Both the position numbers and the translations under genes were made by a program. Shown piece by piece: positions 1 through 42,058 of a stretch of 42,058 nt of DNA. Position 1 is the stretch's first letter; each line of letters begins with the position of its first letter. The notes under the pieces are model-generated. The model saw only the letters and a program-made list of their open reading frames with translations. It made no database searches and was not told where the DNA came from. Location: NCBI GenBank assembly GCA_040753795.1, contig JBFMDX010000029.1, positions 1-42,058 of the forward strand. The letters run 5' to 3'. This DNA comes from Thermodesulfobacteriota bacterium. GTDB taxonomy: Bacteria; Desulfobacterota; Desulfobacteria; Desulfobacterales; Desulfosudaceae.

Positions 1-42
1 CCGGAGTTTAAAATCTGCGCCGTCCGGATGGAGAAAGTGTGA
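1..42 (+). CDS. possible C-terminal tail of an upstream gene (partial)
   Basis: Frame 1 is open from the window edge and ends at TGA 40-42, giving a tail that reads PEFKICAVRMEKV. An intrinsic terminator follows about 50 bases later (91-127), which fits the end of a plus-strand transcription unit. Frame 2 is also open for about 75 bases, so the choice of frame is weak. No function can be assigned from 13 residues. Confidence 0.3.
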   Translation, partial: PEFKICAVRMEKV

Positions 43-90
43 TGGAACCGTCTGGAGTCTGTCCGTAACAAGTAAATAAAAAATGTACAC

Positions 91-127
91 AAAGGCCGCC
101 CGAAAGAAATTCAAGGGCGGCCTTTTT
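91..127 (+). terminator. intrinsic terminator
   Basis: A perfect 11-bp stem pairs AAAGGCCGCCC (91-101) with GGGCGGCCTTT (115-125), and the T-run continues to 127. The A-run on the left arm means it could also work on the minus strand. It should end whatever plus-strand unit enters the window. The GTG start of the next gene lies two bases beyond the T-run. Confidence 0.85.
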
Positions 128-128
128 C

Positions 129-1628
129 GTGGGCGAACAACCAACGGGGACGACGCAGGGGAAAACCGGAACAGGCATTGATAAGCGAACATGGCTGTCC
201 TGTGTTTTTTTGATTTTAATCTCAATCCTGGCTTATTGGAATGTAAAAGATAACGGCTATGTGTTTGATGACAGCATTTATGTCACTGAAAATGAGCATG
301 TCAAGGAAGGGTTGACGCTTCAAAATATAAAATGGGCCTTTGGTTTAGAAGGATTCGATCACTGGATACCCATAACCTGGCTGTCGTTAATGCTTGATAG
401 TCATTTATCCGGCATCAATTCAAAGTGGCAGCACCTCACCAATGCGCTCTTTCATATTGTTAACGTTTTATTCTTGTTTTGTTTTCTCAACTTTACTACC
501 CGATCTCCCCTGAAAAGTTTATTGGTAGCGGCACTTTTTGCGGTTCATCCGCTTAATGTCGAATCGGTGGCCTGGATATCCGAAAGGAAAAATGTGCTCA
601 GCACTTTTTTCTGGATGTTGTGTCTGCTGACTTATGCCAAATACAGTTATTCTAAAAACAGGCGCTGGCGCTGGTATCTGATAACGCTATGTCTGTTTGG
701 CCTGGGACTTATGTCCAAGTCCATGTTGGTCACCCTGCCGTTTGTATTCCTGTTGCTGGACTACTGGCCGCTTGATCGAATTCAGATGAAAGATACAAGA
801 ACAAAATCTATGACAGGCATCAACCACCTGTTAGTAGAAAAGATTCCCTTTTTTCTGTTATCATTTTGTTCAATTTATGTCATATCCCGGTCTCTTGAAG
901 GCCTGGGCGGATTTTATACGACGGTACCGCTGAACCTGCGGATACTGAATGCCATTGTTTCCTATATCGCTTATTTCCGGAAATTGATCCTCCCGATTCA
1001 TCTGGCCTGCTTTTATCCTTTTCCTGAAGAGATCGCATTATGGAAAGTGCTGGGGTCGGGTCTGATATTAATTGTGGTATCGCTGGCCGCTATTAAAAAC
1101 ATGAAAAAGTATAAATATGTAATCGTCGGCTGGCTCTGGTATCTGGGAACATTAATTCCGGCCATCGGCATTAAACAGATCGGGCTATGGGGCGCCATTG
1201 CCGACAGGCATGCCTATGTCCCGCAGACAGGAATATTTATTATATTTATCTGGCTCGGGTTTGATCTTGCCGATAAATGGAAACAGGGCAAAGTGGTTTT
1301 CACCGCCATCGCCTTTTCAATTATTATGATTTTTGGTGTTCTAACATCGACGCAGGTTAAACGCTGGAAAAACAATTTTGCCTTATTCGGGCATCCCTTG
1401 ACGTTACCGAACAAGGCTTACCAGAGTCTGGGCTTCGCCTGCCTGACCATGGGCAATCTTGATGAAGCCGTTACCCACTTCGCACAAGCCTTAAAACTGA
1501 ACCCGAACAGCGCGGCAACCCATTACAATTTCGGGCTTGCGCTGAAGCGTATAGGGAAAATTGATGAAGCCGAAAACCATTTCCGTCTGGCCAGGCAGCT
1601 TGAGCTTGAACTCAAGCCAAAATTATAA
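129..1628 (+). CDS. GT-C-type multi-pass membrane protein with C-terminal TPRs (TMTC/O-mannosyltransferase-like)
   Basis: This 499-aa protein has about ten hydrophobic segments from residue ~24 to ~415, then two TPR-like units (about 430-495, with NLDEAVTHFAQALKLNPNS typical of TPR). The first loop carries GYVFDDSIYV, placed like the acidic motif of GT-C glycosyltransferases. Later motifs LFAVHPLNVESVAWISERK and SKSMLVTLPF recur, in diverged form, in the protein at 20003-21814, so the two are paralogs. The family is usually annotated as a TPR protein or protein O-mannosyltransferase; donor and acceptor are unknown. The GTG start has no Shine-Dalgarno and sits at the end of a terminator, and I see no better in-frame start. 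The gene is visibly more AT-rich than its neighbours, which may point to transfer. Confidence 0.75.
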   Translation: MGEQPTGTTQGKTGTGIDKRTWLSCVFLILISILAYWNVKDNGYVFDDSIYVTENEHVKEGLTLQNIKWAFGLEGFDHWIPITWLSLMLDSHLSGINSKWQHLTNALFHIVNVLFLFCFLNFTTRSPLKSLLVAALFAVHPLNVESVAWISERKNVLSTFFWMLCLLTYAKYSYSKNRRWRWYLITLCLFGLGLMSKSMLVTLPFVFLLLDYWPLDRIQMKDTRTKSMTGINHLLVEKIPFFLLSFCSIYVISRSLEGLGGFYTTVPLNLRILNAIVSYIAYFRKLILPIHLACFYPFPEEIALWKVLGSGLILIVVSLAAIKNMKKYKYVIVGWLWYLGTLIPAIGIKQIGLWGAIADRHAYVPQTGIFIIFIWLGFDLADKWKQGKVVFTAIAFSIIMIFGVLTSTQVKRWKNNFALFGHPLTLPNKAYQSLGFACLTMGNLDEAVTHFAQALKLNPNSAATHYNFGLALKRIGKIDEAENHFRLARQLELELKPKL

Positions 1629-1660
1629 TTTTGAATGGTGGCATAGAGCGGATCATCATT

Positions 1661-1699
1661 AAAAAGGCCGCTCGGAATCAATTTCCGGGCGGCCTTTTT
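1661..1699. terminator. bidirectional intrinsic terminator
   Basis: AAAAAGGCCGC (1661-1671) pairs with GCGGCCTTTTT (1689-1699). The stem extends inward through TCGGAA/TTCCGG with one G-U pair, leaving a loop of about five bases. It has an A-run on one side and a T-run on the other. It lies between two convergent genes, the GT-C/TPR gene and nuoN, so it probably ends both units, including the long nuo operon. Confidence 0.9.
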
Positions 1700-1717
1700 T
1701 AGAAATATGCGTGATTG

Positions 1718-3181
1718 CTACTTGATGGCGATCAGGGACTGCTGGGCGATTTGTATGAAATCCGACGGAAAAATGCCCATGCGCAATACGCCGTAAGCCG
1801 AGATCAGGATGGCGATGATGATTGCCGGCGGGAAGAGAACCGCTCCCATGGTTCCGGCCGGGGCGGTTTCCGGTTCCTTCATGTACATGGCGATGGTCAC
1901 CCGGAGGTAATAGTAAACCGAGATGACGCTGTTGACGACGCCGATCAGGGCCAGGCCGAGAAACCCTTCCTTGATGGCGGCGGAAAAGATATAGAATTTG
2001 CCCATGAAGCCGGCCGTGGGTGGTATACCGGCCAGGGAAAAGAGGAACAGGCTCATCATCACGGCCGCGACGGGGTTGCGGTATCCGAACCCGGCGAAAT
2101 CCTGGACATTGACCCTTTCCTCGTTCCGGCCGCCGATGACGGTAATAATGGCAAAGGCGCCCAGGTTCATGAAGGTGTAGGCCAGCAGGTAGAATAACAC
2201 GCTGGAAATCCCCATTTCCCGGGCCGCGATAAAGGCGACCATGATATAACCGGCGTGGGCGATGCTGGAGTATGCCAGCATCCGTTTGACGTTGTCCTGA
2301 ACCAAAGCGACCACGTTACCGACGGTCATCGTCAGGACCGCCAGAATCCAGACCAGATCGACCCATTCATTGCGGGCCGACGGCAGGGCTTCCACAAAGA
2401 TGCGGATAAGAGCGGCAAAAGCGGCCGCCTTCGGACCGGCCGACATGAAACCGGTGATGGGGGCCGGGGCGCCCTGGTAAACGTCCGGGGTCCACATGTG
2501 AAAAGGAACCACCGCGATCTTGAATCCGAACCCGATGATCATCAGGACCATGCCGATGATGATGGTGTAATTCTGGAAGCTGTTGCGGACGGTGATATCG
2601 GCCAGGCTTTTCAAGCTGGTGCTGCCGGCGGCGCCGTAGAAGAGGGCGATGCCGTAAAGCAGAAACCCGGTGGCGAACGAGCCCAGCACGAAATATTTCA
2701 GGGCGGCTTCGTTGGAGATCTGCCGGCCGCGGGTGTACCCGGTCAACACATAAAGGCAGATGGACATCAGTTCCAGACCGAGGAAAATCGTGATGAAATC
2801 CGCCCCGCTGACCATGATCATCATGCCGACGGTGGCAAACAGCAGGATGGCGAAGTATTCCCCGTGATGGATGCCTTCTTCCTTGAGATATTTTAAGGAA
2901 ATAAGGATGGTCAGGCCGGTGCAGAGAAGGAATAGCAGCTTGAAAAACCGGGAATAGTTATCTATCACCCAGGTCCCGCTGAAGGAATATTCGGTACCAC
3001 CGGGTGATCCCAGGAGCATTAAGGCGGACAGAATAACGCCGGCCAGGCTTAGGTACCCCATGACTTTTTTCGATTCCCGGGGGGAAAACGCCTGGAGAAG
3101 AAGGATAATCATGGCCGTGGCGGCAATGACGATTTCCGGGTAAATGGCCTGAAAACTGATCTGCGCGATAATTGATTCCAT
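1718..3181 (-). CDS. nuoN: NADH-quinone oxidoreductase subunit N
   Basis: This 487-aa protein, about the normal length for NuoN, is one of the antiporter-like proton-pumping subunits in the membrane arm of complex I. The charged residues of the half-channels are visible: Glu in LGLELMSICLYVL (TM5), Lys in GFGFKIAVVPFHMW (TM7), Lys in SAGPKAAAFAAL (TM8) and Lys in TAGFMGKFYIFSA (TM12). It is the last gene of the nuo operon, 56 bases after nuoM, with a strong terminator directly downstream. Nothing suggests it is inactive. Confidence 0.95.
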   Translation of the reverse strand: MESIIAQISFQAIYPEIVIAATAMIILLLQAFSPRESKKVMGYLSLAGVILSALMLLGSPGGTEYSFSGTWVIDNYSRFFKLLFLLCTGLTILISLKYLKEEGIHHGEYFAILLFATVGMMIMVSGADFITIFLGLELMSICLYVLTGYTRGRQISNEAALKYFVLGSFATGFLLYGIALFYGAAGSTSLKSLADITVRNSFQNYTIIIGMVLMIIGFGFKIAVVPFHMWTPDVYQGAPAPITGFMSAGPKAAAFAALIRIFVEALPSARNEWVDLVWILAVLTMTVGNVVALVQDNVKRMLAYSSIAHAGYIMVAFIAAREMGISSVLFYLLAYTFMNLGAFAIITVIGGRNEERVNVQDFAGFGYRNPVAAVMMSLFLFSLAGIPPTAGFMGKFYIFSAAIKEGFLGLALIGVVNSVISVYYYLRVTIAMYMKEPETAPAGTMGAVLFPPAIIIAILISAYGVLRMGIFPSDFIQIAQQSLIAIK

Positions 3182-3237
3182 AATTATTTTTTTCTTTTTT
3201 CCCCGGCGGTGCCACCGCGGGGCAGGTCAAAATTATG

Positions 3238-4773
3238 TTATCTCGATAAATTACAGCCCGCGACGGCCGTTGATACAACCCTGTGCTGATTGACATGCTC
3301 AAGCAGGTGGCCGACGGAAGCATGCATGGTGTTTAAGAACGGCCGGGGACACAAACCGATCCAGAACATGAACACGACGATCGGGAGCATGTATACCCAT
3401 TCTCTGGAAGTCATGTCTTTCAAGCTTTTGTTCTCTTCCTTGGTTATTTCGCCGTAGATCACCCGCTTGTACATCCACAGAAGGTAAACCGCACCCAGGA
3501 CCAATCCGGCGGTGGCAATCAGACCGAGCCACACATTGGCTTTAAAAGCGCCGATCAGGATGAGCAGTTCCCCGATGAATCCGTTCAGGCCGGGAACCCC
3601 CATGGAAGAGAAGGCCGTGATCAGAAACAGCGTCGCGAACCAGGGCATGACCTTGTAGATGCCGCCGTATTCGGAAATCAGCCGGGTATGCCGTCGTTCA
3701 TAAAGCATCCCGACGCAAAGGAACAGGGCGCCGGTGCTCAACCCGTGGTTGATCATCTGAATGAGGCTGCCTTCGACTCCTTCCGTGTTCAGGGCGAACA
3801 TGCCGAGCATGCAATAGCCCAGATGGCTGACGCTGGAGTAGGCCACCAGTTTCTTGATGTCACTCTGGGCGATGGACACCAGGGCGCCGTAAATAATGCC
3901 GATGACGGCCAGGACCATGATCACCGGGACAAAGTCGATGGAAGCATTGGGAAACAGGGGCAGACTGAACCGCAGGAAGCCGTATGTCCCCATCTTCAGG
4001 AGTACGCCGGCCAGGATAACGCTGCCGGCGGTGGGCGCTTCGACGTGGGCGTCCGGCAACCATGTATGGAACGGAAACATGGGCACCTTGATGGCAAAGG
4101 CCAGGAAAAAGGCCATAAAGAGCCAGAACTGGGCCTGAACCGGTATGTTCAGGTCATAGTATTCCAGGATATTGAAGCTGTAATGCCCGGTGGCCTTGAA
4201 GTTCATGAAGTAGAGGGTAAGAATCGCAAGCAGCATGAGGACGCTGCCGCTCATGGTGTAGATGAAAAACTTGACGGCGGCGTAAATCCTCCGTGGTCCG
4301 CCCCAGATGCCGATGATAAAATACATCGGGATCAGCATCACTTCCCAGAACACGTAAAAGAGGAAGAAGTCCAGAGCGCAGAAAACGCCCAGCATGCCGA
4401 TTTCAAGGAAAAGCAGGGAGATCATGTATTCCTTGACCCGCTGGGTCACGGCCGTCCAGGTGGACAGAACGGCCAGGGCGGAGAGGAAGGTGGTCAGCAG
4501 CACCAGCAGCAGGCTGATGCCGTCGATCCCCATGTGATAGCTGATGCCGAAGGCTTCGATCCAGGGGACTTTCTCCACAAACTGCATATTCCAGGTGGTC
4601 TGATCGAAACAGAAATAAAGGGGCAGCGATACCAGGAAGGTGACGACGGTGGTGATGAACGCCAACCACCGGATCAGGGCATGCTTGTCTTTATTGATCA
4701 GAAGGATCCCCACGATACCGGCAAGGGGCAGATACGTAATGGTTGACAGGATCGGAAATTGGATACAGTTCAT
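3238..4773 (-). CDS. nuoM: NADH-quinone oxidoreductase subunit M
   Basis: This 511-aa protein is a proton-pumping membrane subunit of complex I. The motifs are those of NuoM: Glu in [13 protein letters not shown] (TM5), Lys in [19 protein letters not shown] (TM7), Lys in [13 protein letters not shown] (TM8), and Glu in place of Lys in the TM12 segment [14 protein letters not shown]. That Glu is what separates NuoM from the L and N subunits. It starts 6 bases after the preceding gene, so the genes are tightly co-transcribed. Confidence 0.95.
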
Positions 4774-4779
4774 AATATT

Positions 4780-6546
4780 CTACATTACATGTTTAAAAAG
4801 ATAATAACCAATAATCACGACGGTGGCCGACAACATGCAGTATGCGTAACCCCTGATCAGTCCGTTATGGGCTCTTCTCAACTCGCTTGAGAGACCGACA
4901 AAAAACCGGGCGAACCCGTTGACGATCCCGTCGATAAACTTGGAGTCGAATACAAAACCCAGATAATCAGAGGACTTTATAACTCCTCTGGAAAACCAGG
5001 TGTTATAGATGTTGGTCAGGTAATTTTCGTAAATCGTCAGGGGCTTGTTGGCAAACCACATGAAGACCCGGCTGCCTTTCCGGTAGAACCAGTCGGTGTC
5101 CGCGCTGATGGTCGGCTCGGGATCCAGTTTTTTGAGGAGCATGAAGAATCCCAGGCCGGTAAAGAGCAGGATGCCCAGTGCACTGGTGACGTGATCCCCG
5201 GTGTAGGGCTCAAAATGAACCGGGAAGGGCAGCAGGTGATAGAGCGGGCCGGGCAGCACGCCGATGCCGATGCAGAGGAAGGCGGCCATGCCCATGGCGA
5301 TCAGCATGTTCAGCGGCGGTTCCTTGGTGCGGATACCGGAGTCCTTCCCGAAGAACATGTAGTAGGGAAGTTTCAGGCCGGTATGCAGAAACGTTCCGGC
5401 GGACGCCAGGGTCAGCAGCAGGGCCACCGCCGGCCGGTGATCGTGAGCGGCTCCGGAGACGACCATTGACTTGGTTACAAAACCGCTGAACAACGGAAAC
5501 GCGGAAATCGCGAACCCGCCGATCATGTAAAGGGTGAGCGTAATCGGCATGGTTTTGTAAAGTCCGCCCAGTTCGGTGAGCTTGCGTTTGCCGGTCATGT
5601 AAATAACCGAACCCGCGCCCATGAACAGCAGTCCTTTGTACAGAATATGGGCGAAAGCGTGAGAGACGGAACCGTTGAGCGACATGTCGGTGCCGATGCC
5701 GACCCCGGCGACCATGTAGCCCACCTGGCTGATGATGTGATAGGCCAGAAGGCGCCGGCAGTCGTTTTCAAGCACGGCATAGACAACGCCGTACAGGGCC
5801 ATGATCGTTCCCATATAGACCAGCAGCTCGGTTCCCGGAAAAACCCTGACCAGAACATAAACGGCCGTCTTGGTGGTAAAGGCCGACATGAAGACGGAGC
5901 CGGTGACCGTTCCTTCCGGATAGGCGTCCGTCAGCCAGGCATGCAGCGGGGGAACGGCGGCGTTTAAAATAACCCCGACCAGGATCAAATAGAAGGCGAA
6001 GGAGCCGTCCTGGGGAAGAGGCCCGACGGCGATTGATTGTGTCTGAATGGAGTGGATAATGATGCCGCCCAGCAGACAGACACCGCCGAAGATGTGGACC
6101 AGGATGTATCGATAACCGGCCTCGGTAGCCGCTTTTTCACGTTTGGCAAAGATCAGATAGGCGGAGGCGAACGCCATCAGTTCCCAGAAGATAAACAGGG
6201 AAAAGAAATCGCCGGCGAAGGTGACACCCAGCGATCCGGCGATATAAAGGTAGGCCGACACATGCTGACCGGAATCCTTGACATGCAGGGCGTAAACCAT
6301 GCCGATGCAGGACATGATGCTGAAAACCCAGGCAAATACCGTGCTGAGCTTGTCGACTTTCCCGAACAGAAGCTGATTGTCAAGAAAGTTAACGCCCCAG
6401 AAGGATCCCTGCGTCATGGAGTACACGGACAGTACCGCCAGCACGGGAATCGTCAAAAGCCAGATCTGCTGCAGTTTCCCCCGCAGGAAGGGAATGACGC
6501 ACGCCCCCAGAATAAATAATATTGATGGATGAACCCAATCAATCAT
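4780..6546 (-). CDS. NuoL/MrpD-type antiporter-like subunit with C-terminal extension
   Basis: This 588-aa membrane protein belongs to the proton-translocating subunit family (NuoL/MrpD/HyfF group). It has the TM5 Glu (E122 in FWELMAF), the TM8 Lys (K226 in AFTTKTAVYVL) and the TM12 Lys (K359 in FVTKSMVV). The TM7 Lys is replaced by Asn (N195 in ILNAAVPPLHAW). After about residue 470 there is a C-terminal part (WFYRKGSRVFMWFANKP onward) with amphipathic stretches and a final TM, as expected for a lateral-helix-like extension. Its start overlaps the 84-aa gene by 8 bases. Similar proteins are often annotated Na+/H+ antiporter subunit D. Together with the 503-aa protein it appears to take the place of NuoL. 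Confidence 0.88.
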   Translation of the reverse strand: MIDWVHPSILFILGACVIPFLRGKLQQIWLLTIPVLAVLSVYSMTQGSFWGVNFLDNQLLFGKVDKLSTVFAWVFSIMSCIGMVYALHVKDSGQHVSAYLYIAGSLGVTFAGDFFSLFIFWELMAFASAYLIFAKREKAATEAGYRYILVHIFGGVCLLGGIIIHSIQTQSIAVGPLPQDGSFAFYLILVGVILNAAVPPLHAWLTDAYPEGTVTGSVFMSAFTTKTAVYVLVRVFPGTELLVYMGTIMALYGVVYAVLENDCRRLLAYHIISQVGYMVAGVGIGTDMSLNGSVSHAFAHILYKGLLFMGAGSVIYMTGKRKLTELGGLYKTMPITLTLYMIGGFAISAFPLFSGFVTKSMVVSGAAHDHRPAVALLLTLASAGTFLHTGLKLPYYMFFGKDSGIRTKEPPLNMLIAMGMAAFLCIGIGVLPGPLYHLLPFPVHFEPYTGDHVTSALGILLFTGLGFFMLLKKLDPEPTISADTDWFYRKGSRVFMWFANKPLTIYENYLTNIYNTWFSRGVIKSSDYLGFVFDSKFIDGIVNGFARFFVGLSSELRRAHNGLIRGYAYCMLSATVVIIGYYLFKHVM

Positions 6547-6793
6547 AATAATCCTCTTTTTTCATTATACCGCCCTGGTGTCCGATGAACTTGGAAATGA
6601 TGATGATCAGAACGCAGGATATAAAACCGTAGAAGGCGCCCCATCCGGGGATTTTGTCCCAGATGTAGATGGCGTGCTCACGGTGGACAAAGAAATCGGA
6701 GATAAACGTCACCACCAGGGCCACGTAGCCGATTTTCTTCAGCTTTCCCGCATTCTTGGAATCGCCGATAAAGTTGACAATTTTACCAATCAC
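6539..6793 (-). CDS. small two-TM membrane protein inside the nuo operon
   Basis: This 84-aa protein has two predicted TM segments (about 20-36 and 52-67) joined by a polar loop with HREHAIYIWDKIPGW, and a charged tail MKKEDYYD. Its start overlaps the upstream stop by 4 bases (ATGA), and its end overlaps the next start by 8 bases. This is translational coupling on both sides, so it is almost certainly translated. I do not recognise a family. Its place between two antiporter-like subunits suggests an accessory or linker subunit of this complex I variant; that role is inference. Confidence 0.75.
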   Translation of the reverse strand: MIGKIVNFIGDSKNAGKLKKIGYVALVVTFISDFFVHREHAIYIWDKIPGWGAFYGFISCVLIIIISKFIGHQGGIMKKEDYYD

Positions 6794-8301
6794 TTGATGA
6801 CCTCCTTTGCCAGACCCAGGAAATAATCCGGATAAATACCGATGACGATGGACAGAATCGCGGTGATCACCAGGGGGACCACGACCATGGGAATCTCTCT
6901 GGCCTCCGTATGATGTCCACCATCGTGTCCGTGATCATGACCATGATCGTCGTGATCGTGATGAGGTTCTTCGGGAGCCTTTTCGAAAAAGGCCTTGTAG
7001 GTAATGGGCAGAAAGTAGGCCGCGTTGAGAACCGTGCTGACCAGAAGAACGATCAGAATGGGGATCTCCTTCGCCTGGATGGAGCCGAGGGCCAGGTACC
7101 ATTTACTGACGAAGCCGGCCACCGGCGGCACGCCGATCATGCTCAGGGAGGCGATGAAAAAACAGGCCATGGTCCAGGGCATTTTCTTCCCGATTCCGGA
7201 AAGCTGGCTGATTTCCGTCTTATGGGCGCTGGTATACAGGGAACCGGCGCAGAAGAACAGGGTGATTTTTGAGAAAGCGTGGTTGGCGATATGGACAATA
7301 CCGCCGATCATGCTGTAGGGGGTCAGCAGGACCGCTCCTAAAATAACGTAGGACAACTGGCTGATGGTGGAATATGCCAGCCGGGCCTTGAGGTTGTCCT
7401 TGGTCAGGGCGATGATGCTTCCCATCATGATCGTGAATGAAACCACATAGGCGGCGGTAATCCCGAGATCCATCCGGGTCATGAAATCCACGCCGTAGAT
7501 GTGGAAAACAACCCGGAGAACCGAAAACACGCCGACTTTCACGACCGCCACCGCGTGCAGCAGCGAACTGACGGGCGTCGGCGCCACCATGGCGGACGGC
7601 AGCCAGTTATGGAAGGGCATGACGCCGGCTTTGCCGAAACCGAAAACAAAGAAGAAGAAGGTGATGAAGAGCAGGGTCGATCCCTGAACGCCCTGCAGCA
7701 GGCCGCCGCTGACAAAGTCGGTGGTTCCCGTCACCATGTAGATGATGACGATTCCGGAAAGCAGCAGCGTTTTGGACAGGCCCAGCAGATACAGGAAATA
7801 TTTTCTGGCGCCTTCCTGGGCCTCCGGCGTTTCCTTGTGCCCGACCAGGGGCACCGTGGCCAGGCTCAGTATTTCGTAAAAGAAGAACAGGGTGATCAGG
7901 TTAGCCGAGAAGGCCACGCCGATAGTCGCCGAGAGGCTGACCGCGAAACAGGTAAAGTACCGGGTCTGGGCATGCTCATGGTTGCTCCGCATGTAACCGA
8001 CGGAGTAGAAGGTGGTGATGACCCAGAGAAAAGACGAGACGGTCGCGAACAGAAGCCCGAGGGCGTCCACTCTTAATTTCAGTTCGATCCCCTGGTAAAA
8101 CGTGACCAGCGCGAACTCGATCGTCTGCCCGGAAAAGACGACCGGGACCATGGACAGCACGATGCCGAGCTTGATCAGCCCCGCCAGTACCGACCAGAAC
8201 TCCCTCAAGTTGGGACGATCGCCCGTCTTGAAGATCAGAAAGGCCGCGATCAGAGATGAAAGAACCGCCAGAAGAGGTTTGATGGAAACTATTGTCTGCA
8301 C
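6790..8301 (-). CDS. MrpD/NuoL-type antiporter-like subunit with His-rich loop
   Basis: This 503-aa protein is a proton-translocating subunit of the complex I/Mrp family. All key charges are present: E143 (FFYEILSLAT), K224 (GFGKAGVMPFHNWLP), K255 (AVVKVGVFSVL) and K400 (GFVSKWYLALG). It is about 110 residues shorter than a typical NuoL and lacks the long C-terminal lateral helix, so it looks more like MrpD. Before the last TM there is an 18-residue segment (447-464) with nine His and five Asp, a likely metal-binding or pH-sensitive loop. It follows nuoK directly, the position usually held by nuoL. Confidence 0.88.
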   Translation of the reverse strand: MQTIVSIKPLLAVLSSLIAAFLIFKTGDRPNLREFWSVLAGLIKLGIVLSMVPVVFSGQTIEFALVTFYQGIELKLRVDALGLLFATVSSFLWVITTFYSVGYMRSNHEHAQTRYFTCFAVSLSATIGVAFSANLITLFFFYEILSLATVPLVGHKETPEAQEGARKYFLYLLGLSKTLLLSGIVIIYMVTGTTDFVSGGLLQGVQGSTLLFITFFFFVFGFGKAGVMPFHNWLPSAMVAPTPVSSLLHAVAVVKVGVFSVLRVVFHIYGVDFMTRMDLGITAAYVVSFTIMMGSIIALTKDNLKARLAYSTISQLSYVILGAVLLTPYSMIGGIVHIANHAFSKITLFFCAGSLYTSAHKTEISQLSGIGKKMPWTMACFFIASLSMIGVPPVAGFVSKWYLALGSIQAKEIPILIVLLVSTVLNAAYFLPITYKAFFEKAPEEPHHDHDDHGHDHGHDGGHHTEAREIPMVVVPLVITAILSIVIGIYPDYFLGLAKEVIK

Positions 8302-8307
8302 CGTATG

Positions 8308-8610
8308 CTATCCTTTCATCAAATTAATCTCATCGACGTTGACGGTCGATTTGTTTCGGAAAAGGGAGATAATGATGGCCAGCCCGACGGCGGCTTCAGC
8401 GGCGGCAACCGTCATGATCATGAACACGAACACATGCCCGTTCATGTCGTTTAAAAAACTGGAGAAGGCAATGAAGGTCAGGTTGACCGAATTGAGCATC
8501 AGTTCAATGCACATGTAAATGATCAGGGCGTTTTTCTGGGTGAATACGCCCACGGCGCCGATGGAGAAGAGTACCGCCCCTAAAATCAAGTAGTAGTGTA
8601 ATGAGATCAT
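8308..8610 (-). CDS. nuoK: NADH-quinone oxidoreductase subunit K
   Basis: This 100-aa, three-TM protein has the normal NuoK length. The two conserved intramembrane glutamates of the E-channel are visible, in [13 protein letters not shown] and [11 protein letters not shown]. It sits between nuoJ and the first antiporter-like subunit, 6 bases from the latter. Role: part of the proton path linking the quinone site to the pumping subunits. Confidence 0.95.
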
Positions 8611-8643
8611 TTTTTTGTCTGACGACCGGCGGGCATGATCCGC

Positions 8644-9147
8644 TCAGTCATCAATCCTCCTTTTGGCAAGAATTACCGCCCCCACGATTGCCGCCAGCAG
8701 TAAAATCGAGGCAATCTCAAAAGGCAGCAGAAAATCGGTAAACAGCACCAGGGCGACTCCCCGGACGGTCCCGAAAAGGTCTTCCCCGCCCGCCCGGACC
8801 AGTTCCGGATCCACTGACGCCAGGTCGGCGACCAGGATGAACAGGAATCCGACCACCAGGATACCGCCCAGCTGCGCGAGAACGCGGCTTCCCATCGCCC
8901 GGCCTTCCTTTTCCTGAACGTTCAGCAGCATGATGACGAACAGGAACAGGACCATGATGGCACCGGCGTAGACAATGATCTGGAGGGCGGCGATCAGGTG
9001 GGCGTTAAGCAGCACGTAAATCCCGGCCAGGCAGAACATGGTGAAGATGAGGTTCATGGCAGCCGATACGGGTTTCTTGCTGGTCACCATCAGCAGGGCG
9101 GACACTACCGCGCCGAAGGAAAACAGGATAAACATCAATAATTGCAT
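8644..9147 (-). CDS. nuoJ: NADH-quinone oxidoreductase subunit J
   Basis: This 167-aa protein has about five TM segments, typical of NuoJ. The conserved part YAGAIMVLFLFVIMLLNV (the TM3 pi-bulge region) is present. Its start overlaps the end of nuoI by 13 bases. It forms part of the central membrane hydrophilic axis of complex I together with NuoK, NuoA and NuoH. Confidence 0.95.
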   Translation of the reverse strand: MQLLMFILFSFGAVVSALLMVTSKKPVSAAMNLIFTMFCLAGIYVLLNAHLIAALQIIVYAGAIMVLFLFVIMLLNVQEKEGRAMGSRVLAQLGGILVVGFLFILVADLASVDPELVRAGGEDLFGTVRGVALVLFTDFLLPFEIASILLLAAIVGAVILAKRRIDD

Positions 9148-9755
9148 TTTGAATATATCCTTCTTACGTATTCTAACCGTTCTCTGAGGTCTTTTTCAGG
9201 CCTTAACAGGGATTCTTTTGAGAAAATCATTTCGGCGCGGTTGTAGGCGGCCAGGTTTTCATATTCCCTACTCATGACGATGGCTTCCTTGGGGCAGACT
9301 TCCTCACAGTAACCGCAGTAAACGCAGCGGGTCATGTCGAGGGTGAACTGCAAGGGGAATCGGTCGCCGTTTTCCTTTTCACGGGCGACGATGGTGATGG
9401 CGCGTCCCGGACAGATTTTCTCGCACAGGCCGCAGGCCACGCATTTTTCGCTTCCGTTTTCCTGGGCGACCAGGACCGGTCTTCCCCGGTAGGCATCGAA
9501 CATCACCCGTTTTTCCTCGGGGTAGTAAATGGTGGGAATGGATCGTTTTTTCCCGGCCGGCGGCACCACAAAGCCGATCAGGTTGACGACCAGATGCCTG
9601 GTGGTGATGAAAAGCCCTCTGATCACTTCAAATATGTAGAGCTTTTCCCATAAGGTGAGTTCCAGGTTTCGACGAACTTTTTTAATCTTTTGGGGCTCAA
9701 TCGGCATTGGAGAAATCCCGGTATTGTATTGTAAATTGTTGTTCATATCCGCCAT
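9135..9755 (-). CDS. nuoI: NADH-quinone oxidoreductase subunit I (2x[4Fe-4S])
   Basis: This 206-aa ferredoxin-like subunit carries clusters N6a and N6b in the peripheral arm. Two CxxCxxCxxxCP motifs are present: C105/C108/C111/C115 and C144/C147/C150/C154. The N-terminus is about 30-40 residues longer than the minimal family form, then gives the amphipathic WEKLYIFEVIRGLFITTRH helix that lies on the membrane. It passes electrons to NuoB. It is the entry point for any electron-input module, which matters here because nuoEFG are absent from the cluster. Confidence 0.95.
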   Translation of the reverse strand: MADMNNNLQYNTGISPMPIEPQKIKKVRRNLELTLWEKLYIFEVIRGLFITTRHLVVNLIGFVVPPAGKKRSIPTIYYPEEKRVMFDAYRGRPVLVAQENGSEKCVACGLCEKICPGRAITIVAREKENGDRFPLQFTLDMTRCVYCGYCEEVCPKEAIVMSREYENLAAYNRAEMIFSKESLLRPEKDLRERLEYVRRIYSKCNY

Positions 9756-9763
9756 GGCTATGC

Positions 9764-10915
9764 CTACAGCATGAAAAGGCCGGTGATAAAAATATTGATC
9801 AGGGAAATCGGTAAAATCATTTTCCAGCCCAGTCTCATGACCTGGTCGTACCGGAACCGCGGCAGGGTCCAGCGGATCGTCATCTGGAGCCAGATAAAGA
9901 AGATAATCTTGGCCAGGAAGACGCCCAAATTGACGACCATGGCCAGCAGAGTGGATACGGCCAGCGCGGTGGCGGGTGAACCCAGACTGTCATGGATCAT
10001 GGCCAGCAGATTGGATGCGGCCTGTCCGACCGGGCTGAACAATGAAACCAGGGCGGTGTCGGAAACGAACGGGATGTGCCAGGCGCCGAAGAACAGTGTG
10101 GTGACAATGGCGCTGATGGTGACGATCTCGACGAATTCACCCATCCAGAACATGACGAACTTCATGCCGCTGTATTCGGTGAAGTACCCCGCCACCAGTT
10201 CCGATTCAGCCTCCGGCATGTCGAAGGGGATGCGCTTGTTCTCGGCGATGGCGCAGGTGAAAAAGAGGAGGAACCCCACCGGCTGCAAAAAGATGCCCCA
10301 GCGGAAAAAATCCGCCTGAGCCGCGCCGATTTCCGTCAGCTGCAGGGTGCCGTAAACCATGATGACGCCGATGATGGTAAATCCCATGGCGACTTCATAG
10401 GACAGCATCTGGGCCGAGGCCCGCATGCCGCCCAAAAACGACCAGTTGTTGTTGGAAGACCAGCCGGCCAGAACGGCGCCGAAGGGAGCCAGGGAGGCAA
10501 AGGCGAAGACAAACAGGATGCCCACGTCCAGGTCGGCTATGACCAGGTTCACCTTGTGGCCGAACAGCTCATACTGGCCGCCGAAGGGAATGACCGCGAA
10601 GGTGACCAGGGCGCAGGTCAAACTGATGAACGGGGCCAGGGTATGGAACAGCTTGTTGGCGCCGTCGGGGATAAAGTCTTCCTTGACCATGACCTTGAGG
10701 GCATCGGCAATGGGATGAAACAGGCCGATGATCCGGAAGCCCAGTATATCGGCGCGGTTGGCGCCCACCCGGTCCTGCATGACGGCGCTCTGCTTTCTTT
10801 CCACCCATCCGAGAATGGGCGCGAAGAATCCCATGTTGATCCCGAAAACGATCAGTATCTTGACAACGGTTTCGATCAGATCTGCTATCATATTACCTGT
10901 CGCATTCTCCGCCAA
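9764..10915 (-). CDS. nuoH: NADH-quinone oxidoreductase subunit H
   Basis: This 383-aa, eight-TM subunit helps form the quinone chamber and the link to the proton channel. Typical motifs are GWVERKQSAVMQDRVGANR near the start and NKRIPFDMPEAESELVAGY in the acidic loop region. Its start overlaps the end of nuoD by 23 bases; an alternative in-frame ATG lies eight codons later (MIADLIETV). Order and length are normal for a complex I operon. Confidence 0.95.
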   Translation of the reverse strand: MAENATGNMIADLIETVVKILIVFGINMGFFAPILGWVERKQSAVMQDRVGANRADILGFRIIGLFHPIADALKVMVKEDFIPDGANKLFHTLAPFISLTCALVTFAVIPFGGQYELFGHKVNLVIADLDVGILFVFAFASLAPFGAVLAGWSSNNNWSFLGGMRASAQMLSYEVAMGFTIIGVIMVYGTLQLTEIGAAQADFFRWGIFLQPVGFLLFFTCAIAENKRIPFDMPEAESELVAGYFTEYSGMKFVMFWMGEFVEIVTISAIVTTLFFGAWHIPFVSDTALVSLFSPVGQAASNLLAMIHDSLGSPATALAVSTLLAMVVNLGVFLAKIIFFIWLQMTIRWTLPRFRYDQVMRLGWKMILPISLINIFITGLFML

Positions 10916-12083
10916 TCATGTTAATAAGGTCGAACGTGGGAACGATATCCGCCACAAACCCTCCCTTGACCATACGGGGCATGGCTGCCGTCAGGGCAAA
11001 GCTCGGGGGCCTGACCCTGCACTTGTAGGGCTTGCCGGTTCCATCACTGACCAGATAAAAACCCAGTTCCCCGTTGGCCGCTTCGATGGGGAAATAGATT
11101 TCACCGGCCGGAGGCCGGAATCCTTCCATCACCGTCTTGAAATGAAATATCAGGGAGGCGATATCGCTGTAGACGCCTTCTTTGGGCTGCCGCCTGTATT
11201 CGGGCATGTTCAGATTGACGGGGCCCGTCGGGATTTGAGCCAGGGCCTGCTCGACAATCCGCATGCTCTGGTTGATTTCTTCCATCCGGATCAGGTAGCG
11301 GTCAAAATTATCGCCCACTTCCCCCACTGGAATTTCAAAGTCAATCCGGTCATATGTCAGATAGGGGTGGGCTTTGCGGACATCATAGGCGACGCCGCTG
11401 GCTCTCAGGCAGGGGCCGGTAAAGCCATAGGCGATGGCCTCATCCGCCGGCATGGTGCCGGTGTTCCGGGTGCGGTCGATAAAGATCCGGTTCTTGGTCA
11501 ACAGCTTGTTGACGTCGTCCCAGAACTTCCGGCATCCCGCGAAGGCGGCTTTTGTTTTTTCCGCGAAGCCTTCGGGCAGGTCGTTTTTCAGCCCGCCGAT
11601 CCGGATGTAGTTGGTGGTGACCCGGGCGCCGCAGGTGCTTTCGATCAGGTCCCAGATCAGTTCCCGCGCTTCGACGAAGTAGAGGAAGGCGGTCATGGCC
11701 CCCAGTTCCATGGCGGCCGCGGCGACATTGGTGAAGTGGTCGGCGATCCGGGAAAGCTCACACATGATGACCCGGATGTACCGGCACCGTTCAGTGGTCT
11801 CGATCCCGGCCAGCTTTTCCACCGCCAGGGCGTAGCCTACATTGTTAATAAGCGGCGAGACGTAGTTCAACCGGTCGGTGTACGGCATGACCTGTTCCCA
11901 GGTGCCGTTTTCGCACATCTTTTCAAACCCGCGGTGGAGGTACCCGATACCGACGTCCAGGTCGACAATTTTTTCTCCGTCAAGGGTGGCGAGAAATTTC
12001 ACCGTTCCATGGGTGACCGGATGGGAAGGCCCCATGTTGATGACCATGTTTTCGGTATACAGATCTTTGGTTGTCTGAGTCAT
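10893..12083 (-). CDS. nuoD: NADH-quinone oxidoreductase subunit D (49-kDa type)
   Basis: This 396-aa subunit is related to the [NiFe]-hydrogenase large subunit and forms the quinone site with NuoB. The quinone-loop motif is present as GPSHPVTHG, where GPQHPSTHG is more usual, and the conserved Tyr is in LNYVSPLINN. NuoC and NuoD are separate genes here, unlike the fused NuoCD of E. coli. There are 27 bases between nuoC and nuoD. Confidence 0.95.
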   Translation of the reverse strand: MTQTTKDLYTENMVINMGPSHPVTHGTVKFLATLDGEKIVDLDVGIGYLHRGFEKMCENGTWEQVMPYTDRLNYVSPLINNVGYALAVEKLAGIETTERCRYIRVIMCELSRIADHFTNVAAAAMELGAMTAFLYFVEARELIWDLIESTCGARVTTNYIRIGGLKNDLPEGFAEKTKAAFAGCRKFWDDVNKLLTKNRIFIDRTRNTGTMPADEAIAYGFTGPCLRASGVAYDVRKAHPYLTYDRIDFEIPVGEVGDNFDRYLIRMEEINQSMRIVEQALAQIPTGPVNLNMPEYRRQPKEGVYSDIASLIFHFKTVMEGFRPPAGEIYFPIEAANGELGFYLVSDGTGKPYKCRVRPPSFALTAAMPRMVKGGFVADIVPTFDLINMIGGECDR

Positions 12084-12110
12084 AGGGAAACGGTTTCGCT
12101 TAAAAATTAA

Positions 12111-12593
12111 TTAGTTGACAGGCCCGATCAGGGGCTGCCGCTTCTTTACCGGATAATCCTTTCGCAGGGGATGCCCTTCAAACTCCTCGTACAGCAGAAT
12201 CCGCTTCAGATTGGGATGTCCCGTGAAGCGGATGCCGTACATGTCGTAGGCTTCTCTTTCAAACCAGTCGGCGCTGTTCCAGAGAGAGGTGGCGGAGTCA
12301 ATGGCGCCGTCCGCTTCGGATACACGGGCCTTGATCCGGATCCGGGTGTTGTATCTGAGGGAATAGAGGTGATAAACGACCTCAAATCTCGGTTCCCGGC
12401 CCATATAGTCCACCGCCGTGATATCCATCATGAAATTATACAGAAGCTCCGGATCGTCCCGCAAAAAGGAGAAAATCTTGAGTATCTCTTCCTTTTTTAT
12501 AATTGCCGTATCATCATTACGAAAGGAGTGGGTTTCGACAACGGCATCCGGAAATTTTTCCGTCAGTTTCTTCAGCGTCACACTGGTTTTCAT
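12111..12593 (-). CDS. nuoC: NADH-quinone oxidoreductase subunit C (30-kDa type)
   Basis: This 160-aa peripheral-arm subunit has no cofactor. The family signature is at the C-terminus: RILLYEEFEGHPLRKDYPV, preceded by WFEREAYDMYGIRFTGHPNL. It is a stand-alone gene between nuoB and nuoD. If the canonical NuoEFG module is truly missing, NuoC and NuoI would have to dock the alternative input protein. Confidence 0.95.
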   Translation of the reverse strand: MKTSVTLKKLTEKFPDAVVETHSFRNDDTAIIKKEEILKIFSFLRDDPELLYNFMMDITAVDYMGREPRFEVVYHLYSLRYNTRIRIKARVSEADGAIDSATSLWNSADWFEREAYDMYGIRFTGHPNLKRILLYEEFEGHPLRKDYPVKKRQPLIGPVN

Positions 12594-12626
12594 AAACTGT
12601 TAACCCGTTTTGATATTAAGGAATCT

Positions 12627-13157
12627 TTACGCGCCAGTGACCGGTGCGGCGCCTCTTGGCCAGTCGGTCCATCTTTCCTTGGCGATTTTCTGCTGTAACT
12701 TGATCAGCCCGTCGATGACCATTTCCGGCCGCGGCGGGCAACCGGGGATATAAACGTCCACCGGAATGAGGGTATCGATGCCCTGGACGGTGGCGTAATT
12801 ATCGTAAAACCCGCCGGAAACCGCGCAGGCGCCAAAGGCGATGACCCATTTGGGCTCGGTCATCTGATCATAAACCTTGACCAGAATCGGGGCCTGTTTG
12901 TGGCTGATGGTGCCCACCACCAGCAGCAGGTCGGCCTGCCTCGGCGTAAACCGGGGCAGGGCGGCGCCGAACCGGTCCAGGTCGTACTGGGGACCGCCCA
13001 GGGACATGTACTCCATGGCGCAACAGGCCGTCGCAAAGGGGTAAACAAACAGGGAGTATTTCCTGGCCCAGCCGATGACGGCATCCAGCTTGGTCATGAT
13101 CACCGAATCCTTCAGGAGTCCGGCCAGTCCTTCATCCGCGTTTCCGATTATTCCCAT
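12627..13157 (-). CDS. nuoB: NADH-quinone oxidoreductase subunit B (cluster N2)
   Basis: This 176-aa subunit carries the terminal [4Fe-4S] cluster N2 that reduces quinone. Ligand motifs are visible: tandem cysteines in TACCAMEYMSLGG, Cys in GACAVSGG and Cys in IPGCPPRPE. Its start overlaps the end of nuoA by 10 bases. Length and motifs are normal. Confidence 0.95.
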   Translation of the reverse strand: MGIIGNADEGLAGLLKDSVIMTKLDAVIGWARKYSLFVYPFATACCAMEYMSLGGPQYDLDRFGAALPRFTPRQADLLLVVGTISHKQAPILVKVYDQMTEPKWVIAFGACAVSGGFYDNYATVQGIDTLIPVDVYIPGCPPRPEMVIDGLIKLQQKIAKERWTDWPRGAAPVTGA

Positions 13158-13501
13158 TCCAAGGCACCTCTTTTCCAGACATAAATCAGGCCCACGGCCA
13201 GAATTCCCAGGAACATCATCATCTCAATAAAGCCGAACAGGCCCAGTTCTTTGAAGACCACCGCCCAGGGATACAGAAAAACCGCTTCAATATCAAAAAT
13301 GACGAAAAACAGGGCCACCAGGTAAAACTTGACGGAGAATCGCTGCTTGGGGGACACCAGGGGGGCTTCACCGCATTCGAAAGGCTGCATCTTTTCCGGG
13401 AACTTCTTTTTCGGGCCGATGAAGGTGGCCACGCATAAAATGCCCACCGACGTGGCCGCGGCCAGCAGTAGCATCAGTAAGACAGGTATGTATTCGCTCA
13501 T
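13148..13501 (-). CDS. nuoA: NADH-quinone oxidoreductase subunit A
   Basis: This 117-aa, three-TM protein is the first gene of the nuoA-N run. Family motifs are PFECGEAPLVSPKQRFSVKFYL and FVIFDIEAVFLYPWA. It begins 133 bases after the fused NuoF/GltD-like gene, and a promoter-like sequence lies in that gap. It contributes to the mobile loops around the quinone channel. Confidence 0.95.
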   Translation of the reverse strand: MSEYIPVLLMLLLAAATSVGILCVATFIGPKKKFPEKMQPFECGEAPLVSPKQRFSVKFYLVALFFVIFDIEAVFLYPWAVVFKELGLFGFIEMMMFLGILAVGLIYVWKRGALEWE

Positions 13502-13597
13502 GAGTCGTCTCTTTCCGTTTCCTTAATTACACCTATTTTGCATTGTCCTGTTCATGCTCAGCGGGCATCCGTCCCGCCAAAATAAAAAAAGACAATT

Positions 13598-13626
13598 TTT
13601 TATCGTTTTGTTTCCCCTCTTGTCAA
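13598..13626 (-). promoter_or_regulatory. candidate sigma-70 promoter ahead of nuoA
   Basis: On the minus strand a perfect -35 TTGACA (13626-13621) is followed after 17 bases by ATAAAA (13603-13598). With an 18-base spacer the -10 reads TAAAAA. The -10 is poor, so the site is uncertain. It would let nuoA-N be transcribed separately from the FAD oxidoreductase upstream. Confidence 0.4.
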
Positions 13627-13634
13627 TGAAATTC

Positions 13635-15596
13635 TTATTTTTCCAGCGCCACCATGCCCATCTGATAACACCGCAGGCAGCGGGAGGCTTCTTCAATCGC
13701 CTGCCGCAGATCATACCCGGTTTCCACTTCGGCGAAGCTGGTCACTCTCCGATCCAGAGGGATGACCGGCATGGACACCCGTTTAAGGGTTTCTTTGAAG
13801 GCGGGTTTTTCGTTTTTGCCGTCAACGCCCAGGGTCTTGAAGACCCGGTCCAGTTTTTCATCGGTGGATACGGTGACCGCGCCGTCGGTAAGGAACTGGT
13901 GGATACTTTCCGCGGCCCGGCGGGCGTTGCCGCAGGCGTCGACAATGGTCAGCGGACCGTTGAACACGTCCCCGGCGGTGAAGATATAAGGAACATGGGT
14001 CTGAAAGGTCTGCGGGTCCGCGGTAATGGTACCCCAGCGGGTGGACTGGACGTCGTTCACGCCGCTTAAAACGGACAGGTCGCAGTCCTGGCCGATGGCC
14101 TGGATGATGATGTCCGCCGGGATGACAAACTCCGATCCTTCCACCGGCACCGGGCGTCTCCGGCCGCTGGCATCGGGTTCACCCAGTTCCATTTTCAGGC
14201 ATTCCAGGCCGGTCACCTTTCCGTTCTGGGAAACGATCTTTTTGGGAGCGGTGAGAAAAATGTATTTGACGCCCTCGATTTCCGAGTCGTGTACTTCATG
14301 GGGATCGGCCGGCAGTTCTTTCTTGGTCCGGCGATAGACGATGGTCACCTCCTTGGCGCCGTTTCTGATGGGGGATCGGCAGCAGTCCATGGCCACGTTG
14401 CCGCCGCCGACAACCAGCACTCTTTTGCCTTTCATATCCAGACACCGGGTGGTGACGCAGTCTTTCAGATAATCAATTCCCTTCAAAAAGCCGTCGAGGT
14501 TGTTATCCTCTCCTTCCACTCCGATCTTTTTGGAAAGATGGGCGCCGGTGGCGACCAGAAAAGCCTTGTACCCTTCCTTTTGGAGTTGGGGAATGGTGAG
14601 GTCTTTGCCGATGGGGGTGTTGTAGCGGATTTCCACGCCCATCTTTTCGACAAAGGCGGTTTCTCTCTGGAGAACCTCCTTGGGAACCCGGTATTCGGGG
14701 ATGCCCACGCCGACCATGCCGCCCGGAACCGGCAGGGCTTCAAAAACCGTCACCGGGTATCCTTTGATGGCCAGATAATAAGCGGCCGAGAGGCCGGCGG
14801 GGCCGGCGCCGATGACCGCCACCTTGTCCGTTTTGGCGTGCCGGTTGGGATTCTCCGGCTGGGCCAGGGGACGCAGATCCTCATAGTCCCAGGCGAACCG
14901 TTTGAGCTTGCAGATGGAGATCGCCTCGTCGATATGGGACCGGCGGCAGTTCTTTTCACAGGGATGAAAGCAGGCCCGGCCCAGCGAGGCGGCCATGGGG
15001 CTGGCCTCGCGGGTGACCTGCAGGGCATCCAGGACGCGGTTTTCGCTGATATGCTCGACATAGGCGGGGATGTTCATTCCGGCCGGACAGGCGGAGTAGC
15101 AGGGGGCCGTCCATTTGGCCGCATAGCGGGCGCTTGTCTGCGCCGGCTTCTTTCCGGCCGCGGCTTTTTCGAAGTCGTTCCGGAAGTGTTCGATGGCATG
15201 CAGGATCGGAACCGGACCGGTTTTGCCGATGAAGCATTTGGATGTTTCCGATATGTATTGCCCCAGATTCCGTAACCTGGTCAGGTCCTCCGCCTGTCCT
15301 TTCCCCTCGGCGAATTTTTTCAGGGTGTTTTCCATGATCGCGGTGCCGATCCGGCAGGGGAAACATTTTCCGCAGGAGGTCTTATGCACTTCCTGCATGT
15401 AGCGCAGGGACATATCGACGATGTCGACGGAGTCCTTCAGCAGGATGATACCGGCCCAGCCCATGAAACCGGCGATGGTGTTTTCCTTGTCAAAGTCCGC
15501 CGGCAGCGTGACGGAAGGCACGTCCTTCCACTTATCGGGTTCAAGTCCCCGGCTGTCGACGATTTCATTATTCCATGAAGAAAATAACAGTTTCAT
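13635..15596 (-). CDS. NuoF iron-sulfur domain fused to GltD-like FAD/NAD(P)H oxidoreductase
   Basis: This 653-aa protein has three parts. Residues ~40-145 match the C-terminal [4Fe-4S] domain of NuoF (C75, C78, C81 in SCGKCFPCRIG, and C121), but the NuoF FMN/NADH domain is absent. Residues ~160-230 carry the GltD/DPYD-type cluster cysteines (C166, C170, C209, C213, C217). Residues ~257-620 form the two-nucleotide-binding oxidoreductase part, with FAD motif VIGAGPAGLS and NAD(P) motif VVGGGNVAMD, then VYRRTKKELP, which in GltD-like enzymes is linked to NADPH binding. The tail holds SRCLRC. An in-frame TAG lies shortly upstream of the ATG, so the protein is not truncated by annotation. Position suggests it feeds electrons into the complex I next door; that is inference. 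Confidence 0.85.
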   Translation of the reverse strand: MKLLFSSWNNEIVDSRGLEPDKWKDVPSVTLPADFDKENTIAGFMGWAGIILLKDSVDIVDMSLRYMQEVHKTSCGKCFPCRIGTAIMENTLKKFAEGKGQAEDLTRLRNLGQYISETSKCFIGKTGPVPILHAIEHFRNDFEKAAAGKKPAQTSARYAAKWTAPCYSACPAGMNIPAYVEHISENRVLDALQVTREASPMAASLGRACFHPCEKNCRRSHIDEAISICKLKRFAWDYEDLRPLAQPENPNRHAKTDKVAVIGAGPAGLSAAYYLAIKGYPVTVFEALPVPGGMVGVGIPEYRVPKEVLQRETAFVEKMGVEIRYNTPIGKDLTIPQLQKEGYKAFLVATGAHLSKKIGVEGEDNNLDGFLKGIDYLKDCVTTRCLDMKGKRVLVVGGGNVAMDCCRSPIRNGAKEVTIVYRRTKKELPADPHEVHDSEIEGVKYIFLTAPKKIVSQNGKVTGLECLKMELGEPDASGRRRPVPVEGSEFVIPADIIIQAIGQDCDLSVLSGVNDVQSTRWGTITADPQTFQTHVPYIFTAGDVFNGPLTIVDACGNARRAAESIHQFLTDGAVTVSTDEKLDRVFKTLGVDGKNEKPAFKETLKRVSMPVIPLDRRVTSFAEVETGYDLRQAIEEASRCLRCYQMGMVALEK

Positions 15597-15758
15597 ACAA
15601 TTTACCCGGCAACTGATGGATTTCTAAAAGGTTTGCTAAAAAACAGACTGTCGGTAATGTCTCTCCTGTGGTATGTCCCAATTTTAACCAAAGGACTTCT
15701 TTATTCCATGCGGGTATGAATTGCAATATTTTTTTATCCGGACTGCTTTTTTGGGTTT

Positions 15759-17399
15759 TTACCACGGGTCGACAAAGGATCGGCAGGGCTCACCGCCGGA
15801 CGCCGCCGGCGCTGACCGGATGCCGCGCATGATCCAGGCCCGGGTGTCGGCGGGATCGATGACGGCGTCGATTTCCAGGTAAGCGGCCATGTTCAGGGCC
15901 TTGCCCCGTTTGTACAATTCCCCGACCAGGTGATCGTACAACTTTTCCCGCTCAACCGGGTCTGATACGGCGGCCAGTTCCTTTTTAAAACCGGCCTTGA
16001 TGGCGCCTTCGATACCCATGGCGCCAAATTCCCCGGTGGGCCAGGCGGTCGTGAAGAAGGATTCATGGAAACCGCCCCTGGCCATGGCCATGGCGCCCAG
16101 GCCGTATCCCCGGCGCAGCACCACCGTGAAGTAGGGCACGGTCAGGTGAGAGCCGACCACGAACATGCGGCAGACATGGCGCACCTGGGCGCGTTTTTCC
16201 ATTTCCGGTCCGACCATGAAGCCGGGCGTGTCGCACAGGGACAGGAGCGGCAGGCCGTGGGCCTGGCAGAGCTGCATCAGACGGGCGGCCTTGTCGGCCC
16301 CTTCGGCTTCAATGGCGCCGGCCATGTGCATGCAGTTATTGGCCATCAGGCCGAAGGGCCGGCCTTCGATCAGGACCAGGCCGGTGACGATGCCGGGGCC
16401 GAACTTCGGCCGCAGTTCCAGGAATGAATCCGTATCAGCCAGGGCCCGGATGACCGTGCGTACATCGTAGGGGTGTTTCTTGTTGTCCGGGATCAGGTCG
16501 CGCAGAACCCGTTGATCCCCGGCCGTCCATTGCTGGACTGTTCCCTGGAAATAAGAAAGGTATTTACGGGCGATGGCGACCGCTTCGGCATCATCGGCCG
16601 CTTCCACGTCCACTACTCCATTGGTTGTTTGGACATCGATGGGGCCGATTTCCTCGGGCGTAAACACGCCCAGCCCGCCGCCTTCGATCATGACCGGGCC
16701 GCCCATGCCGATATTGGCGTTTTTCGTGGCGATGATCACGTCGCAACAGCCCAGCAGGGCGGCATTGCCGGCGAAGCAGGGGCCGGAGACAATGCCTACC
16801 AGCGGTACCCGGCCGCTTAGCCCCGCGAAGGCGGCAAAGGTAGACAGATCCAGGCCGGCAGTCATGATGCCGATGGCGTCCACATCACCGGGCCGTCCGC
16901 CGCCGCCTTCGGCGAACAGGACCAGGGGCAGGCGCTGCTCGTAAGCGAGTTTGAGCAGGCGGTCCATTTTCTTGTGGTTGAAATATCCTTGCGTGCCGGC
17001 CAGGACCGTGTAGTCATAGGACATGACCATACAGCGCGATCGTTCCTGTCCGAACAGGTTGCCGTTGACGGTTCCCACGCCCGCGATCAGGCCGTCGGCC
17101 GGCGTTTTGCTGATCAGGTCTTCTTCGGATCGCCGGCCCCGCTGGGCGGCAACGGCCAGGGCGCCGTATTCGATAAAACTGCCGGGGTCGCACAGGTCAT
17201 TGACGTTGGACCGGGCGGTGCGCTGATTCTTTTGTTGCCGCTTATTCACGGCCCCGGGCCGGTTTTCATCCAGGCCAAAGGCGTGCCGCCTGATCATTTC
17301 AGCCAGTTCCGGCCGCAGGGGCCGTGATGCGGCTCCCTCGGGAACCGAAGAAACATTCGCCGTTGCCGGGGACTTTGATTCGTCATTATTATTGTTCAT
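15759..17399 (-). CDS. acyl-CoA carboxylase carboxyltransferase (beta) subunit
   Basis: This 546-aa protein belongs to the biotin-dependent carboxyltransferase family (propionyl-/methylcrotonyl-CoA carboxylase beta type). It transfers the carboxyl group between biotin and an acyl-CoA. Typical parts are GSFIEYGALA near residue 74, the N-domain oxyanion region SGPCFAGNAALLGCCDVIIA, MGGPVMIEGGG, and in the C-domain LCDTPGFMVGPEMEKR and RRGYGLGAMAM. No biotin carboxylase or biotin carrier gene is nearby, so partner and substrate cannot be read from context. A poorly conserved N-terminus of about 40 residues precedes the core. A good promoter lies upstream. The FAD oxidoreductase follows after 162 bases. 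Confidence 0.85.
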   Translation of the reverse strand: MNNNNDESKSPATANVSSVPEGAASRPLRPELAEMIRRHAFGLDENRPGAVNKRQQKNQRTARSNVNDLCDPGSFIEYGALAVAAQRGRRSEEDLISKTPADGLIAGVGTVNGNLFGQERSRCMVMSYDYTVLAGTQGYFNHKKMDRLLKLAYEQRLPLVLFAEGGGGRPGDVDAIGIMTAGLDLSTFAAFAGLSGRVPLVGIVSGPCFAGNAALLGCCDVIIATKNANIGMGGPVMIEGGGLGVFTPEEIGPIDVQTTNGVVDVEAADDAEAVAIARKYLSYFQGTVQQWTAGDQRVLRDLIPDNKKHPYDVRTVIRALADTDSFLELRPKFGPGIVTGLVLIEGRPFGLMANNCMHMAGAIEAEGADKAARLMQLCQAHGLPLLSLCDTPGFMVGPEMEKRAQVRHVCRMFVVGSHLTVPYFTVVLRRGYGLGAMAMARGGFHESFFTTAWPTGEFGAMGIEGAIKAGFKKELAAVSDPVEREKLYDHLVGELYKRGKALNMAAYLEIDAVIDPADTRAWIMRGIRSAPAASGGEPCRSFVDPW

Positions 17400-17461
17400 C
17401 TGTGCTTTTTCCCCTTGATTTGATTTGTTTACCCATCACCTTATTTGTTAATATATAATAT

Positions 17462-17490
17462 ATTGTAATTATTTGAATTTACGATATCAA
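17462..17490 (-). promoter_or_regulatory. sigma-70 promoter for the carboxyltransferase gene
   Basis: On the minus strand, -35 TTGATA (17490-17485) and -10 TACAAT (17467-17462) are separated by exactly 17 bases. Each differs from consensus at one position. The start codon lies about 60 bases downstream, behind an AAGGGG ribosome-binding sequence. Confidence 0.65.
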
Positions 17491-17518
17491 TTTCAGTCAT
17501 CATCCCCCGATAAAATGG

Positions 17519-17571
17519 CCGGGAGATCCCGAGCCCTTCGGGGGGCATCCCCCGGCTTGACCGGGAGATCC
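17519..17571. repeat. direct repeat enclosing a hairpin
   Basis: CCGGGAGATCC occurs twice (17519-17529 and 17561-17571) in the same orientation. Between the copies, GGGGG and CCCCC arms can form a hairpin around CAT. This looks like a dispersed intergenic element and not an operator, but other copies would be needed to say so. Confidence 0.55.
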
Positions 17572-17697
17572 AGAATCCCAAGGCACTGGATATGAATCAC
17601 TTGTATATATAAATCATTGTCCAATGAGTCAAACTGAATCGCAGGACGATAAAATCCTTTTGTTCGCTCCGCGATCATTTCGGGCGGGATCAACGGC

Positions 17698-17759
17698 CCG
17701 GGCTAAATTTCTCAAACTCGGGCTTCGCCCTCAGGCAGTGAGAAATTTTTAACGCCCGG
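17698..17759. repeat. 62-bp nested inverted repeat
   Basis: Three nested pairings are present: CCGGGC (17698-17703) with GCCCGG (17754-17759), AAATTTCTCA (17705-17714) with TGAGAAATTT (17739-17748), and an inner GGGC-TTC-GCCC hairpin (17720-17730). The arms pair almost fully across about 60 bases. No T-run follows, so it is not a standard terminator. It may be a REP-like or MITE-like element. Confidence 0.65.
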
Positions 17760-17956
17760 TCCTTTGACCCCTTGTCGCCCGTATGACTGGATTATACGGT
17801 TAAACCGGAGAATGACCTCGTCGGGCCGTCAGGCAATTGTTGCTTTTTGTTCCGCCATCATTTATTCTCTGTCTCGCAAAAAGAATACAATCAACAGATT
17901 ATCACGCAATGGCGCCGGACTCTGGCGGCGCGGCATGAGGTATATAAGGACGCATT

Positions 17957-18436
17957 ATGCGGATTGGAACGGGATATGACGCCCACCGGCTGGTCGCCGG
18001 CCGGGAACTGGTGCTGGGCGGGGTGATCATCCCTTATGAAAAGGGGCTGGACGGCCATTCGGACGCCGACGTGCTGGCGCACGCCGTGTGCGACGCCCTG
18101 CTGGGAGCAGCCGGCCTGGGGGATATCGGCCGACATTTCCCGGACACCGACCCGGCCTACAAGGGCATTGCCAGCATTCGGCTTCTGGAGATAACGGCCG
18201 CAAAGCTCCGCGACCGGGGCTTTGTGATCATCAATATCGACGCCACCGTTCTGGCCCAGGCCCCGAAGCTGGCGCCCTTTATGGAAACCATGACGGTCAA
18301 TATCGCCGATGCCCTGGATATCGGCCTCCACCGCGTCAATATCAAGGCCACCACCACCGAGGGCATGGGATTTGTCGGCGCCGGTGAAGGCATTGCGGCC
18401 ATGAGCGCGGCCCTGATTCGATCAACCGATGATTAG
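17957..18436 (+). CDS. ispF: 2-C-methyl-D-erythritol 2,4-cyclodiphosphate synthase
   Basis: This 159-aa enzyme of the MEP isoprenoid pathway converts CDP-ME 2-phosphate to MEcPP in the cytoplasm. The metal ligands are seen: D8 and H10 in GYDAHRL and H42 in [13 protein letters not shown], with the DGHSDADV motif before them. The later motif [19 protein letters not shown] is typical. Length is normal. AAGGA lies 6 bases before the ATG. cysS follows after 6 bases, a pairing common in bacteria. Confidence 0.97.
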
Positions 18437-18442
18437 GAATAT

Positions 18443-19877
<1,435 letters not shown>

Positions 19878-19879
<2 letters not shown>

Positions 19880-19956
19880 GGGCAAGGCGCGCCTGCCCCT
19901 GCAACGGCACTGGCGTGGTTGCGATTACCCGGTAGGGGCGACCCGCCGATCGCCCT
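19878..19956. repeat. two related GC hairpins after cysS
   Basis: First hairpin: AGGGGCA (19878-19884) pairs with TGCCCCT (19894-19900), with the palindrome GGCGCGCC between. Second hairpin: AGGGGCGA (19934-19941) pairs with TCGCCCT (19950-19956) with one bulge. Both begin with TAGGGGC, so they look like two copies of one short element. No T-run follows either, so termination is doubtful. Confidence 0.5.
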
Positions 19957-20002
19957 GAAGGAAACCTGAAGATTTTCTCTACGCAGGTCGGTATCGGGAA
20001 CG

Positions 20003-21814
20003 ATGAGAATTATTCCAAACCACCGCCGGTTGATTCACCTGTCTGTCCTGATCGCCATTTGCCTGGCTGTTTTTGCCAACACCCTGGCCAATGATTTCGT
20101 CTGGGAAGACACGCAGGTGGTGTCCGACAACCCGCACATCCGGAGTCTCCGGAACATCCCGCTTTTTTTTACCGCCCGGCACTGGCGGGAAGACCGTTCC
20201 TCCTCGCCCGACACCGGCTTCCGTCCCATCAGAGAAACCAGCTTTGCCGTAGACTACCGCCTCGGGGGTCTTCAACCCATAGGCTTCCACCTGACCAATA
20301 TGCTGTTGCACGTCGTCAACGTCGTTCTGGCGTATTTTCTGGCGCTGATGCTGACGGCGACCGGCCGCGGGGAGCCCCGCGGGGAAGACGCCGGACAAAA
20401 GGGCTTCTTGAGTCCGGCTTTCCTGGCCGCCCTTTTTTTCGCGCTCCATCCCGTCCATGTGGAATCGGTGGCCTACATCAAGAACCGCTCGGATCTGCTG
20501 GCCTTTGCTTTTTATCAGGCCGCCTTTCTGTTGTACCTTTTGCATCGTTCCCGTACCGGCAAAACCAACGCCATCCTTTTTTATTGCGCCTCGCTGCTCG
20601 GCTTTATGGGGGCTCTGGGGTCCAAGCCCATGGCGGCGACCCTGCCGCTGATCCTGGCTCTTTACGTGGTCTGTTTTCCCGGGGAACGGCCGGCCGGCCG
20701 GCGATTTGCCGGTCTGATTCCGTTTTTCGGTCTGGCCCTGATCTGGTTCTGGTTACAGAAAGATTTTCTGATTGCCGCCGGTTCGGACACCACCGGATTT
20801 GACCCCGGCAGCCGTCGTCATATCTGGACCATCCTGGCCACCCTGGGCTGGTACCTGGACAAGCTGGTCTGGCCGGCGCCGCTTTCCATCGCCCACCTGT
20901 TTCACCCGCCGCGAACCCTGTTGGACCCCGCCGTTTTACTGACCCTGGCCACCCTGGCGGCCCTGCTGCTGGTTATGGTCCGGACATTCTCCGCTCAGCG
21001 GTCAATGTTTTTCGGTCTGGCCTGGGTCCTGATCACCCTTCTGCCGGTCGCCAATATTCTTGTCCTGGAACTCCGGCCCATTGCCGAGCAGCGGTTGTAC
21101 ATTCTTTCTTTTGGCTTTTGTCTGGTGCTGGGCCTGATTTTCAGCCGGATCCCGGCGCTGATAAAGCGAACCGGGATCAGTGAGGCCATGGCCTTCCGTC
21201 TGTCGTGGGTGACGGCCGGCATCATTTGTGCAGTTTACGGGACACACACCGTTCAACGCAACCTTGAGTGGCGCGATTCGGTTTCTCTGTTTGAAAGCGC
21301 CGTCCGGCATTCTCCCGATCTGGCCTGGGCGCATAACAACCTGGCCAACGCCTTGAAGGAAACCGGCCGGCTGGATGAGGCCCTGGATCATTATCGCCGG
21401 GCCCTGGCCCTTAAACCGGACCAGCCGTTAGCCCACAACAACATCGGCGCCATTCTGGGGGAGCAGGGAAAACTGGACGAAGCGGTCGTCGCCTTTGAGG
21501 CCGCCCTGCGTCTTCAGCCGCATCAGGCTATGACCATTGATAACCTGGGGCTGGCCTTTATCCGGCAGGGGCGCCTGGCTGACGGCATCGAGTATTTCCG
21601 GAAGGCGGTGGTGCTGGAACCTCAAAACGCCCTGTATCACGTTCACCTGGCCGAGGCCCTGGCAATCACCGGCCGGCTGGAGGAAGCCGTCGATCAGTAC
21701 CGGGCGGTCCTGTCGCTGCGTCCGGGTGACGGCATGATTTCCAGGCGCCTGGCGGCGCTTCTGTCGAAAATCAATCAAACGGGAGCTGGGACCGGCCTTG
21801 GCGATCAACCGTAA
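20003..21814 (+). CDS. GT-C-type membrane protein with C-terminal TPRs (TMTC-like)
   Basis: This 603-aa protein has about ten TM segments up to residue ~425, then four to five TPR units (about 430-590; for example LAWAHNNLANALKETGRLDEA). The first loop has NDFVWEDTQVV, the acidic motif position of GT-C glycosyltransferases. FALHPVHVESVAYIKNRSD and GSKPMAATLPL match its paralog at 129-1628. The likely role is membrane glycosyl transfer with the TPR part recruiting a partner; donor and acceptor are unknown. The next gene overlaps its 3' end by 17 bases, so the two are translationally coupled. Confidence 0.8.
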   Translation: MRIIPNHRRLIHLSVLIAICLAVFANTLANDFVWEDTQVVSDNPHIRSLRNIPLFFTARHWREDRSSSPDTGFRPIRETSFAVDYRLGGLQPIGFHLTNMLLHVVNVVLAYFLALMLTATGRGEPRGEDAGQKGFLSPAFLAALFFALHPVHVESVAYIKNRSDLLAFAFYQAAFLLYLLHRSRTGKTNAILFYCASLLGFMGALGSKPMAATLPLILALYVVCFPGERPAGRRFAGLIPFFGLALIWFWLQKDFLIAAGSDTTGFDPGSRRHIWTILATLGWYLDKLVWPAPLSIAHLFHPPRTLLDPAVLLTLATLAALLLVMVRTFSAQRSMFFGLAWVLITLLPVANILVLELRPIAEQRLYILSFGFCLVLGLIFSRIPALIKRTGISEAMAFRLSWVTAGIICAVYGTHTVQRNLEWRDSVSLFESAVRHSPDLAWAHNNLANALKETGRLDEALDHYRRALALKPDQPLAHNNIGAILGEQGKLDEAVVAFEAALRLQPHQAMTIDNLGLAFIRQGRLADGIEYFRKAVVLEPQNALYHVHLAEALAITGRLEEAVDQYRAVLSLRPGDGMISRRLAALLSKINQTGAGTGLGDQP

Positions 21815-23699
21815 AGGGCGTGATTTTAAAGGCCGGGTCGCTCTGGTTTCCGCTCCCTGGCCGCTGTTCAGCCGGCCGTCCATTCAGCTGGGCGCTTTAA
21901 AAGCATATCTGCGGCAGGCTTTTCCGGACATATCCGTGTCCGCTTCTCATTTTTATCTGACTCTGGCCGAAGCTGTCGGATATTCTACCTACCTGGCCGT
22001 GTCCCGGGAAACCTGGCTGGCCGAAAGCGTTTATGCCGCGCTGCTGTATCCGGAACGGGCGGAACCCATCGGCCGTTTTTTCGACAGCCTGGCAAGAAGA
22101 TCCGGGATTTCGGCCGGACTGGATTTTTCCGCTCTGGTCCGGCGCGTCAAGACCGTGACCGATCTCTTTATCCGCCAAACCGACTGGGCCGCCCTGGATC
22201 TGGCGGGCTTTTCCGTGTGTCTGTGCCAGTTGACGGCCTCGCTCTACCTGATGCGGCGAGTCCGGCGCCGGGCGCCTCAGTTACCGCTGATTGCCGGCGG
22301 ATCGATTGTCGGCGGAAACGCTGCCGCTGATCTTCTGGAGGTCTTTCCGGAAATCGATTTGATCGTGGCCGGCGAGGGGGAGGAGCCCCTGACCCGGCTG
22401 GTCGGCCATCTGCGGGCCGGCGGCCAATGCCATGACATCCCGCCCGGGCCGGGCATTGTCCGGCGCGGTGACGGCCATGCCAGGGAGACGGTTTCCTTCG
22501 GCCAACTGCCGGATCTTGCCGGTCTGCCCGTGCCGGATTATACCGATTATTTTCAAGCCCTGGCCGGCTTTCCGGGGCAAAGGCGGTTTTTCCCGATGCT
22601 GCCGATGGAAATGTCCCGGGGGTGCTGGTGGCAGGGCGCCGGAAATGGTGCCGGCCCCCGGGACCGGAAACAGGGTTGCGCCTTCTGCAACCTGAATTCC
22701 CAGTGGCGGGGATACCGCGCCAAATCCCCGGATCAGGTGGCCGACGAAGTCGAACAACTGGTGGAAACACACCGGATCCTGGCGATTGTCTGCATGGACA
22801 ATGCGCTGCCGCCGAAAACAAGCCGGGACATCTTTGCCGTTCTGGCGGCCCGGGGCAGGGACTTGCAGCTTTTTGCCGAACTGCGGGCGTCAACCGATCG
22901 CCCAACCCTGGAAGCCTTCCGGTCCGCCGGCGGGGCCGAAGCGCAGATCGGCATCGAATCCTTAAGTTCACGGCTTCTGCGCAAAATGAACAAGGGCACC
23001 ACGGCCATGGACAACCTGGCCATCATGAAAAACTGCGAAGCCCTGGGGATAAAGAACGCGGCCAACCTGATGGTGTGCTTTCCAGGCAGCGATGAGGGCG
23101 ATGTGACTGAAACCCTGCGGGTCATTTCCTTTGCCCGGTTTTTCCGTCCCCTGCACATTGTCCGCTTCTGGCTGGGCATGCACAGTCCGGTCCGGGACAA
23201 CCCGGCAGCATACGGCCTGACGGCCGTTTATAACCATCCTTATTATAAGGAACTGTTTCCCGAAGATATCTGCCGGCGCACGCGGCTGATGATCCAGGAT
23301 TATCGCGGCGGCAAGATGGCCCAGCGCCGGCTCTGGCAACCGGTGGTCAGGGCGGTTGAACAGTGGCAACGGGACTATGCCCGGCTTCATGCCGGGGCCG
23401 GGAGCGGCCCCATCCTGACGCAGCACGACGGCCGGTCCTTTCTGATTTTAAGAGAGCGCCGGGTCGGCGGGGAACCCGTCAATCACCGGCTGGAAGGAAC
23501 TTCCCGCGAGATTTATCTTTTCTGCGAGCGCCCCCGAAATTTTGAAGAGATCCGGGTGCGGTTTTCACCCCTGCCGGCCGAGCGGCTGCAATCGTTTCTG
23601 GACCTGATGACCGGCAAGGGGCTGATGTTCGAGGACGGCGGCGTGTTCTTCAGCCTGGCGGTTTCCCCGCACCCTTACCGCTACCCCGGCTGTCCGTAA
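21798..23699 (+). CDS. B12-type radical SAM protein, RiPP-maturation C-methyltransferase-like
   Basis: This 633-aa protein has a cobalamin-binding-like N-terminal region (ALVSAPWPLFSRPSIQLGALK, then IAGGSIVGG and AGEGEEPLTRL). A radical SAM domain with MEMSRGCWW and CAFCNLN follows, then RGYRAKSPDQV. The layout and the C-terminal small domain ending VFFSLAV fit the RiPP maturation radical SAM C-methyltransferase group (rSAM_ocin_1 type). The cluster cysteines are C276, C294 and C297: a C-x17-C-x2-C spacing, about ten residues longer than I recall for the group, because of an inserted AGNGAGPRDRKQ stretch. The start is a TTG overlapping the upstream gene; GGGAG lies 12 bases before it. No precursor peptide gene is visible nearby. 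Confidence 0.75.
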   Translation: MAINRKGRDFKGRVALVSAPWPLFSRPSIQLGALKAYLRQAFPDISVSASHFYLTLAEAVGYSTYLAVSRETWLAESVYAALLYPERAEPIGRFFDSLARRSGISAGLDFSALVRRVKTVTDLFIRQTDWAALDLAGFSVCLCQLTASLYLMRRVRRRAPQLPLIAGGSIVGGNAAADLLEVFPEIDLIVAGEGEEPLTRLVGHLRAGGQCHDIPPGPGIVRRGDGHARETVSFGQLPDLAGLPVPDYTDYFQALAGFPGQRRFFPMLPMEMSRGCWWQGAGNGAGPRDRKQGCAFCNLNSQWRGYRAKSPDQVADEVEQLVETHRILAIVCMDNALPPKTSRDIFAVLAARGRDLQLFAELRASTDRPTLEAFRSAGGAEAQIGIESLSSRLLRKMNKGTTAMDNLAIMKNCEALGIKNAANLMVCFPGSDEGDVTETLRVISFARFFRPLHIVRFWLGMHSPVRDNPAAYGLTAVYNHPYYKELFPEDICRRTRLMIQDYRGGKMAQRRLWQPVVRAVEQWQRDYARLHAGAGSGPILTQHDGRSFLILRERRVGGEPVNHRLEGTSREIYLFCERPRNFEEIRVRFSPLPAERLQSFLDLMTGKGLMFEDGGVFFSLAVSPHPYRYPGCP

Positions 23700-25432
23700 T
23701 TCTCCCGGATCTTGGCCCGCAGGACCTTGCCCACCGGCGACAGCGGCAGTTCCTCCACGAAGACCACGGATTTGGGAATCTTGAACCCGGCCAGTTTTCC
23801 CCGGCAGAATTCAATGATGGCCGCCGGGTCCGGATTTTTTCCCGGCACCGGCTGAACCACCGCCCGGACCGTGCTGCCCCATTCCTCGTCCGGCACGCCG
23901 ATGATGCAAACATCCTGGACATCCGGGTGGGCGTGCAGCACTTCTTCCACTTCCAGGGGGAAGACCTTTTCGCCGCCGGTGTTGATGCACTCTTTTTTGC
24001 GGTCCACCAGCCGGACCTCGCCGTCGGCGTCGAAGTACCCCAGGTCGCCGCCCTTGAACCAGCCGTCCTTCATGGCTTCACTGGTTTTTTCTTCGTCCTT
24101 GTAGTAGCCCTTCATGATCCAGTCGGATTTGTACATGATCTCGCCGATTTCCCCCCGGGGCACGTCCCGGCCGGCCTCGTCGACGATGCGGACGTCAAGA
24201 ATGGTCTGGCCCACGGAGCGTTCCTTGACGGTTGCCGGACTGGTATCAATGCGGAAGGAGGTGATGGGCGTCATCTCCGTCTGGCCGAACATGTCCAGGA
24301 TGATGATGCCGGGAAATTTTTCGAACATTTTTCGTTTCAGGTCGGCCGAGCAGGCGCCGGCGCCGGTGGCCGCGGCCATCAGGGAACTGGCGTCATATTT
24401 TTTGATGTCCGGAAAGGAGACGATTTTTTTCCAGCCCGTGGGCACGTTGGCCATGAAGGCCGGCTTTTCCTTTTCCACGGTCTGGAGTATTTTTTCCGGA
24501 TCGAATTTGCTGCCCGGCACGATAATGGCGCAGGCGTTGCCGGTCAGGGCGCCGAGAATCAGGGTCTGATAGGAGGCGTCGTGGAAATAGGGCATGGAGG
24601 GGGTCATCAGACGGATGGTGTTCTTGTAACCGATGCGGGCCGCCTGGGGGTGGGAGAGCAGATAGCGGACGGCCTTTTCCACGGTGTGGTAGGTCTTTTT
24701 GCTGCTTAGAATTTTTCTGGCCAGTTTGGTGCGCGCCAGGCCGGACAGCATGCCGACACCGGGCAGGGAAACCATTTTGCTCAAGGCATGAAGCTGTTCC
24801 TGGCTTAAATCCACGGTGGCCGCCCGGGTGAGGATGGAGGCGAACAGATGGCAGAACATGTCCAGGTGACCGCCGTAGGTCAGCATGACGCCCTTGGGAA
24901 AGCCGGTGGTGCCGCCGGTGTAAATCATGACCGCGATATCATCCCAGGAGGTGGGCACCTTCGGATCTTCGCTCCGGCCGGAGGCCAGGAAGGACTCGTA
25001 ATCCGGTCCGTCCTTTTCACCGGGGGCGCCCAGGCAGACAAAGGTTTCGATGCCGGTCAGCCGGGGAGCGGCTTCGGCCACGGCTTCCCGGAAGACCGCG
25101 TCGTAAATGAACATCCGGGCGTCACAGTGGTTAAGCTGGTATTCGATTTCCTTGGCCACGAAACGGTAGTTCATGGGTACGGGAATAGCGCCCGCCGCCT
25201 GGATGGCGAAGTTGATCTCGATGAATTCCGGACAGTTATAAAACATAAAGGCGACCTTGTCGTTTTTGCGGAGGCCTTTTTTGATTATGGCGTCGGCCAG
25301 TTGAAACACGCGGCCGGCCAGGGTTTTCCAGGTGATCCGCCGGTCGCCGTAAACGATCGATTCGCCGGCGGCGTTGTGAAGGGCATGACAGCCCAGGGCG
25401 TTGGCAATGATGTTGGGTGAATGCGGCTCCAT
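23681..25432 (-). CDS. AMP-dependent acyl-CoA synthetase/ligase
   Basis: This 583-aa member of the ANL superfamily activates a carboxylic acid to acyl-AMP and then to the CoA thioester. Motifs are the P-loop YTGGTTGFPKGV (171-182), the adenine motif FGQTEM, the hinge region WFKGGDLGYFD and LVDRKKECINTGGEKV, and the catalytic Lys in SPVGKVLRAK (K569). An extra stretch of about 80 residues follows the P-loop (roughly 195-290), longer than in typical medium- or long-chain ligases. The substrate cannot be read; a fatty or aromatic acid is possible. AAGGA precedes the ATG. Its 3' end overlaps the convergent radical SAM gene by 19 bases. Confidence 0.88.
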   Translation of the reverse strand: MEPHSPNIIANALGCHALHNAAGESIVYGDRRITWKTLAGRVFQLADAIIKKGLRKNDKVAFMFYNCPEFIEINFAIQAAGAIPVPMNYRFVAKEIEYQLNHCDARMFIYDAVFREAVAEAAPRLTGIETFVCLGAPGEKDGPDYESFLASGRSEDPKVPTSWDDIAVMIYTGGTTGFPKGVMLTYGGHLDMFCHLFASILTRAATVDLSQEQLHALSKMVSLPGVGMLSGLARTKLARKILSSKKTYHTVEKAVRYLLSHPQAARIGYKNTIRLMTPSMPYFHDASYQTLILGALTGNACAIIVPGSKFDPEKILQTVEKEKPAFMANVPTGWKKIVSFPDIKKYDASSLMAAATGAGACSADLKRKMFEKFPGIIILDMFGQTEMTPITSFRIDTSPATVKERSVGQTILDVRIVDEAGRDVPRGEIGEIMYKSDWIMKGYYKDEEKTSEAMKDGWFKGGDLGYFDADGEVRLVDRKKECINTGGEKVFPLEVEEVLHAHPDVQDVCIIGVPDEEWGSTVRAVVQPVPGKNPDPAAIIEFCRGKLAGFKIPKSVVFVEELPLSPVGKVLRAKIRENYGQPG

Positions 25433-25471
25433 GATGCTTCCTTTTTATATTGGGGTTTAATAGTAAAAAAT

Positions 25472-25500
25472 TTTATAGCCGAACGGACAGTTAAAGTCAA
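25472..25500 (-). promoter_or_regulatory. sigma-70 promoter for the acyl-CoA ligase
   Basis: On the minus strand, -35 TTGACT (25500-25495) and -10 TATAAA (25477-25472) are 17 bases apart, each with one mismatch to consensus. The predicted transcript starts about 30 bases before the ATG and includes the AAGGAAG ribosome-binding site. Confidence 0.7.
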
Positions 25501-25540
25501 AGTGGATGTTTACGTTGCAATGTTGCCGGCTGCGCCGGAG

Positions 25541-25589
25541 GTTTAAGTGTTAAGTTTTAAGTTTTAAGTGTTAAGTTTTAAGTGTTAAG
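25541..25589. repeat. tandem heptamer array A (left copy)
   Basis: Seven heptamers lie in exact register: GTTTAAG, TGTTAAG, TTTTAAG, TTTTAAG, TGTTAAG, TTTTAAG, TGTTAAG. The array at 31161-31220 is made of the reverse complements of the same two units (CTTAAAA and CTTAACA). The two arrays are therefore inverted and flank cheD1, the kinase and the NtrC-type regulator. Confidence 0.9.
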
Positions 25590-25613
25590 GATATCTCTAA
25601 AAATTAGAATTTT

Positions 25614-25655
25614 GGTGCGAGGTTCAAGGTGCAGGGTTCAGGGTACAAGAGCAAG
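25614..25655. repeat. tandem heptamer array B (left copy)
   Basis: Period-7 units GGTGCGA, GGTTCAA, GGTGCAG, GGTTCAG and GGTACAA (25614-25648) are followed by the weaker GAGCAAG. The consensus is about GGTKCAR. Two matching units in reverse complement abut the right-hand array A at 31148-31161, so both loci share the same A+B composition. Confidence 0.8.
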
Positions 25656-25709
25656 GGGGTAGGATGAGGGGGGAACTCAAGGGCTGTTCCCGGGAGCGGG
25701 GATATGTCG

Positions 25710-25739
25710 TTGACTTTTTGGTTTTGATGTGATTATGGT
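25710..25739 (+). promoter_or_regulatory. candidate sigma-70 promoter for cheD1
   Basis: TTGACT (25710-25715) and TATGGT (25734-25739) are separated by 18 bases. The start site would fall about 20 bases before the cheD1 ATG, leaving room for the AGGTGG ribosome-binding site at 25754-25759. I see no sigma-54 match here. Confidence 0.5.
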
Positions 25740-25765
25740 TTTGACAAATCATCAGGTGGCTTTAT

Positions 25766-26320
25766 ATGAAAAAAAACAATGGAACCCGGACACCGCCGTC
25801 AGTCGATGCGGACCTGCCGGTCCTGTTTTTGAAACAGGGGGAGTACCATATCTCCGACAAAGGGCCGATGCTGATCCGGACGATACTCGGCTCCAGCGTG
25901 GCGGTGACCATGCATTGCCCGGAACTGAAGATCGGCGGCATCACCCATTCGCTGCTCCCGTTTCCGGTGCCCGGCGCGACCACCCCCGCCGACCATATCG
26001 GACGTTTTGTGAATCTCAGCGTCAGGCATGTGCTGGAACGGCTGCTGGACATGGGCGCCAGGAAGGATACTTTGGAAATCAAGGTGTTCGGCGGCGGGCA
26101 GTTGCTGACCCGGCTCACGGGAACCTCATCCGGAATTGAAATCAGTATCGGCCGCCGCAATGTGGCAACGGCCCTGAAAGTGATCGGGGAACTCGATCTG
26201 CATGTAACGGCCACCGATGTCGGCGGCAACTGGGGCCGCAAGCTGATTTTTTACCCCCACCGGGGCGATGTGCTGATCAAGAAAATCGTCCGTAACGTCA
26301 TCCAGGTCGACGACCTCTGA
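25766..26320 (+). CDS. cheD: CheD-family protein with catalytic Cys replaced by Ser
   Basis: This 184-aa protein belongs to the CheD family (chemoreceptor glutamine deamidase). The conserved regions are clear: FLKQGEYHIS, TILGSSVAVTMHC, GGITHSLLP, VKVFGGGQLL, IGRRNV, and TATDVGGNWGRKLIF. The family nucleophile is the Cys of LGSC; here the codon is AGC, giving S44. The partner His is kept (H61, 17 residues on, the normal spacing). The CheD at 34651-35199 has the Cys. Deamidase activity is therefore unlikely; a binding or regulatory role is possible. The start is supported by AGGTGG seven bases upstream. The kinase gene follows. Confidence 0.88.
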   Translation: MKKNNGTRTPPSVDADLPVLFLKQGEYHISDKGPMLIRTILGSSVAVTMHCPELKIGGITHSLLPFPVPGATTPADHIGRFVNLSVRHVLERLLDMGARKDTLEIKVFGGGQLLTRLTGTSSGIEISIGRRNVATALKVIGELDLHVTATDVGGNWGRKLIFYPHRGDVLIKKIVRNVIQVDDL

Positions 26321-26389
26321 TCCGTCAGGGCCAGCGGTTTTTGCTTTTTGGCCGTCTTTTTATTCCGAATTCAACTCATCGCCGTATTT

Positions 26390-29356
26390 ATGACTCCATT
26401 TAAAATAATGATTGTCGAGGATGAGCGTATCATCGCCCATCAGATGAAAACGTCTCTGGAGGAGGTGGGGTATGTTGTCACCTCCCTGCAGAGCGACGGG
26501 CATCAGGCAGTGGCCCGGGCCGCCCTGGAAAAACCGGACGTTGTGCTGATGGATGTCCGCTTAAAAGGCCCCATTGACGGTGTCGAGACGGCGGGTATTC
26601 TCCGGCGGGAGCTCAATCTCCCCGTTATTTTTGTTACCGACCATGTGGATGACGATACCATCCGCCGCGCCGGTCAGGCCATGCCCATCGGTTACCTGGT
26701 CAAACCGCTGGCAATAGCCGAAATGAAAACCGTCCTCGAAAGAGCCAGGCAGATCAATCGGGCTGAAACCGAAAAGCGGGATGCCCAGGAAAGGCTTAAG
26801 GACTCGGAGAGCCAGCTCCGGGGAGTCCTGCAGACCGCCATGGACGGGTTCTGGATAACCGACATGGAGGGCCGGCTGCTGGAGGTCAATGAAACTTACT
26901 GCCGCATGAGCGGATACACCCGCAGGGAACTGCTGACCATGCGGATTGCCGATCTGGAGGCAGCGGAAACAAAGGATGACGTCAACCGCCACATCTCCCG
27001 GCTGATCATGCGGGGGCAGGAGCGTTTTGAAACCCGCCATCGTCGCAAAGACGGCACTGCTCTGGAGGTGGAAGTCAGCGTTCAGTATCGCCGGGTTGAC
27101 GGCGGGCGACTGGTCTCATTCCTGAGGGATATCGGCGACCGCAAGCGGTCCGAAGAGGCGTTGCGGAAGAGCGAGGCGTTTTTAAAAACCCTGGTCAAGG
27201 CCATCACCAGCCCGGTTGCCGTAATCAATGCCGACGATTATACCATCGAGATCGCCAACGAGATCTATGGGGGGAATCAGGTCGTCGGCCGGAAATGCCA
27301 TGCCGTTTCTCACCTGTCGGAGTCCCCCTGCACCGGGACCACCGATCCCTGTCCGCTTGATGAAATCCGGCGGACGAAAAAGCCCGTCACCGTGGAACAC
27401 ATCCACTTCACGCCCCAGGGCCGGCCTCAATACGTTGAGATCCATGCCTATCCTGTTTTTGACGACAGCGGCAGACTTTCACGGATTATTGAATACAGCG
27501 TGGACATCACCGAACGCCGGCAGGCCGCGGAACGCATCCGGAGAGAACGGAAAAATTTCCTGAAAATTTTCGCGGCCGCGCCCGTGGGGCTTCTGCTGCT
27601 GGATGCCAATACCATTATCCGCTATGCCAACCAGACGGCCGCTGATCTGGTGGCCCGGGCTCCCTCGGAATTGATCGGCCGCCGGGGCGGCGGCGGGCTG
27701 GGCTGCACCCACAGTTTCGAGAACCCGGGCGGATGCGGTTTCGGCAGCTCCTGTCCGGCCTGCCCGCTGCGGTCCGGACTGGAAAGCGTACTGGCGGGAG
27801 GGCAGAGCATCCACGGAGCGGAAATCCTTCTGACCCTGGTCATCAATGAGCTTGCCCAACAGCGCTGGCTCAAGGTCAATGTCGAACCCATCGAGATCGA
27901 TCATGAACCGTTCGTTATTGTCGCCATCGACGATATTACCGGGAGAAAACAGGCCGAGGAGGCCCTGCGGGAGAGCGAAACCGTCAGCAACGCCCTGGCG
28001 GAACTGGCCACGGCCCTGCTGGCCGCCGAGTCCATTTCGTCCGCATCCGATCTGGCGTTGCATTACGCCAAGGCGCTGACCGGAAGCCGGCACGGGTTCG
28101 TGGGACATATTGACCGGGATTCCGGCCATCTGGTCAGCACCACCCTGAGTCATGATATCTGGGAGGAATGCCGGGTTACCGACAAGACCTATGTCTTTGA
28201 ACACTTCAAGGGCCTCTGGGGATGGGTATTGCAGCATCAGGAACCGCTGATGACCAATTCGCCAGCCGGTGATTCCCGCTCCATGGGCATACCGGGCGGC
28301 CACCTGCCGATTGAGCGGTTCGTTTCCGTTCCGGTCATCCTGGAAGGCCAGCTGATGGGGCAGATCGCCCTGGCCAACGCCGATCGCGATTACACCGACC
28401 GGGATATCCGGACGCTCCACCGTCTGGCCGATGTATTCAGCCTGGCCCTGCAACGGCTCCAGGCGGAACAGGCCCTGCAGCGATCCCATGACCTGCTGGA
28501 AGAACGGGTCGTGGCGCGGACCGCTGAACTGGAAGGGGCCAATCGGGCGCTGACGGCTGAAATCAGAAAGCGTAAACTGCTGGAGGCGGAAACCGTTCAT
28601 AAAAGCCGGCTGGCTTCGGTGGGCGAACTGGCCGCCGGCGTGGCCCACGAAATCAATAACCCCATCAATGTGATCATCAATTACGCCCAGATCCTGGCCG
28701 ATGAATCTCCCGTTCCCCAGGATCCCCAGACCATACCCAACCGCATCATCAAGGAGGCCGACCGCGTGGCCGCCATTGTCCGCAACCTGCTCAACTTCGC
28801 ACGGGAGTCCGATGACGCGCCGGGGTTCTGCGATATCGCCGCCATTGTGTCCGATTCCCTGGAGCTGATGCGCAAGCAGCTGGACAAGGACGGCATCGCC
28901 GTTTCGGTAACGGTGCCGGACCGGCTGCCGCCGGTCATGGCGTCCTTCCATAAAATGCAGCAGGTGTTCGTCAACCTTTTCAGCAATGCCCGGCATGCCC
29001 TGAACGCGAAATACCCGGACCCCGACGGCGACAAACGCATTCTTATCAAAGCCGGGGTCGAAGAAATCGACGGCCGCTTCTGGATGCGGACGACGGTAAT
29101 GGATAACGGCAGCGGCATAGCCTCCCGTCATCTGGACAAGCTGTTCGAGCCTTTCTTCTCCACCAAGCCCAAGGGCGAGGGCACCGGCCTGGGGCTGAGC
29201 ATCTGTTATGGAATCGTCAGGGAAAACGGCGGCCAGATCGGTATCAAATCCGAAGAAGGGGCTTTTACCCGGGTGATCATTGATCTGCCCCTGGCGACAT
29301 ATGACCGGGTCATCCGGCCGGGGCAGGCGGAAGAGGACGGCGGTAAGGGAGATTGA
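26390..29356 (+). CDS. hybrid sensor histidine kinase (REC-PAS-PAS-PAS-GAF-HisKA-HATPase)
   Basis: With the ATG at 26390 the protein has 988 aa; the frame is open further upstream but only through a TTG without support. The order is an N-terminal receiver (1-118, phospho-acceptor D55 in VLMDVRL, Lys in YLVKPL), PAS1 (~138-258), PAS2 (~260-385), PAS3 (~389-525), GAF (~532-690), a coiled coil, the H box with H753 in GVAHEINNPINV, then N, G1, F and G2 boxes (FVNLFSNARHAL, DNGSGI, FEPFFSTKP, GTGLGLSIC). No TM segment is seen, so it is cytoplasmic. PAS2 (C303, C314, C321) and PAS3 (C439, C449, C455, C458) carry Cys clusters ending in CPL. The downstream NtrC-type regulator is coupled to it and is its likely partner. 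Confidence 0.9.
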   Translation: MTPFKIMIVEDERIIAHQMKTSLEEVGYVVTSLQSDGHQAVARAALEKPDVVLMDVRLKGPIDGVETAGILRRELNLPVIFVTDHVDDDTIRRAGQAMPIGYLVKPLAIAEMKTVLERARQINRAETEKRDAQERLKDSESQLRGVLQTAMDGFWITDMEGRLLEVNETYCRMSGYTRRELLTMRIADLEAAETKDDVNRHISRLIMRGQERFETRHRRKDGTALEVEVSVQYRRVDGGRLVSFLRDIGDRKRSEEALRKSEAFLKTLVKAITSPVAVINADDYTIEIANEIYGGNQVVGRKCHAVSHLSESPCTGTTDPCPLDEIRRTKKPVTVEHIHFTPQGRPQYVEIHAYPVFDDSGRLSRIIEYSVDITERRQAAERIRRERKNFLKIFAAAPVGLLLLDANTIIRYANQTAADLVARAPSELIGRRGGGGLGCTHSFENPGGCGFGSSCPACPLRSGLESVLAGGQSIHGAEILLTLVINELAQQRWLKVNVEPIEIDHEPFVIVAIDDITGRKQAEEALRESETVSNALAELATALLAAESISSASDLALHYAKALTGSRHGFVGHIDRDSGHLVSTTLSHDIWEECRVTDKTYVFEHFKGLWGWVLQHQEPLMTNSPAGDSRSMGIPGGHLPIERFVSVPVILEGQLMGQIALANADRDYTDRDIRTLHRLADVFSLALQRLQAEQALQRSHDLLEERVVARTAELEGANRALTAEIRKRKLLEAETVHKSRLASVGELAAGVAHEINNPINVIINYAQILADESPVPQDPQTIPNRIIKEADRVAAIVRNLLNFARESDDAPGFCDIAAIVSDSLELMRKQLDKDGIAVSVTVPDRLPPVMASFHKMQQVFVNLFSNARHALNAKYPDPDGDKRILIKAGVEEIDGRFWMRTTVMDNGSGIASRHLDKLFEPFFSTKPKGEGTGLGLSICYGIVRENGGQIGIKSEEGAFTRVIIDLPLATYDRVIRPGQAEEDGGKGD

Positions 29357-31116
29357 CGAACGAACGGTTTTGGATGAAAACAAAACAAGCTGGAGATGAT
29401 GACGTGCCCCGCGTTCTGATTGTCGATGATGAGGAAGGCCTGCGGCTGACCTTTAAAACCTTTCTGGAAAAGGAAGGCGCCGGGGTCGTGCTGGCGGCCG
29501 ATTTCCATGAGGCCCTGGCCCGGCTTGCGGACACCGGCCCCTTTGATCTGATTTTTCTGGATATCATTCTGCCCGGCGGTTTTAAAGGGATCGACCTGCT
29601 GCGCCGCATCCGCGAACAGGGCCTGGATTGCCCCGTCATCATCATTACCGGACAACCCCAGGTGGAAACGGCGGCCGAGGCCGTTCGCCAGGGGGCTTTT
29701 GACTATGTTCCCAAACCGGTGAAAAAGGAGACCCTGCTGCGCCTGTACCGGAGCGCCTTGAATTTCTTTGCCCTGAAAATCGAAAACAAACGCATGGCCG
29801 AGGAGAAGGAGCGCTACAAGCAAAACCTGGAAGCGGTTTTCCGCAGCGTGGACGAGGCCATTATCGCGGTGGACGGCGAGGGGCGTATCGCTTCGATTAA
29901 TTCAGCCATGGAATCTCTTTGCGGCGGGCAGACATCCGGCTGTATCGGCAGGCGCATCGATGAGATCGCCATCGACGGCATGAACCGCTGCAAAGAGATG
30001 ATCGCCGCAACCATTCAGCAAGGCCGGGTCGTGAAGGATCAGGCCGTTGTTTTTCAGTGCCCGGACGGCCAAAGGCGCAGCGCCCTGGTCAACACCATGC
30101 CGTTGAAGGACGAGGGCGGCAGAGCCATCGGCGGCGTGCTGGTGATCCGGGACCTGACCCGGCTTCACTATCTGGAGCGGGAGTTGGAGGCACGGAACCG
30201 TTTTGAAGGCATGATCGGCCGGTCGGCGGCCATGCAGAAAATTTTCAACCTGGTGGAGGATTTGGCCGACACCGATGCCACGGTACTGATCACCGGTGAA
30301 AGCGGTACCGGCAAAGACATGCTGGCCGGCGCCATCCATAAGCGCGGCAGCCGCGCCGCCGGTCCCCTGGTCCGGGTCAACTGTGCGGCCCTTTCGGAGA
30401 GCCTTCTGGAAAGCGAACTGTTCGGACATGTCAAGGGCGCCTTCACCGGCGCCGACCGCATCCGCAAAGGCCGCTTCGAACTGGCCCACGGCGGTACCCT
30501 GTTTTTGGATGAGATAGGGGATATCCCCGTAAGCGTGCAGGTGAAACTACTCCGTGTGCTCCAGGAAAAGGAGATCGAACGGGTGGGCGACGCCCGGCCC
30601 ATCAGCGTCGACGTCCGCCTGATTTCAGCCACCCACCAGGATCTGCCGGCCCGCATCGCCCGCGGGGAGTTCCGGGAAGACCTTTATTATCGCATCAAGG
30701 TACTGGAGATTCGCATGCCGCCCCTGCGCTCCCGTCGGGAGGACATCCCGTTGCTGACGGATCATTTCAGGGAATATTTCAACCGGAAGTATGACCGCCG
30801 GGTGGCGCAGGTCTCCGATGGAGTCATGGCGCTTTTCATGAATTACGACTGGCCGGGTAACGTACGCCAGCTGAAGCATGTTCTGGAACATGCCTTCATC
30901 CTCTGCCGGGTACCGGTTCTGGACATCACCCATCTTCCCCCTGAATTCCAGGATGAGGACGGCCTCCTCCCGGCGGCCGATACCGAAGACATTTCTCCGG
31001 ATAAAATCCGGGAGGCCCTGTCTGAAGCCGGCGGAAACAAGGCCAAGGCCGCCCGCCTGCTGGGCATCTCCCGCCGCACCCTCTACCGCAAACTTGAAAA
31101 ACATCGTCTGATGTAA
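29353..31116 (+). CDS. NtrC-family sigma-54 response regulator (REC-PAS-AAA+-Fis HTH)
   Basis: This 587-aa regulator has a receiver domain (D70 in IFLDIILPGG), a PAS domain (~155-275), a sigma-54 AAA+ domain with Walker A GESGTGKD (315-322), GAFTGA (362-367) and Walker B GGTLFLDEIGD, and a C-terminal Fis-type helix-turn-helix (AKAARLLGISRRTLYRKL). With GAFTGA intact it should activate sigma-54 polymerase. The TTG start overlaps the kinase stop (TTGA); an ATG at 29374 is an alternative start. A sigma-54 promoter and palindromes lie just downstream (31225-31361), which suggests its target is the MCP/CheW operon that follows. Confidence 0.93.
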   Translation: MTNERFWMKTKQAGDDDVPRVLIVDDEEGLRLTFKTFLEKEGAGVVLAADFHEALARLADTGPFDLIFLDIILPGGFKGIDLLRRIREQGLDCPVIIITGQPQVETAAEAVRQGAFDYVPKPVKKETLLRLYRSALNFFALKIENKRMAEEKERYKQNLEAVFRSVDEAIIAVDGEGRIASINSAMESLCGGQTSGCIGRRIDEIAIDGMNRCKEMIAATIQQGRVVKDQAVVFQCPDGQRRSALVNTMPLKDEGGRAIGGVLVIRDLTRLHYLERELEARNRFEGMIGRSAAMQKIFNLVEDLADTDATVLITGESGTGKDMLAGAIHKRGSRAAGPLVRVNCAALSESLLESELFGHVKGAFTGADRIRKGRFELAHGGTLFLDEIGDIPVSVQVKLLRVLQEKEIERVGDARPISVDVRLISATHQDLPARIARGEFREDLYYRIKVLEIRMPPLRSRREDIPLLTDHFREYFNRKYDRRVAQVSDGVMALFMNYDWPGNVRQLKHVLEHAFILCRVPVLDITHLPPEFQDEDGLLPAADTEDISPDKIREALSEAGGNKAKAARLLGISRRTLYRKLEKHRLM

Positions 31117-31147
31117 CGCTCCTCTGATCCGGCCCCCCCTTTTTTCT

Positions 31148-31220
31148 CTGCACCCCGCACCTTAAAACTTAAAACTTAAAACTTAACACTTAAAACTTAA
31201 CACTTAAAACTTAAAACTTA
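31148..31220. repeat. tandem heptamer arrays B and A (right copy, inverted)
   Basis: Two B units (CTGCACC, CCGCACC, 31148-31161) run directly into array A. Counted from 31161, array A is eight full heptamers, CTTAAAA x3, CTTAACA, CTTAAAA, CTTAACA, CTTAAAA x2, plus CTTA to 31220. The units are exact reverse complements of those at 25541-25589. Spacers are absent, so this is not a CRISPR. It lies just after the NtrC-type gene and just before the enhancer-like palindromes. Confidence 0.9.
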
Positions 31221-31224
31221 CCCT

Positions 31225-31274
31225 GTGTCATGCCACACATGTGTGCCGGCACACCTCCGACTGTTGGCACACCT
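31225..31274. promoter_or_regulatory. probable enhancer (UAS) for the NtrC-type activator
   Basis: Two 14-bp dyads of form GTGT-N6-ACAC stand at 31225-31238 (GTGTCATGCCACAC) and 31241-31254 (GTGTGCCGGCACAC, a perfect palindrome). A third half site GGCACACCT at 31266-31274 repeats the one at 31248-31256. They lie about 100-150 bp upstream of the start expected from the sigma-54 promoter at 31346-31361, the normal distance for an enhancer. Binding by the regulator encoded just upstream is inference. Confidence 0.65.
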
Positions 31275-31345
31275 TTCCTCCCGTAATCACCCGCATAAAA
31301 CAAATAAGATATTATAATTCAATATGTTGAAATTTTATTGGGAAC

Positions 31346-31361
31346 CGGCACGGTTGTTGCT
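31346..31361 (+). promoter_or_regulatory. sigma-54 (-24/-12) promoter
   Basis: CGGCAC-GGTTG-TTGCT matches the TGGCAC-N5-TTGCW consensus except for the first base, with the essential GG and GC pairs correctly spaced. Transcription should begin near 31372, before the response regulator ATG at 31425. A TATAAT at 31313-31318 has no matching -35 and seems less relevant. Confidence 0.75.
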
Positions 31362-31424
31362 CAAACGGTATATACGGTAACAGCAATGAACATAGAAATG
31401 ATAACTCACCTGGAAGATGATGAC

Positions 31425-31847
31425 ATGGATCAGGGCATAAACAAGGAGCACAAAGGCAGCGTTCTGGTTGTGGATGATGAAGAAGGCATGCGTTTTACAC
31501 TCAATCACTATCTGACCCAGGCCGGGTACCGGGTCCGTCAGGCCGCCGATATCGCCGAAGCGGTACTGATCGTCGCAGAGGAACGGTTCGATGCCGCCAT
31601 CATCGACCGCGTTCTCTCCAACGGACGGAACGGACTCCACCTGTCAAGGATCATGCGGGAGATCATGCCGTCCTGCAAAACCATTCTGGTTTCCGCCTGG
31701 CCCACGGTAGATTCCGCTATTCAGGCCATGCGATATCAGGTGTTCGGCTACCTTTCCAAACCGATCAGAAAGGACGATCTGCTGGCAATAATAGAGCAGG
31801 CCTTGCGCACGGATATCAGAGAGCAAAAACACGCATTTGGTAAATAA
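31425..31847 (+). CDS. single-domain response regulator
   Basis: This 140-aa receiver has VLVVDDEEG for the acidic pair, D61 in [10 protein letters not shown] as phospho-acceptor and Lys in [10 protein letters not shown]. There is no output domain. It is closer to the receivers of NtrC-type regulators than to CheY, so it may act by protein contact or as a phosphate sink. The start at 31425 is chosen because GGAAG lies 8 bases upstream; 31386 is an alternative. It is the first gene behind the sigma-54 promoter, and the MCP follows after 46 bases. Confidence 0.85.
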
Positions 31848-31893
31848 AGCAGGAGAACGGGAACGGAAAACCCATTTATCGGAGGAAAAGTTC

Positions 31894-33627
31894 ATGAGAC
31901 TTTCAGACATGAGAATCGGCAGAAAACTGGCCATCGGGTTTCTGGTGGTGGTAGCCATCTTCGGCGTGGTGGCATTTTATCAGATCCACAAGATGACGGC
32001 TCTGGGGATTCTTCAGGATCAAGGCGCCCAGCGTTCCAGAGACTTAAAGCAGATCATGGATACGATGGAAAATCTGGACGGTGTTTACACCGTCATTAGC
32101 AATTCCGTCATTAACCGCAACCTGGAAGAGATGAAAAACGAATGGCAGGAAGTCAGAAAAACGGCCGCGGACGATATCAGGAAAATCCATGATCTGGCTG
32201 ATACGAATCAGGAAAAGGAGCAGGCCGGCAAGTTTGAAAACAGGTACGGTGAATATCTGACCGTCTATGAAAGTGAAATGCTGCCGGTTCTTGAGAATTT
32301 GAACCGGGCGGAAGGGGAGGAGGCGGACTCCCTGGTCCGGCGGATCCGGGATATCAACGGCCGGATCGACGCAGTGCGTGACGCGGCGGATGACGATCTC
32401 AAGAAAATGATCGCCTCTCTTGAAGCCGAAGCCGTTGAGTCGGACGTTCTTTTTGACGACACCCGCAGGGCGACCATCCGTAACGCCATCATCATCAGCA
32501 TGATCGGCATTCTGGTCGCCGTTGCCATCGCCTACTGGATCACCCGTCTGATTACCGCCCCTCTGCGGGAATCGGTGGCCGTGGCCAACCGGATATCCCA
32601 GGGTGATCTGACCGTTGATATTCAGGTGAACAGCAGGGATGAAACCGGAGAGATGATGTCGGCCATGAAGAATATGGCGATTAAACTCAAAGAGGTGGTG
32701 GCCGAAGTCCAGGCGGCGGCCGAAAACGTGGCTTCCGGCAGCGAGGAGATGGGCTCTTCGTCGGAGGAGCTGTCCCAGGGGTCAACCGAGCAGGCCTCTA
32801 ACCTGGAAGAGGTTACCTCCAGCATGGAACAGATGGGATCCAACATTACTCAGAACGCGGACAATGCCGCCGAGACCGAGAAAATCGCCCGGCAGGCGGC
32901 CCTGGACGCGGAAGAGGGGGGTCGCCAGGTACAGGATACGGTCCGGGCCATGAAGAATATTGCCGAGAAGATCTCCATCATCGAGGAGATTGCCCGGCAG
33001 ACAAACTTGCTGGCTTTAAACGCGGCCATAGAAGCGGCCCGGGCCGGTGACGCCGGCAGAGGGTTTGCCGTGGTGGCGGCCGAGGTCCGGAAACTGGCTG
33101 AGCGGAGTGGTCTGGCCGCCAAGGAGATCGGCGAGCTGTCCTCTACCAGCGTGGATATTGCCGAAAAGGCCGGCAAAATGCTGGAGAGAATGGTGCCCGA
33201 TATCCGCAAGACCGCCGAGCTGGTTCAGGAAATCAGCGCCGCCTCCAAGGAGCAGACCGCGGGAGCGACCCAGATCAACGCCGCCCTTGCACAGCTTGAT
33301 CAGGTGGTGCAGCAGAACGCCTCCTCGGCCGAAGAGGTCTCGTCCACGGCCCAGGAACTGGCCAGCCAGGCCCAGCAGCTTCAGAGCACCATGGGCTTTT
33401 TCAATGTCAACGGCAACGGCGCCAGAAAGCTGGCGGCCGGTCATCGGTCCATTGCACGGGGCCATGTTTCTACCGGCGGCGCTGTTGAAGACGGCATCCG
33501 GGGCCGGTTGCCGGCCGCTTCCCGTCTGACTGCCCCAAAAAGGACATTGGACAAAGGCAACGCCGCCCATGTGTTCCTGGCGGGTAATGCCGAAGACGCG
33601 GCTGATCATGAGTTTGAACGGTTTTAA
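31894..33627 (+). CDS. methyl-accepting chemotaxis protein
   Basis: This 577-aa receptor has TM1 (~11-31), a periplasmic helical sensor of about 160 residues (4HB-MCP-like), TM2 (~197-217), HAMP, and a full signalling domain with the conserved hairpin tip [21 protein letters not shown]. The start at 31894 is set by GGAGG ten bases upstream. SQAQQLQS (491-498) fits the CheD target pattern [AS]xxQQxx[AS]. The last five residues, EFERF, fit the aromatic C-terminal pentapeptide that tethers CheR/CheB in some receptors. The ligand is unknown. cheW, a cheY-like gene and cheD2 follow. Confidence 0.93.
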
Positions 33628-33678
33628 ACAGGCCGGGGCGGGTAACGCCCGTCCCCTTGACCGGACGGAGGACACAAC

Positions 33679-34194
33679 ATGAAAGACATTGGCAATTCAA
33701 ACAATACTTATCTGACCTTTTATCTGGACGGCGAGATGTTCGGTCTGAATATTCACATGGTCCGGGAAGTCCTGGAGTATACCGCCATCACGCGGGTGCC
33801 CATGACAGTTGATTTTATGAGGGGGGTCATCAACGTCCGGGGGCGGGTGGTCCCGGTCATGGATCTGCGCCGCAAGTTCAGCCTGCCCGCGACCGCGCCC
33901 ACCATACAGACCTGCATCATTATCGTCGATCTCAACGTCGACGGAGAATCATCGATTCTGGGGGCCCTGGTCGACGACGTCCAGGAGGTACTCGACATCC
34001 TGCCGGATCAGATCGAAGCCGCGCCCCGCCTGAGCGGAAAGATCAACCGGCAGTTTATTCATGGCATCGGCAAGCTGGGCGATCGTTTCGTGATGCTGCT
34101 GGATATGCGGGCGGTGTTCTCCCTGGAGGAACTGAACGCCATAACGGAAATCAATCACCAGGAGGAATCCTCCCGGCAGGCGATCTGCGCCTGA
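33679..34194 (+). CDS. cheW: chemotaxis coupling protein CheW
   Basis: This 171-aa CheW-domain protein links receptors to CheA. Typical parts are YLTFYLDGEMFGLNI, VREVLEYTAITRVP, MRGVINVRGRVVPVMDLRRKF and LGALVDDVQEVLDI. GGAGG precedes the ATG. Gene order (MCP, CheW, CheY-like, CheD) implies a dedicated receptor array, but no cheA is present in the window, so the kinase must be encoded elsewhere. Confidence 0.95.
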   Translation: MKDIGNSNNTYLTFYLDGEMFGLNIHMVREVLEYTAITRVPMTVDFMRGVINVRGRVVPVMDLRRKFSLPATAPTIQTCIIIVDLNVDGESSILGALVDDVQEVLDILPDQIEAAPRLSGKINRQFIHGIGKLGDRFVMLLDMRAVFSLEELNAITEINHQEESSRQAICA

Positions 34195-34217
34195 GTCAGG
34201 TGACAGGAGGGTTATGA

Positions 34218-34649
34218 ATGAAAAAAATTCTTATCGTCGATGACAGCCGTTCGATCCGCCAGAGCTTTATCGACATTCTCTCTCCACTGGCGGCCTGCGA
34301 AGAAGCCGTCAACGGGCAGGCAGCGGTCGACCGGGTCAAGCAGCGACTGAATGAAGGCGGCCGTTTTGACCTGATTTTTATGGATATCATTATGCCGGAA
34401 AAAGACGGCCTGGCCGCCGTCAAGGAAATCAGGGATTTTGAAATAAGTCTGGGCCGTACCGGCGCCGGGCGGTTAAAAATCATTATCGCGACCACCCTTC
34501 AGGACCCCTCACGCATCCTGATCGCCCAGTATGACTGCGGGGCTGACGGGTATATTACCAAGCCGTTTACAAAAGAGACGGTCATGCAGACCCTGCGTAA
34601 CAACGGGTTTGCCTTTGGCATCCGGCGCCTGCAGACGGTTAATCAGTAA
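34218..34649 (+). CDS. CheY-like response regulator
   Basis: This 143-aa single receiver has D8/D9 (IVDDSRSIRQ), D56 (IFMDIIMPEKDG) and Lys in YITKPFTKET. It has the short form typical of CheY but carries an extra loop of about 10 residues (FEISLGRTGAGRLK) before the beta-4 strand. GGAGG lies upstream at about 34206. It is the likely phosphoryl acceptor from an unlinked CheA. Confidence 0.88.
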   Translation: MKKILIVDDSRSIRQSFIDILSPLAACEEAVNGQAAVDRVKQRLNEGGRFDLIFMDIIMPEKDGLAAVKEIRDFEISLGRTGAGRLKIIIATTLQDPSRILIAQYDCGADGYITKPFTKETVMQTLRNNGFAFGIRRLQTVNQ

Positions 34650-34650
34650 C

Positions 34651-35199
34651 ATGAATGGGACTGTTGATATGAGAAACGGAAACGCGGTTCAGATGATCCA
34701 GAGGAGTGACCTGCCGGGACCGGCCATTTTCCTCAAGCAGGGCGAATACTATATTTCCGGCGCCGGACCGGCCCTGGTCCGCACCGTCCTGGGCTCATGC
34801 GTTACGGTTACCATGCATTGTCCGGTTCAGAAAATCGGCGGCATGACCCATTCGCTGCTGCCTTATCCCCTGCCCGGAACGGTCGCTCCCCGGGGCCAGC
34901 ATGGCCGGTTTGTGGATGCCAGCGTCCGGTATGTATTTGACCGGATGATGTCCCTGGGGATCAGCAAAGACACGCTGGAAGTAAAAGTCTTCGGCGGTGG
35001 TCAGTTGCTGACGAGTCTTTCAGGAAGATCGTCCGACATGGAGATCACCATCGGGCGGCGCAACGTGGAAACAGCCCTGAACGTTATCCGCGAACTGGGC
35101 CTGTCGGTGACCGCCACCGATGTCGGCGGCAACCTGGGACGCACCCTGATCTTCTATCCTTACCTGGGTGATGTCTGGGTGAAGAAAATAGTGCGATGA
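34651..35199 (+). CDS. cheD: chemoreceptor glutamine deamidase CheD (intact active site)
   Basis: This 182-aa protein deamidates specific glutamines of MCPs. The nucleophile is present, C50 in VLGSCVTVTMHC, with H67 in GGMTHSLLP at the usual 17-residue spacing. The rest aligns throughout with the CheD at 25766-26320 (FLKQGEY, VKVFGGGQLL, IGRRNVETALNV, TATDVGGNLGR). The start at 34651 is chosen because the frame further upstream lies inside the CheY-like gene; an ATG at 34669 is also possible. The MCP of the same operon is its obvious substrate. Confidence 0.92.
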   Translation: MNGTVDMRNGNAVQMIQRSDLPGPAIFLKQGEYYISGAGPALVRTVLGSCVTVTMHCPVQKIGGMTHSLLPYPLPGTVAPRGQHGRFVDASVRYVFDRMMSLGISKDTLEVKVFGGGQLLTSLSGRSSDMEITIGRRNVETALNVIRELGLSVTATDVGGNLGRTLIFYPYLGDVWVKKIVR

Positions 35200-35225
35200 A
35201 GCCCATCGTCCGGGATCAGCTGGCG

Positions 35226-36362
35226 TTATTGATCCGCAGGGTTCTGGGCGGATCCGGCAAATGCCGGCCTTTCCAGGAACCGCTGGCAGAAAACCCGGGC
35301 GACAAGCTCATGGCCCAGGGCGCTCCAGTGGGAATCGCCGGGGATAAAAAGCAGGTCGATCATGCTTCTTGATTCCTCGGGGTCCGGGCCGATGAAGATC
35401 GGAAAATAGTTGATGAATTTAACGTCGTGCCGCCGGCACCAGTCGCCCCAGTATGTCGCCTGAATGGAGTTGCGGTCGTTTTCCCGGACGTGGACGGGCC
35501 AGGGATAGACCGCCACCGTCAATTTGATACCGCGGCTTTCCAGCAGCGTCTTGAGCCGGTTCATGTAAAGCGTCATTCTTTCAAGTCCCGGGCGGCCGTG
35601 CTTATCCAGCAGGTCCGGATCGACGGTCCAGCGGCCGGTTTCCCAGACCGGGCCGGTGGAAAAATCCATCAACACTTTCAGGTAACGGCTCAAGGAGTCG
35701 ACCACCCGGTCTTCCCGGATACGCTCCAGAATTTTTTTTCGGGTTTCCTTATCCGGAAACAGACGGCTCTGCACATTTTCTTTTTCATCCAGGTAGTAGG
35801 ACTCGGTTTCATCCCGGACGTCTGAAATGTCAAGAAACACGACCACTTCATCGACATTCAGGCCGACGGTTTCCAGCAGGTATTTGGTCTTGCGCCAGTA
35901 GATGACGGGAGAATAGGAAACGGCGGCGGCGTTCAAGACTTCCACCTGCCGGTCGCGCAGGGTGTCGCCGATGAGGCCGACAAAGGTGTTCTCATAATCG
36001 ACGCCGATGCCTTCGGTAAACGAGTCGCCCATGAAAAGAATGCGATACGTGTCGCTTTTCAGGGGAACCCGGCGGATCGCGGCGTCCCGGAATCCCAGGG
36101 AATTGGTCCGCAGCCGGTAGGTTATCGGTCCCCAGGTCGCATCGTCGATGGAGCGGTTTTTTGACAGGCCGTGATGAAATACCGGCGACGCTTCCCGGTA
36201 AGTGAACGCCGCGTCCAGAATATCTTCTTCCTCCACGGGGGCGAACCCGATCCGATAAATGGAGAAAATGACGGCGCTGCCGGTCAGGACGCCGAGAAGG
36301 ATAACGGCGGCCAGAGTTATCAGGGGGTGCTGGTCAAAGCGGGTGGGCCGGTCAGATGTCAT
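35226..36362 (-). CDS. membrane-anchored SGNH-fold protein
   Basis: This 378-aa protein has one N-terminal TM (about 13-36) followed by an extracytoplasmic SGNH domain. Block I is FMGDSFTEG (Ser114), and the C-terminal block is GDSHWSALGHE (Asp343, His345). The D-x-H-W form resembles AlgJ/AlgX-type polysaccharide O-acetyltransferases more than plain lipases. The start at 36362 overlaps the end of the GGDEF/EAL gene by 11 bases; a longer frame to 36416 lies inside that gene. The neighbouring glucan synthase suggests a role in polysaccharide modification, which is inference. Confidence 0.75.
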   Translation of the reverse strand: MTSDRPTRFDQHPLITLAAVILLGVLTGSAVIFSIYRIGFAPVEEEDILDAAFTYREASPVFHHGLSKNRSIDDATWGPITYRLRTNSLGFRDAAIRRVPLKSDTYRILFMGDSFTEGIGVDYENTFVGLIGDTLRDRQVEVLNAAAVSYSPVIYWRKTKYLLETVGLNVDEVVVFLDISDVRDETESYYLDEKENVQSRLFPDKETRKKILERIREDRVVDSLSRYLKVLMDFSTGPVWETGRWTVDPDLLDKHGRPGLERMTLYMNRLKTLLESRGIKLTVAVYPWPVHVRENDRNSIQATYWGDWCRRHDVKFINYFPIFIGPDPEESRSMIDLLFIPGDSHWSALGHELVARVFCQRFLERPAFAGSAQNPADQ

Positions 36363-38103
36363 AGACGTGTTCCGGCGGGGTCGGCCGGCCGAACAGGAAT
36401 CCCTGCCCGTAATCACAGCCCAGATCCACCAGAAACTTCAGCTGATCTTCGGTTTCGATGCCCTCGGCCATGACCTTCCGGTCGGTTTCATGGCACATGG
36501 TGATAATGGCTTTGACCAGGGAGGCGCTGTACCGGTCCTTTAACATGGCATGAACAAAGGACTGGTCGATTTTGACGATATCGATGGGAAGATTCTGCAG
36601 CAGGCTCAACGATGAATAGCCGGTGCCGAAGTCATCCAGCAGGATCGTGATCCCTTCGTCGGCCAGGGCCTGCAGTAGTTTGCGGACCTCTTCGATCTGC
36701 CGGGTGGCCACCCGTTCGGTGATCTCGATGCCGATCATGGAGGAGTCCACTCCATATTCCCGGATGGTCGCCATGAGTTCCTCGAGCATGACCGGATTGT
36801 TCAATTCGTAAATGCAGCAGTTGATGGTCTTCTGGTTGATGGGCCGGCTTTCCTCGCGCCAGGCGGCGATCTGTTCACAGACGCTTCGCTCCACGCGCAG
36901 CCCCACGGTCCGGATCAGGCCGGTGCGTTCCAGCACGGGGATGAAGTCGGACGGGGAGATGAGGCCTTTTTCCGGATGGTTCCAGCGCAGCAGGGCTTCC
37001 ATGCCGATGACTTCGCGGGTTTTCAGGTTCACCTGGGGTTGGTAGAAAATGAGGAACTGATTTTCCTCGATGGCCTTGCGCAACTCCTGGGCGATGGAGA
37101 AGCGGGTGGACAGCATGTCGTCCTGGTCGCTGTAGCGGTGGGGCCTGATGCTCAGGGATTCCTTGGCGTAATACATGGCCACGTCCGCCTGTCGCAGGAG
37201 TTCCTCCTTGGTCTGGGCGTCCAGGGGGTATAGGCTGAATCCCACGCTGACCTCCTGGAAAATGGCGCTTCCCAGGATATTAAACGGCTTGTTTTTAATG
37301 TTGTTGATGATTTTCTGCCCCAGCGCCCAGGCGCCTCTTTCCAGGTTGACGCCTTCCCCCAGAACCACGAATTCGTCACCGCCGGTCCGCGCTACGGTAT
37401 CGCTTTCCCGGACCGACTCCTCCAGGCGCCGGGCCACGCCCTTGATCAGTTCATCCCCGGCGGCGTGCCCCATGGTATCGTTGATGTCCTTGGTCTGGTT
37501 CATGTCGATGACATAAACCGCCAGCAGGGAACCATAGCGGTAGGCCCTGGCAATGGCCTTTTCGAAGCGGTCGTTGAGCAGGGAACGGTTGGCCAGGCCG
37601 GTCAGCGGGTCGAAGTAGGCTTTGCGGTGCAGTTCGGTTTCCAGCTCCTTCTGGGGGCTGATGTTCCGGACGATTCCCCGGAATCCCACTTTTTCGCCTT
37701 TTTGATTTTTGATCAGGGTGATGGAGGCATTGACCCAGATCTGCGACTTGTCTTTCCGCGTCAGCCGCCAGTCGAACCCGTTGGACGGCTGTTCGGTCCG
37801 AAACACCTGATTAAACGTCTGGTAGACCAGTTTGGCGTTGAATTCGTCCAGGTATTGACGGTTGTTCATGCCCATCATCTCTTCTTCGGTATAGCCCAGC
37901 ATCTCGCACATCTGGGGGTTGAAGAAGGTGAAGTTTCCTCTAAAGTCAACTTCGTAATAGGCATCCTGGATCCTTTCCAGAATGGTTTTATAACGCTGTT
38001 CGCGTTCCCGCTGAGTTTCGGCGTCCTGTTGATGGCGGGCGGCTTCCCGCCGCAACAGGCTGATCTCCCGCTCCAGTTCCGCGTAAGTGGGTTTTCTGTT
38101 CAT
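36352..38103 (-). CDS. PAS-GGDEF-EAL c-di-GMP signalling protein
   Basis: This 583-aa cytoplasmic protein has an N-terminal coiled coil (1-40), PAS (~40-155), GGDEF (~165-320) and EAL (~340-580). The cyclase motif GGDEF is intact, with an RESD inhibitory site five residues before it; the first metal segment reads DMNQTKDIND instead of the usual DxDxFKxIND. The EAL part keeps EALLRW, the Asn of TIN, EITER, DDFGTGYSS, KIDQSF and AEGIE, so phosphodiesterase activity is likely. No TM is seen. It lies between a GT2/GH17 glucan synthase-like gene and an SGNH gene, so it may control their output. Confidence 0.92.
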   Translation of the reverse strand: MNRKPTYAELEREISLLRREAARHQQDAETQREREQRYKTILERIQDAYYEVDFRGNFTFFNPQMCEMLGYTEEEMMGMNNRQYLDEFNAKLVYQTFNQVFRTEQPSNGFDWRLTRKDKSQIWVNASITLIKNQKGEKVGFRGIVRNISPQKELETELHRKAYFDPLTGLANRSLLNDRFEKAIARAYRYGSLLAVYVIDMNQTKDINDTMGHAAGDELIKGVARRLEESVRESDTVARTGGDEFVVLGEGVNLERGAWALGQKIINNIKNKPFNILGSAIFQEVSVGFSLYPLDAQTKEELLRQADVAMYYAKESLSIRPHRYSDQDDMLSTRFSIAQELRKAIEENQFLIFYQPQVNLKTREVIGMEALLRWNHPEKGLISPSDFIPVLERTGLIRTVGLRVERSVCEQIAAWREESRPINQKTINCCIYELNNPVMLEELMATIREYGVDSSMIGIEITERVATRQIEEVRKLLQALADEGITILLDDFGTGYSSLSLLQNLPIDIVKIDQSFVHAMLKDRYSASLVKAIITMCHETDRKVMAEGIETEDQLKFLVDLGCDYGQGFLFGRPTPPEHVYDI

Positions 38104-38272
38104 CGCTGTCTTTTTCAGGGTTAGATGTCTGGATCGCGCCGCTTCTGTTTTCAGGACCCCCCACTATATGATGGAAAACAGAAACCGGAAAAGGCAATCA
38201 CACACAATTCAATTATTTGAATATATTAATATATGCCGGTAACGGACGCAAATGTCAATTTGAAAAGTTCAT

Positions 38273-38324
38273 CCCCTCGCCCCCTCGCCCCCTTGGACCC
38301 TGGACCCTGGCCCTTGACCCTTTT
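38273..38324. repeat. degenerate C-rich tandem repeat
   Basis: Two octamers CCCCTCGC (38273-38288) are followed by CCCCTTGG, then period-7 units CCTTGGA, CCCTGGA, CCCTGGC, CCTTGAC (38291-38318) and a T-run. The heptamers resemble the reverse complement of array B at 25614. It abuts the stop codon of the glycosyltransferase gene. Confidence 0.65.
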
Positions 38325-40964
38325 TTACGTGTCCGATTTGAGGGGGATTTGCCCGGTCGGCGCGGACAGGGGTTTGCCTGCTTTTCGCATGGGCAGGGCG
38401 TTGGTCAGTGATACAATCAGGGTTGCCAGGTACGGCAGCGACTGGATCAGCAGCACCATCGACCAGAGCTTGGCGCTGGTGTTCTCATACGGTTGACACA
38501 GAATAACGCCGGCGGACACCATCCAGAGCAGCACGACGATGCCGGTCTCTTCGGTGGCGGCCGACAGGGCGTTGAACAGGGCCGGCCGGTTTCCCCCCTT
38601 CGGTGTTCTGAAAAAGGGCATTTCCGAACTGAACATGCCTGTCAGGATGGCCTTGGAAATGGTATGAGACAGGGCCAGTCCGGCCAGTGCGGCGGCGAAG
38701 GTTTCCAGGCGCGTGGACTTGATCCGCGTGCGGTACAGGTAGGTCAGTTTCATGATTTTGAAACAGAACAGGGCCAGGGGCGGAAACATGAAAATGGCCA
38801 GTGGCGGATCCACATGCCGGGGGTCGAGCATCATTAACACAGACCAGAGAATGGCCCCGAAGGTGTAGAACAGGTTCAGGCTGTCGGAAATCCAGGGCAG
38901 CCACCCGGCCACGAAGTGGTAGCGCTGACCGATGGAAAGATGGGTGGTCTTTTCTTTCGAAAACAGGGCCCGACGGTGACGCTTGAGAATCTGAATGGCG
39001 CCGTAGGCCCAGCGGTACCGCTGCCGCTTATAGTCGGTGAAGGTGTCGGGGATCAGGCCCTTGCCGTAGCTTTCCTCGACATAGGCTCCTTGAAAACCAT
39101 GTTCCATGATGCGCAGGCCCAGTTCGGCGTCTTCGGTGATGCACCATTCGGCCCAGCCACCGATTCGCTTCATGACCGAGGCCCGGATCATGGTCATGGT
39201 ACCGTGCTCGATAATGGCGTTACGGTCGTTCCGGGTCACCATGCCGATGTGGAAAAAGCCCCTGTACTCCGCATAGCACATGGATTTGAAGAGGCTCTCG
39301 TCGCCGTCACGGTAATCCTGGGGCGCCTGGACAAAGCCGATGCCCGGATCGTCCAGGATGGGCACCAGGTCCATCAACCAGGAGGGCCTCACCTGGTAGT
39401 CGCTGTCGATGACCGCCACGATCTCGGCGTCCGGCGTCATGTTGGCCAGAGCGAAATTAAGTGCTCCGGCTTTATAGCCCCGCAGGGGGTCGACATGGAA
39501 GAACCGGAACCGCTCTCCCAGGGCCTGGCAGTAGTCGGCCACCGGCTGCCATTTGGCGGGGTCCTTGGTGTTGTTGTCGATAATCAGGACTTCAAAATTC
39601 GGGTAGTCGAGTTGAGACAGGCTGTTTAAGGTGCCCTTGAGCATATCGGGCGGTTCATTGTGAACCGGCACATGGATGGACACCTTGGGCAGGCGGCCGG
39701 GTTTGGTTCCCGGCGGTTTGATCACCTGGCTGAAAAAACGTCGGCGCCGCTTGACCCACGAAGTTTCCACCCATTCATGGGCCTCGATCAGTATGACCAG
39801 GTTGATGCCGAAGAATCCGATGGCCAGGACGATGCCGACGATCACCGTAGTCGGCGTCAGATATTGATTGGCGTAGTCATATCCGATCCAGACCAGGCTG
39901 ATGCCGAAGAGGTGAGCGACGGCGGCCAGAAAGCTTTTACCGCGGCCTTTGATGGTGTTACTGTCAAACAGGAGTACCAGGAAGGTCAGGAAGGCGACCA
40001 GGATGGAACCCCCGGCCAGCAATCGCCAGTGGGGCTTGGGCACCACGGGCTCGGTAAAGGCGAACTTCTGGTTCCGAAAAACATCAAAAACGCCCCAGTA
40101 GGCCCCGACCGATCCTTCCGAGTCCTTTTTCCAGGGTTGATCAAAGGCTTCCATTATATAATAATCATAATCATTGGCGTGGGCCACGGCCAGGTATCGC
40201 CGCAGGAAAATAGCCTCGTTGGCTTCCGAGGCCACGGAGCTTTTGCGGGTCCGGCCGTTGCTGGGCCAGCCCACTTCCGCCATCAGAATGGGCTTTCTGG
40301 GGAATTTCTCCTGCAGCATTTTATAGGTCGCTTGAATATGGCCGATGGCGCCGTCCAGGTGGATGCCTTCCCAGTAGGGCAGAAAATGGGCGGCAATGAA
40401 ATCCACATGCTTGGCCAGAATAGGATTGGCGATCCATACGTTCCAGGGTTCGCCGGTGCTGACGGGAATTTTCAGTGATGATCGGACTTGATCCAGATAG
40501 ACGCAGACCTCCCTGGCGGTCAACTCACCCCGGAGAAGCGCTTCATTACCGACGATGACCCGTTTGACCGTGTCTTTGTTGGCTTTGCAGATGGCGATCA
40601 GTTTGCTGATCTCTTTTTCATTGTCGGCGGGGTCGGCGGTCAGCCAGGCACCGAGGGTCACCGTCATGCGGTATTTCTTGGCCAGGGCGGGGACCTCGCC
40701 CAGGGTGCCGGCGACGCCGTATGTTCGTAAGGAACGGACCTGCCCCTGGAGCCGGGCGATATCCTCTTCGATTTCCGCCACGGAGGGATAGATGTTGAGC
40801 GAAGGGTCCTGATTGACGCGGATGGGCGAAAAAGACATTCCAGCCACCGACGGGGGCCATGGCGGCTCCGTGGAAGGACGATTGGTGAGCGCCCAGAAAC
40901 CGAAGGTGAGAACGGCAAATGCCAGACCGACCGAAATGTTGATAAAGACGTTTTTTCTTTTCAT
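38325..40964 (-). CDS. GH17-GT2 fusion, beta-glucan synthase-like membrane protein
   Basis: This 879-aa protein has an N-terminal TM (about 7-27), an extracytoplasmic GH17-like domain (~40-300) with E141 in VGNEALL and E230 in MAEVGWPSNG at the acid/base and nucleophile positions, two to three TMs (~313-395), then a cytoplasmic GT2 domain with HVPVHNEPP, DSD (520-522), TED (610-612) and QRYRW (648-652), and further TMs to the end. This architecture is known from NdvB-type beta-1,3-glucan synthases of rhizobia and pseudomonads. It likely polymerises glucose from UDP-glucose, with GH17 trimming or branching the chain. The GGDEF/EAL gene follows on the same strand. Confidence 0.9.
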   Translation of the reverse strand: MKRKNVFINISVGLAFAVLTFGFWALTNRPSTEPPWPPSVAGMSFSPIRVNQDPSLNIYPSVAEIEEDIARLQGQVRSLRTYGVAGTLGEVPALAKKYRMTVTLGAWLTADPADNEKEISKLIAICKANKDTVKRVIVGNEALLRGELTAREVCVYLDQVRSSLKIPVSTGEPWNVWIANPILAKHVDFIAAHFLPYWEGIHLDGAIGHIQATYKMLQEKFPRKPILMAEVGWPSNGRTRKSSVASEANEAIFLRRYLAVAHANDYDYYIMEAFDQPWKKDSEGSVGAYWGVFDVFRNQKFAFTEPVVPKPHWRLLAGGSILVAFLTFLVLLFDSNTIKGRGKSFLAAVAHLFGISLVWIGYDYANQYLTPTTVIVGIVLAIGFFGINLVILIEAHEWVETSWVKRRRRFFSQVIKPPGTKPGRLPKVSIHVPVHNEPPDMLKGTLNSLSQLDYPNFEVLIIDNNTKDPAKWQPVADYCQALGERFRFFHVDPLRGYKAGALNFALANMTPDAEIVAVIDSDYQVRPSWLMDLVPILDDPGIGFVQAPQDYRDGDESLFKSMCYAEYRGFFHIGMVTRNDRNAIIEHGTMTMIRASVMKRIGGWAEWCITEDAELGLRIMEHGFQGAYVEESYGKGLIPDTFTDYKRQRYRWAYGAIQILKRHRRALFSKEKTTHLSIGQRYHFVAGWLPWISDSLNLFYTFGAILWSVLMMLDPRHVDPPLAIFMFPPLALFCFKIMKLTYLYRTRIKSTRLETFAAALAGLALSHTISKAILTGMFSSEMPFFRTPKGGNRPALFNALSAATEETGIVVLLWMVSAGVILCQPYENTSAKLWSMVLLIQSLPYLATLIVSLTNALPMRKAGKPLSAPTGQIPLKSDT

Positions 40965-41024
40965 AACGTTATACCCTGCGCCTCCACGGGAGCTTTTATA
41001 ACCTTTTGATGTGAATCATTATTT

Positions 41025-41053
41025 ATTATAGCATTATCTATCGTATAAGGAAA
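41025..41053 (-). promoter_or_regulatory. candidate promoter for the GH17-GT2 gene
   Basis: On the minus strand a perfect -10 TATAAT (41030-41025) is preceded at 17 bases by TTTCCT, a weak -35. The ATG lies about 60 bases downstream. A weak -35 would fit an activated promoter. Confidence 0.4.
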
Positions 41054-41054
41054 A

Positions 41055-41339
41055 GTGAAACCGGAAAAAGAAGTTGGGGGTGTTCAGGTGAGAACAAGTG
41101 AAGCGTTGTTGACCTTTCTGGGTTTCATGCCGGTCGCTTTCCAGGGCGTTTGTGCCCCGTCCTTATCCTTCACGTTGATGAAAGGATGGGGTTATCTATC
41201 AGAAGGGGAAGACCCTGTCAACAGTTTTCCGGGCCTGAAACGTGCAGAGACCGAGCCGGCCGCCGCCGGCCGGAATACTGCGGTTTGCTTACTTCCGGTG
41301 GTGTTCCATGACAACGTCGCCCGCCTGCTGGGCCTGTGA
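41055..41339 (+). CDS. doubtful small ORF (94 aa)
   Basis: A GTG start preceded by AAGGAAA opens a 94-residue frame with no recognisable family, no clear TM and mixed composition. It lies in a 528-base gap between the divergent GT2 and MarR genes, which otherwise would hold only promoters and repeats. It may be real or chance; nothing in the sequence decides. Confidence 0.25.
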   Translation: MKPEKEVGGVQVRTSEALLTFLGFMPVAFQGVCAPSLSFTLMKGWGYLSEGEDPVNSFPGLKRAETEPAAAGRNTAVCLLPVVFHDNVARLLGL

Positions 41340-41347
41340 GATTCTTG

Positions 41348-41418
41348 CAACTTCTCAACTTCTCAATGCCTCAACCCCTTCCCCCTGCTCCTTGAACCCT
41401 ATAACTTGAACCATGAAC
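41348..41418. repeat. degenerate octamer and heptamer array
   Basis: Octamers CAACTTCT, CAACTTCT, CAATGCCT, CAACCCCT (41348-41379) are followed by heptamers CTTGAAC, CCTATAA, CTTGAAC, CATGAAC (41391-41418). CTTGAAC is the reverse complement of the GTTCAAG register of array B at 25614. It is the fourth locus with this kind of repeat in the window. Confidence 0.65.
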
Positions 41419-41428
41419 CTTTTTCCCA

Positions 41429-41457
41429 TTGACAACCTGATTTAGGCGGTTCATATT
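41429..41457 (+). promoter_or_regulatory. sigma-70 promoter for the MarR gene
   Basis: A perfect -35 TTGACA (41429-41434) is followed after 17 bases by CATATT (41452-41457), four of six matches. A short dyad CATA-N7-TATG (41452-41466) overlaps the -10 and start region and could be an autoregulatory operator, but the arms are only four bases long. Confidence 0.6.
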
Positions 41458-41492
41458 GTTCGTATGCTAACTAAATAGAAAAGGCTTCACTG

Positions 41493-41915
41493 ATGATAAC
41501 GGACGGCAGTCAGTCCCCGGAATGCATGATTTTTCTTCTTTCCAAGGCTTACCAGAAAGGGCACGCCCTGGTGAAAAAGCGGTTGCTGCCGTATGGCCTT
41601 ACCAATATCCAGTATGTGATCCTGGAGGCATTGTGGCTGGCTGACGGCCTGTCCGCCGTGGAGCTGGGCGCCGTCCTGGCCATTGACAAGGCCACGCTGT
41701 CCGGAGTCCTGGAACGGATAAGCGAAGGCGGCTGGATAGAAAAACGAAGCGACGACCGGGACCGGCGCGCCATCCGGATTTTTTTGACGGAAAAAGCCAA
41801 TCGCATGAAGGAGACACTTCAGAAGGAGCGGCAGGCAGCCAATGATGAGCTTCTTTCGAAGTTCACCATTGAAGAAAGGGTGCTGCTGCGGCGGCTGCTC
41901 AAGGATATATCGTAA
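41493..41915 (+). CDS. MarR-family transcriptional regulator
   Basis: This 140-aa winged-helix protein has the MarR layout: YGLTNIQYVILEALW, LSAVELGAVLAIDKATLSGVLERISEGGWI (helix-turn-helix) and the wing RSDDRDRRAIRIFLTEK. Such dimers bind short palindromes and release them on binding a small ligand. The target could be its own promoter or the divergent GH17-GT2 gene. A terminator follows directly, so it is a single-gene unit. The ligand is unknown. Confidence 0.9.
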   Translation: MITDGSQSPECMIFLLSKAYQKGHALVKKRLLPYGLTNIQYVILEALWLADGLSAVELGAVLAIDKATLSGVLERISEGGWIEKRSDDRDRRAIRIFLTEKANRMKETLQKERQAANDELLSKFTIEERVLLRRLLKDIS

Positions 41916-41922
41916 CTACCCT

Positions 41923-41965
41923 GGAAGGCTAAACAGGCTGTCTCGCAGCCTTCCTATATATTTTT
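41923..41965 (+). terminator. intrinsic terminator after the MarR gene
   Basis: GGAAGGCT (41923-41930) pairs with AGCCTTCC (41947-41954), followed by TATATATTTTT. An alternative inner stem GGCTG/CAGCC (41936-41940, 41946-41950) competes with it. It lies 8 bases after the MarR stop. Confidence 0.75.
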
Positions 41966-42058
41966 GACTTTTTGCGATCCGATTTCGTTAGTTGATCGCC
42001 TGCTCTTTGAAAATTTGTTTAAAACATCTCCGACGCCAGGCTTTTTTGCCGCTGGGAG

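What the first reader, a model, noticed from the sequence alone, without database searches (positions are those of the whole stretch)
13635..15596. Fused NuoF-cluster/GltD oxidoreductase as a replacement electron-input module
No nuoE, nuoF or nuoG lies in the cluster. Directly upstream is a protein that keeps only the [4Fe-4S] part of NuoF and joins it to a GltD-like FAD/NAD(P)H domain with its own cluster motifs. The YRRT segment after the NAD(P) motif suggests NADPH. This may give complex I an NADPH- or ferredoxin-linked input, or allow reverse electron flow.
Basis: partly seen in the sequence, partly recalled or inferred. Interest (0 to 1): 0.68.

Follow-up and report, generated by a model that had tools for sequence, protein, structure and literature searches.

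The report
NADPH input module for complex I
This bacterium's respiratory complex I lacks its usual NADH-oxidising part and carries beside it a fusion protein that looks built to feed in electrons from NADPH, and perhaps formate, an arrangement that recurs in many related bacteria and may show what drives such complexes.

Summary
In detail: window 13635-15596 (-) encodes a 653-aa protein joining the C-terminal [4Fe-4S] domain of NuoF (no FMN domain) to a GltD/NfnB-type FAD-NAD(P)H module, 133 bp upstream of nuoABCDHIJK, two MrpD-type antiporter genes and nuoMN; nuoE, nuoF and nuoG are absent from the cluster. The proposed role is largely supported but needs correcting. The protein resembles Geobacter SfrB. 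In a sample of the phylum, 62 of 112 such fusions lie in nuo clusters, 60 of them directly after nuoD, and 47 directly before NuoG or a formate dehydrogenase (FdhA) with a NuoG-like front end. The closest relative (70% identical) has fusion-nuoG-nuoA, tightly packed. The window cluster lacks that nuoG; the best candidate partner is an orphan selenocysteine FdhA on another contig (9 of its 14 nearest sampled relatives have the fusion directly upstream). NuoD phylogeny puts the window's complex I in another lineage than the other fusion-bearing ones. NADPH use is consistent but untested; ferredoxin use has no direct support; a stand-alone NuoE-NuoF-HoxU diaphorase remains a rival. I judge it a new variant of a known kind (complex I with a swapped input module).

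The parts
13635..15596 (-). fusion protein, 653 aa: NuoF-type [4Fe-4S] domain + GltD/NfnB-type FAD-NAD(P)H module (SfrB-like)
15165..15416 (-). NADH_4Fe-4S domain (residues 61-144), N3-type cysteines C75, C78, C81, C121
14880..15140 (-). Fer4_20 domain (residues 153-239), cysteines C166, C170, C209, C213, C217
13935..14825 (-). Pyr_redox_2: FAD and NAD(P)H domains (residues 258-554); R303 = Nfn R201; Y421-R422-R423
13668..13679 (-). C-terminal CLRC (C640, C643), the displaced first cysteine pair of the Fe-S domain
   Evidence: residues 606-643 align to residues 8-45 of Nfn chain 5jca_L
13502..13634 (-). 133-bp gap where the closest relative has nuoG; no NuoG remnant and no promoter-like or terminator-like site found
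13148..13501 (-). nuoA
12627..13157 (-). nuoB
12111..12593 (-). nuoC
10893..12083 (-). nuoD
9764..10915 (-). nuoH (383 aa, with an insert relative to L014 NuoH)
9135..9755 (-). nuoI (two CxxCxxCxxxCP motifs)
8644..9147 (-). nuoJ
8308..8610 (-). nuoK
6790..8301 (-). MrpD-family antiporter subunit, 503 aa (PRK08375-type)
6539..6793 (-). 84-aa ORF without Pfam match, also in the closest relative
4780..6546 (-). MrpD-family antiporter subunit, 588 aa (PRK12668-type), in the place of nuoL
3238..4773 (-). nuoM
1718..3181 (-). nuoN

Best explanation
The gene encodes the NADPH-oxidising (or NADP+-reducing) electron-input subunit of this organism's only complex I, standing in for NuoE and NuoF. Inferred path: NADPH -> FAD (GltD-like half) -> the [4Fe-4S] clusters of the Fer4_20 domain -> the N3-type [4Fe-4S] cluster of the NuoF-like half -> a NuoG-type Fe-S subunit -> NuoI, NuoB -> menaquinone, with proton pumping, and possibly in reverse. 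The NuoF-like half is the docking piece that in complex I binds NuoG. NuoG is absent from this cluster, so a NuoG-type partner most likely acts in trans; the best candidate is the orphan selenocysteine FdhA on contig C24. Shown: the domains, the conserved cysteines, the synteny in relatives and the missing nuoEFG. Inferred: NADPH as substrate, docking to complex I, the partner in trans, menaquinone and the direction of flow.
For: 62 of 112 sampled fusions lie in same-strand nuo runs, 60 of the 62 directly after nuoD and 47 directly before NuoG/FdhA. In the closest relative L010 (70% identity) the fusion ends 4 or 13 bp before nuoG (by start codon), nuoG overlaps nuoA by 4 bp, and the same nuo and antiporter genes follow. 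All four N3 cysteines are kept in 62 of 62 nuo-linked rows against 22 of 43 rows linked only to NuoG/FdhA. The N-terminal domain has the NuoF fold; the rest has the NfnABC/StnC/NfnB/GltD fold, whose solved members are titled as NADP(H) enzymes. One complex I NuoB and one full-length fusion were found in the genome. The C24 Sec-FdhA is of a family often linked to the fusion: of 14 hits at 62% identity or more, 9 have the fusion directly upstream, full-length in 7 and cut by a contig end in 2. G026 repeats the pattern: nuoABCD-fusion-nuoHIJKLMN without NuoG in the cluster, and a related FdhA (54%) elsewhere. tRNA-Sec is present.
Against: No NuoG lies beside the fusion here; there are no biochemical or expression data. 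40 of 112 relatives pair with NuoG/FdhA away from nuo and 10 of 112 with other genes, so the fusion can work without complex I. In the fusion tree the window protein falls nearer the non-nuo (SfrB-like) side, though a grouping with the main nuo clade is not rejected (AU p 0.27). Of the 14 nearest relatives of the C24 FdhA, 5 have no verified fusion upstream: 3 have another GltD-type frame broken by an in-frame TGA, 2 nothing recognised. A free-standing NuoE-NuoF-HoxU diaphorase exists. YRR is invariant in the family, so it is weak evidence for NADPH over NADH.
Confidence: 0.64

Rival explanations
1. The fusion is a soluble SfrAB-like enzyme (for example formate:NADP+ oxidoreductase with the Sec-FdhA) and its place beside nuoA is only co-regulation; complex I gets its electrons otherwise.
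For: 40 of 112 relatives pair with NuoG/FdhA away from nuo; the window fusion sits nearer that side of the tree; the fusion is separated from nuoA by 133 bp and has no NuoG beside it; an SfrB-like protein beside an [FeFe]-hydrogenase has been proposed as its NADPH-oxidising partner (passages of PMC3543383).
Against: The closest relative has fusion-nuoG-nuoA in one tight run; in 60 of 62 sampled nuo-linked cases the fusion follows nuoD; no promoter-like or terminator-like consensus site lies in the gap.
Confidence: 0.19
2. Complex I is driven by NADH through the free-standing NuoE-NuoF-HoxU diaphorase on contig C3.
For: The three genes are present and adjacent; the HoxU-like protein carries NuoG-type cluster domains.
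Against: A like set is kept in the closest relative's genome, whose complex I has its own fusion and NuoG, so it does not look like a substitute; it is not near nuo.
Confidence: 0.1
3. Complex I works like the 11-subunit enzyme and takes electrons directly from ferredoxin at NuoI.
For: Forms without NuoEFG are known, with ferredoxin or flavodoxin among the proposed donors (passages of PMC11238625); nuoEFG is absent here.
Against: It leaves the conserved fusion, with its NuoF-type domain, unexplained; I found nothing in the sequence that points to ferredoxin.
Confidence: 0.06

Closest known systems
[quoted passage not shown]
   Same: GltD-like subunit partnered with a NuoG-like SfrA (passages of PMC7483475). 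On the tree branch that holds the named Geobacteraceae locus L015, fusions are followed by a NuoG-like protein, e.g. L231: 673 aa + 855 aa.
   Different: SfrAB is soluble and separate from nuo; here the fusion is in a complex I cluster without its NuoG-like partner. The true SfrB sequence was not compared; that it carries the NuoF-type domain is recalled and inferred.
Nuo-Bfu (complex I with BfuABC in place of NuoEFG)
   Same: A complex I whose NADH module is replaced by another input module (passages of PMC9304861).
   Different: BfuB is a full NuoF-type subunit; the present fusion has no FMN domain and adds a GltD-like module.
StnABC / NfnABC bifurcating transhydrogenases (8oh5, 9bov, 9n5u)
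   Same: Best structural matches of the GltD half (Z 42-45); the CLxC pair is likewise at the end of the module.
   Different: There the GltD module is joined to a NuoG-like part and works with separate NuoE- and NuoF-like subunits; here it is joined to NuoF's cluster domain alone.
fdhF2 next to nfnB in Seep-SRB1g
   Same: A formate dehydrogenase gene beside a GltD/NfnB-type gene in sulfate reducers (passage of PMC10553843).
   Different: Read there as an NfnAB-like bifurcating enzyme; no link to complex I is described in the passages seen, and whether that nfnB is this fusion was not tested.
Canonical 14-subunit complex I
   Same: NuoA, B, C, D, H, I, J, K, M and N present; NuoD groups with complexes that carry nuoE.
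   Different: NuoE, NuoF and NuoG missing; two MrpD-family proteins in place of NuoL.

Membership tests
NuoF (NADH-binding subunit of complex I) | FMN/NADH-binding domain (Complex1_51K, PF01512) | tested here: not met
   No Complex1_51K hit; nuoF_fam matches only positions 294-408 of 410
NuoF (NADH-binding subunit of complex I) | C-terminal [4Fe-4S] (N3) domain with four cysteines | tested here: met
   NADH_4Fe-4S E 4e-24; C75, C78, C81, C121; NuoF fold Z 18.5
GltD/NfnB FAD-NAD(P)H family | Fer4_20 plus Pyr_redox_2 with FAD and NAD(P) motifs and the Fe-S cysteines | tested here: met
   first cysteine pair moved to the C-terminus
GltD/NfnB FAD-NAD(P)H family | oxidises NADPH | not testable with these tools
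   YRR and GGGN-type residues conserved in 116 of 116 fusions; activity needs an assay
Nfn (bifurcating transhydrogenase) | NfnA-type partner subunit | not tested
   none in the window cluster; the genome was not searched for it
SfrB-like NADPH oxidoreductase subunit | NuoF-type cluster domain + GltD module, next to a NuoG-like partner gene | tested here: inconclusive
   Domain build met; partner gene absent in the window, present in L010; G. sulfurreducens SfrB itself not compared
Nuo-Bfu complex I | BfuB (NuoF-type with FMN domain) in the nuo cluster | tested here: not met
   no other NuoF-type gene in the window cluster, and the fusion has no Complex1_51K
Complex I (NADH:quinone oxidoreductase) | Q-module NuoBCDI and membrane subunits NuoA, H, J, K, M, N | tested here: met
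Complex I (NADH:quinone oxidoreductase) | NuoL | tested here: not met
   4780-6546 scores 151-166 bits with NuoL models (cut-offs 407.5 and 556) but 758 with antiporter model PRK12668 (cut-off 564); 6790-8301 likewise fits PRK08375 (723 bits, cut-off 663)
Complex I (NADH:quinone oxidoreductase) | NADH module NuoEFG in the cluster | tested here: not met
   absent from the window; elsewhere a diaphorase, a NuoE-NuoF in an HdrA/Flox-like cluster, and Sec-FdhAs
FdhA (C24, proposed partner) | NuoG-like front end and Sec active-site motif | tested here: met
   Fer2_4, NADH-G_4Fe-4S_3, Molybdop_Fe4S4; CARL-U-HSSTVAGL across an in-frame TGA; tRNA-Sec in genome

The most novel reading that the evidence does not exclude
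A widespread, unnamed class of complex I in which NuoE/F is replaced by an SfrB-type NADPH dehydrogenase and NuoG by a selenocysteine formate dehydrogenase, making one proton-pumping enzyme that links formate/CO2, NADPH and menaquinone and could run backwards to drive CO2 or NADP+ reduction with membrane energy. The window organism is a second, separately assembled case, on a conventional-type backbone with two MrpD-type subunits in place of NuoL and with the formate dehydrogenase supplied from another locus.
Probability: 0.33. Interest if true: 0.82.

Novelty: new variant of a known kind. Interest (0 to 1): 0.63.

Why it matters
What donates electrons to complexes I without NuoEFG is stated as open in print: PMC11238625 reports that no common donor protein was found for the 11-subunit form, PMC12361115 counts 415 species lacking EF or EFG, and PMC12142623 suggests some unknown electron-donating oxidoreductase for a Desulfurivibrio complex I; passages only were read. 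Here a concrete, conserved candidate sits in the nuo cluster of many genomes and can be tested directly. It would also make sense energetically: with the potentials listed in PMC9304861 (E' NADPH -380 and NADH -280 mV; E0' formate -420 and menaquinone -74 mV), NADPH or formate gives roughly 0.6-0.7 eV per electron pair to menaquinone against about 0.4 eV for NADH, which is 3.4-4.6 against 2.3-2.7 protons at a pmf of 150-180 mV (my arithmetic and assumed pmf).

Tried and rejected
Chance neighbourhood was rejected: the fusion-nuo linkage recurs in many families and in a relative 70% identical. A NuoG remnant in the 133-bp gap: none found. A complete nuoEFG elsewhere: not found. Whether the window fusion descends from the main nuo-linked clade: the fusion trees cannot decide (a 42-row set with 39 non-nuo rows, starred 95, holds it in the large tree; no such set and AU p 0.27 in the reduced tree), whereas the NuoD tree rejects one clade of all fusion-bearing complexes (AU p 1.7e-5; I chose that test after seeing the NuoD hits, the gene order and the tree). 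Electron bifurcation at the fusion's FAD: R303 equals the Nfn arginine noted in PMC7483475, but I saw no NfnA-like gene in the cluster, and PMC9304861 predicts that the FAD of the GltD-type subunit of one such enzyme is not the bifurcation site; not pursued. The FdhA tree held almost only fusion-linked rows and could not show a preference; searches replaced it. On checking, 12 of 14 fusion-linked neighbours of the C24 FdhA family became 9 of 14: in L316-L318 the upstream frame is a GltD-type protein broken by an in-frame TGA, not shown to be the fusion; and the protein that I had called NuoL is of an MrpD family. For these mends I lowered the best explanation from 0.66 to 0.64 and the novel case from 0.35 to 0.33. 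In the listings, opening lines of abstracts and passages that I saw, searches gave no paper that describes an SfrB-type or FdhA input module in a nuo cluster; the library holds open-licence papers only, and PMC3119410, a 2011 paper that I recall as a review of sulfate-reducer energy metabolism, is not held.
Full report
WHAT IS THERE. The ORF at 13635-15596 on the minus strand encodes 653 residues. Residues 61-144 are the NADH_4Fe-4S domain that ends NuoF, 153-239 a Fer4_20 domain and 258-554 an FAD/NAD(P)H domain; the FMN domain of NuoF is missing. Modelled alone, the first 160 residues have the fold of the NuoF C-terminal domain (best 8e9h_F, Z 18.5, rmsd 3.3, 124 aligned; several NuoF-like chains tie). 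The whole model (mean pLDDT 83.8) matches, over residues 162-649, NfnABC 9bov_A (Z 45.4, rmsd 2.4, 468 aligned); then StnC 8oh5_C (Z 44.0) and, over 162-578, GltD 2vdc_G and NfnB-type chains (Z 37-38). In NfnB the sequence RCLQC precedes the rest of the Fe-S domain; here the matching stretch is at the C-terminus (residues 606-643 align to 8-45 of 5jca_L, and 164-570 to 50-471), so the domain is circularly permuted. C166, C170, C209, C213 and C217 are invariant in 116 of 116 fusions compared, C640 and C643 in 115 with one gap.

THE CLUSTER. Downstream, same strand, come nuoA, B, C, D, H, I, J, K, two MrpD-family antiporter subunits (503 and 588 aa) with an 84-aa ORF between them, nuoM and nuoN. 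No nuoE, F or G. The protein in the nuoL position scores far better with an antiporter-D model (758 bits, cut-off 564) than with NuoL models (151-166 bits). The window is the whole contig C29 of a 4.75-Mb, 99.8% complete assembly. The 133-bp gap between fusion and nuoA holds no NuoG remnant and no promoter-like or terminator-like consensus site.

THE REST OF THE GENOME. One complex I NuoB was found (a second, 39% identical NuoB-like protein lies with NuoD-, NuoM- and NuoH-like proteins on C15) and one full-length fusion. NADH_4Fe-4S occurs in three places: the fusion, C3 and C6. C3 holds a free-standing NuoE-NuoF-HoxU-like set; C6 a NuoE-NuoF beside proteins that I read as HdrA- and Flox-like. 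NuoG-like proteins: two selenocysteine FdhAs, on C24 and C11, the 211-aa HoxU-like protein, and a weaker match in the HdrA-like protein. One tRNA-Sec scores above the gathering score (75.1 bits against 47); seven other hits lie below it.

RELATIVES. The scan of named genomes (best 80 kept) gave nine relatives matched from residue 32 or earlier to 643 or later in one gene, L010-L018; other hits from about residue 34 join matches in neighbouring NuoF and GltD genes. L010 (70% identical) has fusion-nuoG-nuoABCDHIJK-MrpD-small ORF-588-aa antiporter-nuoMN: nuoG starts 4 or 13 bp after the fusion (by start codon) and overlaps nuoA by 4 bp. L011, L014 and L018 have nuoABCD-fusion-FdhA(Sec)-nuoH; L013 FdhA-fusion; L015 and L016 fusion + a NuoG-like piece; L012 no such partner; L017 is a 1020-aa protein with a NuoF in front. 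In the phylum search (395 genomes, E <= 1e-165) 233 had a match; the list of matches was cut. From the listed rows I took 112 short fusions (open frame up to about 745 aa; 108 genomes), leaving out the window itself, one C-terminal fragment (G371:C258), one row of 829 aa (G059) and the class of about 1000-1080 aa. Of these 112, 62 lie in a same-strand run with nuo genes, 40 only beside NuoG/FdhA and 10 with neither; among the last, an ETF-type neighbourhood (L170) and a corrinoid-methyltransferase-type one (L225) were identified. Of the 62, 60 directly follow nuoD: 24 are followed by a full NuoG/FdhA frame, 23 by an FdhA front half (ending at a TGA or a contig end), 8 by nuoH and 5 by a contig end. 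Of the 8, six have FdhA upstream of nuoA and two, L204 and L205, show no NuoG. Comparing the lists by eye, 30 of 147 genomes with a NuoD match have the fusion directly beside nuoD.

RESIDUES. The comparison used 116 fusions: 109 of the 112 (three fragments under 560 aa dropped), the window and six named loci. C75, C78 and C121 are kept in 116 of 116. C81 is kept in 62 of 62 nuo-linked rows (59 sampled, window, L010, L014) and 11 of 11 'other' rows but in 22 of 43 NuoG/FdhA-only rows (Fisher p 1.6e-10 for 62 of 62 against 22 of 43, not corrected for kinship). R303, equivalent to the Nfn arginine discussed in PMC7483475 (passages; position by alignment), and Y421-R422-R423 are invariant.

THE PARTNER. 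Of 53 nuo-linked NuoG/FdhA rows (four of them from named loci; two of all 91 rows of that tree are copies), 28 carry an in-frame TGA in the FdhA active-site motif and 25 do not; of these 25, 8 have Cys there and 17 another residue or a gap. L010's NuoG has a gap there. The window genome showed no counterpart of that NuoG; its best match is the C24 Sec-FdhA (45% over residues 18-426). A search with the N-terminal half of C24 FdhA in 198 genomes gave 44 matches in 42 genomes at E <= 1e-110, the window's own included. Of the 14 others at 62% identity or more, 9 have the fusion's own C-terminal part directly upstream (L311-L315, L319-L322); 7 of these are full-length fusions listed (one, in G184, about 0.9 kb away) and 2 are cut by contig ends; 3 (L316-L318) have another GltD-type frame, broken by an in-frame TGA; 2 have nothing recognised. 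Of all 29 neighbourhoods returned besides its own, 17 have the fusion upstream, 3 the other GltD-type frame, one nuoD, and 8 neither; three of the 8 are the FdhA-nuoABCD-fusion arrangement (L182, L188, L209). In the window genome neither FdhA has a fusion beside it. G026 looks alike: nuoABCD-fusion-nuoHIJKLMN without NuoG in the cluster and a related FdhA elsewhere. That the single fusion works with a Sec-FdhA in trans is therefore an inference from family habit, not an observation.

HISTORY. In a NuoD tree of 82 rows, window and L010 fall among complexes of the conventional kind (8-row set, 100 starred), where 5 of the 6 other members show nuoE or nuoF right after nuoD; of all 22 comparison complexes L281-L302, 16 do, 3 have nuoH and 3 nothing recognised there. 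Holding all fusion-bearing complexes together is rejected (AU p 1.7e-5). The fusion trees place window and L010 nearer the SfrB-like side, but not firmly. With the different gene order (fusion before nuoA), the module seems to have joined two complex I backbones, by separate recruitment or by transfer between them.

HOW IT WORKS. Most likely NADPH reduces the FAD, electrons pass through the Fer4_20 clusters to the N3-type cluster and then, through a NuoG-type subunit, into NuoI, NuoB and menaquinone. The first steps follow from the family (NfnB, StnC, GltD), the docking from NuoF, the last from complex I; none was measured. If FdhA is the NuoG-type subunit, formate becomes a second donor or product. 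The diaphorase on C3 is the main alternative source within complex I's usual scheme, but a like NuoE-NuoF-HoxU set is kept in L010's genome, whose complex I has its own fusion and NuoG.

WHAT IS KNOWN. Replacement of NuoEFG is known: Nuo-Bfu in Geobacter and others (PMC9304861, passages), and forms without it whose donor is unknown (PMC11238625, PMC12361115, PMC12142623, passages). SfrAB pairs a GltD-like SfrB with a NuoG-like SfrA (PMC7483475, passages); an SfrB-like protein beside an [FeFe]-hydrogenase was noted in Pelobacter (PMC3543383, passages), and fdhF2 beside nfnB in Seep-SRB1g (PMC10553843, passage). Other papers seen in passages (PMC7117926, PMC7894505, PMC6129605, PMC5109826, PMC7382037, PMC8808070) did not describe this arrangement in those passages. 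I call it a new variant of a known kind.

LIMITS.

Noticed in passing
window 4780-8301: In place of one NuoL there are two MrpD-family antiporter subunits (503 aa PRK08375-type with E143, K167, K305, K400 at conserved charged positions; 588 aa PRK12668-type) and an 84-aa ORF. L010 has the same set; the 21 sampled fusion-bearing clusters that show both nuoK and nuoN have three antiporter-like genes, not four.
   Followed up: partly
window 9764-10915: NuoH has an insert of some tens of residues after the motif WHIPF, relative to L014 NuoH.
   Followed up: no
window 15759-17399: A carboxyltransferase (MmdA-like) gene lies upstream on the same strand, 162 bp from the fusion start.
   Followed up: no
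L264, L265, L278, L279: The genome has further large GltD fusions: two of about 1480 aa with extra FAD and ferredoxin domains, one with a nitroreductase domain (822 aa) and one with an N-terminal FeS/ferredoxin part (695 aa).
   Followed up: no
rows with open frames of about 1000-1080 aa; L017: A second fusion class in the phylum matches the query from about residue 28 to 644 inside frames of about 1000 aa; L017, a Chloroflexi locus of that size, joins a NuoF to the GltD module.
   Followed up: no
L170, L171, L225: Relatives of the fusion sit in ETF alpha/beta clusters (with a CCG-domain iron-sulfur protein in L170) and in a cluster with MtrH, URO-D and RACo proteins, so the module seems to serve other redox partners too.
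   Followed up: partly
L316, L317, L318: Upstream of FdhA lies a GltD-type frame interrupted by an in-frame TGA at the same place in three genomes; possibly selenocysteine or a frame break.
   Followed up: no
L266 (G000:C15:58000-71000): A cluster with NuoB-, NuoD-, NuoM- and NuoH-like proteins of another kind (HycG/HycE-like by my reading), another possible home for the orphan Sec-FdhAs.
   Followed up: no
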